Positions 1 to 64,000 of a stretch of DNA of 64,000 bases are shown piece by piece. Under the pieces are notes generated by a model. That model was not told where the DNA came from, did no database searches, and saw nothing but the letters and a program-made list of their open reading frames with translations. A program made the translations under genes and the position numbers. Source of the stretch: Asterella californica (taxonomy: Eukaryota; Streptophyta; Marchantiopsida; Marchantiales; Aytoniaceae); NCBI GenBank assembly GCA_036924285.1, contig JAYKYS010000007.1, positions 8,494,001-8,558,000 of the forward strand, in the 5' to 3' direction. Position 1 is the stretch's first letter; each line of letters opens with the position of its first letter.

Positions 1-720
1 ATGCCTCTTCAGGTGCGCCAGTTGTTTGTAGAGTTACTGACTTTCTGATCTCCGACATTATAGGTGCGACAGACGATTCTAGAGCTACTGATAGCGGGGC
101 TTAGCCCCGATGTTCTTCTCTTCGGGGTGGTTGTTGCTTGGCCCTTCGGGTCCTTCATTCCCTTGTGAGGCTTGATGGGGTCTTCCCATCCGTTTGCTAT
201 TCATTGGGTCGCGTTCCCTAGTTGCAAGACCAATCAGTTCCGTCCTTCCGTCTCTAGGCCTCCGTTACAAGATCCTTCGCAGTACAGTAAAGACGAATAC
301 CCAGAAACGACTTTGGGAGGCCCACGGTAGCTTGCAAGCCAATGCAAGGACGTATGAAAATGGAACTGAAGGACGCTAGAATCAGGACATCAACACTCAC
401 CTTGCACACTCTAATACACACTTTGTGTTTGTGATCGAAGATCTGTTTCTCGAGTGGTTTAGTCTAAGAGAAAGGTCTTCGATCACATTCTCAAGTGGTT
501 TAGTCTAAGAGAAAGGTCGTGAGTTAAATCTCTTACGGGTAAGGTTGGATCGGTTGCAGTTGCAGTCTGTTGTGGTGGACTCACATGGACAAGTCCTATG
601 GTCCTCTAAGATCCAAGGTACAGGTCATAATATTTATCATTTATTACTTGTTCATCATGCGTATAATTACAACTAATTAAGTATCAGGTCATGCGTCGGA
701 GAGAAGTCATCTTGACATGA
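1..720. other. Unassigned segment with short repeats
   Basis: No gene is recognised. A 61-codon open frame at 194-379 has no family resemblance that I can see. A 25-bp direct repeat starting AGTGGTTTAGTCTAAG occurs at 453-477 and 494-518. An 11-bp inverted repeat, GTGATCGAAGA at 431-441 with TCTTCGATCAC at 476-486, overlaps it. The block is richer in GC than the DNA that follows and may be the end of an old retroelement, but that is only a guess. Confidence 0.3.
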
Positions 721-3020
721 GATGGTAGATCAGGCTGTATGATTCACTTTTGCCATTCTACTTCTCAATACGTTGTCAAATAAAGGGAGATCTCGCCTAA
801 GAAAATCCCAAGGAAAAGCAAAATGTTTGATGCAAGGGTATCTCCATGCAAGTGTTTTTGCCCTATATTTCCTCATGAACCGGACTACTTCCATTTAACT
901 TCGCTCAGTTACTCCGAGTATGAGCATAAAAGGGAAAAATAATATTTCTTTTTCCCTCCGAGAGTATTTTGAGTCTGAAGAAAATATTCTTTTTTGTTCC
1001 AACAAACTTCTAAAGTTTTATTTTAACATTTCTCTGTCAATATTCAATAGTTGGTTTAGAGATGAATCATAACTTGTACAGTGAGAAGTTGATTCTTATT
1101 TCACATCTTCCAAGTTGAGATGAAACGTAATAACCAAACCCATTTTCTGTATAACAGTTAAATTTCTCATTTCTCTGAAAACAAACCTGCAAAATAAAGT
1201 GGTTCTGGGTCACTCGGGTCACTTGAATTCACTCGTTTTTAATTATATATAGAAATTATTCACCATAGATCAAAGATAATGTAAATCAAACTGTTTTCTT
1301 TTCCAAAAAGTATATATGTAATAAACGAAAGACTACAAAATCAGTTTGTCTCACCTTAGATTAAATTACAATTAGCTGAACGAATAAAAATCTAAACAGA
1401 TCAATCAGATACATTTCCCACATCATGATTTCATATATTCAAACTTGAGAATAATATTCTCTGAACATGCTTACAAGTACCGCAGTGCTGCTGAACTTCA
1501 TGCAAATTGGTATTGCACGAAATTGCGAACATGAGATTCCACGCATTGACGATTGAGAGACTCTGATAATTTACGATCAAGATGACGCGTTTTCTCTCAT
1601 TTTTGTTGGACCACATGGAGAATGCTTTGACGTTTCGTCTGGTGGTGGCTGGCTGGCTGGGAGTTTTTGTGCAAGCTGTTATGTGTATTAACTTTGTGGA
1701 GTAGGTTTCAACAATGTTGTTATTTCATCTATAGAGTTCATTCAACGTTGTCGTTTTTATAGACTGTGTCATTTTCTCTTGTACTTTCAACACTTCGTTC
1801 TGTAGTGAACTGATTTTATCTCTGAATTCAGAACACATTTTGAGCGTCCGAGTAGAGACTGCTTGATATCTAACGCTGAGACTAAAGACCGTTTAATAAC
1901 AACTAACATTGTCGCATTTTTAGTTTAGTCTCTTGTCGGTATTCGTGAAGTGGTTTGTGTATTGAGATTGTATTGAACTAACTCATGTAAGGTGTGGCAA
2001 CTACAGATCTATGGCGTAAATAACTTGAGTCCTAAACTACCTTACTGCAAAAACTTACCACCGAATCCAGAAGAAAAATGAAGAAGAAAACGTACGGAGC
2101 CTCTGAGCCGAAATCCTAATACTCACCCACGATTGAGAATTTTGACCAAAGATTATAGCTTTGACAGCCTTATTAGAACTGATTTGTAACTACAGGATAT
2201 ACGTAGATCTAGAGTACCATTCTAGATGCTTACAACGTTAAGAAATGTAAGAAATTTGCTTGATCACACACCCCAGATTTGTTGTGCTTGATCACATATC
2301 TTTTAAAACTCATCTTTCCCTTGGTATAAGAGGGTCCAGATGAGAATATTCTTCTCAGATTCGTTTGAATTCAAAATCCCTCGCAGGAATCTGGAAAACA
2401 AAAAAGTCTGAAATTTAACAAACTGGTTTCTGATAATTCTTAGATGAAAATCAACTTTTGTTTGACAAAAATGTAATACTTCCCGTCGCTTTCCAACGCT
2501 GTCTATCACATCAAAAACGGATATCAAACTCAGATGTTATGAAAAGCCACATTTTGTTCTTGGTAACCCAGAGGTCCGCTTTTCACATCTGCGCACATCA
2601 AAAATGAGAGATCTGAGTAATCCAGACTTTAAGTGTCAGGAGCGGAAGTTTTACGATGTATTGTTTGATCATATTTTTGATCGACTATCGACAGTAAACC
2701 AATCATTTTGCCACTCCATTCATCATCATCACTCCACTTTCCGCTGTATAACTATCCGTCTATTGTAAAACTTAGACAGAGAGAATGAGGATTTTGTTAT
2801 CTTATAGTGTATTCTGAAGAGAAGAAGAAATTCAGATCTGGATTTTCCTTAGATATGGGTAAATGGCAAGTCCGTAGCCTCGGAATTCTATTGTAATTGC
2901 AGCACCGTGTTTACTCTAACATTTAATGAGACGACTCGGTTTATATGAAAAGAGAAAGGGGTTTTAAACAAATGCAAATGTACACAAAGTTATGCAACAT
3001 AGGATAGAAAACTACGATTG
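721..3020. other. AT-rich gene-free stretch
   Basis: Short open frames only (61 to 74 codons), all without recognisable motifs. I see no RNA gene, transposase or long repeat here. Confidence 0.5.
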
Positions 3021-3024
3021 CATG

Positions 3025-3068
3025 CATTATCCATTCGAATTCATAAATCTGTTTTCGAATGGATAATG
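3025..3068. repeat. 15-bp inverted repeat
   Basis: CATTATCCATTCGAA at 3025-3039 is mirrored by TTCGAATGGATAATG at 3054-3068. A third copy of the motif (TTATCCATTCGAA) follows at about 3083-3096, so this is a small foldback with an extra direct copy of one arm. It may be a miniature transposon remnant. Confidence 0.6.
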
Positions 3069-3099
3069 ATTGAAAACAGATTATTATCCATTCGAAGTA

Positions 3100-4200
3100 A
3101 CTGGATCTTTTGTTTGTAGAAGAGATGTTCATTATAAATTTTATTCTATTATTATATTTTTATATATTTCCTTATTGTCGTGTCTCCTATAATCATGCAG
3201 TAACTCAACTGACTTACATGATATGGATTTGAGTCCCATGTGGGATCATGGGTCACAAGCTGTACAAAGGCTATAAGAAAAAGAAATGGATATTCTTATC
3301 CTCTGAATATACCTACAAGAATACCAAATCTGTCAGAATGATCATGTAAGCTGCAGTAAGTCATATTTCCGCGAGCCTTCGCTTTTTCAGCAGGGCACTT
3401 GTTAAGACCTTTTACTTCTTTACAGCATCTCCACCGCAACACTGAAAACGTCCTTGTGAGATCCAGTTTCCAGTCTTGGTTTAACTGAATCCATTTACCC
3501 GTGAGAGAAAAAATAAGAAGCAGGAGATACTCCTTTTATTGGTAGAAAGTATAACGTGAATGTTTAGCGAGATGGGAGATGTACATGAGAAAGACGTATC
3601 ACACATCACGTAAATAACAGAAATTTGCTTTGTCACACCCTAAGAGAAGAGTGAGTAAGAGAAGAGAAGGGTGATTGATCACCTTCCTCTTAACGATGTA
3701 TTTCTTTATCATATATTTGAATAGGTATCGATTATAAATCTTATCACTTTTCCATGTCAATGATTTGTTGGATTGCACATGATAACTTTTCGAGCATGTA
3801 TATTCTAACACATATTTATTGTTGAACAGTTTTGAATAACATAGATATTTAATCTGGATCAAAAGGAATGAAATATTGAATGATATAATGAAATGATTGA
3901 TTGTATTGTCAGTAGCCAGTCAAGGTGTGATCAAGCAATATATTGTTAAGAAGAGTGTCATCAAACGTAACCAACCTAGTGGAGATGTGATTAAGTAAAT
4001 TTTTGCACTAAATAAACAATTTGCAATTGTTACCTAGTAAGGCTTCGTGTATATAGATATTTATCGTATGTCATGAGATGCTCTTACTAGTGTTTTTCTC
4101 ATCTACATTCTCATTCCCAAAACCACTAGTCCTATTTTCCTGAATGATTGACGTCCACTTATTGTGCTTATTACTCGTTATAAGCTAATAGTGAAAATTA
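3100..4200. other. AT-rich gene-free stretch
   Basis: Nothing recognisable. The open frame on the minus strand at 3599-3862 has no domain that I can identify and an AT-driven composition. Confidence 0.45.
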
Positions 4201-4249
4201 TTACCACTAGGCTTGTGCTTCTTCTACCCAAACTTTTGCCGTTGCAGCA

Positions 4250-4511
4250 GCAGAGGTTCATAGGTTGCTTGTTCATAACTATATCTTCACTTTTTAACGT
4301 ATTCATGACTTGCAACGACGAGAAAGAAGGATAATTGCTTTCTTACTCCTTGATAATGAGAAGGTATACGATCGCATTGCTTATCTACTTTATCTTCTGT
4401 TTCAATTTGGTTTAGAAGAGGATTTTGTGCAGTTGCTGGTCAGTCTCACGGATAGCACTTTTACTCGAGTTTAGGTGAACTGGTGTCGTAGTGAGAGTCA
4501 TTTCTTTGAGA
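4250..4511 (+). pseudogene. LINE (L1-type) reverse transcriptase fragment, 5' part
   Basis: In frame from about 4301 the DNA reads RRIIAFLLLDNEKVYDRI, the conserved block of plant L1 reverse transcriptases in which a catalytic Asp starts the 'LD.EKAYDR' motif. It continues with FGLEEDFVQLLVSLTDST, matching the next helix before the 'GVRQG' motif. A stop follows at about 4471. The reading frame resumes at 6475 beyond an inserted element with the Arg-Gln-Asp-Tyr-Pro-Leu motif. No start or upstream endonuclease is visible, so this is a 5'-truncated, dead copy. LINE identity is secure by motif order; the subfamily is unknown. Confidence 0.72.
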
Positions 4512-4516
4512 ACAAG

Positions 4517-6469
4517 TGTACATTCTAGATGTGGTTAGCGGTTGATGCACATCGCTACGACTAGTATCTTATATTTTTTTCTCAAACTTCTCGTCAATCT
4601 AAGCACTATTCAGTAAAGGGTCAGGATAACCACAAGAAAATGTTGAATGATCATAGATACAACAAACGGAATAGGTGTTGACACGATCTCTCGATAATAT
4701 TCCTCACCAAAGTTTTTCATTACTAGGACTTGGTACATGACTTTGGATCGACAAAAGTTCATTATCTCACACTCAATGTTAAAGTTTACTGGGGGGAGCT
4801 GATTTAAATCCATATTTTGTTAAATGAAGATAAAAATAATAAGATTTTATTCTTAGCCGTAAGTGACAACAAGTAAGATCACAATGACATGTGAGAGCAT
4901 AACTTATGAAATAAAGTTATGCCAAAAGAATCTTATCAGACTGTTGGAAATGAACACGCTCAAGGTACATTAGTTTAATCTGAAAGAGATTTTGGAATGA
5001 AAATTTTGGTGGTAGATATAGCCTTTTGTCCATCTCTCACTACATTCTTACTTATTCTACATGATAAAGAGATCCATAAGTATCGATAGTAAGACATAAT
5101 CTCACACATAAGATCATTACAATCTATCTACGAGTAATTCTTTGAATCTCTTAAAGTCAAATATCTTCACATGTCACTCTCCTTTGTCTTAAATTCTTAG
5201 AACACAAAACAAGGATAGACACAAGTTCAACAACCGTTCATCCGAAGACACGCGTATAAATGAGATGACACACATGCACATCGCATGTTTGATGTCATCT
5301 TATTCATCCATGTGTAGATTGCTTAGATAGACGGTTCTAGCGCGTGCACTGTAACACATCTTATAACTAGTCATAGGCTGGGCAAAGTAGTTACTTTAAT
5401 AGTCAAGAATCGCACTTTGTCACGTTGAGTGCAAAAGTTGACAATCAAAGATGATGCGATCACCAAGTAGATCGCTATAGTCTTCTCTACACCTAGTATA
5501 TCTCCCAAAACAATACAGATATCATACCGAATATTTTTCTGTCAACTGTCACTACCAAGGTTCGAGACCTATAGTAGATATTGTTGTCGTATACAACTCA
5601 ACAAAAAATAGCAAAGTTTAACACATGGTATGTTCATATCTAAACTTCAAGCTTCTCTGAAACTTGCCACGTATGTATAATCCTAAGATTTCTAGTTACA
5701 AGTCAAATTTCAAAAATATTTGACAGCTAGATCTTCTCTCACAATTAATACAAAATCATAGAAATTTACATGTACTTCGAATCTCAGATTTGAAACGAGA
5801 GCTACATCGCTTAAATGAGCCGTTTACTTCGACTCACTGCTCAAGAAATTTCAGTAGATTTGACTGTGTGTATCGCCCTCCATAAATCGTCAAACTTGCT
5901 GCTCTAGATTGAAAACCTTCTGCACCCATCTATCTTCAACTCACCATACCGTTTGATCCACAAAACATCCGGTGATGAAATTTGGGGTCAGAGCTTCAGC
6001 AACTGACAAGCTACAAGCTCATGAAGTTTATCTCAATCTGACGGTGCACTCATGCAATCTCATCGATCTTTCACTTTGTATAGAAAGCTATGTAATTCTC
6101 TCACTCCAAGAACTTCAGATGGTCGCAACGCATGTCATGGACTCAATTTGAGTGAAATTTGAGCTCATGTTGTTCCTCTCATCGAGAACTCTCTACGCAT
6201 GTCCTCAAATCTCATAATTTCCTCGTAAAAGTGCCTAGTTCTTTTTGAAGCGATCTCTAAGAAGATGACAACTTATTCTCACATTTTGATAGACCAATAA
6301 GAATTGGAAGGATTCAACCTTATCCTTTAGCACACCTTAGAGACCTCTAGCAAAAATCAGAGCATTTTAAGCTCATATAAGTAAAGTTTTCCACCTCATT
6401 ATCTTACAAACTACACAAATGTACACAAAATATATTTATACACGTCATTTACATACTAAATTTTGCGCA
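4517..6469. mobile_element. Probable solo LTR inserted in the LINE
   Basis: The LINE reverse transcriptase is interrupted here. The inserted DNA begins TGTACATTC and ends TTTTGCGCA, that is TG...CA. It is flanked by the 5-bp direct repeat ACAAG (4512-4516 and 6470-6474). TG...CA ends plus a 5-bp target duplication are the signature of LTR-retrotransposon integration. The 1,953 bp between contain no gag or pol, so a solo LTR left by recombination is the simplest reading; a non-autonomous LTR element is the alternative. No second LTR was found in the window. Confidence 0.6.
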
Positions 6470-6474
6470 ACAAG

Positions 6475-7920
6475 ACACTAGGAAGTACGACAAGACTACC
6501 CTCTGGTACCTTTATTTTTCGCTTTAACTTCTGTCTTCTTTATTCTACACATACAATGTCCTTCGGCTCTTGATCACCTTCGAGTAATTTGATTCTTGCC
6601 ACATTGATCCTCGGTACTATGTGTTTTGCAGATGACATATTTATAACTTCACCACTCTCCAAAAGTTACTAGCTATTTTCCACATGACGATGAAGGTCAA
6701 AGTCAACCTTCGCAAATCAAGGGTGGTGCAGTTGGGTATTTATCGACCTCCTCCATGCTAGTTACAGCTCACCCTATTTAAGGTCCTCAGCCGTCATGAA
6801 ATTACTCATTATTTGGAGATCCATGTCGCGACTCATATCAAACACTCGGTTGTTGTTGTTTTCTGTATGCAAAAGTTAGTTGCTCGACTGCACGGTTTGT
6901 CATCTCCTCTCTTTAAGTTTGATACTCATATGGTGCTCTTACAATTCCTTGTTCAAGGTATGACTGTCTTTTCTCTCGCAACAACTGGTCTGAGAACTTC
7001 TCACCTTAAATTTTATTTAAGACTATTCTCATGAGGCATAAGGTCAGACGGTAACGAGAAAGTCCCGGTGGTGGTTTGGCCTCTACTCACTCAGCTCTCC
7101 CAGGTTGGCGGCTTAGGAATATTCAACTTTCAATCATTTCAGTCTGTTCTTCTTTATCAACATGCTACATCCTTACGCGAGGTCTAGCCTTCAATCATTT
7201 GGCACTTCCTTTTTCTTTTCTCTGAGCTTCTCGTCTCACTCTCTCATTGTTTGCTCTTCTTTTTCTCTCTCCTCCATCTCTCTATAAAGGGCTCTATGCT
7301 TGCTACTAGAATCCTGCGTTCATGACTCCTTGTTTCTTCTTTTCTTACGTGGACATCTGCTCGTCTCCTCCTCTCTCTAATCTCTCTCCTCCAAGGCATA
7401 TCTCTCTTGGCAAAAGGACATTTTCTTCCATCACATTTTGCCATTATACTCCATGAACATCGTGCACTTAACAATACTAATCTACGAGCTTTTCTTTGTC
7501 TTTGATTCATAATTCGTCCTCTTTAGTTTCGCTTGTTTCTATCCTTTCTTCCTTTCAATTGTCCCATGGTACTGCATGGCATCACCTTGCTTCTTGGACA
7601 CTTCTTCACTTCAATACTCCTATAGTTGATCTAACCTTTCGAATGTCAATTTCTATATTTTCTCATCGGACTTTCTTGTACTGTCGTCTCAATATCCGCT
7701 GGCTCCTTGATTAATCCTCATTTGACTGGGACACCACATGGCGCTTTCTTCATTATTCTATTCACCATCGATGGAAATTTTTTTCTATCTGAAAATCTAA
7801 ATTTGATGCTTTGTATTATCACTCCAAAGACGTTCATAGAACTAAAAATGAACTTTTTACATAACTTTCAAATTTTCACTTTCATTGCATCAAGTGGTAG
7901 AGTTTGTTAGCTTCCCATTG
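6475..7920 (+). pseudogene. LINE (L1-type) reverse transcriptase fragment, 3' part
   Basis: Immediately after the insertion the frame reads EVRQDYPLVPLFFALTSVF, equivalent to the 'GVRQGCPLSPLLFAL' motif. Then, near 6625-6650, comes MCFADDIFITS, the FADD catalytic box. VKVNLRKSRVVQLG follows (the 'vN..Ks' block). At about 7070-7130 VVVWPLLTQLSQVGGLGIFNF matches the thumb/connection block with its Gly-Gly-Leu-Gly-Ile. The order and spacing match plant L1 elements. Frames switch several times and stops are frequent, so the copy is dead. The 3' end is placed at about 7920 only because the next repeat begins there. Confidence 0.72.
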
Positions 7921-7939
7921 GTACTTAATTTACTTTAAA

Positions 7940-9650
7940 TTGACGTGTAATGACAAAGCTATGAGGTTCAAAATATGCAAAAATCAAGTTAAGCCTTAAC
8001 TTATCGATGCTGGATGGGTATTTGTGATTCTTAGCACTATACTAAGGATGCAAGGGAGCTATTTGATCATTATTTGGAAAAAACTTCACGTATTCTGAAT
8101 TGATATAAGGAGGTAGCTTAAACTGTGAGCTTGTATATGAGACATGTCGATGAACATTTCACAAGATTCGGAGGTTCAATGCAAGGTGTGATCAAGTTCA
8201 GATATGTGCAGGCTACGTCTTGGTTAAGACGGTTCGTGAAGAGGTGGATCGAGGTGTGTGTTTTAGAAGAAATTGGGACGTGAGGAAAAGGATCTGGAGT
8301 GCTCTAGTGACATGCGAAAGAGAGTTGGACCATTCAGTTTGTTTTGGAGTCCAAACTTGCTATCATTGGATCCATCGAGATCATAACTTCGAGTTCTTCA
8401 TGAAATTGAAGACAATATGAAGTTTCATTGGACAATTTGAGAAATGTGAAAAAAATTGACTCGCAAGGATGCTTGTGTCAGATTTTCGTTCGTCTATGAC
8501 CTGAAGTTGGATCAATCGCGGGCCCCGTCCTTTAAACTCCATCACACAGGCCTTGGCAGCCTTCCTCTCTAAAGATATTTTTCATAAATTACCGGCGTGT
8601 GGACCCTGAGGACGGTTGCTAAATCTCGTAAATTATAACCCATTGTTCGTTTTCTTCGTGACTGGTGAGCCTAGCTCTTCATTCTTGGTGCCTACGCGAA
8701 TCAGAGAGTCCTTATCTACGCATAAGAGAAGATCATACATAGATGGATTGTTGTGTTGTCCATGGTGAGTGAAATTGAGCCCTAAGAGAACAATTTATGT
8801 CAAATTTTCACTTTTTGTGATCAAATATCTTGCGTGGTTTTGCAAAAAAAACTCCAAACGGCTTGTTTAGAGTCTTGTTGGATTCAAGGTAGTCAAATCT
8901 ATCTATCAAAGGAGAAATTTTTGAAAGTTCGATCACTTACGACTAAAATTTGAAGATATCTCGGCTGTCGAGAGTCAAATCTGAGAATTCTTGGAGGCAA
9001 CGGGTCAAGGTGGAGACCCTATCGATATATGAAGATGGTTTGATGAAAAGAGAAAGTTCTCATATATGTCTTCTTTGGTTTCTTCGCTACGGTTTTCATC
9101 TATTTGGATCCGTTAGAGTTCTAGTTGGTTATGTACAACTTGTGGTAGCTAGTTTTAACTAAGAGCTTGTACATGGGTGCTTTTTGGATTTGGGTTTGAA
9201 TCGGGTGATACTGGTGCAAAGCTTTTTGTTAGCAAAGAGATGTTTCTTTTACTTTGAGCTATGCTTCGGTAGTTTTGGGTCTAGGTTGAGATTCAAAGAC
9301 TTATTTTAGGAGGTTGGATGCAAATTACATACCACTCATATCTGTTTCTCAGTTTTATGTTCTTGTTTGTGTTTTTGCACATGATATTTCCACAACCATG
9401 AACTTTGCATTTTCTTATACAACCTTCAAAGGAAAATCTGATATGATTACATGGAGTTTGATTGACAAGTCATGCAAAATTTTCCAAGCACGAAAGTGTG
9501 AAACGTGTGAGTCGTGTCGAGAGGACAAAGTGTGCATGAGTAATCGTGGAGATTGGAGTTCTCACGTGCACGAAACTGCAAAATGCTTGTACGATGAGTT
9601 TACAATTCAAGACTCATAAAACTGCAGTTTTATTTGATCGATTGGTGCAG
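7940..9650 (+). repeat. Dispersed leader repeat R1, copy 1
   Basis: This block is repeated, diverged, at 39180-40560 (minus strand) and 56690-58600 (plus strand). Shared landmarks are a TTAAGACGGTTCGTGAAGAG box (8224), an ACTCCAAACGGCTTGTTTGG-like box (about 8850) and AAGAGCTTGTACATGG (9162). In the 39-40 kb copy it runs straight into decayed gag of the methyltransferase-Gypsy family, so R1 is probably the 5' leader of one subfamily. The open frames inside it (for example 101 codons at 9314-9619) are not conserved between copies and are treated as non-coding. Confidence 0.6.
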
Positions 9651-9693
9651 CAAAATTAGCATATTTTGTGATTATTCGATAGTAAACGAAACT

Positions 9694-9736
9694 GATAATG
9701 CAGATACATTTACGTTCTAACTGTATCTGCATTATC
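9694..9736. repeat. 15-bp inverted repeat
   Basis: GATAATGCAGATACA at 9694-9708 pairs perfectly with TGTATCTGCATTATC at 9722-9736 across a 13-nt loop. It lies just outside the R1 repeat. Confidence 0.65.
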
Positions 9737-9798
9737 GGATAAATATTCTTCTAGTTTCTAAGGATATTCACCTCGTGTATACTCAAAAGGCTAGAGAG

Positions 9799-9859
9799 AT
9801 TAATTTATGCTCTAACTCTTTTGACGGGAAGTGTTAGAAGTGTTAAGACATAAATTAAT
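9799..9859. repeat. Foldback element, 'TAATTTATG' family
   Basis: ATTAATTTATG (9799-9809) faces CATAAATTAAT (9849-9859). The inner arms carry CTCTAACTCTT and a degenerate mirror. The same outer and inner words recur in foldbacks at 13489-13540, 27204-27231, 28984-29007 and 59347-59399, suggesting one miniature family. Confidence 0.5.
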
Positions 9860-9869
9860 TTATACATGA

Positions 9870-12340
9870 AACGTTGTTCTTTTGTTAATAGGGTTTAGCA
9901 CTTATACTCTTAGTATGACTGAGTAGACGTTTCACATATGGGTTGTGTCCAAATTGGTTTGCAACTCTAGAATTGGTTAATACTTAACAATTATGGGAAA
10001 TTTTGATTTTCATAACAATCCAGTAAAACATTTTTCACATAACGCTTACATATTTTCTGATAACAAATAACATAATTCGATGTACAAGATCGTGAAAAAG
10101 GTATTCTCACTGAAAGTGAAAGTTTATCACAACAAACGTGTGTATCAATTGTACTTGTCAAGTGTATCTGCACGTACGAGCATTACTTGGATGGTCATTG
10201 AACATATAAAATGTAAAAATTTAGCGTAGTAAAAGTAGAGGAATTGTATTACATAGTGGATATGACTTCAGATGCGAGATTGTGTTGGTAGCACGACATG
10301 TGCAACGTGGAGAGTTCTTGGTCACTTTGGAAATTTTGGATATGAATTCCGAATGAACTAGCTGAATTCATTGACATCGATCAGCCATATCCATGAATTT
10401 GTGGTGAGCTCTCGAGATATCACAGTCCATCTAGTGCGAAATCACGTATGACATAATAAATGTCATAATTAAATATTAGAAAAATAAATATATATAAGAT
10501 AATGAATGAAAGTATAGAGGAAATATCTGACAATAATAAAAAATTAGATAATTATGACCATATAAAAAATAAATGGAAGATAAAAAATCAATATTCAAGA
10601 GGATCAAATGTTATGTAATTTTGAACTAATTACTCTATTACTCTATCTTACTCTAATTATTATGAACTACATCCCTCACATATTGAGGTTCTTGTAATCG
10701 TTAAATTAACCAAACATGGAGATTTAAAGTTCAAAAGTGCTATGTATGAATTAGACAGTTTTATATATAAAACTCCTTGTATAGTTGTTTCAAATTAATT
10801 AACTTCTATAATGAATAAAGGTGTATAAATTTATTTCTGAAATAGAATAATTATAAAAGAAGGGTCAATACAATTCAAAGTTTGAAGAAAAAAATATTTC
10901 ATTGGAAATTATAATAAAATTCCAGAATAAATTTAAACACAAATATATGTTTATAGCACATGACGTTCAAGATGTTTGAGTGCATTTCAACGTGCATCTG
11001 ATTTTCTCTACTTTTGCGATACTGTATCATTCCTTTGGCTTTTTTATTTTTTTGTTTCTATTATATGTCATACTTGTAATTTTGGTAAGCTTTCATATTC
11101 TGGTGAATCATTTCTACGAACTTTAAACCAATATGAGAATATATTTTAAGAACCTTAATCTTGGAGTCTAAGATTGGAAGCATAATCGGGGTTCAACTCT
11201 CGAGTGAGCCATAAGTTTAACATAAGCAACTGAGAAACAATTGTCCATAGACGGTGCCAGATATCTAAGCATTGCCTAGTAAACATTCACGCTCTATAGA
11301 AAAACACATTCGCTTACCATCTTTTCCGTTGTAGAGTTTAATCATCGAGAGTGGAATACTTACCCCATCTTGGTATGATTAAATTTCTTTCGCAAGTCCA
11401 ATTATTATCCTCTAAACAGCTGACAATAGTAAAATATATGATAAATTAATAAAGTAATGATAAAATGATAATAAAATGAAGTAATTGTAGAAAATTACAG
11501 ATCAAAATTAAAATCTTTAGTAAATCTTTTTTTTCTCGAGAGTGAGTGTTATGACTTCAGCCAAGAGGACATGGACGTTCTCTGTAGCACCCATAGGAAA
11601 ACACCGTAGGAGTCGTTTATTATCTTTTATTTAATTCGGCCATGAGTAAGAAATTTGGAAATCAAAGAATTTACTCTAATTTTCAAGAATTTAAAAAAGA
11701 TAGTGATAATAATCCACAAGTACGACCCTAAGCGATCCACGACTCTATATAAAGCTACCTTTTGATAAATTGCTTTTGTCCTCCTCCCTTCTTTCTTAAC
11801 TTTGAAACTCACACAGAAAAAAGAGGTTTATAAGGATCGACCCGAACCTGAAGGGCCCAAAGCATGGAGTAAGCAAGCATTGTGAAACATATTAAACTCT
11901 TCGTAAATTTAATCAAAGTGAGAGACGATCTTATAGTGAAGGTGTATAGTACAAGCAGTGTTCGAGTCGGTTATGATATTTCATGCATATATTTCATTCG
12001 TATTCACCTTCTCCATCTTCAGACGGAGAGGTATATATGCACACCCTTAAATTTAAAGGTGTGCATAGGAAGAATTTGGTCATAAATTGAAGTTATGGTT
12101 GAAATGAATAGTACTGTCCGGATGCTGTTCGGTCCACATGCTGAACTTATAGTTCTTATGTTTTCATAGTGTCCATGTGTAACAAACTGAACAACAAAGA
12201 GAACGTATATTTATAAGTTTTTAATGACAATATGTGTTTATAATATACTAATTTAATTGTGTTAATGTAGCACTTGAAATTCAGAGATCTATTTCTGAGA
12301 TTGCTTCGCTTGGTACTTAATATTGAACTTTATTTCAGGT
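9870..12340. other. AT-rich gene-free stretch
   Basis: No coding frame above about 67 codons and no recognised motif. Long A/T runs dominate 10440-10960. Confidence 0.5.
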
Positions 12341-12819
12341 CTCAGTATAAAAAACAATTCATCGAGATTACGGTGTATTTTTGTCTAGACTTCATATAAA
12401 AACAAACATATTTTAGGAACACAAAACCCAATGATAAGTTAATACTTTCTTCTTGGCTTCTGAAGATACCATCTTTTACATCTTCTCTGTCCAGGTACTT
12501 TTGAATGCATATGAAGGCGAGACTGTCGTTATCTCTACTTTGAAAGGTGTTGCAGATGGAGCCTTGAACATCAACCCCAAAAAGTGGAAAAATAGAAGAG
12601 TCAAAAGCTATAAGCATCAAATGTCAAATAAATCAAGTCAAATCAAGTGTGGAAAGAGTGCAGAAAGTTGGTTTGAGAGATTTCAGAATTGTCCTTTAAA
12701 GTATAGACTTGTCGCCCTTTACGGGTCTTAGTCAGCTCCTAGTCATCTAATCCATCTAAGAACCAAAGTGGTAAATTAAAGTCTAATGTCAAATAACTTT
12801 TTTTCTGTCCATGTCTGGT

Positions 12820-12975
12820 CTTTATACTTTGCCGCCTTGCCTTCGCTGCTCTGGTTCTCATCAGGCCTAGACTTTTCCCGCTTACTCGTAATTCTTTTAA
12901 CTGTTTGGTACCATTGACGGAGTTTTGTGTTAACTCACCGGATGTTTTTCCAGAGAAGTTATAGGAATATCTTAT
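12820..12975 (+). repeat. Diverged copy of a repeat also at 19840-20065
   Basis: The words TTTTGTGTTAACTCA, preceded by GGCCTAGACTTTTCCCGCTTAC, match TTTTGTGTTAACTCA preceded by AGCCTAGGTTTTGCCTGCTTAC at 19850-19920, in the same order and spacing. This copy lacks the clear terminal inverted repeats of the other. A 114-codon open frame on the opposite strand (12739-13083) spans it and is not trusted as a gene. Confidence 0.5.
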
Positions 12976-13469
12976 TATGGTGTAAAAGTTGGAACTTTTT
13001 TGGAAGATTCGTGACTCGTGAGAGAGACTTCGACCAGATGTCCGCGTAGGGGTGCTTCTGGAGATGCCGTAAAGAAACTCCATTGGTGTTTTCTGAACGT
13101 TTTTTCACTTTTTTCGTCCGTTCTCTTCTCTACGGGTGAATCTACTCCTGCTCTGAGTATTTATTCTCAGTGTCAAAATTGAACAAAACTGAATAAACAC
13201 CGAAAACTCTACAGTTTGCGAGGGAAGGAAAACAGACAAGCGGGGAAACGTGAATTCGAATTTTAGGGCAAGGGAAAAGTCGCGGGGAAGGTACAGCGAG
13301 ATTATAGAATGTATATATTAAAAAATTAAAATTGAAATTGAAATTTTTAATTAATTGTTTGATTTTTTTTTGAAAATACCTGGAAACACAGGAAGAGTAA
13401 GAAATAACCCATAAAACTTGACCCCAGTGCCGCGCTTCAAAACGTACAAGTCCGGAAGTCAATGCTCAT

Positions 13470-13935
13470 TACACTCATGTACACTAAATTTAATTTAATA
13501 CCTAACCCTTTCTGCCGGAAGGGTTGGGTATTAAATTAAACCCCTTGCTTATTTACCTCCTCCATCTCCAATGGAGGAGGTGAAAATAAGCAAAAAAAAG
13601 TGTACATTTTTGTAATACAGAGATCAGAATGTACATTCACAAGAATAGGCATCCCTAACGTACTTGTACAGTGAAAATCATTTTCTCTTAACAGAAAACA
13701 TGTGAGTGTTATAATGTAATAAGCTATAATAAAAATTCAAAATCATTTATATATGTTATATGTTAGACAGTCCTGGAGTAGCCAACGCATCTGGAGAAAA
13801 CCCATAAGTCAAGAGCTGACTGCTGTGCTCCTGGAGGTATAAGTCCGAGGCAGAGATTGTAATTCAGCGCCGTTTACTGAGAACATTATTTAGTGTACAC
13901 CTCATGTACACTGAAGTGAAGTGTACATGAGATGA
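13470..13935. repeat. Nested foldback cluster (MITE-like)
   Basis: Two long hairpins sit side by side. The first has 22-nt arms at 13489-13510 and 13519-13540 (one mismatch) around TACCTAACCCTT. The second has arms at 13545-13565 and 13571-13593 around CCTCCTCCAT. They are bracketed by CTCATGTACACT words at about 13474-13486 and 13901-13912, with the inverse at 13920-13931. The bracket suggests one composite miniature element of about 460 bp, or a solo foldback near a separate copy of the terminal repeat. No coding capacity. Confidence 0.6.
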
Positions 13936-13989
13936 ATAAGTAACAAAAAAACCAAGAAGAAGAACCAACAATGAAACGCGATTCTATAT

Positions 13990-16900
13990 AAACTTACTCT
14001 TGACAAAAAAGCAAAATCTCTCTCTTGACCGTTGAAGGATAGTTACTCGTAACTTTGACATCCTTTGTCATTAGAAATACCAGATCTATGATGGGGCTAG
14101 TCTCGTTCCTCCGTCCACCATGCATCCTTCTGTGTATTTTCTGTGTTCGTTCTTCTCTTCTATTCTCCTCCATGATATTTTGTACATCTAATTGCATTTT
14201 TCTGTTATTGGAAAAGATATAAATGTTCTGTCTTCTGACTTCTCTTATATGAGTCGTGTGAAATTATATCATCTTTTAATCTTTTTTACATTCATTTGCG
14301 CTTTCTGTTGTTAGAAAATATGCAAGTGTTATGTATAAATTCTGTATTACATTGTTTTAAAAAGTAAATTTTATTTATAATTATCATATGATAATTAGAT
14401 CTGGAGTTTCATGTAGATCCAGACATAACCAATAAGCGAAACAGACACTCACATGGTGCAGAAACTATAACAGTGAGAGCTTGTAAACTAATGCACATCA
14501 GTTCATTTTTACATTAACTTATTCTATAACTAGTCCAGTCTTCTAAGTGTATAGAGGTGATAATATTTATCGAACCTCTCTGACCTTCTAAGTGTACATG
14601 GGTGTGAATAATATATATCCTAGTTTATCCTACAAAACTAGTGTTTCATCCCTGGAATACCATGGATCAAAATTGCCTCTTCCTATTTCATTTCTCTCGC
14701 ATCAGTAATATCACCTATCTTTCTTTTTCTCTCTCTCTTCATTAGTTATTCTCAGTTGTTCAAAAGATTATTTAAAAGAGAGCGAAAATGTTTTACAAAT
14801 CACCTCCATCGGTGGTCCATTACTTTGAGATCGGAAAATATATAAATCTTATGGTTGATCACTTACCATTTACCATAGTTTCAACTTTCAAGCTCTTTAA
14901 TCTCAATGACCATATAAATAAATAAAAGATTAGGATATCAGTATTCAAGAACTGATGTCAAGAAAAACTTCCTGATATCAGCAAAAATTAGAATTTAGAC
15001 ATCTAGCTCAATAGTTATCAAGATATGGATATCGAACTTTGATAACTATATTTGAGATAGTTATCGATGTCAATAATTATTTTTTGATATAAATAAAAAC
15101 ATTTGATATCAAAAACCTTTTCCTGATATTCAGGAACCCTTCTCTTACCCCTATAAATATGTAACCAAGAGGACTTCATTATTCGAATGGGCTACATAGA
15201 AATAAATTTAGCCGTTATAAACCATAATACCTTTGCAATAGTATGTGTTTGTGAGAACAGAACTGCAGATTCTATCCCTAAAAGGAGAGACAAGTAATCT
15301 TTCAGCAATCAGGAATTGATATCCAATCTCTTGATATCAATAAGATCATAAAAGACAGATATAGAACTTGATAATTATAACTTGAATAGTTATAGAGATT
15401 CTATAATTATAACTTGGATGGTGATAAAGGTAAATAACTATAACTTGGATGGTGATAGAGATAAATAATTGTAACTTGGATAGTTATAGAGTTAGAGATC
15501 TATCTTCTGATATCAAGAAATTTTTTCTTGTATCAGTTACTGATTATTGATAGTGTCTTCATTCCTCTTACAACATGAACAGAATATTCACAAGTATTTT
15601 GTGTCATGTTCATTCATATGTATGTATAGATTTTTCATTTTTGTCGTTTAGTATAAATATCATATTCTGTTTACATTCATAATATGGTAGGAATCCACAT
15701 GGAAGGGAAAAGAACTGAAAATAATATTAAGAAATTTGAGAATTAAGAAGAATAATAGTTTTAACTTATAAACCAAAATCCTCAAGCTTTTAGTTTATCC
15801 CACGTTGGACACGTACAGCGACGATACGATATTTCTGGTTCTGATTACTATGGAATGTATTTATACATTAAACATCAAGATTTAAAGTATGTCATTATTT
15901 GATCGCATGTTAAATGCTTATAAAAAACACAACAAGAGGATTTCAAGTATATTATAAGACTTTGACTATTGCATTGTTGAGTGAGATTTATTGTTGCAAT
16001 AATAAATACAAGGATGATGTTTGAATACACTTTTATTTGATATAAGAACCAAGGGATTATTTATATATCCGACCCCGATACCACTTCGAATATGTTGATG
16101 CCTAGCAGGTGTAGCGTGTAGAGAATCCCTAAGCAAGATTTAAGGGTGCAAAGTCGTGTTTACGGAGGATAATATGGAGGTAGTGTTTACAAAGGATAAT
16201 ATGGAAGGTTTAGTCTCTGGGATGTCAACGAAGGAGATGTGTGAAATATGTAAGAACAAATGAAGATCTTAAATAATTAGCTGATGTAATATAATAAGAG
16301 TAATAATATAATAGTTATAATTTATCAGTTTCATGCATATTGTGTATAAATCGTTCAGGTCTACACATAGCAAAATATTTTAAATAACCAAATAATTTAT
16401 TTATGTTATTATCATGATCAAATGTTTTCATAACATGAGATCGTTGAGATTTGGTGACTTATCATTAGATCAATATGCTCATTATAACAATTTTTCTCTT
16501 CAGCTTATTTGAATATAATTTTAAGAAGGTTTTGATCTATCAAATTACAAATATGAAGTGAAGTGCATCCATGTGGAACCTACAAATGGTAATAAATATA
16601 TGACATCGTAATTATTATAATTATAATCGATTTACGCTATTCAAACAAACTAATCAAAAGTTCAAAAAAACGAGTTACACTAATATATTAGTTTTATATC
16701 ATGTCAAAAATATCTATTGTTTGCGCATGTATATGTTTTACAAAGAGTGACATCCTCGAGAGTTTAGACTAAAAAACCAAGTTTGAGAATTAAAGATTGA
16801 TCAATTCTAATTTAGAATTGAAAGTTGATTGCAGTTAATTATATATTTAATCAAGTACTTTCCTATCATAAGCTCTATTAGATACAGACGTCAGATCTAA

Positions 16901-18650
16901 ACCATCAAACTATGATGCATTGCAACATTTGAAATGATACTCGATGGTGAACCTATAACAACAATAAAATGACGAAGTTCACTATATTTTAAGATAACAA
17001 AAGAAAATTATATACTACTCAAATATCTGAACTCCATATTCTTTATCTACCAGATATCAACAAATATTAATAAAGTTGAGAAATATAAGTATCTGTAATA
17101 TATCTTGAGTGTATGAAAAGTCTACAGAGATGTTTGCATTCACAGGAGACATGGAGAACAACTTCATATTGTCTCGAGGGTCAAAGTACAACAACTGATA
17201 TGCTGATATCAATATAATTGTTTTCTAATATCAATAATTTATCAGATATTCGTAAGAAAACTAATACAGTAAGTGATGCACTAAAGATTACTAATATTTA
17301 GTAAATGAACTCTGATTTCTATAGTGTAATATAAAATAAAAAGGGATGTATAGTAATCAAGGTAGATTACTTGAGTGTTTATAATAATCGAATTTTGATT
17401 CAATGACCATTATAGTATTCGACATTTATTAGTATAAGCACATAGTAATAAAATATAATAATAAAACTTCAATTATTCTTAACGCGATAATAATTAAAGT
17501 CCATTACTATTTACTGATATCAGTATCTAAATTTTTGATTATTAATAAACTATTCGCATTTTGTATCTAGTAGTTTACGTTAAAATTCCATATAGGATAG
17601 TACAAGAGATCGCAGATTATATTATAGACCTAAAATGTAGGTGATAAGAAAACAGAGAATAACGAGGATGACATGGAATATGTCGAACTTTACCTAGTTT
17701 ACAACAAAAATATTCATTATTAAAAGTCCATTAATAAAAGATTTGACAAGGAAACTGTTATTTTAATACTATTGAAAACCTGTCATCTTTATTGGTTTTT
17801 GCTGACCAAACAGGCTTTTGCACTTAGTTCAGTAAGGCATATTTTGTCGTCGGATCTAATAGTGAATAACACGTAATATTTGTCTATGATATATCTACGA
17901 GCTAATGACGGTTCATTTATTATTGAAGTTGAAATAACTACAAAAGAAGATCAATTAAATGTTTATACGAGCAAAAATGTTTCATCAAGAAAAGAGAAGC
18001 AAATATTATAAACCCCTCCAAATTAGAAATATTACTGAGACTGAATAGATATAAAGGATCCTTAATTTATTTTTCAGGAATCAAATTTCAACTTTAGGGA
18101 GTATTGATCCCAAATTAGTCAGAGAAGTGCAATGATTTGGTCGAGAATTCATATCTTTTGTTCTAAGTACGCACAACAGATGAGCTAATGATAGGATATT
18201 AATACGACCATAAATATTTTGGATTTGAGAATAAAATAGAAGAAATTTGACATTTTATTAATTTTAGTTTGAATTATTCGTGTTATAATAGCTATGAATA
18301 ATGCTGAATACAAAAATTATGTTCACTTTTATATTCACTAATATTATATGCAGATGTAATAAAAAAGGATACAGAAGAATGATGAAAACTCTCGCAGTGT
18401 TCTTGTATTAAATCGATCGAAGTATGTACACTTAAAAAAATACAACACCTTAAATATATTAATATCCAGTTAATCCGCCTTAACGTGTAGTGCAAGTGAC
18501 AATGAATATCGCACTAATAATGACATATCCTAATAGCAGTGCTCTATGTAACTGTTAACTTACTAAAAATATACGCGTAATGAAAACGTAAGATAGATAT
18601 ATTGAATGAAAATATAAGATAGAAAATATCAATAAATTCTTAAACAATAC
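13990..18650. other. Long AT-rich gene-free stretch, TGATATCA-rich
   Basis: No gene is supported; the longest open frame is 67 codons. Between about 14930 and 17270 the words GATATC, TGATAT and GTTATCAA recur in both orientations, making many short palindromes. A TATA-like box CTATAAATA lies near 15160. A tandem repeat is annotated separately at 15372-15490. Confidence 0.5.
15372..15490. repeat. 31-32-bp tandem repeat, about four copies
   Basis: Units start at 15372, 15404, 15435 and 15466, each opening TAA(T/C)(T/G)ATAACTTG-like and ending in a TATAGAGA- or GATAAAG-type word. The period is 32, 31, 31. It lies inside the GATATC-rich stretch and has no coding potential. Confidence 0.7.
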
Positions 18651-18659
18651 ATAAATAAA

Positions 18660-19830
18660 CTCACTCCACCAATGCGAATCCTCATGCCAAGTTTGGTGGT
18701 GTATGTCCAAACGGCGCATGGGCTTGAGGCATAAGCGTCAACTGTAGTGAGGAAAGTGTGCTAAGTTGGTCACCATCTAGCGAACCCACCACGGTCGCTG
18801 ACTCCTTGTCCTATTTTGTATCTTAATCACGAAGGTTGGGTAAAGCGTATCATGGCCTTTTGACAAAACCTTTTCGAGCCCAGATCCTCCTTGTCTGGTA
18901 GGAAGTACCCCTAACAGAACGTCAAAGATGACCAAAGTTTCACTCTACAGTTTGATGAAATAGTGACGTTTCACGCTTGTACGCGCTGAAAAACTCCAAG
19001 TTCAAGAAGCTGGCATAAAGACAGTGTAAAGGCAGATCTGACGAGTCACATCATGAAAGCTCAGGCGAACGCTCCTCTGCATCAAGCATCAGCACTTCGT
19101 GTAGGAGTTTCAGCTTCCTCCTCCTTTTCTGCTTGGGAGAAACAAGTTAGACACCGACTCTCTCTCGAGGGGGACGAGTGCAGAATCTTAGAACGCAACT
19201 TCAGCAATAGCACAATCTGGACAAATTTGCAGAGCCGTGTCAGGTGAACAAGCATACCTTTTACGGTTCCGTTCCCGACGCTTTGAACTTTTGGAAACTG
19301 GGTTTACATGTGTGACTGGAGTGACTGACTGACTGCAGTAGTTGAATTCCGATATATGACAAGTTTCAAGATGGTAACGACCGCTCTAATCGGTACCTTC
19401 AAGCGCTAGCTTTGCCTGGAAGCTCCGGACTTGTTGTTAGGATTTATTGCAGAGTATTTATTGAGTTGAATACCCGCGTACAGTACATGAACTGTCACCT
19501 GTCGTTCAAGTCCACGGTACGTTTCGTCGCTTTTTGGTGAAACCTTCCCGACGGGAAGATGTAGAGGGAGGGAAGCACGTCGGAGGGCGAAGCTTGTTTC
19601 TCTTCGTCTTGTAGTAATCATAGTGATTGTCCTCTTTCTCGAACCAACAACTACCTCCACTACAGTTCAATCGCGTGGTACAAGAAGAGTGACTGTCTTT
19701 GACCGAAAGATGGCTGCCAAAGCCACGAGTGTTCTCTCCCTTCCCTTGTGCTGATGCTTCCAGCCTGCGCCCGACCTCCACAATTAGAGCCTCTCGGTGA
19801 AACCAGGAGTGCGGGATCGAGCACATTTGG
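18660..19830. other. GC-richer block without an identified gene
   Basis: Base composition shifts upward relative to the preceding AT-rich DNA. Open frames of 64 to 106 codons occur on both strands (19053-19247 plus; 19406-19826 minus), but they overlap each other and show no motif. It could be a decayed exon or 5' region of a host gene, but I cannot support one. Confidence 0.3.
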
Positions 19831-19834
19831 CCGC

Positions 19835-20070
19835 CTGGACCAGACCCAGCCTAGGTTTTGCCTGCTTACCTGTAATTTGCCGGCGGTTTGTTCCAGGTGA
19901 CGGATTTTTGTGTTAACTCAGCGGCGGTTTTTAGCAATTTTCTAATATTGTTCACTTTTTTTGTGTTTTGAGATAAAAATTATCCGGAATTCTCTACTTA
20001 TCCTGCTTTTCTAGAAAAGTTGCCGGGGCACATTTCACGGGATGCCGGATCTAGGCTGGGGCTGGCCTGG
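19835..20070. mobile_element. Short terminal-inverted-repeat element
   Basis: CCAGACCCAGCCTAG at 19840-19854 faces CTAGGCTGGGGCTGG at 20051-20065, one mismatch in 15. The ends are separated by about 200 bp that share the TTTTGTGTTAACTCA core with 12820-12975. Size, inverted ends and a second diverged copy fit a MITE. I could not define a target-site duplication. Confidence 0.5.
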
Positions 20071-22290
20071 ACAAGCTCTCCCTCATAGGAACATCAGTTG
20101 GGAGAGGATCTGGAACGAGGCTCCGAACCACCAAATCCGGCCTCCGCTTTTCGCCTGGAAGCTAACTGTTATCTTCTTCTTCAGCCTTCAGCCGCTACTG
20201 TACCGTACTTGAATAGTAGGTGAGGCAAAGCTGAGCTATAAAGCGAACTAGCCGAGCCATACAACGTGTCGCATGCACGTTGGTCTTGCTCCATCTGGCA
20301 TGTTAAAAGCCAAGAACCTGTTAACTCTACATCTTCCGGTTAAACCGCGTCTCCTCGTATTTAGCGAAATAGCGATGAACTTAGCTTGAGAGTCCTTCGA
20401 CTGTGTAGCATAGCCTCGCTAAAACAGTGCCGATAAGTTAGCCAAACGTTACCATCACGGTAATTCTACGTGCAGTACGAATCGTGGTTTGCCGTATTTC
20501 CCTTTCTTCATACGGTGCTCTTATATTACAGTCAAGAACATCTTGAGCTGCATGGTTGGACTCCGTTGGGGGTTTCCACCTGTTCGTGTCGTATATGCTC
20601 TTCACTGTAAACATGTCCACCTCTACCGGTTTCTTCGAATGTCAGCTTGTATCATCGGCCAAATTTAGCAGTTGCTACCACGTACATTTGAGTCGCGCTC
20701 CTCTACGTCCGAGGGGACTAATTTAGAGCATTTACATTAGCCAAATGGTTCCCACTATTAAGCTGGGTCCCTTGTTTTCTTTTTCTTTTCTGAAGCGAGA
20801 AGCACCGAAACAGTTTATCGTCCCAGCGACCGCGGGGACCTTGTAACGGAAGAGAAGGGAAAAAGCAGTTTAAGTACGGGATCGGCAAGACACTAACGGA
20901 GAAGCTACTCCGGCAGTAATTTTTACAAGCACTGCAGGCTCAGTCACGGTTAACTACGGTAGTTCTGCAGGATGCATGCTATAGACTACAGTAGATAGGA
21001 TGTTAGAGCATTTCTCCACTACGACCTAAGCACTTACCTCTAGTGATATTTGGTACATTTTTTGTGAACTGGAAACTGGTATCTATTATTACACCGTGGT
21101 CTTGTTTTAAAGGAGTCATATAAATTTGTTCATGTAACCTCCAGTCGTTCCCATGAGAAGGAGAACTCTAATTGTTACTCATCAGTACTCCGCAGTCACT
21201 ATCACATTAGTGACTTCTCATCTCCAGTAAGTTAACGGAAGCAAACTCTGGGATGGCAAACTGAACGTTCTCAGCCTGAACATGGTAAGGGTAAAAAGTC
21301 TTACAAATGGCATCTTGATAGTGGTTAAACCCCCGCTTCTCATACAACTTCTGGGTTATCAGAGCCTCCACTTTTCATAAACCTGATTTAGAAATTTATG
21401 AATCTGGGTTACCCGGAGAAGATGCGTCTCAAGATTCTGTAACCATCCGGAAACGATTCATGACGTACATGGTCACGATCTAGAGCTTTTTGAACGTATT
21501 ACATATTTGTCAAAATCAGAATAAATTATAATAAAGTATAAAATACAAAAAATCTAAAATATCTCGACCACTCACAAGAGTCGAGGTAGCAACTTTTTGA
21601 AATTCAAATATATAAATTTTTTAACAGCTGCCCAGAGATAGCTGTCATGACAGCCTATTCGCTGTGTACTCTGTCTTCTGTGACCTACATGGAAGTTGTC
21701 AATCCATGCTTGGTCCAGTCTAAGCATGTGAAGAAAAACCCAAAGCATGCGAATGGGAGGTCATCTCTTCCTCATCGTTCTTTCCTGCTCATTGTGCTAT
21801 CTGCACAATGAGCTTTTTTTCTTCCTCCCCTCTCCAGGTTCATCTTATCTCTTGTACCAAAGTTGTTTTTCTTTCTGTTTTTCTTTCTTTCTCATGGTTA
21901 TACTTCCTAACACTGCTTTGTTTACACTTAGAGAAAGCAACACATATGATTTTTAGTCCAAATAGCTAACTTTCAGATTTGTATATTTTTGAATTTGTGA
22001 GTTTTGCAGTTATTTTCTTGTTGCTGACAGAAGAAATTGCAGAGGTGAAGGAGTTGGTAACGTGAACCATTGACTAGGAAGGAGAAAAGGAGTAAGATAT
22101 TACCATACGCTATGCTTTTTTTAGGTATTTTTCATGAGATTATAAATATTTCTGTTTGTGGTAAATAGTATATTGTACTGTGCTTAGTTTACTTAGAAAT
22201 ATAATAGAAAAGATTATTGTTTGTGCTTTAGATAATTTCAAAGAGCAAACAGTTGACATAATAGAGTGGTAGATGCTGGACTGATTATTG
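20071..22290. other. Gene-free stretch
   Basis: No recognisable coding sequence. The open frame at 21747-21956 is Leu/Phe/Ser-rich and has no family resemblance. The DNA becomes AT-rich again after about 21450. Confidence 0.4.
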
Positions 22291-22319
22291 AATTTCTATT
22301 TTTTTACAGTGGATCTCAT

Positions 22320-24560
22320 GGCTGAGAGACGTTGGGGCAGTTTGCTTTTGATCGGATAAATTATCATGACAAGAGACGGTCCGATAGTGTAGAGGTTATA
22401 AGGATTCCCGGTGATCTCTTAGACTCTTACAATCGTTTGCATCATGCGTTGAGACCTCGTGCTACACATGCTGCGTGTTTGAGATGATTGTTGGACGGTG
22501 CAGCATGTCGTATAGAGGATCTAGAGAAAACACGTGTTGATAGCAATACCGGCGAGAACGTCCCTAGTGACGATATTCAAGATGCTATAGTTGAGAATAA
22601 TCAAGACACGGTCCTTGATAGTCAGACCGAACATGAATCCACCGTAGCACCGGTGGATAGGTTGGAGGATGAACCTTTTGTAGATGTGGAGGATGCACCC
22701 ATAGAACATCCCTCCTGCTGAGTATGGTATATGGGTCGAGGGAAGATTTTGGATTTCTGCGAGGTGTTTTGTGTGACTTGTCCTCGACAAGGTTGTAGTC
22801 TATATTGTCTCTCTTTCGTGATTACAACTTATCTTTAGCGCAAGCAACTGAAGTTTATTTGTGACGATGGATACAAGATAGTTTTTGTTACATGAGAGAT
22901 GGAGTTTGATTGTATTGACATAACTTGGCATTGTTGGTCAGATGTATAATGCCGCTTTATGTGTCGAACTCAGTTACATCGCGATTGCAAGCATGTTGAC
23001 GGTGATGCGACTAACGTATCCACAGAGAAGCATTGATAGGACTTTCAAAGCGGCTTAGGACAACCTATAGGTTGGATTGAGACAGCCAAAGGGTTATGGA
23101 GTGAGCATAAAGATGCTTTGTTACTTGACCTATCATTATCCACATGTGAGATGCTCATCCAAGGATTCATTTAGGTAGAAACTTGTCATATTTGTTTATT
23201 TTGTCTTGAGTGTGATGCGTGGATGATGTATAGAGCCATTGGTGTTGTACGTGGATTGTCGATGAGACTCATATTGTAATGGATATCATGGGACTATCTC
23301 GTTCATCAATGTCAAGGACAATCGAGTTATTGAGATGGTCACCATAACTCGCATAGAGTGTGAGAGCTCGTGGAGGATAGAGACATCTGTTGTGTAGAAA
23401 GGGATTACCATGCTCATGGATAGAGGTTTGGTTATCTCAAAGATTATCCATGATGATATTCATAGCGTGGATATCATTATTGATGAGTGAGTATTTATTT
23501 TTATTTGTATTTATATATTTATATAGTATATATCTATTTGTTTATCTTCTTGTATGAAAAAAATATAAATGTTTGATCACTTATTTATTGATCGTCGGAT
23601 GTAGATAATGTATTTACAACCAGAAAGATTTATAACACAAGACGAAAAATATTATGCATAAGTTCAAAGATGAGCTACAGGATGCGAAGATGTCGTTATC
23701 CGATCGTAAGAAGGAGCTAGGAGTGTTCTCAGTTGCGACGTTGAAGGAGTATTGTCGAACAAAAAGACTTCTTCTTAGTGGCAGTAAGGTTGTGATGGAC
23801 CATCGTGTAGTCGACGTTTTGGATTTCCTCGTGGAAGACTATTGGGCTCTAGAGCAAAGTCACATATTGAGGTATCCTAAGCTTGTTGCGCATGGCATTG
23901 CATACAAGTTGAAGTCATGGATTTACACTTGTGCACGTGTTGCTCGAATCATATAGACTCTGTTGTTATTATCTACTCATTGTTTTGATAAATTATATTT
24001 TTTTTGTATCCTTTCTAAGCTATGATGATTTGATCTGAATTCCATCAAGGGGTGACAAGCAACCATTGATTATGATCTTGCACATCATGACTGCTGTCTC
24101 ACATTGGACGGATGATCACTCTGATTGTCGGATACTTCATGGAGAGAGAGAGTGTTTGTCACGACAGTTCAGAGAGGATGCACGTTATCCACATGAGGGA
24201 CGTACGCACCTTGCGGTGCTATATTTTATGAAGAAGCACTTCACACCAATAAAGATGCGATATTACACTCGAGTCAAAGAGAACTTCATGAGTGAGACTT
24301 TTCACTCTGTTATCAACAAATTAATTACTAAGAGGATCCATTAAGAGCAATCGCATCAGACTCGACTAGCTTACGCCGCTATGGACTAGAATGAGAACAT
24401 TCGGCATGATGTTGTATCGAGACATGCACGACGTCAAAATGATTCATCAGTTCATAGACGGCCGGTCACTAATCAAGTGTTAGTCTTACGTACTATAATG
24501 TGGAAGGACGAGTTACGAATACGCATGCTTGCTGATATCTCACCAAGCACACAACTTTCA
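22320..24560 (+). pseudogene. Decayed DDE-type DNA transposase with a SAP-like segment
   Basis: Four consecutive coding islands on the plus strand appear to be one broken protein. At 22340-22720 there is WGQFAFDRINYHD and an acidic stretch. At about 23390-23490 there is GITMLMDRGLVISKIIHDD, like the '..GL.i..iv.D.' block before the second catalytic Asp of cut-and-paste transposases. At 23654-23956 LKEYCRTKRLLLSGSKVVM resembles a SAP domain, followed by a block ending WIYTCARVARI. At 24066-24344 HWTDDHSDC and SETFHSVINKLITKRIH resemble the C-terminal part of Kolobok-like transposases. Stops and frameshifts separate the islands. Transposase identity is likely; the superfamily is uncertain. No terminal inverted repeats were defined. 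Confidence 0.5.
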
Positions 24561-25039
24561 GATTTGTTCATCCTTGGCTTTTATAATTATCATAATGGAA
24601 GTTGATTACACCATCATATGTTTATTTATTAGTGATTCTAATTCCAACTTATGTACATTTGCAGATGGTTATCTATTGCAAGTTGTCATTATACATATAG
24701 AGTAATCGTTTTGATATCTATAGATACAGATAAGAGATTTTCTTTGAAACATATAAACTTATATTGAGGATATATATTGCTTCGCATGACTCTTGATATT
24801 GTGACATTGTTGATTTTCGTTATTATGAGAAGTCCATGGTCGAACCGTTTCGAAATACTTTGAAGTCTGCATTTGGATGTAATATATTTATGAAGGGTTT
24901 CAGTTTGAGAAATAACAAACATATAGTATGTCCATAGTCTTTTGACTATGGGCATGAATTTCACAATGATAATAAATGGAGTTTATTATTAATAGAAATT
25001 TTGCAATGTCATTGAGGGTTGAACCCCCTGAGCCCCTGG

Positions 25040-25800
25040 CTTGAACGACATTTCCAAGGAGCTGCAATCAGCTCTCAAACTAGCTATTCCAAGTGCAGTA
25101 TGTATGCCTAAAAGCAAACAAGCATCAATCAACCATAAAAATATAATCAGAGCTAAGAACAATCATGTGAAATCATGTGAAAATCAAAGTCTGCTATTGA
25201 AAAATCTAAAAATTACATGTCTTCATTTTCCAATAAATTCTACTCAAAGATACAGAATAGTCAGTTTGCTGCTAAATCATGGAATGAAACCAGTGAAAGA
25301 TTTATTCTCTTCAAATAGCTCATCTTTCACAACTTGCTTTAAGCAAACATGGAGTTCAGTTCGATCTGCAAAACCCAACACCCCGGCAATGGCTTAGTAA
25401 ACTTGATACCTCTGCCGCTTGGGCTAGTCCTTGGAAAAAGCAGCTGCATGTGCAACAATGAGCTCATGATCTTTATCTAGAACAACTCCCAGATTTTCCA
25501 TGGCTGCAACTTCAGCTGCAGCCTTTGCATAACGAGGAAATCAATCTCGAAGCTCATCCTCGTTGACACTAACTTCTAGTGATTTCAATGTCCCATCCGT
25601 CACAACCCAGTACTCTCAAACCTCATCAAATGCCACCCAGCTCTCTTTCTCCGTGTGTGGTATCTCGCTATATATCCCTACATCCTCCAAGTATCATATT
25701 CTGACCCAAGAATACAACAAGAACAAGCTTCGAATAGCTTCTGCAAATGTGCAAATGTACTACAGCAAAATACTAAAGAGATAAGGCACTGAATATGCTA
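25040..25800 (-). pseudogene. Unrecognised host-like pseudogene
   Basis: Read on the minus strand from about 25720, one frame gives EIPHTEKESWVAFDEV, then VVTDGTLKSLEVSVNEDELR, then YAKAAAEVAAMENLGVVLDK, and further on AIAGVLGFADRTELHVCLKQ. These stretches have normal protein composition but are broken by at least four in-frame stops. I do not recognise the family. The lack of AT-driven composition and the long alternating helix-like segments suggest a former cellular gene rather than a transposon. The 94- to 140-codon open frames further upstream on the same strand (26039-26755) are dominated by a DNA tandem repeat and are not taken as its 5' exons. Confidence 0.4.
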
Positions 25801-26209
25801 AAGAAAAGACCGGATAAGAAGTTAAGAAAGGACAGAGAAAATGTAGTATACCACGCAAGAACTTGCAGAATCTCCGATAGAAGTACAATTCGTCCGGTTG
25901 ATTGTACATGAAAAACTCTTTATGCGCATGCAAATGATCAAGTCCTTAAAAAATGAGCAGAAAAGTAAGAAGCAAAGAAACCAACAGAACTCTGATCAGA
26001 AGGGAGCTACAAGCAGCATTATAGCTATAGAGCAAAAACTAGAAGAATCGATTGGAACTTGAATGAGAACATTCTGTCATGCCAAAACATGAGACCAATG
26101 ACAAATCAACGTTATACCGTGAGAAAATCCAGAACGTGACAGTGAGCGCCGCAAGAAACAAGTGAGAGCAGCAGAAGTGTTCGTGCGAGAGAAGTAGAAA
26201 GACAGCGAA

Positions 26210-26500
26210 AACTACACGGCAAGAAACCAGCAAGAAAGAGGACGCCGCAGAACGAACGAGCTCATATGTGAGATGCAGCAACAGCAGTTTTCGCGAGAGC
26301 AGCAGGAATAGAGGAAAATGCACAGCAGAGAATCAACGAGAACGAGAGTGCCATAGAACGAACGAGCTCTTACACGAGAGAGAGCAGCAGTAGTGTTCGT
26401 GTGAGAACGATAGCAACAAAAATGTTTCAAAACGCACGGCAAAAAACCAATGAGAACGAGGACGTGACAGAATGAACGAGCTCCTACGCGATGCAGCCAA
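26210..26500. repeat. Imperfect tandem repeat of about 105-115 bp, three copies
   Basis: GAACGAACGAGCTC at 26253 and 26358 and GAATGAACGAGCTC at 26472 mark three units, each preceded by a CACGGCAA(G/A)AAACCA- or GAGAACGAG-type word. The repeat accounts for the overlapping open frames on the minus strand here. Confidence 0.6.
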
Positions 26501-26769
26501 GAAACGAAGATAGAACAGAAAAGGAGAGAGCGAGGCGATTGGAGGGAAGCGGCTGCAAGAAGGCGAGAGGCGGCTGTAGCCACCGCAACTTGCGGAGCCC
26601 AGACTGGCAAAGCAGCCTGCGAGACACAGACTTGTCATCCGTCCGTGGCCTACGGGGCAAATGATCATCCCGAAGAAAACTATCCGCTGTCTTTTATATG
26701 AGGAGCGGAGGTTTAAAGGTATCGAAGATCCCATAAATAATACACTTAAGGACACAATGGAGGGAAGCT

Positions 26770-27200
26770 CTTAGTCACTGTAAATAAAGATGTTCACTTT
26801 ATTCTCTCTATTCTGTAGAGCTTTTCTTATCAACTACGCATTATGACGTGGAAATAATTTAAAATATTACATTAGTGGGAGTGGAATTTGAATACTTCGA
26901 TATATATGAGAGAAACCAACAAGGCTCTTACAACGTATGAATAAAATTGAACATCATTCAGTATAATAAGGACCGTTGAGACGATTATAATTTAATCATT
27001 ATAGATTATTTTAAATGATGATTATAGATTATTATATAAATCTTATATAACATTTTTTCTCTTTTTTTTAATAGAAACCAAGCAAAGTTCTCCAAAGATG
27101 GCTGAACATGCTTAACATGCTTATTTATTTCTAAGAAGCCTGCATATATCCACCTTCTTCCAAGATAGGAAGAGAGGAAATATGCACTCTCTCTACAATA
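26770..27200. other. AT-rich spacer
   Basis: No feature recognised. Confidence 0.4.
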
Positions 27201-27203
27201 TGT

Positions 27204-27231
27204 CCTAACCTTTTTTCTTGGAAAGGTTAGG
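27204..27231. repeat. Foldback, 'CCTAACCTT' hairpin
   Basis: CCTAACCTT (27204-27212) pairs with AAGGTTAGG (27223-27231), followed by TTATAGATTAAAG, which resembles the outer arm seen in the 28984 and 59347 copies of the same family. Confidence 0.55.
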
Positions 27232-27348
27232 TTATAGATTAAAGTTCTTGGGGATTGAGAATGTTTTTACTCAGTCAAGGCAGAAGTGTTTAGTCAAGAA
27301 AAGATTTAGTTTACGTAATTTGCTTATGGATTTTGTGACTGCAGCGGC

Positions 27349-27389
27349 CATGTGTTATCAAGTGAACTACGTTCAGTTGATAACACATG
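27349..27389. repeat. 19-bp near-perfect hairpin
   Basis: CATGTGTTATCAAGTGAAC at 27349-27367 and GTTCAGTTGATAACACATG at 27371-27389 are inverse copies with one mismatch and a 3-nt loop. The tight loop would extrude or fold readily. No relation to a gene is visible. Confidence 0.65.
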
Positions 27390-27419
27390 TTATAGCCAGT
27401 TTTAATTTAGTAACTTAGA

Positions 27420-28560
27420 GTTAATAATATAAATTTAATAAAATAAAATCTCCTCTTCTCTAAAATATATTTTCAGTGGAGCATCTATCTTATATTTTTT
27501 TTGTAAGTACGAATTTTGTTCCATGATGCCTAATGTATTTTTCACTATACTTTTCTCTGAAGCCAATTTTCAGTCAATTGTTTCATGAACAATTTTCTTG
27601 GCCGACTAAACATTTTTATTCTTCTCCTCACCATTAGTGCATGTTGCATGCATATTATTTACTCAAGAGTATAGCCTAAACCTTGTAGAAACCTGGTTAC
27701 CGGGACCTGAAATTTAAAGCTAAGTGTGATTAGTAGAGAATGCAAATCCAGCCGTAGCAGTCTCTACTTCCACGTTCTTACTAATGAAATGGAAGTGGCA
27801 AGCTCGTTTGATCTAGTCGACGCCAAACTGTAGAAATAAACGATAGGAACGACAGTAGTGACGTTCCGGACCGAACTATACAACGTAAATACAAGGTAAA
27901 ATTAAACCAAAGTAACATTTCTTTTGTAAAAAAACCAAACTAATATATTTAAAAAACCTCCAGGTTTACTGGGCAGTACCCTCTTCTAAGACCCAACCTC
28001 GTTTGTTTCCGAACAAACGTATTGAAATGAAACCAAATCATTAAAAACTACTATTTTGTAAGAAATAAAACTAGTGTAGAAGATTGTTAAAAGTAAACTG
28101 ACCACTTTGGAACCAAACTGAAGCTGAGACCTTTTGAGGGTTCAGGTTTCTCACGGACTATAGCAGTCTCGACATTAATACTTAAAATATGCATCGAATG
28201 CATACATATGGCCTAGGGTCGGACTGGGACAAGCGTGGAAAACGAGAAGAGAAAATTCACACGTTTCATTGACGGGTAACGTAGTAAGAGTGCAGCGTAG
28301 GGGATCGACTCTTGAGAACTTTTGTTTGTTTTTTGTTTTTGGGAAAATATACAAGTGTAAAGAAAAAATCTGACATTAAACTGATAAAAAAAGTAAAATA
28401 ATTTATAAATATTAAAAGTTAGCACGACCTGGAGATTCTGGAACACCCAAACATAAACCATAACCATAAGGGGATCGTTCCCCAAAGTACATATGCAAGT
28501 TGCTGATCGTCATCCAGTAATATTTTATCTAAGGTTCAATATATCACTTAATCTTTTCTA
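27420..28560. other. AT-rich gene-free stretch
   Basis: The longest open frame (28213-28485, minus, 90 codons) has no recognised domain. Nothing else was seen. Confidence 0.4.
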
Positions 28561-28585
28561 ATGAAAGTTTTAAATAATAATTAAA

Positions 28586-28655
28586 CCCTTGCATATTTTT
28601 CTCCTCCATCAAGAGGAGGTCAAGATGCAATGAAGTAGAGGTGAATATGCATTAA
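28586..28655. repeat. Foldback with CTCCTC/GAGGAG core
   Basis: CCTTGCATATTT followed by CTCCTCCATC faces AGAGGAGGT and GAATATGCATTAA. The layout resembles the second hairpin at 13545-13593 (CTTGCTTATTT then CCTCCTCCAT), so the two are probably relatives. Confidence 0.5.
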
Positions 28656-28983
28656 TACTTAATATCCCTCCTAGCCGCACCACAGGAAAAACGTCGAGAA
28701 AAAAGACAGGAGTCAGAAAACGGAGATAAATATTTGCTTGCGGTTTGGTGGTAGAGACTTTATCTCTCTGATTTAAACAGATGTTATGTATACATTTAAA
28801 TTAAATTATCTACTTAAATAGTTAAATTAAAATTCTTCTCTTACCTTTCATCTTCCCTTTCTTGTTTCTACATATACTGCAGTAGCAGCAGCAACAGTCG
28901 TGAATGGGAACTTAGCTACTGTTTGGGATGTATATTTATCCATCTGAAGTTCGGAAGATTATGCATGGTTTTAATTTATTTCT

Positions 28984-29007
28984 TAACCCTTCCAAGAGGA
29001 AGGGTTA
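28984..29007. repeat. Foldback, 'TAACCCTTCC' hairpin
   Basis: TAACCCTTCC (28984-28993) pairs perfectly with GGAAGGGTTA (28998-29007). Outer words AATTTATTT and GGTCATAAAT extend the pairing imperfectly. Same family as 13489-13540. Confidence 0.6.
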
Positions 29008-29009
29008 GG

Positions 29010-29940
29010 TCATAAATCAAAGTCTTAGACTATATAAATCAAAGTCTGGAGGGTGATTCTTATGATGAAATGAGACCTCTTTCACGTGTAGTCCTTATGG
29101 TTTTTCTCTTCGGCTATTAACATCCAAGTGTGCTTCCCGTAGAGTCTGTACGGTGACATGAGACTCGTGTCACACTTTCCTTATAGAGAATGACCTATGC
29201 TCTAAATAGATTACCATGTATATTTCCTCGTAAGCAAAATCTAAATGTGCTGTCGTGTTTACCCGGAAAAGAAAGTTTAGACTTCTCAAAAATTTTCTGC
29301 TAAGGTTAGAGATATCTATCTGTTATATATAACCGCTTTCTCTGAAACATGCAAGCCAAATATATTCAATTAAAATTCTCATTCTCTTTCCTGCAAGTTT
29401 TTCTCAAGGTTATTCTAAACCTATGAACCAATAACATTTCACTGTTTTTTTCTCTAAGTGAAACGATTGTTGTCTTCCTTCTCTCCACCAAAAGGTCACT
29501 TTTGATGTATATTAGCTACCGTTTAAATCCGTCGTTTTACGACTAAATTGGTTTCTGTTCACTTCAATTTGACTATTTCTCTTGAACTATTTTTCTTGAA
29601 GCATTCTTTGTTCATATTCTTAATTATGATAACAACTTTTATAGGATACGTATTACCTTGGGTCCTCGAGCAACAAGATTAGCTATCTCAATACCTTTCG
29701 GCTATGGCATATTATAGATTGTTTATTCAAAAGATGGGAACCATGAAAGGATAGCTAAATATGTTAGAAAAAATGACAAAAAATGAAGAAAATAGTTTCT
29801 TTATTATTATTATTTTATTTCTTTAGCTTTTATAACTGACAGAAAAGAAATAAAAATTTATCTTACTCTTTTTGTCCATCTTTCATAGTTTTCATTATCG
29901 AGAAAAAAAACAATAAGTGCAATACACATAGCATTCTTGA
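29010..29940. other. AT-rich gene-free stretch
   Basis: No feature recognised. Confidence 0.4.
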
Positions 29941-29944
29941 TATC

Positions 29945-30215
29945 ACCATGCCATGTGCGTACTCATCGCCACACAACATACATCTCTATTCGATCAAACA
30001 ATACATAAACACAATAGACATATAATGTCATACACATACACAAGTGTACACAATAATCTTCTATTCATCCATATTGAAATGCCCATCAGCAACACAAAGA
30101 TCACTCTAGTAAAGCCAAATGCACTATGCGCATAAGATAATCAAGATTATCATAACTCGACTCACCTACCATAGTCAAGAGCTTGAAGGTTCAACTCGAA
30201 AGAAGTGAGCAGTTC
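29945..30215 (-). repeat. Decayed LTR fragment of the methyltransferase-Gypsy family
   Basis: On the minus strand the order is GAGTTGAACCTTCAAGCTC, GGATTTGGCT-like, then TACACTTGTGTATGTGTATG. These match, in order, the 3' half of the LTR at 53894-54176 and the block that follows it at 54178-54287. It abuts the decayed methyltransferase at 30215, so an internal deletion joined mid-methyltransferase to mid-LTR. Confidence 0.6.
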
Positions 30216-31385
30216 AGATCCATTGCTTGACTTATCACTTTATGACGTGAAATCCTCGACACTACATGTACCGCCGTAGTCTCGACAAGAAATCTTATCG
30301 TTCTCTCTCTCTCTTCGACGTTGGACTACACCAACTGCTGTAGCAATGCATCTCAAGTCCAAGACCTTCCTCCCTATAAGTGTGGGGAGCTGAAAAACTC
30401 AACAACGTAGGCAATGATGCTTTAGGTTGTCCTACTAAGTTCACCACTGTCATGGAGATCGATCGATGACTCTTACTACTGTCGTCTAGCATCCAAGATG
30501 ATATCCATAAGATGTGTTAGTCGTTGAACTTCATCATATGAGCACTTTAGCACCTCCCTACGTATCAGATCATCCACCATAGACGTTTTATTAGACATGT
30601 GCACAAGATCTCACTTGTGCTGCATCTAATAAAATTGCCGGTCTAATCCATGATCACATCTGATGTACACTCACAACTATTTGTGCACGAGAGTCACATA
30701 ACAAAAGAACGTTCTCTAATATATATGCTGGAGGTCACTATTGATGTACATGTAGATGTCACAATATTAACAATCTTATAACATGATAGATCATGGGTTG
30801 TCCAAACCTTGACCTTGTCATGCACGTGTGTGACCTTGACTTGGCTACCCTTCCATCACCAAATGAATGACACCAACTCATTCAAGGTCGGACGTCCTCA
30901 ACAGCAAAATATATGACGGTAAAACATGATGGTATTCTCTAACTGCTGACATCAACAATAGATACGGATAACTTTGTATCATTTGTGTCACATGATGCGA
31001 TGAGACTCGTCTTGTAGTCTCATCTCTCTCCACATACAAGTACTGCTGTATTTGTATGTCAGAATGTAAGATTGTAATCAAACCAGTACTAATCTCACCG
31101 AATAGATCGAGCAAACATACACATTATTTTGGATACTGTCATACAATCGGCATAATATCCAAGGGTGATAATGTAACAAGTTCAGTAGTAGGAATATCAC
31201 TCGACTCCACTACTAGTGATACAAAAGCTTCGTTCTAAGCTTGATGTACCAACTCGTCAACGTATTGCTGCAACTTTGATCTCGAATTCGAAAATGTGAT
31301 ATCTAAGTTAAACATAACCACCCCACTCATACTGAGTAATTTCTCCGTCTCTTATGATATTGAAGTATCTTTAACATGAGCGTTG
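30216..31385 (-). pseudogene. Decayed retrotransposon cytosine methyltransferase
   Basis: On the minus strand 31114-30878 reads LDLFGEISTG, QQYLYVERDETTRRVS and SAVREY, matching motif I and its downstream block in the better copy at 49257-50456. 30492-30295 reads AVVNL-like MTVVNLVGQP and ALPTLLSF-like blocks of the C-terminal half. In the catalytic motif the Pro-Cys-Gln codons have become Pro-Ser-Gln (Cys codon replaced at 30839-30841) and the Trp before it is a stop, so this copy is catalytically dead. The linker upstream of the methyltransferase is also present up to about 31385. Differences from the better copy are largely C-to-T and G-to-A. Confidence 0.8.
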
Positions 31386-31389
31386 TCCT

Positions 31390-32325
31390 CAACAGGTGAG
31401 TGGACATGAGACTCTTAGGACGTCTCAAAGGGGGCATATACAGTGTGATCATTGTCATTAGTGTAGTCACACTACCGGTTGATGTTTTGATCTCCATCTA
31501 GAGTTGCGAGAGAGAGCCTTGATGACAAGTACAAATTGAAGAGCTCAAGGGGGTTGAGGTGGTCGAGCTAGAGATAGAGGTCTATGACTTGATAGAGGAC
31601 ATATCGGTTATACTCCTAGCATTACCTCTGATGCTGCTATGACGATTCGGATTGAGTAGCTTGAGTAGCTCAGCGGAGATCAAATTTGAGAGCCGAGACT
31701 TCTAAATTCTTCGTACACAAAAGACGATGATCTCTTTGACGTTATGTGATGTGTGACATACGTCCGCAGTAATGACTCGAGGAGCAATACGTGTCTCTAA
31801 GCCACGAGCGGCATCAATAGAATTGGATCCACATAGAGGAGAAGCTGGTAGACAGATCAGACTTCCTCGGTCTTTTCTTTATCGGAGACATTGACGACAT
31901 CATCTATGATTCTTAGTAGACCTACTGATGGTGCAATTGAGTTGGAGGCACAAATATTGTTGAGTGAAGGAGACATAGGTCGTCCGATTACATCCACATA
32001 TGCGATGTCCAACCCACTATTAAGGATAGCTACGTCAATAATGCAGTCTTCATTATTCGCAACTACAGAGATGAGGACATTGGGAGTCGGATTGGCTCTA
32101 GTGTTTCAATTGGATGTCACTCTCTGTGTCAGAGATGACGTTATTGCTTCTAGGGAAGTGGTTGAGAGTGATATGATAGACTCGTCCACGAAATCGAGGA
32201 TCATGACGGCTATCAGTGGTTTATGACAAGCAGCGATTGTTAGATTGACAGAGTTGCCAATTAGGTCAATCATTGAGCGGGCTAAGTTGACACCATGTGT
32301 GTGTAGTGACGTAGGATTTCTCCTT
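31390..32325 (+). pseudogene. Decayed gag zinc-knuckle to protease segment
   Basis: The plus strand matches 47540-48470 of the better element. From 31415 the second zinc-knuckle region aligns, and 31891-32226 reads RPTDGAIELEAQ, TEMRTLGVGLALVFQLD and SKSRIMTA, aligning with RPTDGAVELE, TDMRALGVSLAPMFQLA and SKIRTATS. The match ends near 32320, before the protease active site. It lies head to head with the minus-strand methyltransferase fragment at 31385, so these are rearranged pieces and not one element in place. Confidence 0.75.
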
Positions 32326-32339
32326 TTGCCCATTTAGTA

Positions 32340-33300
32340 TACAAGATATCGTTCCCACAGAGGATTTGCACAAGTAACGCTGCTCTAAGTTCTAAGATCT
32401 GTTCAAACACACAAACACACAGGTTTTGTCTAGAAATCCCGTCTTCTCACAAAACCTACATAAAACAACACGTCTTCCAGACATGCCAAATGGTGCTCTG
32501 GACCCAAACAAACAACTACCAATTACAATATCACACAACTATTCATAGAGAAGCTCGGAAAGACGATCTTCCTGCTTCCAGGTTGCTTCTTCCGGTCTTC
32601 TCGATACCGTCTTCCCGAAGCGATTCTCGTCTTCTGGGGGTTTAGCTCGTCTTCTCACACCTCCAGAAGGCTGTCCGGCTTCGCAGAAGTCGACTAGTAA
32701 CAGTCGTTACACCTTATTCTCACATTCACATTCCATCGGGTTGGATAAATCACAGGGTGTATGCCCCCTGTAGCCTTCCCAGGCTTCTGCCTACGGAAGT
32801 TGTCTTCCTGCAGCGCTACAACGACATTCACCTTCACGGAAGCTCAATAGAAGTATCGGAAGCTCACTAGAAGAAGATAAGAAGATGGGGAAGATGAGGG
32901 AAGATGGGAAGAAGAAGAAATCCAAACAAGAGAAAACAGGATGAAAAAGGGCAATTAAGATTCCGACAGGCTTCTAGTCCGGATCCTGACTAACAAGCCA
33001 TCCCTCTTGTAATAGTTTGGGGAGGAAGACAACAAACGTGAGTACTGTAGCACCCTGCTATCCTACTTAACCATCTGCCTCGAGACACAGGGGAGGCGAC
33101 CACCAGGGAGAGAGAGAGGCGCTGACAAGAGGTTGTCACCTCACATGCATGCGGTCCCTCTTTCCAATTAGCCCTCCACTGTGTTACTCCTACGCTACCT
33201 ATGCTGCCACATGGAGTCCTAACTATTTTTACATGGAAAACTGCCACCCTTAAGATAGCATGTCCAATCCTACTAAATCTGGAAGTGTCGATTGAGTTTG
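32340..33300. other. GAAGAC/GTCTTC-rich non-coding segment
   Basis: No gene. The hexamer GTCTTC or GAAGAC and extended CTTCCGGAAG-like words recur through 32560-32930. It lies downstream of the coiled-coil ORF on the minus strand and could hold the 3' end or LTR of that element, but no matching direct repeat was found upstream. Confidence 0.4.
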
Positions 33301-33304
33301 CTAA

Positions 33305-35647
33305 CTACTCTGATTGCTCGGCGGCAATCTCTACATGATTTGCTCCTACCGGAGCTACTACCTCGACTTCTGATGGGCTGGGAAGCCCTGCACTTACCTC
33401 GGGTACCACTGAGGTAGCTTCCCTCTCCTCGCTCTTCGCTGGCCCTGCTATTTCTGCGGCTGCGTCTTTCTCGGCTTCGACTTCGGAAGACGGAATGGTC
33501 TTCTGGGAAGACGAGTCGAATGGTGCGTCTTCGGTCTTCTGAGGCACAGATGCAGTACTAGGGACCATGACGATCTCATAGGGGTCCGGGGAAGTCGCTT
33601 CCTCCACGCGGAATACCTGGGAAGACGGCTCGTCTTCCTGTCTTCCAGAAGACATCATGTCTTCCGGGGCGTCTTCTGGAGTCTTCTCGTCTTCCAACGC
33701 TGTCACCACCAAGTGTACAGCGAGATCGAACTCCTCCTTCTCCATTCCGGATCTAGTCGAGGGTGCTGGGGCTTGGGAAGATGCGGTTGCAGGTGTCGGA
33801 AGTGAGGGAAGACCATAAAGTGTCTTCACTCCTTCTATCTGTCTATCCAGGTACCTGAACATGCTATCTCTGCATTCCACCAACCTCGTCTTGGACCCGC
33901 TGTCCCATTCCCTAGCTAAGGTAAGTAACTTCTTACCCGCGGTGAAGTTGAACTTCCTCCGAAGCGCTTCTACCGACTGAGCTAGCATCTTCCGCGCACG
34001 AGCCTCCGCTGCTTTCCTCAGCGTCTTCTCCGTTGCAGCTCGCGCTTCTGCGGCTTCTCGCTGCATCTTCCAAGTGGTCTACTCTTCTGCGAGGGCAGTG
34101 ATCTTCTCCCGTACTCGGAGAACTTCCTGATCACGCTGCTGTACTCGCGCCTGCAACTCCTGGTTGCTCTTCCGAAGTTGCATCGACTCCTTGGCAGAAG
34201 CGGCTGCTTCCGTCTTGTACTTGGCTGCAAGCTTCTCCGTAATGCGGAGACTAGCTTCCAGAGACTCCGTCTTCTGCTGGCTGTCTTCCTGTCGCAGCAA
34301 GGTGCGCAGGCCGAATCCAGGCTGTAAGGGCTCCTCCTGTGCCCTCGCTCTCCTTTCCAACAACTCCATAGCGGGCTGGATCTCCTTCTGGAAGTAGGCA
34401 CTGAACTCCTCCAGTCGTCTTCCTGCAGAAGACAAGTTCATCCCCACCACTCGCTCGAGGGTGTCGACTTCGTCTTCCAGAGGCAAAGGAGCCTCTTCCA
34501 CCACTACGGCCTTCATCTTCTGCGCACGAGAAGAAGCTACTCTTCTCATCTTCTGGGGTGGAAGACTCCTCGTGGCAGGAGCGGCTCTCCTCTTTGCGCT
34601 TCCTCGTATCGCAGTAGGAGTACCCATCCATCCTTCGTCTTCTGGAGTCTTCGGAAGACTCCTAGGTGTTACAGAAGCTGTCTTCTGCTCCGATCGGGTA
34701 CTCAGCAAGTCTTCCTCCGAGTCCGACTCCGATCCTGAATGGATGAGAGAGATGGGTGTCCTCGGTACACTTCTGTGACCCATCTTCCTTACTGGCGTGG
34801 CGTCTTCCGACCCACTAGACTCGTCTTCCCTCACCAGAAGCGTCTTCTTGTGAGAGCCGGGTCTCAGCTGTGGCATCAGAGTGGGAGGGGGCGTTGCTGC
34901 TGCCTCTCGGTCATCGTCTTCGGAGGTCTCCTCCTTCACCTCCTGTCGCTCCGTTGGTCCATACACTGCCAGCTGATCTTCCCTAAGATCCCCCATGGCT
35001 ACATACAAGTAGCAGAAGAAGGACGTCAGATGTCCTCTCGCCGGGGTACCCAAGTATGCTAGCTCCGTCTGTACATAGTTATGGATGTACGCGCCTCAGT
35101 AGATTGACACTCTGTCATCCCACACTGATTCCAGGAACTCCACGTCCTGATCTCCTAAGTACCTTGTCTTCTGCGCTTTTCCCTTGGGGAAAAGATGCAG
35201 AAACAACTTCGCCAGAAGTCGCTTCTTCGGCTCCCGGTAAGACTCTATCTTCCAACCGTTCCTCCCCTGCCTGTCTTCCACGAAAAGGCAGGTGGTACTC
35301 CCAGGCACATGCCATGAACTCACAATCCTAGGCAAGATCTTCTTCTCGTACCAATATCCTCGGTTCTCGGTCTCAGGCCTGTGAAACGCCTTACGCCACC
35401 AGTCTTCTGTCCAGGAAGATGGTCTTCCCCGAGCAACTCCTGCCTTTGCAGGTACACGGTTACGTGGTGGTAACGCGGCCCATACCTCCTCCAGAAGCCC
35501 TTGATCTGCGAGGTTCCAGTCCCACAGGAAGAAGTCGAGACCCAACTCCTTGAGGAAAGGAGTGGCCTCGGCCAATTCTGTCGCTGGTAACACCAAGCCT
35601 CGCGGATGCATCGACATACCTGGAAGATCTGCTGCACTAAACCACAA
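33305..35647 (-). pseudogene. Long coiled-coil retroelement ORF with two nonsense codons
   Basis: Three minus-strand open frames (35647-35096, 35053-34079, 34066-33305) lie in exactly one reading frame and are split only by a TGA at 35098-35096 and a TAG at 34081-34079. Together they span about 780 codons. The N-terminal part is globular (WTEDWWRKAF, GYWYEKKILPRIVSSWHVPG, LGDQDVEFLESVWDDRV). The middle is acidic and disordered with many Glu-Asp pairs. A long Ala/Glu/Arg-rich coiled coil follows (ASLRITEKLAAKYKTEA to EARARKMLAQSVEALRRKF), then an acidic Ser/Glu tail. I do not recognise a catalytic domain. It lies on the same strand as, and about 2 kb downstream of, an integrase C-terminus at 37705-38345, so it may be an accessory 3' ORF of that Gypsy lineage or the gag of a neighbour. 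The true start is unknown: no ATG opens the frame at 35647. Confidence 0.6.
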
Positions 35648-35699
35648 GCACCTACTATGAGCTGAAGGCTCAGTTGTTCCCGAGTGCCCACAGTCTAGC

Positions 35700-37700
35700 T
35701 TCCACTCTCAGAAGACGAAACTAGTCTTCCAGAAGACAGCTACTCCGTCTTCCGGGATTCTAACAGTGCTTCCTAGATAGCTCTCGTCTTCCGAGCTATA
35801 TCTAAACAATCCTATCTAAGCAAGGCCTCGCATGGATTACCAAGAAGACAACCCACCTTGCATTACATCCTACTTCCTATCAGAAGATACAAGATATGCG
35901 AGAAGTAGAGTATGAGAAAGGTTCAGAAGATGGTTGCGGGCTCCTGCGGTGACAGTGGTCTCTGGGAAGACACTTGGGACAGCTTCCGATTCAATGTCGT
36001 TCTCGAAAGACCTCCCGAAGTCAGACTTCCCTTCACTGGTCTCACCTGTCTTCTTCTTCCGACGCGCAATCTATCCTCACAACAGACTCAAGACATGTGC
36101 ACTCTGTTCTTCTGACTTCTCACCTCTCATACGCACTCAGAAGAAGTTTGCTGCATGATGGGAAGACATGACCCTCGACCATTCTCTCCGGATTCTGCCA
36201 GCAATACTTCTCACAACTCTCTTCTAAGTTCCGGAAGAAGAAGGAACGGCTGCTATGGGTCGGACAGAAGAGACCCGAAATGGACCCTCACGTCTTCTCG
36301 CTCATTTTGCCAGCCTTTCAGTCTTCTAGTCTCTCTAGGAAGATGTGGAGTTGAGAAGCTTGGAAGACCGGGAGGCACAGGCCTAGTTCCCGAGTTCCAA
36401 CTTCTCGAAATAACACAACAACTCACCACACCACTCAAGCTTCGTACCAAGTCGCTCTAAACACAAAAGCAAAGCAAATCCACTCTTGATACGAATTGTG
36501 TTCAGTCGACTTCCGAAGACAGTCTTCCGAAGATGTCTTCCGAAGACAGTCAAGTTCAAGAAGCGTCTTCCGAAGATGTTCTCACCTTTCGAATCATCTT
36601 CTGTTCCAAGTTTCGTGGATAGAGAGGTATGGGGGTAAGGAAATTGATAGTTGGGGTCTCCAATTTGAGAGCTAGGAGTAGGGAAGTTCGAATTGAGCTC
36701 GGGAAGAAGCAAGGAGATGTCTCGACAGAAATTGGACAGCGCTTCCGCGCCCAATGTCTCAATAGAAAGAATGGGGGGGGGATAATCGATCAGGCTGCCT
36801 GCACACAATCAAGGAAGCGCTGGGAGTACCAAGAAAAGGCGAGAAGAAGTGGGAGGGGAAAAGAACAGGGGGAAGAACCTCTACAGTCTTCTTCGGTTCC
36901 CCGAGTTATCTTCGACCTCCGCGCGCTTCTGGCTCTTGTCTTAGCTTCCAATGCGACTCCACACAACTGCGCCTGCTGTCAATTTCGGTCCACACCTCGA
37001 TTCCACCTCTGCTTCTACTCGCCACTCTTCACTGTCAGCTTCTCGGAAGCTCTACAGAAACGCCTTCGCTTTCTCTGCTGCTTGTGCTCCCGCAATTCGA
37101 TCTCACCCTTCGACTAGCTGCCAACTTACTCTCTCCTACCTCGATGTCTTACTCGATTTCTCTCTCAATGCTAGCTCGAAGTTCACTCTCTCAATCGATC
37201 TTCTTCAGGCGCACTGTGCTGCGAGAAGTTGGAAGGTGGCTAATGTGCTTCCTCACGCATCTTCCCCGCAGATTAGGGGTTCTCGTCCTTGGTGTCTTCC
37301 TGACCTACCTACCTATTCGGTGCGCTCCAGTAGGTACACCTACTGTCTTACCCGAAAACTCGTGGTTGATCCTTCGCGGTTGCTGTCTTCTGGAAGATAG
37401 GTATCTTCCGCCGTCTTCCCATCTTCCGCCGTCTTCTCATCTTCTGAAGACGCAACTGAGAAGATGATCTTCCGAAGACGGTCGTCTTCTGAAGAAGTCA
37501 ACTTCTTATTACAAACAGCTCTTAAGATCATCTTCTTGTTAAGGAAGACGTAACCTTAAGTAACAACGCTTCTTCAGTTATACAAACAAGTCATTATCCT
37601 TAAAAATTTCAAAAATTCGTGCATCCTGTAATTTGTGGGCACCACATACGCCCACCCTCACATGTTTGCGTCCACGCAAACATAAGTGGTTCCTGCACTT
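35700..37700. other. GAAGAC-rich non-coding spacer
   Basis: The plus strand is C/T-rich, and overlapping open frames on both strands (60 to 162 codons) have no motif. TCTTCCGAAGA occurs at 36523-36533, 36536-36546 and 36566-36576, and further clusters lie at 37380-37500. It is probably retroelement leader or LTR sequence. Confidence 0.45.
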
Positions 37701-37704
37701 CTGT

Positions 37705-38345
37705 TTACGTCCAATACTTCTTGATGCGCCACCCATTAACACGAGTGGTCATCAGTGTACCGTCCAACTCTTCCAACTGCAAAGAGCCATTGTCGAAGAC
37801 CTCTAAGACACGGTAAGGTCCCATCCAGCGAAGATGAAGTTTCCCAGAGAACTTAATATGACGGTTGTCGTAGAGAAGTACCAAGTCTCCGTCCACAACA
37901 GTCACCTTCCTCAACTTGCTATCGTAGTTTACCTTACGTTGCGCTTGCACCTCGTATGTCTTCTCCAAAGCTGCATTCCTGTCTTCTTCAAACTCTACGA
38001 AGTTCAGAAGACGCTGCTCCTGGCTCTCTTCTTCTCCCATGCGTTCGGATATGGCTAACCGGTATGTTGGGACCTCTAACTCAATGGGCACAATGGGCGT
38101 CATGCCGTAAGTTAGGTAGAAAGGCGTCTTCTGGGTAGTGACTTTAGGTGAAATTCTGAAAGCCCACAACACAGATGGCAGTTTCGTGTCCCAGTCATAC
38201 GCATGGTTAACAGTTACCTTGTTCAGGATGTTACACAGAAGACCGTTCGACTTCTCCGTCAGCCCATTCGCTTTCGGGTTGTATGGCGTCGTCTTCCGAT
38301 GCTTAATCCTGAAGTATTGGATCAGGAGGGAGATAGTCTCATTTA
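37705..38345 (-). pseudogene. Ty3/Gypsy integrase, 3' part
   Basis: The minus strand reads TTPYNPKANGLTEKSNGLL, the integrase block carrying the third catalytic acidic residue (Glu). It continues without a stop through PSVLWAFRISPKVTTQKTPF and LTYGMTPIVPIELEVPTYRL to the C-terminal LRWMGPYRVLEVFDNGSLQL beta-rich domain, ending VNGWRIKKYW. This is a well-kept frame of about 210 codons. It is cut at about 38350, exactly where a copy of a gag fragment of another family begins. There is no chromodomain after the C-terminal domain. The family differs from the methyltransferase element (different C-terminal sequence). Confidence 0.85.
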
Positions 38346-38351
38346 AGAAAT

Positions 38352-38465
38352 GAATCTCAAGGAGGTTGAGGTGGTCGAGCTAGAGATAGAGGTCTATGAC
38401 TTGATAGAGGACATATCGGTTATACTCCTAGCATTACCTCTGATGCTGCTATGACGATTCGGATT
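38352..38465 (+). repeat. Duplicate of 31546-31653
   Basis: CTCAAGG(G/A)GGTTGAGGTGG and the next 90 or so bases are the same at both places, with one difference seen. The sequence is a decayed piece of gag from the methyltransferase-Gypsy family (compare 47671-47780). The two copies bracket the GAAGAC-rich element with the coiled-coil ORF and integrase fragment. Confidence 0.8.
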
Positions 38466-38469
38466 ATGA

Positions 38470-39178
38470 ATATGAATGATATCGACATATGAATGATATC
38501 GACTTGTTGTTGACCAGAGAACAAAAGCAATGGCTTTTGCTGACTATGCCTCCAAACGCTCATTGGGTTTGTGGATGTGCACTCTGATCTCATGAACCAT
38601 GTTGTTGTTGGACCTGCTGCCTTTGAGAAGAGGTAGATGCATCTTGCGCTACATCTCTGCTAAACGCAACAGTCACCTTCCTCTCCTCTACCATATTGAG
38701 TTCTATCCACTCAGTCAAATACAGCCAACGTGAGTGACTTCGCTTGTAACAGAGTCGCATCTTTGGCTCTCTATCGCAACTCTCAATCTAATATCTCATA
38801 TCAGAACTAAAACTACCTATGTCTTCGTCACACCTTGCGTGACATTGATCAACCATCTCATGCGAGTGTAGGTCTCGCATAGATTGTCTCTAATCTTCCA
38901 CTTGAACTTTTACAGACTCCTCAACTTGTCGATCTGCACACTTTGATGGTTCTTCTGTAAACACTAGAAGAATCGGACCACATGGTTAAACATGGTATAT
39001 CCGTGACATTACCACCTCCTCCACTAATACTGATAACTCTCATCGCAGTAGAACTCGATGATGTAACACCTCTTGAAATTTAATCAATAATGATAGAAAC
39101 ATAGTTGGGAGACCAATGTTGTCTCCACAACTCAATCTCCACATCGTAATCCGCCTAAACTCATGGTAGTCATCCACA
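38470..39178 (-). pseudogene. Decayed gag of the methyltransferase-Gypsy family
   Basis: On the minus strand, DNA at 39160-39060 matches 46770-46860 of the better element (TTGAGTTGTGGAGACAACAT box). 38960-38830 matches 47020-47130, including the CTCGCATGAG(A/G)(C/T)GGTTGATCA box. 38700-38500 matches the spacer before the zinc knuckles. Stops are frequent. It is directly preceded on this strand by leader repeat R1. Confidence 0.7.
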
Positions 39179-39179
39179 T

Positions 39180-40560
39180 GTGATCCCTCCATGTTGTCGT
39201 GTCGGATTTTACGTGAAGGATGTCTAGGAAAATGCGAGGTTCCTCACTATGGAGATGTACTGTGATGAAAAAAAGAAACAAGCACGAAAACGAATGCCGC
39301 AATATACCAACTCTCAACGCATATACACTGCCGGTTCTTTCTCTTAAGAACTCAAGACTGAAAGATAGACCAGAGCGGTATGTACTCTGCTTCAAAGCCC
39401 TCTACAACGAGTCTCTAAATCTCAACCCAGACCCAAAACTATCGAAGCGTAGCTGAAAGTAAGAGAAACATCCATTTGCTAACAAAAAGAGATGCACCTG
39501 TACGCCATGATTCAAACCCAAATCTAAATAACATCCATGTACAAGCTCTTAGCTAAAGCTAGCTATCACAAGCTGTACATGACGAACTAGAACTCTAACG
39601 AACTAAAAAAACCGAAAACCGTAGTGAAGGAATCAAAAAAAGACCTATCTGAGAACTTTATCTTTTCGTCAAACGGTCTAAGATGTCGGTAGGATCTTCT
39701 TCCCTGACTCCGTTGGCCCAAAAAACCATCAAATCCGACTCTCGACATTAGAGATATCGTCGGTTTTTTGTCGCAAGTGATCGAACTTTCAAAAACTCCT
39801 CCTTGCGACTTAAAACCGCACACATCGCCCAAGCGGATCGTCTGATCTGATATCCATTTTCTCTGGTAGGTAGATCTAGTTACCCTGACCTCAACAAGAC
39901 TCCAAACAGGTCGTTTGGAGTTCCTTTTGCAAAACCACGCAAGAAATTTAGTCGTAGGATGCAAAAAACTGACATAAATCGACTCCCTGCGGCTCAAACT
40001 CGCTCACCACACCCAAACCAACAATCCAATCCACGTACGGTCTTCTCATAAGTGTAGATGAAGACTCCTTGATCACGTAGGCACCAAGAATGAAGAACTT
40101 GGCTCACAGATCGCGAAGAACAACCAAATTTCAGATCGCAGACGACGAAAAATCTGACGCAAGCACTTCCATGCGAGTCAATTTCACTCAGAACTCTCAA
40201 ACCGCTCAATGAAACTTCGCATCGTCTTCAATTTCCTGAAGGAACTCGGCGTTCTTATCCCGATGGATCCAAGGACAGCAAGTTCGGACTCCGAAACAGC
40301 ACTAACGGTCCAACTCTCCTTCACATATCATTGCAGCTCTCCAAATCCTCCTCTTGCGTCTCAATTTCCCCTAGTACACACTCTCCGATCCGTCTCTTCA
40401 CGAACCGTCTTAACCAACGCGTAGCCTGCACAGATCTGAACTTAATGACATCTTGCGAGCATGCATTGGACTTCTCAATTCTTCAAACTGTCCACTGACA
40501 AGTCGTAAGAACAAGCTAACCCCTTAAGCAACCCCCTTACGTAAGTCACCAGTTTTCTCA
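39180..40560 (-). repeat. Leader repeat R1, copy 2
   Basis: Reverse-complement homolog of 7940-9650 and 56690-57720: it shares TTAAGACGGTTCGTGAAGAG, ACTCCAAACGACCTGTTTGG and AAGAGCTTGTACATGG in order. Because it runs directly into gag at 39178, this copy defines R1 as a 5' leader. Open frames of 71 to 136 codons in it are not preserved in the other copies. Confidence 0.65.
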
Positions 40561-40644
40561 GATTATGAGGAAGCATGCCCCTTGCGTCTTTAGTATAGCA
40601 CATGGAGCTACAAATACCTTGTTAGCAAAAGTAAACTAGGACCT

Positions 40645-41095
40645 AGCTTGATTTTCTCTTCTTCCGAGTCTCGTAACTTCTCCACTAGATGTCCAAATGA
40701 AATAGACGAAGTGCTTATGGAAAGCTGACAACGAACTCTACCCATAGATGCGATGAAAGTGAAGATCCGAAGTCGTGCCAAAGCACGTAAGTTAGGGCTT
40801 AACTTGTCTTATCCATCTTTCGAGTCTCGTAATTTCTCCACTAGGCGTCCAACTGAAGTAGACAAAGTGCCTATGGAAAGCTGACAATGAGCTCTATCCA
40901 TTGATGCGATGAAAGTGAAGATCCAAAGTCGTGCCAAAAGTCTGTAAGCTGGAGCCTAGCTTGTTTTATCCATCTTTCGAGTCCTGTAATTTCTCTACTT
41001 GGCGTCCAAATGAAATAGACAAAATGTCAATGGGAAGTTGACAATGAACTCTACCCAGCGATGTAATGAAAGTGAAGATCAAAAGTTGTGCAAAA
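40645..41095. repeat. 157-bp tandem repeat, nearly three copies
   Basis: GAGTCTCGTAA(C/T)TTCTC occurs at 40665 and 40822, and the variant GAGTCCTGTAATTTCTC at 40979, giving exact 157-bp spacing. Each unit carries GATGAAAGTGAAGATC and a GTCCAA(A/C)TGAA word. It lies at the 3' side of the minus-strand Gypsy pol and may be its 3' untranslated region. Confidence 0.8.
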
Positions 41096-44000
41096 AGCCT
41101 CATTTTTAGTCCCATGAACGTCTTTGGAGCGATAATGATAAACATCGGAATAGATTTTCAGATAGAAGACGGTCGACGACACGACATCCACCTCCTCTAA
41201 ACCTATGCATCCTTCGGTATGCACCAGAGATACCACCCAATGAGTGGATCGACACGTACATCTTCTTGTCATCCTACTTCTCATCGTAGACAACCTCATC
41301 TTCAAGCTCTTTTGCATAATTCTCATTCTCAAACCGAAACTCTGTCAAGATATTTGCTAGATCGATCTCCTCATCTCTCTTTTTTAAAATCTTGACACGT
41401 TTACTTGCCATTGGTATCTTCAAGCTCGTTTCGTCCAGCTCTTGCAGGACGTAAGTTGCGTTGTAATGAACTTTCTTCACCTCACACGGATCAAACCATC
41501 ACTTGGAAAACTTCCGGAGTGCACTATGCTGGTTGTCTAGACTGTTGTCATAGACTAACACCCAATCATCTTCCTTGATTTCTCTAGGTCTCAAACGATG
41601 TCGCTGATCAAATATGACCTTGTTCTTCAACCGTGCTTCTCGCAGCCTATCCAAAGCAGCTTGGATATCCTCAAGTCTTCTCTCTAACTGTCTAATTCGA
41701 ATAGCAAGAATCTCTTCCCTAGTCAGATTGTCTTTCCAAGATAACACACTCCATGTTAGAAGGTGTTCTTGAATCGGCATGATAGGTTTCTGACCTGTGA
41801 TGAGTTCCACTGGTATGTAACCTATCATCGAGCTGTGCGTCATTTGATTTGTCGATAATGCAAATGATAAGAGTCGAGGTCACTCGCGCACCCTTCCGTT
41901 GCAGGCCTTCATCAAAGCCTTCACAATGAGCGGAGACCACGTTCACTCTTGGTATTCCCTTCGGGGTTGTAAGCAGTTGTCAATGACAACCTCACCCCAC
42001 ACTTTGCAAAGAATTCACGAGCCTCATGTGCATCTAACTCTCCCCGATCCGTAGTAATATTTCCCACACATCCATATCGACAAACAATCTCTTCCAAGAG
42101 AAATCTACATACCCCTTTAGTTGTCTTTGTCCAAAGCGCCCTACCCTCAACTTGATTTGAAAGATCTTCTCGAGCAAGTACCAAGTACCTCATCTACCAC
42201 AATCCAACTAGCATAGTCACCAAGTCTACAACCCATTTGAAGTGGATTGTCAACGGATAAGTCAGATGTAATCCATCTCGATGTCGGATGTTCGAGTACA
42301 TCTGACATGTCAAACAAGACTCCACAAAAGATACGACATTCTTGTACATATTTTTCCACCAATATTTCTCTTTCATCTTCGTAAAATCGGTCCAAATCCC
42401 TCGATGTCCAACCCAAAGACTCTCATGAAATGCCTTGAGCAACTTCTGCTGATCTTCTTTGTCGCAGATCACTCGTAGCGGTATCCACCTTTCTGCTTCG
42501 GTTGCTTCCAAAGAAATCCATCCTACAACATGAAGTTGTAGGCCTTCCTTCAAACTCTTCAAAACCTCTCATCCGTCCAACATGTTTGCTTAACCATCGT
42601 ACTAAGGTACCTCTCGATGTCAAACAAATCACCATCATACAACCCTTCAACAAACAACTCATCTTCTCTTCTTGTCTGTGCAATTGAATAAAACTTTGCA
42701 CTCACGTCGTCAATATCTTCAACCATCTCATCCTCCCCATCATATCGAGCTTGAGATAACATATCTACCATCGGATTATCCTTCCTTGTAATATGTCTAA
42801 AATCTGAGTTCAACGACTTGATATATGCGATTCATCGTAACATCGCAATATCAGGAGTTGAACAATTCACGATCTCTCTAACAACGACAAACAATCAGTT
42901 TCAACCACTAATGCAGCTCCACTCAAATACTCTTTCTCGATTTTCATGACTGAAACAATATCTCATAGTTCTCTCTTCACTTGCGGATATGCACGTTGAC
43001 GAGCATTTAACACCTTCGCTCCGAACCTAACAGCAAACATGTCTCCATCCTCATCATCTTGTTCTACTGTCCATCTGATTGCAACTGGACTTGTATCTAC
43101 AGTAAGAATCACCGGCCTAGCACCCTTGTAATCTATCCTTCCCAATATTGGAAGAAATGACAATAAGAACTTCTGCTTCCGTATAACATCAATATGCTCT
43201 TCCTCCCATATGAACTTGTGACCCTTACGCAACAACCCATATAATGGATCCACCACATGTGCATAATGAGAAATCCAAATGTGATAGAATACACAAGCAC
43301 TCGTAAACCTTCTTACTTCTGTCAACGAGTAGCAAATCTCCTTCATCCTCCCAATCGCATCCACTTTGTTCGGGTCAGGTTTCCGACCAAACGATCCACA
43401 CAAATGATCAACAATCAAGACTTCTCTAACCCCAAATGTAGACTTTGCACATGACAGCGTGAGATGAACTTCCTCAAGTCGAGATAAGATCTTCTCACAG
43501 TTTGTGATGTGATCGACAATGAATCGTCGACACCCCCTCTGATCTAATGCTTCATCCGTCTCATTCTCCACACATCCCTTGATGAGGATGTCATCCAAGA
43601 ATGACATCATCTTTTCAGGTATGAAGTCCTTTGAAACTCTATTCATCCCGTTCATCATGTGTGCTACCGAGTTGGTAGCTCCCTGTGGTAAGGTACACAT
43701 CCTAACCAACCCCAAAGGTGTCTCATTGTCGTGAAGCTTCTGCTCTCCTCCGCTAGTTGAAATTGATCATATATTGAGTAAAGATCACTCATTGAGTAAA
43801 TTGCTCTCCCTGCAAACGCTTCAGCAAACTCATTCATAATCAGTCCCACTCCAACATTTCTGATTGTTACTGCGTTCACCGGTTGCATGTCTTAGATGAA
43901 CCGCAGTGATCTATTCTTCTTAGGTATTGTAAACCATCTGCTCGAATGCGGTGCAAACGACGGCTCCAAGATCTTCATCTGCATCTTCTCCTTCAGCAAC

Positions 44001-44155
44001 TCCACTAGTTTAGACAAGTGAGCCCGTTGTCGAGTTGTGAGTCTTTCTTGGGGAGGACGGACCTCCTGACTGTGACCGATCAGAGAAAAACGATCAGAGA
44101 GGAAAATAGGTTGCTGCCGACGATGAAATCTCAAACCACAGCCTCTTGTGCCCAT
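41050..44155 (-). pseudogene. Third Ty3/Gypsy pol (RT-RNase H-integrase), broken
   Basis: Reading right to left on the minus strand: 44010-43900 gives LVELLKEKMQMKILEPSFAP and SRWFTIPKKN, the start of reverse transcriptase. 43888-43740 gives MQPVNAVTIRN and AGRAIYSMSDLYSIYDQFQL, the first catalytic block. 43715-42963 gives LPQGATNSVAHMMNG and FLDDILIKG (the YxDD box as FLDD), then the RNase H start LTVDTSPVAIRW and AYPQVKREL. 42562-42194 has the His-His-Cys-Cys integrase zinc finger (ESCLTCQMYS) and VVDLVTM. 42193-41921 has TTDRGELDAHEAREFF and YNPEGNTKSERG, completing D-D-E. 41843-41280 is the coiled C-terminal domain. Several stops and frameshifts break it. No protease or gag precedes it, because the methyltransferase element begins 140 bp away at 44296. 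Confidence 0.85.
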
Positions 44156-44295
44156 CGATTACAAAAACAAGCACTCCAATACACCTTAGGTACACAGATA
44201 GATCTCTCAAGATTCAAATCACTTTATTTCAGTGTCGCTGCATCATCAATCTCTTCAACTGTAAAGAAAATCTCTCTCTCTTCCTCTCCTGCGTG

Positions 44296-44578
44296 TGTCA
44301 CGTCAATTTGATAACTCGGCTAGGTTGACCGAGTGCGAAGTGGCGGACCCCGGTAAGGCCGTTAGGGCAAGTTGGTGAGAGTGCCCACAAGGGGTATACT
44401 TCGCAGGTAGGGGCTTGGAGACCTCAGTTCTTCAAGTTGAGCCTTCAAGCTCCTGGCTATGATGGGTAGTCTTGAGAGTGAGATCTGGATTCTCTGCGAG
44501 CACAGAGTCGATTTGGCTCGATTGTAGTGATTGTCTAGTGCCTGTTGGCAGGTAGAGTGAGTACATACTTTGTTATCA
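44296..44578 (+). repeat. 5' LTR (283 bp)
   Basis: Begins TGTCACGTCAATTTG and ends TTTGTTATCA. It is the same length as the right-hand copy, with only a few differences (for example CGTCA(A/G)TTTG and GGC(C/A)TATGAT-type sites), so insertion was fairly recent. Homology to the right copy stops exactly at the TG and CA ends. Confidence 0.8.
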
Positions 44579-46537
44579 CTTGAAGAACTGAGATTGCAAG
44601 GCTTGGGATAGGGATTTCAGGTCGCAGATTGCTACCGATGGTATCTCCGGAGTTGGCAGATCGTTGGTATCTTCGATTTGCGGGTGCGCGCGTACGTGGA
44701 GTGGCTTATTTTGGTGTTGTGATCGATCGCTGTGTGTATGGATGTCGTCTGAACTTGTTCGCAGTCGATTTGGTGGTGAGGTAGTGCGGAAGCGATGCTG
44801 AAATTTCGGGGAATGTGTTGAAGTGACCATTTTCGGACTGAAGTGCGCATTTGGGCGTGGCAGACGAAATAGTCGACAATGTCAGGCCGACATGGGCTCG
44901 TTGGAAGCATGCTGGGAAGACGGTCTTAGTGCAGGAAGATTCATGAAGTTTGGTCGAGCCGTTTTTGAGTTATGAGAAGTCGAAATTTCTGGTGACGGAT
45001 TTTATGACGGGTTTTACGTCAGCAGAAGTGCGTCGGGGAGTGTCAGATTGGATTGGGTCGATAATTTTTGGATATGAGGAGTGCAGTAGGTGCACTCCGG
45101 GAAGACGATTCCAACGCAACCAAAATCGTTCGATTTGGTGAAGGATCGACGAAGTTACAAGCCGAAGAAGGTCGCAGGTTGGTCAAAATCTGACGTAAAT
45201 CCCGTCTGCGAGTTCCAAATTGGCTGATTTCGACAATTTGGTGCAATTTCGACCCTGAGTTGCTGTTTTGGGTGTTTTCTCGTCGTACTCGTCCTTCTTT
45301 ATGGTGTTTGGCCCGGGTACTCTTCTCCAAGCGGAGCGGAGAGTGAGCGGGAGTGTCGAGGTGTGGAGTTGCGTGTTAGGAGGCATTTAGAGGCTTCGAG
45401 GCTTCGAGGCTTCGAGGAGCAGAGGTGCGTGAGTGCGGAGGCGTGAGAGCGGAGTGCGAGAGTGCGGAGGCGGAGCCCGAGCCCGCCGCAAGCCAGCTTG
45501 CTGACGTGCGTGAGAGAGGTATCCAAGTTTCAGTTGTGTGGGAAGTGTAAAACCAGTAGGTCACCCATCCCAACACTATTTCTGGACTTGGACGCTTAAC
45601 TCTGTAGTCTCAACTTTGGCTGTACCACTAGGCCAATAGCTATTGGTGTCTTACAGGGATGCGTGCAAGTACTTAGGGGCTGGTTTAAGGTAGTAGGAGA
45701 CCTGCTCGTACGTTCCTAGAGGAGTGGTAGGGCGACCCCAGAGTACTGGGGGAAGCTGCTATTGTGGTAGTGTTTGCCTATACCGAAAAGACGCGTATGA
45801 AGGCAATTGGTAGCAGTTGTCTTGGATGAGCTAGTAGAGCTATCACGTTGATATTTTTGGAGCTACTAGAGGTATGGAGATCTAGTTAGTGACCTTAGGT
45901 ACAGGTTATATTAGTCGGTGATCATATATTGTGCATGTGATCACCGAAGAAGACCGGGTGGGGCTGGGTTTCTCTTTATGTGAATGTTTGAGTGTGGAGG
46001 GTTATCGTTTGGACTTCTTGTGGTTGGAATCCTTCCATATTCTGCTTCCTGTTTGTGCGCCGCGTTTGCTTGTGTTGGCGCTTGATTTCCAGAGTGAGTT
46101 CACTCTAGTGTGCTGCCAGTAGTGAGGCTTCAGTGATGACCAGTCAGACTACCTTTGTTTCTCTCACGGTGCAGTTGGAGTGACGACCAACAAACCGTGA
46201 GAGGCTGCTTATGGTGATGGCAGGTACAAGTTGCCCTTACCTTGACTGTCATAGTAGGGGATAGGTGAACTCAGTAGGAGCGGGGATAGGCAAGTTGTAG
46301 TTACGGTGGTGATGGGGATTTCGACATTCGGGTTAGAGAGTGTGTTCGCGAGATTCTATCACCACGGAGTTCTCGGGAGGTTCTTGTGAGGACTTCTCGG
46401 ATAGTGGGTATACACGGAGTGGGATGAAGTACCGACTACCTACACCATTGCAGTTGGTTGTTCCAAAGGACGAATCAGACGCAGACAATGCATTTTCTGC
46501 TGGTGAGGCTAGTGTCATCACATTGTTGTTGTGAGAC
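44579..46537 (+). other. Long 5' leader of the methyltransferase element
   Basis: About 2 kb between LTR and gag. No coding frame is supported. It contains three head-to-tail GAGGCTTCGAG units near 45388-45418, a G/C-rich GTGCGGAGGCG stretch to 45490, and the 5S-like segment annotated separately. Around 44945-45030 it shows faint similarity to R1 (a GAAATT...GTCAG...GTCAG pattern), which suggests that R1 is the leader of a diverged subfamily. I could not identify a tRNA primer-binding site. Confidence 0.55.
45535..45640 (-). ncRNA. 5S rRNA-like segment in the leader (degenerate)
   Basis: On the minus strand this reads GAGTTAAGCGTCCAAG, then ATAGTGTTGGGATGGGTGAC, then CTACTGG. In 5S rRNA the same order is GAAGTTAAGCG (A-box region) followed about 25 nt later by AGGATGGGTGACCTCCTGG (C-box region). 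Spacing and the GGATGGGTGACCT core match; the 5' third is poorly conserved. It is not an intact 5S gene. A 5S-derived promoter inside an LTR element is known from plant Cassandra TRIMs; here it lies in the leader and in antisense, which is different. Independent insertion of a 5S pseudogene or 5S-derived SINE is the alternative. Confidence 0.65.
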
Positions 46538-47819
46538 ATGGACGAGATCTATGGGGCCACGAAGGGACCTCGACGTTACTCGAGTACGGTGGGTACCATT
46601 GAGCTGGATGACTTCATCCAGGAGTTCGACAGTTGGTGCGATCTGCAACAGATGCGGAACCCACAGTTGTTCACACCTTTCATGACGTGGAAGGGTTTGT
46701 TTCAGCACTTGGAGGGACCGCCGATGGACGATTACCACGAGTTCAGACGAGACTACGGTGCTAAGATTGAGTTGTGGAGACAACATTGGTCTCCCAACTA
46801 CGTTTCTATCACTACTGGTGCAGTTTCGGGAGGCGTAGCACCTTCGAGGTCAGGTGCCAGTAGTAGTGGTACATCCGGGTGGCGGAGTCCCTACTACCAG
46901 CGGTGCGTCCACTTGTAGTGGAGCAGGTGGTAGTGCGAGCGGGATACCACCAGAGTTTAATCCTGTGGTTCAGTTCTTCCACTGTTTGAGAAAGAATTAT
47001 CAGGGTGTGCTGACCGACAAGTTGAAGAGTCTGCAGGAGTTCCAGCGGAAGACTGGAGAGAGCCTACGCGAGGCGTTTACTCGCATGAGGCGGTTGATCA
47101 GCGTTACTCAAGGAGTGACGGAAGCACAGGCAGTCCAGTTATGATATGAGATACTAGACCGGGAGCTGCGTAGGAGAGTCAGAGATGCCACTTTCCTTAG
47201 AGACACCGCTCCGACATTGACGGTTGTCTTTGGTTTGGCTGAGCGGATTGAGCTCAACATGATAGAAGAGAGGGTGGTGACTGCTGGGTTCAGCAGAGAC
47301 GCATCACATGGGACGACATCCTTTTCTCGAGGATCACAGGCTATGCAGTAACGAGATGGTGGTGGTGGTGGTGAAGATCGTGCTGAGCACTCACGATCCC
47401 ATGGAGGTGCTGGAGGATCTGGTGGGCAGAAGCTCATGCCGTCCTTCTCTAGTCAGCAGCAAGCAGGTCCTTGCTGGACGTGTGATGGTCCTCATCAGCA
47501 GAAGGATTGTCCACAAAGGAGAGGTAGTTATGAGACATCTGGGACGTCTCAAGCGGTGCCTAGGCAGTGTGAGCATTGCGGGCGACCAGGTCACAGTAGT
47601 GACCGTTGTTTTGATCTCCATCCGGAGCTACAGCACGGGAAGACTGATCGTGGACGAGGAGGAGGAGCTCAGGGAGGCCGTGGTGGTCGAGCTGGAGGTA
47701 GAGGTCCAGCACCTGGGAGAGGACCAGTTGGTCCACCGTCTGCTACGACGTCAGAAGCAAGTATGGCTATTCGGATTGAGCAGTTGGAGCAGAGGATAGC
47801 TAGTATGACTATGGCTTAG
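46538..47819 (+). pseudogene. gag: gag with two CCHC zinc knuckles
   Basis: The ATG at 46538 follows an in-frame stop and opens a capsid-like N-terminus (IELDDFIQEFDSWCDLQQM, MTWKGLFQHLEGPPMDDYHE). A frameshift between about 46860 and 46905 moves the frame. The second part has the retrotransposon gag core (FHCLRKNYQGVLTDKLKSL, GESLREAFTRMRRLI, YEILDRELRRRVRDATF). Then comes a Gly-rich linker and two knuckles: CWTCDGPHQQKDC and CEHCGRPGHSSDRC. A Gly-Arg-rich stretch follows, then a short heptad segment RIEQLEQRIASM. In-frame stops occur at 47142-47144 (TGA), 47348-47350 (TAA) and 47817-47819 (TAG). Gag would coat the RNA in virus-like particles. Confidence 0.85.
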
Positions 47820-48795
47820 CGGAGATCTGGTGGAACAGAAGCTTCCACGTCTTATGGAGGAGAAGGAGGTGACTTCGACTTCATGACTGGTGTGGCGCAG
47901 ATTGAGACATCTGTGGCAGTGACTCGAAGTGCAGTACGTATCTCTGAACCACGAGGTGCGTCAGTGGAGTTGGATCCACAACGCGGGGAGGCTGGTAGAC
48001 AGGCCAGACTTCCTCAATCATTCACGCTATCAGAGGCATTGAGGACCACTTCTATGGTTCCTAAACGGCCTACCGATGGTGCAGTGGAGTTGGAGACATC
48101 GACATCCAAGAGTGAGGATAATGCGAGTCAACCCTCGATGTCTGTGGATGCGACGTCGAATCCGATGTTGGGGGCGGCTACAGTAGTTCTGCGGACCCTA
48201 CTATTTTCAGCCACGGATATGAGGGCATTGGGAGTCAGCTTGGCTCCAATGTTCCAGTTGGCAGCCACGCTCAGTGAGAGCGAGGATGTGGTTACCTCTA
48301 GTGCTGAGGTGGTTCATCAAGAGGTGGTAGATGTGTCCATGGAATCGAAGATCAGGACAGCTACTAGTGGTACTTGGCAAGCGGCGACTGCCAGGCTAGA
48401 TCAGTTACCAGCTAGACCGGCAATTGACCGTGCTGGATTGGCACCAAGTGTGGTGTTGTTGGACAACAGAAGTGGTATCTTCTGTTTGGTGGCACCTTCA
48501 GGGAAGGTGTATCGACCGCAGAAAGTGTTGTTAGATTCTGGAGCCCAACCGTTGATGTTGGGGAAGGCGGCGTGTATCGGTTTGGATCTGAGGAAGTCCG
48601 AAGTGAAGAGATGTCCATTTCAGCTATAGACTTCTCTAGGGAGGTCAGGAGGTACCACTCTACACATGACACGCGAGTTGCTGACGGTGAGAGTTAGACC
48701 AGATCATCCCACGGATGGTTCCATGGTGAAGGCCAAGGCTATCGTTACGGCCGCGGAGTCTTATGATGTATTGGTTGGAGGTGCTGTATTGTACC
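47820..48795 (+). pseudogene. Aspartic protease region of pol
   Basis: Same frame as the knuckle part of gag after its TAG stop, so gag and protease were one ORF. A Ser/Thr/Glu-rich linker (47883-48450) leads to KVLLDSGAQPLMLGKAACIG, where Asp-Ser-Gly is the retropepsin active site. Further on YDVLVGGAVLY is the C-terminal flap/closing block. A TAG lies at 48627-48629 and a frameshift near 48790. A retropepsin dimer would cut the polyprotein, including around the methyltransferase. Confidence 0.8.
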
Positions 48796-49256
48796 TATGG
48801 GATTCGTGATCGACTATTGGGCGGAGACAGCATCTTACAGACCAGGTTGACAGTCCGGTGAGGGACGAGTGAGCCGCTTACCAGTGCGGTTCAGTACTAG
48901 AGTTGGGACAACGGAGCGTACATCTGAGACGATGGCATCCGTTGCAGGGTTCAGTTCGGTCATAACTTGACCGGGTGAGTTGTTAGAGGGCAATGTCCAT
49001 GCGGATGATACTCCAGTTTTTGAGGAGGTGGAGGACATGTTTATCATGTCTACATTAGTACCATCTGCTTTAGATGTTCCACTCTAGAGTTCGAGTGGAG
49101 AGTTGCAGCAGTATGCTGATCGGTTGGTGCAGCAGGCTTGGAGTGAAGCCTTTGTACCGCCAGTAGAGGAACATCGGGTTGTTCCTGTTACTCGTCCTGT
49201 GACCTTAACACCGTTGGATACGACTCCCATTTGCATGGCAGTATCCAAAAGAAGGT
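48796..49256 (+). pseudogene. Protease-methyltransferase linker
   Basis: In the frame shifted after 48790 the DNA encodes GFVIDYWAETASYRPG, then RVSRLPVRFSTRVGTTERTS, an acidic FEEVEDMFIMSTLVP, and QQYADRLVQQAWSEAFVPP. It has three stops (48848-48850 TGA, 48968-48970 TGA, 49085-49087 TAG). The decayed relative at 31385-31120 (minus) retains the same linker, so it is a conserved part of the element. A second frameshift at a GTGTGTGTG run near 49255 leads into the methyltransferase frame. Confidence 0.7.
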
Positions 49257-50456
49257 GTGTGTGTGCTGGAGCTATTTGGGGGGATCAGCACAGGTTTGGC
49301 TGCGGTATTGCAGGCAGGCATACAAGTACAGCGATACTTGTATGTGGAGAGAGATGAGATCGCAAGACGCGTCTCATTGCGTCACGTGGCACGTTTGGTG
49401 CAGAGATATCCTGAGTTGTTGTCTATATCAGCTGTTAGAGAATACCAGCAAGCATTATCGTCAGATATTTCGCTGCTGGGGGCACAAGATCTCACATTTG
49501 TTGGCACCATTCACTTGGTGATAGCGGGGTGGCCATGTCAAGGTCACACGCGTGCTGGGAGAGGTCAGGGTTTGCATGACCCACGATCTAGGATGTTTTG
49601 GGAGATGTTACAAATCTTACGACATCTCCAAATGCATCAGATGGATTCTCCGGCGTACATCTTGGAGAATGTTTCTTTGTTGGGTGATGCTCGTGCACAT
49701 ATGATGACGAGTGTGCACCATGTTCGGTCTTGGGTTGGACCAGCAGTGTTGTTGGATGCAGCGAGAGTAGGATCTCGTGCACATCGTCCACGGTTGTGGT
49801 GGACGAACTTGTTACCGAGAGAGGTGCTTAAGCGCGCACACGATGGAGTGAGACGATCAGCGCATCTCACGATTGATAGCATCTTGGATGCAGGACGACG
49901 ATCTCAAGTAGTGAGAGTCGTCGATAGGTCATCCATGGCAGTGGTGAACCTAGTGCGACGGCCCATGGTAGCATTACCCACTTTGGTAAGCTTTCCAGCG
50001 TCACATGCTTACAGAGATGGAGGACCTAGGTTTGTGTGGGATGCTCAATTACGGCAATTGGTGGAGCCCAATGCCGATGAGAGAGAGCGAACGATGGGTT
50101 TCACTACGGGTACGACGGCAGTAGCTTCGGTGTCAGAGGCTTCACGTCGTCAAGTGTTGGGTCAAGCAATGGACTTGAACTGCTTGACATGGATTGTTAG
50201 CCTTGGATTGGCTGAGCAGCGTCGGATGCGATCGACTGGTGTTACTGCTCGAGCACTCTTGAGCTCTTTGCCTACCGAGTCGGTGGAGGCAAAGGTTGGG
50301 GGCGAGGCACGTGGAGTTCGTCATCCTTGGACATCATGGGATGTCATAGGAGAGAGTGTGGAGCTTGCAGCTAGAACTGCAGAAGTTTTTCGCACAGTAG
50401 CGGTGGAGGTTGTTGGTGGTGAGCAGAAAGAAACTGCTCCAGAGGCTGCAAGATAG
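49257..50456 (+). CDS. Cytosine-C5 DNA methyltransferase domain of the retrotransposon polyprotein
   Basis: An uninterrupted 399-codon frame, opening with GTG because it is internal to a polyprotein. Motif I is VLELFGGISTG (residues 3-13, AdoMet binding), then YLYVERDE (27-34). Motif IV is IAGWPCQGHTRAG, with the catalytic Cys at residue 94 (49536-49538). GLHDPRSRMFWEMLQ follows, with motif VI YILENV (Glu137). Motif VIII is HRPRLWWTNL, and the C-terminal motif X-like block is RRQVLGQAMDLNCLTWI. All catalytic residues are present in the canonical order, so unlike the rest of the element this domain looks intact. It resembles DNMT3/DRM-type enzymes more than DNMT1 in size and in lacking large N-terminal domains, but the subfamily needs a tree. 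A TAG at 50454-50456 separates it from reverse transcriptase in the same frame. Likely role: methylating element or host DNA; target context cannot be read from sequence. Confidence 0.93.
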   Translation: MCVLELFGGISTGLAAVLQAGIQVQRYLYVERDEIARRVSLRHVARLVQRYPELLSISAVREYQQALSSDISLLGAQDLTFVGTIHLVIAGWPCQGHTRAGRGQGLHDPRSRMFWEMLQILRHLQMHQMDSPAYILENVSLLGDARAHMMTSVHHVRSWVGPAVLLDAARVGSRAHRPRLWWTNLLPREVLKRAHDGVRRSAHLTIDSILDAGRRSQVVRVVDRSSMAVVNLVRRPMVALPTLVSFPASHAYRDGGPRFVWDAQLRQLVEPNADERERTMGFTTGTTAVASVSEASRRQVLGQAMDLNCLTWIVSLGLAEQRRMRSTGVTARALLSSLPTESVEAKVGGEARGVRHPWTSWDVIGESVELAARTAEVFRTVAVEVVGGEQKETAPEAAR

Positions 50457-51980
50457 CAGTCAACGACTTCGTCTTCTACCTCTAGCATGGTGACAGAGGA
50501 TACTTGGGAGCCGGAGATCGGACCCAAGCTTATAGGAGAGGAGAGACGAAGAGTTCAGAGATTCCTGAAGAGCTACATGAATTGTTTTGCCTTTAGTATG
50601 AAGGATTTGGGTACCTTGAAGGGACCGGGTATACGGATCGACTTGGCTAATGACACACCAATCTTTCGACGTCCTTATAGGTACAGTGACATGGAGAGAA
50701 CCTTGATCCAGAGTAGGACTCAAGACTTGGTGGAAGCTGGGTTGGTGGAGATGTCGCATGGAGAATATGCATCTGCCACAGTTATGCCAGCAAAGAAGGA
50801 TATGTATGGCAACTACACGGATAAGCGTATGTGTGGAGACTACCGTCCTATCAATCGGCAGACGAAGTCCGATAAGTATGCCATGGCGACACCTGAGGAG
50901 ATCTTTGATGCAGTGGGGCATGTGAAGTTCTTCAGTACTTTGGATCTTCGAGCAGGGTATCATCAGTTGCCGGTGAGAGAGGAAGATAAACCCAAGACAA
51001 CATTCTGGGGGATTGACTCTCACGGCAAGGATTGTTTGTATCAGTGGCGGTTCTTATCATTTGGGTTGAAGAACGCCCCTGCTGAATTCCAAAGAGTGAT
51101 GGATAGGATCCTAGCAGGATTGGATTTTGTCAGATGCTATATTGACGACATCTTAGTCTATAGTGCTACAGTGGAGGAGCACGAGAGACACTTACGGGAT
51201 GTGTTCGAGCGGTTGAGAGCTCATGGGTTGAAGTTACACCCTGGAAAGTGCAACTTCTTCCAGGAGTTGGTAGAGTATCTGGGTCACACCATCTACCCAG
51301 GTGGGTTGGGTGTTCAACAAACGAAGGTCAAGGCCATTGCACGTATTCCACGCCCCACAGATGTGAGTCGAGTTCGAGCATTTGTTGGTTTGGTGAACTT
51401 TATCGTCGATACATGAAAGGATTTAGTGCAATTGCGAAGCCATTGACCAAGCTGATGAAGGTGGACCAGGAGTGGCAATGGGGAGATGAGCAAGAGCGAG
51501 CTTTCGTGGAGCTCAAGGATAGGTTGACATCTGCTTCCATCTTGAGGAGACCCGTTAGGGGACGTCATTTCCAACTGCACACTGATTGGAGTATGTTGGG
51601 ACTTGGAGCAGTGTTGACTCAGCATGATGATGAGAAAAAGGAGTTTGTGGTGGCGTATGCCAGTTGCTCCAACTAGCATACGCCAGTCGGCGGAGGCGAG
51701 GTACAGTTCGTACGAGGGGGAGTGTTTAGCTGCAGTGTGGGCTGTTGCACATTTCCGATGTTATCTATTTGGGAACCCCTTTACTCTCATCACTGATCAC
51801 CAGCCGCTCAAGTGGTTGATGAAGTCCGACAAGCTTACAGGGAAGCTTGCACGATGGGCTCTGATCTTACAGGAGTATGACTTCCAGATAGTGCATAGAC
51901 CGGGAGTTGCAAACCTAGATGCTGATGGGTTGAGTCGTAACCCATGCACGAGTCAGCAAGATCAGACTGGGGCTCGATGA
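50457..51980 (+). pseudogene. Reverse transcriptase and RNase H
   Basis: Continues the methyltransferase frame after one TAG: an ATG at 50487 starts a 309-codon open part. Landmarks are FFSTLDLRAGYHQLPV (residue Asp153), FGLKNAPAEFQRVMD and FVRCYIDDILVYS (YxDD at 218-221), then LHPGKCNFFQELVEYLGHTI and the RVRAFVGL connection. A frameshift near 51405 and a compensating one near 51650 bracket MKGFSAIAKPLTKLMKVD and the RNase H start FQLHTDWSMLGLGAVLTQ. The frame resumes with RYSSYEGECLAAVWAV, LITDHQPLKWL and VANLDADGLSRNP, giving the RNase H Asp-Glu-Asp-Asp set. It ends at a TGA at 51978-51980. RT copies the RNA into cDNA; RNase H degrades the template. Confidence 0.9.
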
Positions 51981-53591
51981 CATGACGAGGTTGATGAGGA
52001 GATAGTGCCGGGGTGGCATGCATCTGCCTTTCTTTGTGTGTTGGCCATGAACTCTAGTATGGAGGACCAAGTCGTATCTTTCTCAAGTGAGAGAGTAGAT
52101 GACGAGTCTCCAGATCTTGAGGGTGGAGATGGTGTTCCAAACCAGCGAGATATCCATGACGATGAGACCGTGATGGAGTATCTACGTACTGACGTGGTGG
52201 TAGACACAGTAAGTGCCAAGGAGCGAGATTGTGTCCTTCAACGAGCGAAGAGATTTCGACGAGAAGGACGACATGTACTTCGAGTGTGGGATGATGGGAG
52301 AGTACGGATAGTGCCACACCCATCCTAGAGGGCACAGTTAGTACGACATGCTCATGAGGAGTTGGGACATTTTGGAATGAAGCGCACGCATAGCTTACTC
52401 CAAGGACAGTATTGGTGGCGTGGTATGCACGTCGATGTGCAAAAGTTTGTTGCACGATGTGTGGTTTGTGATCGAGTACGAGCATCGTTTAATGCTCCTA
52501 CTCCACAGTTACACCCCTTACCGATTATGGGGTTGGGTTATCGTTGGAGTTTAGATTTTGCGGGACCCTTACCGTTGACTGTACGTCACCATCGATATGT
52601 ATTGGTGATGGTGGAGCACTTTTCCAAGTGGATTGAGTTGGTGGCATTACCAGACAAGACGCGTGAAGGGACAACGTATGCATTCTTAGATCGAGTGTTG
52701 AGTCGTTTTGGAGCACCAGCTGAAGTGCTGACAGACCAAGGTACAGAGTTCCTCGGTGAGTTTCAGATCTTGTGTGATCAAGCGCTGATTGATCATCGAA
52801 CTACATCTCGAGATCATCCTGAGGCGGATGGTTTGGCGGAGAGGGTAGTTCAGACGGTGAAGAGAGGATTGCGTAAGTATGGCTTGCAGAAGGGCCACTT
52901 GGGAGACTGGGATGTGCAGTTACCATGGTTGGCTATGGGCTACCGTTTTAGCCGACAAGCGTCTTTGGCTTCCTTCTCACCGTATTTTCTATTATACGGT
53001 CGAGATCCAGATCGACCTTCGGCCATTCGTCGTGATTCTGCTGAGGTGCTGAACCTTGATGACCCGGATATGTGGGTGAGAGCATGTTCTCAACGAGCAG
53101 AGACATTTCGGAGAGTTATGCACATGGCTTTTGAGAATCTAGCGATTGCTCAACATAGAGACACGTTGCGATATGCAACTATCCGAGGAGGAGGTTATCG
53201 ACCATCGATTCGCAGGTTTCATCCTAGCGATTATATCTATCTACAGCAGACTGCACCGACGACGTTGGATGTGACCGCAAGACGCACTATTTTACGAGTG
53301 CGTGAGGTGTTACCTTCTGGAGTACTCATGTTAGAGGGCCGTGATGGTGTTGTTTGGAAGGACCATGTGCGTAATTGCGTGCCATGTCATCTTCCCAACA
53401 TCGATGGTACCGTTGACCCAAGCTTGACAGTTGTACGAGCAGGCTTGAGGTGTATGTTGTGTGGGTCTGCTGGTGGAGCAGCCCGTATGTTGGTGTGTGA
53501 TGGTTGTTCGAGAGGTTGGCACATGTCATGTTTGACTCCACCTCTCATTGTCATTCCTATTGGACGGTGGATTTGTCCTCGATGTATATAG
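51981..53591 (+). pseudogene. Integrase with C-terminal PHD finger
   Basis: Same frame after the TGA: an acidic linker runs to a TAG at 52326-52328, then an open stretch to 53591. The zinc-binding domain is HAHEELGHFGMKRTH... with CVVCDR (His-His-Cys-Cys). The core has DFAGP (Asp65 of the 409-codon part), LTDQGTEF (Asp125) and ADGLAERV (Glu160), the DDE triad. A beta-rich C-terminal domain follows (TILRVREVLPSGVLML). The last 47 residues (53448-53588) form C-x2-C-x11-C-x2-C-x4-H-x2-C-x14-C-x2-C with CDGCSRGWH and WICPRC, a canonical C4HC3 PHD finger. Many plant Gypsy integrases end in a chromodomain instead. A PHD reader could steer integration to histone-tail marks; that is inference. Confidence 0.9.
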
Positions 53592-53785
53592 TAGGGATAG
53601 CTGATTAGATCTTTGCGTTGTATGGATTGCAGACAGGCGACTAACGATGGGACAATGTAGCACCCGGCCTCCTGATCCTTGCACCCACGAAGGTGTATAT
53701 CACGTAGTTGAGATATGGAGCTATCTGGAGTTAGAGGGACCTAACCGCCAGTTAGAGGGACCTAACCGTCAGTTAGGGGAGCGAT
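53592..53785 (+). other. 3' untranslated part with a candidate polypurine tract
   Basis: After the integrase stop there is a triplicated (A/C)CTAACCG(C/T)CAGTTAG word around 53737-53779 and the purine run AGGGGAGCGA at about 53775-53784. This could serve as the plus-strand primer if the LTR began at 53786; see the note on the repeated block around the right LTR. Confidence 0.45.
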
Positions 53786-53893
53786 TGTGGTACACTTGTG
53801 TATGTGTATGACATCGTCCATGTGTTGTGTGTATGTGTGGTGTTCCTTTGACAGCGATGTATGTGGTGTAGCGATGTGTATGCGCACGACAGT
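53786..53893 (+). repeat. Block A, copy left of the 3' LTR
   Basis: TGTGGTACACTTGTGTATG and the next 85 or so bases recur almost identically at 54178-54287, on the other side of the LTR. The two copies differ by about two transitions and a small change before ACGACA. Confidence 0.85.
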
Positions 53894-54176
53894 TGTCACG
53901 TCAGTTTGATAACTCGGCTAGGTTGACCGAGTGCGAAGTGGCGGACCCCGGTAAGGCCGTTAGGTCAAGTTGGTGAGAGTGCCCACAAGGGGTATACTTC
54001 GCAGGTAGGGGCTTGGAGACCTCAGTTCTTCAAGTTGAGCCTTCAAGCTCCTGGCTATGGTGGGTAGTCTTGAGAGTGAGATCTGGATTCTCTGCGAGCA
54101 CAGAGTGGATTTGGCTCGATTGTAGTGATTGTCTAGTGCTTGTTGGCAGGTAGAGTGAGTACATACCTTGTTATCA
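53894..54176 (+). repeat. 3' LTR (283 bp)
   Basis: TGTCACGTCAGTTTG ... CTTGTTATCA, the right-hand partner of 44296-44578. Landmarks shared with other fragments in the window are AACTCGGCTAGGTTGACCG and CAAGTTGAGCCTTCAAGCTC. Confidence 0.8.
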
Positions 54177-54177
54177 T

Positions 54178-54287
54178 TGTGGTACACTTGTGTATGTGTA
54201 TGACATCGTTCATGTGTTATGTGTATGTGTGGTGTTCCTTTGACAGCGATGTATGTGGTGTAGCGATGTGTATGCGAGACGACACGT
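54178..54287 (+). repeat. Block A, copy right of the 3' LTR
   Basis: Repeats 53786-53893 directly after the CA end of the LTR. The decayed fragment at 29945-30215 also has this block directly after the LTR, so an LTR-then-A order is not unique to this site. Confidence 0.85.
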
Positions 54288-54299
54288 GTCTTTCTCCTC

Positions 54300-55690
54300 C
54301 GTCAATCAGTTCTCAACCAAAAGTCTACCAAGTACGTCTCAATCCAAACCTAATAGTGAAATTCGGACCCCTGAATCTTATTCCTCTCTTTGCCCCAACT
54401 GAAACTCTCAGAAATTTGATCCAGCGTCGATCAAAAGTCCTATGTAGATTTTCAAACGATCTCTCTCAATAAAACTGTCTCCTGAGAGTAATTTCTCCTC
54501 ATAACAGTTTATTAGACAATGTCCAAGCTTAAAACTCCTGCCCCTCTCCCTACGATGATCTCCCAATTCAATTTGTCAGCAATTTGATCTTTCCTCCAGC
54601 CTCTTAGCTTCTCCTGTGTCCTCAACCCCTAATCCCTAATCCTCCTCCTTCCGCCTCCGCTCTCTCGTTTCTCATAAAATTTCTCAGAAAAATGTCAGCT
54701 TCCGCTGTAATCTTCCGCTTCAGCTTCCACTGTAATCTTCCGCTTCCGCTCTCTAAGAAACATTTCTCAGAAAAGTGTCCGCTTCAGCTTCCGCTATAAT
54801 CTTTCGCTTCCGCTCTCTAAGAAACATTTCTCAGAAAAATATCCGCTTCCACTTCAGTTTTAAGGCCCCAGCTAAGCTGCTCTCCTGCTGTCCTTATGCG
54901 TACATAATAATCAGCAAAAGTTTCTCGTGCCCTCGATGTCATCTTGATGCCACCCTGAATATACTACAAGCCATCCAATGTAGGTCGAAGCTCCAACACT
55001 TATGAGGCTGCCCCACAGGGCTTACAACCTCCTCATATGCGCACCAGATATCTCCCATAGTATATTCAAGATGGCATGCGGAGGCTTAGGTCAAGAAGTC
55101 CACGATTAAGAGAGATATCGGTCTCCCGCTCTTAGATATGCAAGACGTGGCTGCATATCCAACATAGACTTCCTTCTAGGAGGTCAACATACCGGAATAA
55201 GAACTAGAGGCCAGGGGGGATTGATCCTAAGACCACTTCCCTCCTAGGCAGGCGCCATATCACAGGGATGGCCTTTGGTTCCGTTCAAAACTGTTATACT
55301 TCCTTTAGATATGCTTTTGCTAAGAAGTTTTCTTGTAAAGTCTTGACTAACCTTCTCTACGCTAACTTCTGCATACAACTCTGTTTTTTACAAATAAGGA
55401 GTCAAAACTATAGTACTTGTGAACACCTACACACTCACGCTATCAGATTCTGAGTTCGAGTCACGAGGCAGAATCGACGGATTTCCCTCTTTCACACATT
55501 TCTCAGTCTAAAACTCGTGCTAACTATTACTTAAAACACTTTTTGTCAAGACTGGAAGCATGAAGTCGCTCTCCTCGTCGAGCTCTGTATTCTGATGCCC
55601 TTCGACCTCTTTCAGGGTGATATTTCAGTCTAAGCTAGGGGGCAGCTTGTCAAGCATGGCCCCAGCTTAGCTGCTGCTCAGCTTGATAAG
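54300..55690. other. Unassigned segment with CTTCCGCT repeats
   Basis: TTCCGCT(T/C)CAGCTTCCGCT-type words repeat between 54690 and 54850, with two copies of CTCTCTAAGAAACATTTCTC. Short open frames (61 to 110 codons, plus strand) have no recognised domain. Near 55640-55710 the word CAGCTTAGCTGC and its variants repeat. It is probably more retroelement debris. Confidence 0.4.
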
Positions 55691-55709
55691 CTAGGGCGTA
55701 GCTTCCCGA

Positions 55710-56490
55710 ACAAATGCAGGTTGAGTGTCTTCTGAAGTTCCGTTTCATCATCTTGAACATCACGCACTACGACATCGTGGTACTGGAATTGATCTCAAGT
55801 TTCATGACACATGCGGTACTGTGAAGATAACCATCGGGGTAACAACGTACGAGTCTACACACCCAATCTCATGTGGCTCAAAGGCAAATGCTTTCTCATG
55901 TCGTGAAAGCATCTCCTTGGCACATCCTCTCTTCTGGTAGAAAAGACCCATCACCAATCTTCAGCTCTTCAATGGTCTCCTCCGTGAACTTATGTCCTAT
56001 CATTGCAAGATCTGTCAAACTCTTCTCCCTTGAAGCTCGATCCATCTGTTATTTAGTGTTATCCGGCAAAGGACCAACAACTGCCTTTATCTTCTTATCC
56101 ATTTTCTTGTACTTCATCTCAACTCGAACCTCAGGTGCACGAAATAATTCGATCACCGAATATACCTCTCTTGAATGAATCTGCACAATGTTATTCATAT
56201 CCTCCCGTCCAATAGACATGATCTCTCGCAAAGGATCCTCTAACCAAACCTCTTCAGAAACACCAGAGATCCATTCATCTCCTTCTAGCTCACCTAACTC
56301 TTTCAACATCAACTCAACATCACCCATATGTTTTTGTTCTTTTCTTCTCAATTCTTCAATTTTTTTGTAAATAGCAATCCCACACTTTGAAACCTCAACA
56401 AACCCTGTACAAAAGACACTTTCTCCTTCAAGCGAGAGTACCTTCTCCTGCGCATCATCACAATCTCGCTCTATAGTGGTACTCAACGAA
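55710..56490 (-). pseudogene. Ty3/Gypsy pol fragment upstream of RT
   Basis: The minus strand at 56486-56049 is a 145-codon open frame, Glu/Lys-rich, ending VVGPLPDNTK. It continues past a stop with HKFTEETIEELKIGDGSFL and, in a shifted frame, EMLSRHEKAFAFEPHEIGC, TPMVIFTVPHV and LRSIPVPR. This is the segment that precedes reverse transcriptase in some Gypsy pols (the 'e.. EIG ... P ... IPVPRA' block). The RT that should follow is absent here. The minus-strand RT at 44155 lies on the far side of the methyltransferase element and could be its continuation, but its own upstream residues differ. Confidence 0.6.
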
Positions 56491-56689
56491 AATCTTTGAA
56501 CTCTTCACTCACCCTTGGAAGCGGTTTCTCCCTCCTATGATCTCGATTGCGCTAGTGATTGGACAGTACAGTCAAGAATTGTATCGCTCATTTTCCATCT
56601 TGACTTTGGATCATAGCGTAAGCAGATCCGTCGTCTAGTACCCTCGTCTCCATCCGAATAGCTGTGATGAAAGGTTGACCAAGAATGTT

Positions 56690-57722
56690 GACTAGGTATT
56701 TGCTGTTCTTGACGCTATCCTAAGGACACAGGGGGGATGCTTGGTCATTATGTGGGCAAAACTCACGTAATGTGAACTGACATAAGGATGCAGCTCGTAT
56801 TTGCAGTTTGCCGATGGACGGTTTGAGAGATTAGGAGGTCCAATGCAAGCACGCAAGATGTCATTGGGTTCAGATCTGTGTAGCTACCCATTGGTTAAGA
56901 TGGTTCGTGAAGAGGCGAATCATAGCGTGTGTTCTAAGAAAATTAGGACGAAGAGAAGAGGATTTGGAATGCTACAGTGACATGCAAAGAAGAGTTGGAT
57001 TGTTATGATCGTTCCATAGTCCAAACTTACTGTCATTGGGTCCATCAGGATCAAAACATCGAGTTCTTCAAGAAATTGAAGACATGAGTGTTCTGGGTGG
57101 AAATGGCTCGCAAGGAAGTGCTTACGTTAGTTTTCATTCTATATACATGAGGTTGGACTGTTCTTGACGACTAGTGAGTCAAGCTCTTCGTTCTTGATGT
57201 CGACACGATCAAGGAGTCTTCTCCTACACATAAGAGAAGACCTTATGTGGATTAGATTGTTGGTTTGGGTGTGGTGAGCGAGTTTGAGCAGCAAAGAGTT
57301 GATTTACGTTAATTTTTTGCTTTTTGCGATCAATTTTTTTGCGTGATTTTACGAAGAGAACTCCAAATGACTTGTTTGGAGTCTCATCGAGATCAAGGTA
57401 GCCAGATCTGCCTATCAGGAAAGACTGATCACAGAATAAGCTATCCGTTTGGACGGTGTGCGTAGATTTAGGTCATGAGGAGAAGGTTTTAGAATTTCGA
57501 TCATCTACGACTGAAAATTGTTCATATCTTGGGTGTTGGATGTCAGATCTGAAGGTGCTTGGAGCCATCAGAGTCAAGAAGAAAGACCCTATCGACATTT
57601 GAAGACCGTTTGATGAAAGAAGAAAGTTTTCAGATAGATCTTCTTCGGTTCATTCGTTACGGTGTTCGTGGATTCATAAGAGTTATAGTTTGTTATGTAC
57701 GGCTTATGGTAACTAGTTTTAG
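56690..57722 (+). repeat. Leader repeat R1, copy 3
   Basis: Aligns with 7940-9160 and the reverse complement of 40560-39540: TTAAGATGGTTCGTGAAGAG at 56897, ACTCCAAATGACTTGTTTGG at 57360, and the same flow between them. No coding frame is conserved. Confidence 0.65.
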
Positions 57723-57727
57723 CTAAG

Positions 57728-58600
57728 GAGAGTGGATCGTTATGGTCATTCCATAGTCCAAACTTACTGTCCTTGGGTCCATCGGGATCAAAAATATTGA
57801 GTTCTTCAAGAAATTGAAGACGACACAAAATTTCATTGGATGATTTGGGAGTTATGGATGAAATTGGTTCGCAGGGAAGCGCTTACATTAGTTTTTCATT
57901 CGTCTAGACATGAAGTTGGACTATTCTTGACAATCGGTGAGCCAAGCTCTTCGTTCTTGATGTCGACACGATCAAGGAGTTTTCACTTATTCATAAGTGA
58001 AGACCGTATGTGGATTAGATTGTTGGTTTGGGTGTGGTGAGCGAGTTTGAGCCGCAAGGAGTTGATTACGTCAGTTTTTTGCTTCTTGCGGTCAATTTTT
58101 TTCATGATTTTATGAAGAGAACTCCAAACGGCTTGTTTGGAGTCTCATCGAGATCAAGATAGCCAGATCTACCTATCATGAAAGATGAATCATAGATCAA
58201 GCTATTCGTTTGGGTGATGTGCGTGGATTTAGATCGTAAGGAGGAGGTTCATATCTTGGGTGTTGCAAAGAAAACACCCCTTTGTTAGAAAAGGAGTGTT
58301 TTCTTTGCTTTGAGTTACGCTTTGATAGTTTTGGGTCTAGTTGATATTCATAGACTTGTTTTAGGAGGTTGGGTGCATATTACAGACCACTCATATCTGT
58401 TTCTTGTTTTGGTGTTCTTAGAAAAAAAAATGGAAGTGTATATAAAGTGAGAGTTGGTATATCTTACGAAGCTTGTTCTCATGGTTGTTTTTCTCTTTCT
58501 TGTCTCTGATCAGCACACGATATCTCCACGGTCAAGAACCTCATGTTTTCCTGGACAACCTTCACATAAAATCTGATACGATACCGTGGAACTTCTGTGA
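57728..58600 (+). repeat. Leader repeat R1, copy 4 (tandem with copy 3)
   Basis: Starts again at CGTTATGGTCATTCCATAGT, which corresponds to 57005-57025 about 735 bp earlier, and then runs on to the CCACTCATATCTGTTTCT block that copy 1 has at 9332. Copies 3 and 4 are therefore a partial tandem duplication of R1. Confidence 0.65.
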
Positions 58601-58989
58601 CACAAAAATGCTCGATGTGAACTCAAATCTCAACCAAATCTAACGATTTTGGATGCGTTACGAAATGTCTCGTCAGTGCGTTCTTACTGCATCCTTCATA
58701 GAGAGAAATCATCCACAATATGACAATACGAAATCCTCTGATGTGAATCAACCACCCAATATGAGAGAAATTCGACTATCATAGCTAACTTTGGTAGTAT
58801 TTTTGCATAATATCTCCATCAAATACTCCAAAGAACTTGTACAAGAACCAGCAATCTGATCAGCGAATGACCAGAACTCTGAAATTGAACTTCGCGCACG
58901 CGCACTCACAAATCAAAGATATCATCGATCTACACATTCTATAGATATCGTTGACAGAATATCAAGATCTGAATCACTCAAATCAGACC

Positions 58990-59294
58990 TCGCGACTCAC
59001 TTTTTGAGTAATCTTCTATTCATCCATTTGAATGCCAACCAGCAATACAAAGATCACTCTAGTCAAGCCAAATCCACTCTATGCATAAAAGAATCCAGGT
59101 TACATTTACTCGGTTCATCTACCATAAAAAAACGCTTGAAGGCTAAACTCAAAAGAAGTAAACTTATAAGCTCTTATCTCGCACTATATGTCCCAAAATA
59201 ATCTGAATCAAGAACTTCTCCTAACAACACTAATGGTCTTAACGAGACTAGCTACCACTCACTCTGCTAACTAGCTGAGTCGCTACACATGGCG
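58990..59294 (-). repeat. Decayed solo LTR of the methyltransferase-Gypsy family
   Basis: On the minus strand it begins TGTCACGCCATGTGTAGCG at 59294 and passes GACTCAGCTAG, GTTTAGCCTTCAAGCG and GTGGATTTGGCTTGAC. It ends near AGATTACTCA, so it has the same TG...CA boundaries as the LTRs at 44296 and 53894. No target duplication is evident. Confidence 0.6.
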
Positions 59295-59346
59295 TGACAG
59301 CCATATAACTGTTAGTATAAGATGAAAAATATATATAATTAATACA

Positions 59347-59399
59347 CTTTAACTTATGAATAACCTTTTCATAAAAATAAAATTGGTCATAAGTTAAAG
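59347..59399. repeat. Foldback, 'CTTTAACTTATGA' hairpin
   Basis: CTTTAACTTATGA (59347-59359) pairs perfectly with TCATAAGTTAAAG (59387-59399), with ATAACC facing GGT inside. Member of the family at 9799, 13489, 27204 and 28984. Confidence 0.6.
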
Positions 59400-62119
59400 G
59401 GTTTAAATATTGCACTTCAAGTGGAGAAGGTGAATTATAGGCATGCTTCCCAAACGAAAGTCGACATTAATACTTAAAAAGCCTTCTTCATGAGTAGCGT
59501 TGTCGTAGTATCGGTGTCAAACTGAAACACCCTACCGGTAGTCTCTAGATTGTCCAAAGTTCGTACCGGAAGGACTTTGGTTTACTCAAGAGCGCTTCGC
59601 AGGCCTGTTTGAAGCGGTCATAGTAGCAATATTACTTGGAAGGAATTACTGGTCTCATGTGGATTGACTGTTAGTGTGATTACTTGTCTCAGATTGACTG
59701 TTACTGAACGCTAAATTAACCTCTAGGCTACCTTGACGGGAACAATCCAAAAGCACAAAGCGAATCAAGGAATATGCAGGAAGCCCCTTTAGGTTCCGCG
59801 CTTTTATCTCCATGGTCGCCTTACGCCTTACTCCTACGACTTACGAAACTTGCCGTAACTGCGGTAGGATCACTACCGGGCAACACAAGTGAAAATGACT
59901 AGACGATCCCGCAATGGTGCAGACAGCTGGGAGTCGGACCGCAGGTTCCTGACAAATCCCGGCGGATCCCTCCAGTGGATTAGAAGAATATCAAGCTCCC
60001 CAGATTCGGGCAGGATGAAAAACTAGAACTTTGGGTCGCCGTGTTCCGCGGCAAACTTGACCGGCATGCATAACATAAGTACGGATCGCGGCGTGGCGAT
60101 CGTAACCCAGCTGTGAGGGAAGAACGACGTTAGCAGCAGCAGCGCTGTAGCTTCGGAGACGGGATTAGTTCCCCCACTCCGTTCGGATTTGAAGCGCTAG
60201 GTTTGGATAGGGTTCACGCCAACGGCAAACCCCCAGAACGACGCTAGAGTTTCATCGAGTCAGACAAGTATTACGTCCAACTGAGCAGAACGGGATTCGC
60301 AAGCCGTCCGTCTACTGCGAGTTACAAATCTGAGCCGTCCACGCCGATGACGATAAGACCAGTAGCAGGTAGTACGTTTCTTCTTGAGGGCGCGAGTTGC
60401 ACACACGGAATTTGGGTACTGCGCCTGTGGAAAGAGTTCGAGGCGCCAGTTGATCAGAGGCGGGGTGGAGCAGACGCCGAGACAAAACTCACCAAAGGAA
60501 CGGGGAGGACAGTGACAGTGTGAGGGCTGGAGGTGTTGGACAAAAGTGCGGGAGGGCCGGGGCGTAGACGAAAGCGAAGGGAAGGGAGCGTAGAGGTGGT
60601 GGAGGGCCGAGGGCGGGGACAAAATAGGAGGAGAGAGAGAGAAGGTCTGCAGGAGGAGGAGCGGGGAAGGGCACGGGGAGTAGTCAAGCCGAGACGAGTA
60701 TACACAGGGGTGGGGACGACCGAGGGCCGAGGGCAGAGACGAAAGCGAAGGAACGAGTATAGTGCAGGAGGAAACGGAGAAGGGCACCGGTAGGAGGAGC
60801 GGGGAGGGCCGAGTACGTCTGTCTGTCGGGGGCTCTATTTGCGAGTGCGATAGAGTGACGGGAATAGGAGGGTGGGTCACGGTGTGAAAGGATGGAGGAT
60901 GGAGTGCGAGGGCATGGGGTAAGAGAAAATTGAGCGAGAGTGCAGTGTAGAGACTTTGTTGAATGGAAAGGCGATGGGGGAGATGGGAAGTGGAGACGGT
61001 CACGTCCAGGCACGCTGGAAAGACGTGGTGCTTTTTACTGATTGCAAGACGTGATGCTTTTTACTGATTGCTTGTTCTCTGACTCGATGACTGAGTTTTG
61101 CGATCGTTTATGAGTTCGTGATCGTGCGGCGATTGGGCTTGAGTTGATCTGGAGCTGTCATCGACCCGAAATTTGCAACATCTTGGAGCAGGGCCTTAGG
61201 TAATGTGATCGCTTGTACCGCGGCATTGCTTCTGCTGGGACGTCGCTGGTGTTTCTTTCACGAGTTTTGGTGTTCCAGTTCCTGCTCGTTACGCGCGGTG
61301 CTTAATTTTGGTGTCTCTCCACTTACGTCCTGAGGCGAAGCCGCAAGCCTTTGGGATCATATTCCTAGCTCTGCATCACTCGGATGGCGATAGCAGGTGC
61401 TGAGGTACGTCGCTTTCTCCCCTGCTACTATCTTCTCGACTGTCTTCCACTCCTGCGCATCTTCCTAGGGGCAAGAAAGCCGATCACGTGAGACTGACTT
61501 AGCTCCAACGAGCTGAATTGATCAAGAAGACTGTCAAACCTGAACCTCGACAATCGGAGCCGCTTACGCTCTTACGTCCTTGACAACTGGACTGTAACCG
61601 ACGCTTATGGTCTACTGCTCGTTCATATTTTGTTAGTCCTAAGTTCAAAAGGAACCTGTGGTTCTCGTTTTAATCGTCTGTACTCTGGTTTCCTCGTCAT
61701 TAATTCCCGTCGCCGCTGGTTTCTGGTTGGAATATTGCGGGTGTTCAGTTTCTTGTATTGTAAGTGGGGATTGTCTGTGTCACACTTACGCGAAGGTCTA
61801 CGGGCGTCAGTTCTTGGGTCAGTTCGTTGGTTGCAATTTTACGACCTGCACCTGCACCTGCTCCAGAGCAGAGCTTGCCTGAACATTGTGCACGCTTACT
61901 CGTGCCTAGCTGGCATCACAGCGCAGTGTGATACCAATTATGCTCAATTATCATGACTCGCCTTCTCGCATAGCGGATTGCATGCACAAGGTGTGTTTAT
62001 AGTACGCGGTGTTACTATGTAATCCGTGCGTGGGGATATGATGCCTCCCGTGAATTAGGTCATAATGATCTTATGAGGATAATCTTTTCGAGGAAGGTCG
62101 GGTTTCTATAGGTGGTGAA
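59400..62119. other. GC-rich upstream region of the ankyrin gene
   Basis: Composition rises from about 59750 onward. 60440-61000 is strongly G/A-rich on the plus strand (C/T-rich on the minus strand), which creates a spurious 247-codon Pro/Ser/Leu frame at 61003-60260 on the minus strand. A 26-bp unit, AGACGTG(G/A)TGCTTTTTACTG, is duplicated at 61021-61071. Possible splice signals (AG|GTAATG near 61199; TCTCTGCAG at 62158-62166) would fit a 5' untranslated exon and intron. No promoter element could be fixed. Confidence 0.4.
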
Positions 62120-62320
62120 ATGACCTGTTCCCAGGTACATGGGTGTGGATATTTGGGTCTCTGCAGTCCGGTTCTGGTTTTGACGATTAGCGCCTATGGT
62201 ACATCGGGGAGTTTGAGTGAGTGTTTGATATCGTTGGCTGCAGGTGCTGTTGTAACATACAAACTAGGTGGGGCTGAACAGCTCAGAGTGAGTGGATGTA
62301 GTGGGCAGAAGCTGTGGACA

Positions 62321-64000
62321 ATGTTCTCTTTATTTGTAGAGGGTTCGAAGGACTCGGATTCCGAAGGTAACGATCGCCGGCCGCCATTACAAGGGCCAGA
62401 TTTAAAGGCGATGGAGAAAATTTTGAAACCTGCCTTGAAGCCTTCACTGCGGAAGCTGGTGCATGAGGATGACTCGGAGGGTTTGGAAGAGGCTCTGGAA
62501 GCTGAACGAAGTGCCAATCCTAAACCTCCTGCAAAAAAGAACAAGAAAAAGAGTGGTGGAACTGGGAGCAAGGAAGATGATGAGTTTGCAATTCTTGGGA
62601 GAAGGATTTTGCACTTCGCATGTGCCTTAGATGCTGTGGAGTGCTGTAAATTGCTGATCACATCTCAAACTTTTCCTCGAGTCTGGGTTGACGCGGTGGA
62701 TGAAGTGGACCAGCGTTCTGCTCTTCATGTAGCCTCACATAATCACTCTAGGAGATGTATAGAGGTCCTCCTGAAGCAGGGTGCGAATGTAGCCTTGAAG
62801 AACAAGCAGCAGGTCTTTCCCTTAGAGGAAGCACTTCTTAGCAGCAAGTTGCATGTGGACTGGGACTTCCTTACTCCTGCTGCGCAGATCGTGGAGAAAG
62901 TGAGGGAGAAGGATTTGGTGGCCTTACGAGCTTTAGAAACGAAGTGCAAGGACCTACTTATTCCCGTAGCCTTCAAGCTGGCAAAAGGTTTGAAGCTAGT
63001 GCCTTTGGTCGCGCTCTTAATTGTCGCCAGAGGTTCGTTTGTGGTAAATTCTGTAGCGAAGAAGGTAGAGGGCGAAGAGGAATCGGTGGGCACCCTTGTG
63101 GATCTTCTGCTAGGAAAAGCCTTAGCGTATTCATCGGTTTGCCCTTTAGATAAGTCTGCTTCTAAATGTAAGAAAAGTTTCTCGGATGGATTAGGAGATG
63201 CATGGTCTGGTGAGACCAGTCGCCTCCTAAGGAAAGGATCATGTGAAGCAGATGGGAGCGGGGTGGACGCGAAGCATAGGAGGAATTCTGGCGACTGGGA
63301 GAGTCCCGTGGAAACCAAACATAGATGCGATTTGGAAGAAGGCTGCTCAGAGATAAAACATAGAAAGGATTTGAGTGAGTGGGAAGAGATAACCTCAAAG
63401 TACAGGAGCAACGGCACTGAAGGGGAAAGTAGCGTCTCTGACAGCAAATTTAGGAGAACGAGCTCCGGCGGAGATATGGATAAAACAGCAGGCAAACATG
63501 TAGAGGACAAGTGCTCAGCGGGTGGCGAAGATCTAGAGACGAATTGTAAAATTGCAAGGAAGCTTTTAGAGTGCGTGCTGCTGTTTGGCCCAAGGTTGTC
63601 GGCACATCCACAGAGCCCTTCTCTCCCCCCTTTGCTTAGAGCAGCTCAAGCGAATGATGAAGTTCTTTTGTCCCAGCTACTGGAAGCTGGAGCACCTATC
63701 AATGAAACTGACTCTGACGGGAATACAGCCTTACATTGGGCCCTTCGGCAAGCAACGCCTGTTAATAAACGAAGTGTAAACAGCAAGCTTGTCAAGAGGC
63801 TTCTGGATGCAAGTGCAAACGTTCTGTTGGGGAATAAACTCGGGGCCACCCCAGTACACACAGCTGCAGGTCATGGCCACTATGAAGCTCTGTCGCTTAT
63901 TCTGGAGAAGGAAGCGGGCGGTGTGAACGTCATGGCTGCTACGAAGGAGACCCCTTTACATTACTCTGTAAAAAATAACCACCTACTTTGCACTGCGATT
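62321..64000 (+). CDS. Ankyrin-repeat protein, 5' part (runs off the window)
   Basis: One frame is open from 62069 to the window end without a stop. In-frame ATGs lie at 62120, 62321 and 62411. I start at 62321 because 62158-62166 resembles a splice acceptor and the protein turns hydrophilic there (MFSLFVEGSKDSDSEG); 62120 or 62411 remain possible. After a Lys-rich linker come two ankyrin repeats (LGRRILHFACALDAVECCKL; RSALHVASHNHSRRCIEVLL). A helical stretch and a charged region of about 15-residue degenerate units (VDAKHRRNSGDWESP, IKHRKDLSEWEEI, TSKYRSNGTEGES) follow. More ankyrin repeats then run to the edge (PLLRAAQANDEVLLSQLLEA; GNTALHWALRQ; GATPVHTAAGHGHYEALSLI; ETPLHYSVKNNH). Ankyrin repeats bind proteins; no enzymatic domain is visible in this part, so the function is unknown. 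Codon use and GC differ from the AT-rich transposon debris, as for a host gene. Confidence 0.85.
   Translation, partial: MFSLFVEGSKDSDSEGNDRRPPLQGPDLKAMEKILKPALKPSLRKLVHEDDSEGLEEALEAERSANPKPPAKKNKKKSGGTGSKEDDEFAILGRRILHFACALDAVECCKLLITSQTFPRVWVDAVDEVDQRSALHVASHNHSRRCIEVLLKQGANVALKNKQQVFPLEEALLSSKLHVDWDFLTPAAQIVEKVREKDLVALRALETKCKDLLIPVAFKLAKGLKLVPLVALLIVARGSFVVNSVAKKVEGEEESVGTLVDLLLGKALAYSSVCPLDKSASKCKKSFSDGLGDAWSGETSRLLRKGSCEADGSGVDAKHRRNSGDWESPVETKHRCDLEEGCSEIKHRKDLSEWEEITSKYRSNGTEGESSVSDSKFRRTSSGGDMDKTAGKHVEDKCSAGGEDLETNCKIARKLLECVLLFGPRLSAHPQSPSLPPLLRAAQANDEVLLSQLLEAGAPINETDSDGNTALHWALRQATPVNKRSVNSKLVKRLLDASANVLLGNKLGATPVHTAAGHGHYEALSLILEKEAGGVNVMAATKETPLHYSVKNNHLLCTAI

Follow-up and report, generated by a model that had tools for sequence, protein, structure and literature searches.

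Why would a Ty3/Gypsy retrotransposon encode a cytosine methyltransferase (MTase), and by which route does such an element replicate when its repeats depart from the ordinary long terminal repeat (LTR) arrangement? Both questions are raised by an element of the liverwort Asterella californica, located in a 64,000-nt stretch of contig JAYKYS010000007.1 (hereafter the window, to which all coordinates refer). The reading that we consider probable is that of a Ty3/Gypsy element that has captured a DNMT3-type MTase and bears split repeats, and whose linear DNA would carry LTRs of the composition B-A, close into a two-LTR circle and be cut by integrase inside an LTR.

Element boundaries and coding region

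Direct-repeat comparison of the window gives the order A1-coding-B1-A2-B2 from 44296 to 54284, with CGTG on either side of these outer ends:

44292..44295, no strand: target-site duplication CGTG, 5' side (repeated at 54285-54288)
44296..44578, plus strand: repeat A1, at the 5' terminus (TGTCACG...), 98% identical to 53894-54176
53785..53891, plus strand: repeat B1, 96% identical to B2
53892..53893, plus strand: GT spacer of the B1|A2 junction, where integrase would cut the circle (the 10 other copies read have GC here)
53894..54176, plus strand: repeat A2, direct-repeat match to A1
54177..54284, plus strand: repeat B2, forming the actual 3' terminus (...ACGACA), match to B1; length variation occurs at the A2|B2 joint
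54285..54288, no strand: target-site duplication CGTG, 3' side (equal to 44292-44295)

The initial annotation described a Gypsy element bounded by 283-bp TG...CA repeats. The repeats are real, A1 and A2 being 283-nt direct repeats that differ at 6 of 283 places in the window copy, but they are not the boundaries of the element, since the duplications flank the start of A1 and the end of B2, a position that also rules out A alone as the LTR. Outer ends TGTC...GACA with 4-bp target-site duplications were found in the window and in all nine sampled copies that could be scored, and the order A1...B1-A2-B2, with a B of about 108 nt, recurs in nine of the ten fetched copies (the tenth is without B2); these ten were chosen among the best-scoring MTases, so that young copies are over-represented. 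An ordinary LTR retrotransposon spanning 44296-54176, with an accidental second B, would account for the resemblance of A1 and A2 by themselves to TG...CA LTRs. Given the recurrence of B2 and the placement of the duplications, this reading is refuted for the copies examined, and we give it practically no credence. With respect to the hallmarks of Ty3/Gypsy elements, the outer ends do not consist of identical LTRs (A1 at the start, B2 at the end), the 4-bp duplications of the window and of the nine scorable copies fall within the usual 4-6 bp, and Pfam recovers the order reverse transcriptase (RT)-RNase H-integrase with an rve core, encoded in four other copies by one 1041-aa frame. Target-site duplications of 4 bp are the product expected of a DDE integrase.

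Between the repeats, the window encodes the following:

46538..47819, plus strand: gag, including a zinc knuckle; its frames are interrupted in the window copy (zf-CCHC 0.0071, Retrotrans_gag 0.027, both below the curated cut-off)
47820..48629, plus strand: protease region (LLDSGAQPLMLG; motif seen by eye, Pfam silent)
49209..50453, plus strand: DNMT3-type cytosine-C5 MTase (Pfam PF00145, DNA_methylase, 2.1e-8)
50454..50462, plus strand: TAG stop and CAGTCA, fitting the UAG-CARYYA type I readthrough signal (30 of 30 copies)
50457..51416, plus strand: RT, in frame with the MTase (RVT_1, 3e-31)
51164..51980, plus strand: RNase H, in two frames in the window copy (RT_RNaseH 5e-23, RT_RNaseH_2 7e-17)
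52329..53450, plus strand: DDE integrase (H2C2 1.9e-16, rve 1.7e-13)
53451..53585, plus strand: PHD finger at the integrase C-terminus (Pfam PHD, 9e-11)

That a Gypsy element carries its own cytosine MTase is thus borne out by the DNA_methylase match (2.1e-8), with RT next in the same frame and RNase H and integrase further downstream. The order protease-MTase-RT holds as well, its protease part resting on the DSGA motif, which we take to mark a protease; Pfam returned no protease match in the window or in copy L033, where the frame is uninterrupted, and no gag match in the latter. The window copy is damaged by stops and frame changes in gag-protease and pol. Gag is open in a single frame through to the MTase in the same number of other copies, four, as have the 1041-aa frame after the stop. 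Neither a tyrosine recombinase (phage-integrase Pfam; window pieces and the leader, gag-MTase and pol frames of L033/L034) nor a chromodomain (Pfam-scanned frames of the window and L033/L034) was detected.

The PHD finger, missing from the earlier list of domains, is present in copy L034 too (Pfam 6.8e-11). Its nearest solved relatives include CHD4, KDM5B, PHF21A and ATXR5, and we hypothesize that it probably reads histone H3 at the target.

A constrained DNMT3-type methyltransferase and its relatives

Among C5 MTases, DNMT3 is the family closest to the element enzyme by sequence and by fold, DNMT3A being the best match to PDB profiles (8e-22) and in Foldseek (9.5e-20). Its motifs follow the linear order I-IV-VI-VIII-X; the host's own DRMs are permuted, and the DRM arrangement, with VI-X ahead of I-V, is not that of the element MTase. 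In the window, the frame is open from upstream of motif I to the terminal UAG. A search of the 517-Mb genome gave 4659 first-look candidates, and the 101 loci scored share 92-100% identity with the MTase of the window, whose presence in the element is therefore not due to chance.

Judging from substitution patterns, the MTase is under constraint. Across 30 copies (435 pairs), pN/pS is 0.235, and 0.156 in the half with motifs I-VIII, against 0.76 and 2.08 in shifted frames. The 30 copies have the best MTase protein scores, a choice that biases pN of the MTase downwards; RT, which played no part in picking them, gives 0.092. Most catalytic-motif columns are conserved across 17 aligned relatives, P0021 departing from the PCQ motif with Y instead of C. 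None of 20 sampled junction sites shows a direct protease-RT join, the arrangement named at the outset as counter-evidence (a weak test): at least three quarters of the MTase lies in the expected place and orientation at 11 of them, a rearranged piece at one, and other DNA instead of the MTase at eight. At junction site L105, 71 MTase residues are in the orientation of the junction and 225 in the opposite one.

The stop codon between MTase and RT cannot be put down to decay, since TAG-CAGTCA is identical in all 30 copies, that of the window among them. UAG-CARYYA is the type I readthrough motif (PMC5382211), and the sequence offers both this conserved context and, in the four copies mentioned, the open 1041-aa frame downstream. 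Since the MTase lies ahead of the conserved UAG-CAGUCA stop, it is probably produced together with Gag. A leaky stop behind the MTase predicts supply of the enzyme at the level of Gag, a concrete clue to its place of action.

In the MTase tree, which has four viral MTases as outgroup and contains no plant MET1 or CMT row, a 32-row group (support 98/96) unites DNMT3, DRM, seven metagenome rows and a clade of 18 retrotransposon rows (100/100), nested in the DNMT3/DRM group and apart from bacterial MTases. The retrotransposon clade is separate from the four host-type DNMT3 rows sampled, and the element MTase stands apart from the DNMT3 and DRM genes of this genome, contrary to the clustering with a host gene that the initial annotation had envisaged as a refutation. 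Because these 18 rows form one well supported clade apart from host-type DNMT3s, the tree points to an old rather than a recent capture. Relatives of the retrotransposon type comprise, besides metagenome sources and this genome, proteins named Marchantia, Riccia, Calypogeia, Sphagnum and Closterium; retrotransposon-borne DNMT3s now extend from one charophyte and dinoflagellates to land-plant-named proteins and Closterium. No row named K. nitens occurs among the 111 proteins of one search or the best 120 of 168 of another. The nearest named matches of the host DNMT3 are from Diphasiastrum (47%), Sphagnum magellanicum (44%) and Marchantia (46% over 47% of the query). MTases on viral contigs (50 loci, 24-43% identity) look like ordinary phage C5 MTases and were set aside. 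The protein P0237, named DNMT1 by its source, groups with Clostridia.

Likely self-priming, repeat joints and a candidate circular intermediate

Four sites next to or within the repeats bear on replication:

44395..44399, plus strand: possible TATA-like box (TATAC), about 28 nt upstream of the self-priming segment (a weak match, judged by eye)
44423..44436, plus strand: A segment complementary to the primer-binding site, putative transcript start and self-primer (14-nt perfect complement, A position 128)
44579..44592, plus strand: primer-binding site adjoining A1, complement of 44423-44436
53776..53784, plus strand: polypurine tract GGGGAGCGA ahead of B1 (role presumed from its sequence)

In all 11 copies, a perfect self-complement of 11-14 nt starts at the first base after A1 and pairs inside A, and two subfamilies differ by matching changes on both sides. 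Among 5000 shuffles, none reached 13 nt and 54 reached 9 nt. Ordinary tRNA priming was rejected, as no TGG-type site is seen by eye after A1, where the self-complementarity lies instead. Minus-strand synthesis is thus likely self-primed, as judged from complementarity. Elements of the Tf1/sushi type and the Tcn1 and TAR plant lineages similarly have a primer site complementary to their own 5' segment and not to a tRNA (PMC6317226); the present element differs from them in having split repeats, an MTase and a PHD finger, and no chromodomain match. The TATAC of the window is TAAAC in the four other copies inspected.

Within copies, A1 and A2 differ at 0-1 of 293 nt (nine copies), against a mean of 6.4 between copies, and derived bases are common to both repeats of a copy in 36 of 39 cases for A (36 vs 3) and 14 of 15 for B (14 vs 1). 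This sharing is LTR-like, from which we infer a linear element with B-A LTRs. At canonical joints, the last base of A2 directly precedes the primer site and the first base of B2 directly follows the polypurine tract, to within one shared A. Among 100 A2|B2 joints listed (527 in the genome), 20 are length variants, five of which carry 10-22 nt of filler; one of these fillers, from a copy whose 1370-aa frame is open, occurs nowhere else in the genome. Among 100 listed B1|A2 junctions (873 matches genome-wide), 99 share one length and one is a variant (Fisher p = 8e-6 for 100 listed joints each). The joints listed stem from three contigs.

Could these joints simply be copied? In templated split repeats of the PAT/Ngaro or DIRS style, an RNA would run from A1 into B2, the internal B1-A2 would serve as template to restore the ends, and A2|B2 would be passed on unchanged. 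The repeat order is that of DIRS elements and, per a figure legend, of the Klebsormidium Gypsy element (PMC5890265); 79 of the 100 listed A2|B2 joints agree exactly, and two spellings (an added T in nine, another in two) cover 11 of the 20 variants, for which inheritance could also account. We nevertheless hold this explanation to be unlikely, in view of the DDE integrase and 4-bp duplications, the near identity of both A and B within copies that differ from one another, the position of A2|B2 at the edges of primer site and polypurine tract, and a length that varies at A2|B2 and not at B1|A2.

The cycle that we propose would instead pass through a circle. First, transcription would begin inside A1, and translation would yield Gag-protease-MTase, to which readthrough of the UAG-CAGUCA that all 30 copies share would add RT-RNase H-integrase-PHD. 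Second, the 5' end of the RNA, as in Tf1, would fold onto the complementary primer site behind A1 and prime minus-strand DNA, the polypurine tract ahead of B presumably starting plus-strand synthesis; the product, as within-copy sequence sharing suggests, would be an ordinary linear element with B-A as its LTR. Third, the linear ends would join, sometimes imprecisely, into a two-LTR circle whose joint would be the A2|B2 of integrated copies. Finally, integrase would cut the palindrome GACA-GC-TGTC at B|A in one LTR, and insertion with a 4-bp duplication would give A-coding-B-A-B, in keeping with the observed ends and duplications. For this class of element, closing a circle and then opening it at a different place would be an unusual way into the genome. 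End-joined linear concatemers, serving as integrase substrate in place of circles, would leave the same integrated structure, and sequence cannot tell the two apart; intramolecular joining being the usual fate of unintegrated retroviral DNA, we rate concatemers as quite improbable.

The circular reading has a precedent in foamy virus: in vitro, its recombinant integrase cuts two-LTR circles at their palindromic joint, and the report concerned urges that such circles be reassessed as functional intermediates (PMC1180852). The likeness would lie in an integrase that cleaves a palindrome containing both att ends and loses two bases. In foamy virus (PMC1180852), this palindrome marks the junction of the two LTRs; in the present element, it would fall within an LTR, and the ends are permuted. 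Whether a circular precursor serves a retroviral-type integrase is an old question, to which one genome here contributes hundreds of natural joints. The broader proposition, that a DDE-integrase retrotransposon uses the two-LTR circle as its normal substrate, cut at an LTR-internal palindrome, and that captured DNA MTases go with elements having circular double-stranded DNA, strikes us as evenly balanced. If true, every integrated copy would preserve, like a fossil, the joint of the circle from which it arose, and this family, KnitGypsy and SymbioDIRS, all A-coding-B-A-B, would have an enzyme that protects or marks the circle; SymbioLINE-Dnmt is an exception to this rule.

Site of action and known systems

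Presumably made in Gag-like amounts, the MTase may, as our tentative first choice, methylate circular or linear double-stranded DNA of the element prior to integration. Another possible target, which we find somewhat doubtful, lies elsewhere, whether or not the circle step is right: the enzyme could act with the PHD finger on host chromatin at the insertion site, or have a non-catalytic role in the particle. Conservation of the PHD finger in the distant relatives P0078, P0123 and P0125 speaks for this, as does the fact that the product of the element MTase cannot be distinguished from host methylation; the greater constraint on the catalytic-motif half and the conservation of most catalytic columns among the 17 relatives (P0021 apart) speak against it. 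Integrated copies display a C-to-T excess in CG, CHG and CHH (25 copies, excluding L012, L017 and L030 for many misaligned changes, as well as the window copy and L002), which suggests that they are methylated in all three contexts and thus seem not to escape host-type methylation. Self-methylation as a means to hide the element or regulate its copies, as first proposed, is a hypothesis.

The statement of the initial annotation that DNMT capture was known from Klebsormidium and dinoflagellates is confirmed in print (PMC5890265). KnitGypsy-Dnmt3 of Klebsormidium nitens (de Mendoza et al. 2018) shares with the present element the Gypsy domain set, a Dnmt3 within the polyprotein, purifying selection on the DNMT and DIRS-like A-coding-B-A-B repeats (PMC5890265). 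Compared with its published description, the liverwort element is found in a different lineage, where it has hundreds of junction matches, and it shows 4-bp duplications at the ends of the split repeats, likely self-priming, a variable A2|B2, a UAG-CARYYA stop after the MTase and a PHD finger; in the main text of that report, the terms "target site", "circular", "readthrough" and "PHD" do not appear, and TSD appears once, for a LINE. The Klebsormidium MTase domain gave no activity in yeast, a result that the authors call inconclusive, and SymbioDIRS-Dnmt3 of dinoflagellates was shown to perform de novo CG methylation there (PMC5890265). The latter likewise combines a Dnmt3 in Pol with A-coding-B-A-B repeats, but has a tyrosine recombinase where the present element has a DDE integrase (PMC5890265). 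The same split direct repeats occur in the PAT/Ngaro and DIRS-like tyrosine recombinase retrotransposons, from which the present element is set apart by its DDE integrase, its target-site duplications and the lack of a tyrosine recombinase match in the scanned frames.

Among the titles and abstract openings found, none describes a DDE-integrase Gypsy element with split repeats, and our literature search found no paper on a DNMT3 MTase domain in a liverwort or bryophyte Gypsy retrotransposon. What is new here comprises the land-plant relatives, the duplications, the likely self-priming, the joint evidence, the putatively leaky stop and the PHD finger. Another report places some DNMT3s in LTR Copia and DIRS elements (PMC12344493), citing the 2018 paper, which says Gypsy.

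Repeat anatomy and the variable joint

Capture of a methyltransferase (MTase) by a Gypsy element is of a known kind and is not the main news, a Klebsormidium Gypsy with Dnmt3 having been described by de Mendoza et al. (2018; PMC5890265), where a figure legend gives it DIRS-like repeats. The stronger news is the combination of a DDE integrase, split repeats, duplications, a primer site complementary to the element itself and a joint of variable length in the element at 44296-54284, ordered A1-coding-B1-A2-B2. Repeat comparison, frame reading and Pfam bore out all the positions that the initial annotation had assigned to the repeats, to the frame of the MTase and to the Gypsy domains. The search covered the 516.7-Mb assembly (773 contigs; the window is C627:8494001-8558000), from which 10 further copies were examined, each as two pieces. 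A1 and B1-A2 were present in all of them and B2 in nine; in these nine and in the window copy, 4-bp duplications flank A1 and B2 on the outside. The joint between B1 and A2 (B1|A2) reads ACGACA-GC-TGTCACG in the 10 further copies, with GT for GC in the window copy; when the spacer is GC, the joint contains the palindrome GACAGCTGTC.

Within copies A1 is almost identical to A2 and B1 to B2, whereas copies differ from each other: among nine copies, derived bases common to both repeats count 36 vs 3 for A and 14 vs 1 for B. The window copy, which is older, has 6 differences between A1 and A2 over 283 places. Immediately 3' of A1, 11-14 bases form the perfect complement of a stretch within A in 11/11 copies, and the pairing segments have changed on both sides between subfamilies. 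About 28 nt upstream of the stretch within A, a tentative promoter motif reads TATAC in the window copy and TAAAC in four other copies. A polypurine tract stands directly 5' of B1. Repeat sharing, self-complement and polypurine tract fit a standard LTR cycle, probably self-primed, in which the LTR would be B-A.

From the repeat anatomy and the joints we infer a circle. A linear product with a B-A LTR would be joined end to end and then cut at B|A, yielding the integrated A-coding-B-A-B form, so that A2|B2 would be the joint formed at closing. A2|B2 is also the joint that varies: it has 527 matches across the genome, and the first 100 listed, located on contigs C1, C2 and C11, comprise 79 canonical joints, one with a base change and 20 length variants (nine with one spelling, two with another and nine single, five of the single ones with 10-22 nt of filler). 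B1|A2 shows one length variant in the first 100 listed of 873 matches (Fisher p = 8e-6 for the comparison, in which some copies contribute to both lists and either pattern requires exact flanks). One filler of 22 nt, which lies in a copy whose 1370-aa frame is open, has a single genomic occurrence; the start of B has 2022 exact matches.

Coding frames and the stop between MTase and reverse transcriptase

Both gag-protease (PR) and pol of the window copy are broken by several stops and frame changes. In four other copies, gag-PR-MTase forms a single upstream frame starting near MDEIYGATKG (L031, L033, L035 and L045), separated by one stop from a downstream frame of 1041 aa encoding reverse transcriptase (RT), RNase H, integrase and PHD (L032, L034, L036 and L046). 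An open frame of ~1370 aa running through the MTase was reported for many copies in the MTase genome search. At the MTase/RT boundary, TAG is followed by CAGTCA in 30/30 copies, the window copy among them. This context fits UAG-CARYYA, the type I readthrough motif described for plant RNA viruses (PMC5382211), and marks a putative leaky stop. As the stop lies between MTase and RT, the MTase is on the Gag side of it. Among gene models, P0113 of Marchantia, a gag-PR-MTase protein of 1248 aa, and P0002 of Calypogeia likewise terminate after the MTase; other Marchantia models, e.g., P0117, continue from MTase into RT.

MTase placement was sampled at every fifth of 100 B1|A2 sites among the matches listed. 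Two of these 20 sites were already in the MTase genome-search list, and the remaining 18 were fetched. In nine, 311-409 of the 415 residues of the MTase lie at the distance and in the orientation expected, L106 among them lacking the C-terminal part; another, L105, has 71 residues in the expected placement and 225 in opposite orientation; eight have no MTase, its place being taken by DNA of no relation, by pol pieces that are shifted or by other elements. Protease joined to RT without MTase was found at none of the 20 sampled sites. At two sampled sites, L111 and L113, parts of a different element occur (71% alike), which has a frame resembling an integrase.

Origin, constraint and distribution of the MTase

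The MTase motifs run in linear order from I to X, and DNMT3A and DNMT3B are the top structural relatives of the modeled protein (pLDDT 75.7; residues 346-415 below 50). In a 39-row tree, whose phage outgroup is not monophyletic and several of whose rows have odd composition, 18 retroelement MTases form one clade (support 100/100), a separate one (100/99) unites four DNMT3 rows, from this genome, Diphasiastrum, Sphagnum and one transcriptome, and two permuted host DRM rows fall outside both; the whole DNMT3/DRM-like group has support of 98/96. The host genome has an apparently intron-containing DNMT3 gene at L101 3778-5156 and three DRM-type (permuted) gene pieces at L102, L103 and L104.

Across 30 copies (435 pairs), pN/pS of the MTase is 0.235, these copies being the top protein scores of the MTase genome search, a choice that depresses MTase pN. 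The half with motifs I-VIII gives 0.156 vs 0.41 for the remaining half, RT gives 0.092 (301 pairs), and shifted MTase frames give 0.76 and 2.08. Any role of the element MTase is a hypothesis. Among 25 copies, 193 of 277 single-copy changes are C-to-T or G-to-A, with per-site rates of 0.094 in CG, 0.151 in CHG and 0.068 in CHH, and of 0.019 for A-to-G or T-to-C; the stretch counted is coding, so selection may shape the context rates. This pattern suggests that integrated copies carry host-type methylation in all contexts, and the rates do not reveal the action of the element MTase.

Two protein searches (111 proteins in one, and the best 120 of 168 in the other, many without organism name) placed relatives in Marchantia polymorpha, M. 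paleacea, Riccia sorocarpa and Calypogeia fissa, in Sphagnum fallax, troendelagicum, jensenii and tenellum, and in Closterium sp. NIES-53. Among distant relatives, the MTase follows RNase H in P0131 and precedes integrase and PHD in P0123 and P0125, so its position in the polyprotein varies among branches, whereas a PHD finger recurs. P0123 additionally has a G-patch domain.

Neighboring features in the window

Features around the element
29954-39176, minus strand: older relative, rearranged; one piece, at 31757-32301, is on the plus strand
33305-35707, minus strand: three long open frames in a row (G+C 0.54 at 34001-36000)
41918-43766, minus strand: different Gypsy element that has RNase H and an RT match at 7e-8
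54714-54841: two tandem copies of a 64-nt unit, just outside the element

Pieces of gag, of the protease region, of the MTase and of both A and B remain in the older relative, interspersed with other DNA; its MTase is at ~71% DNA identity and its protein pieces are at 41-68%. None of the three open frames at 33305-35707 has a Pfam match above the cut-off. MTase is absent from the pieces seen of the different Gypsy element, whose integrase is ~25% identical to that of the studied element. In the older relative, the A and B pieces are likewise ordered A then B.
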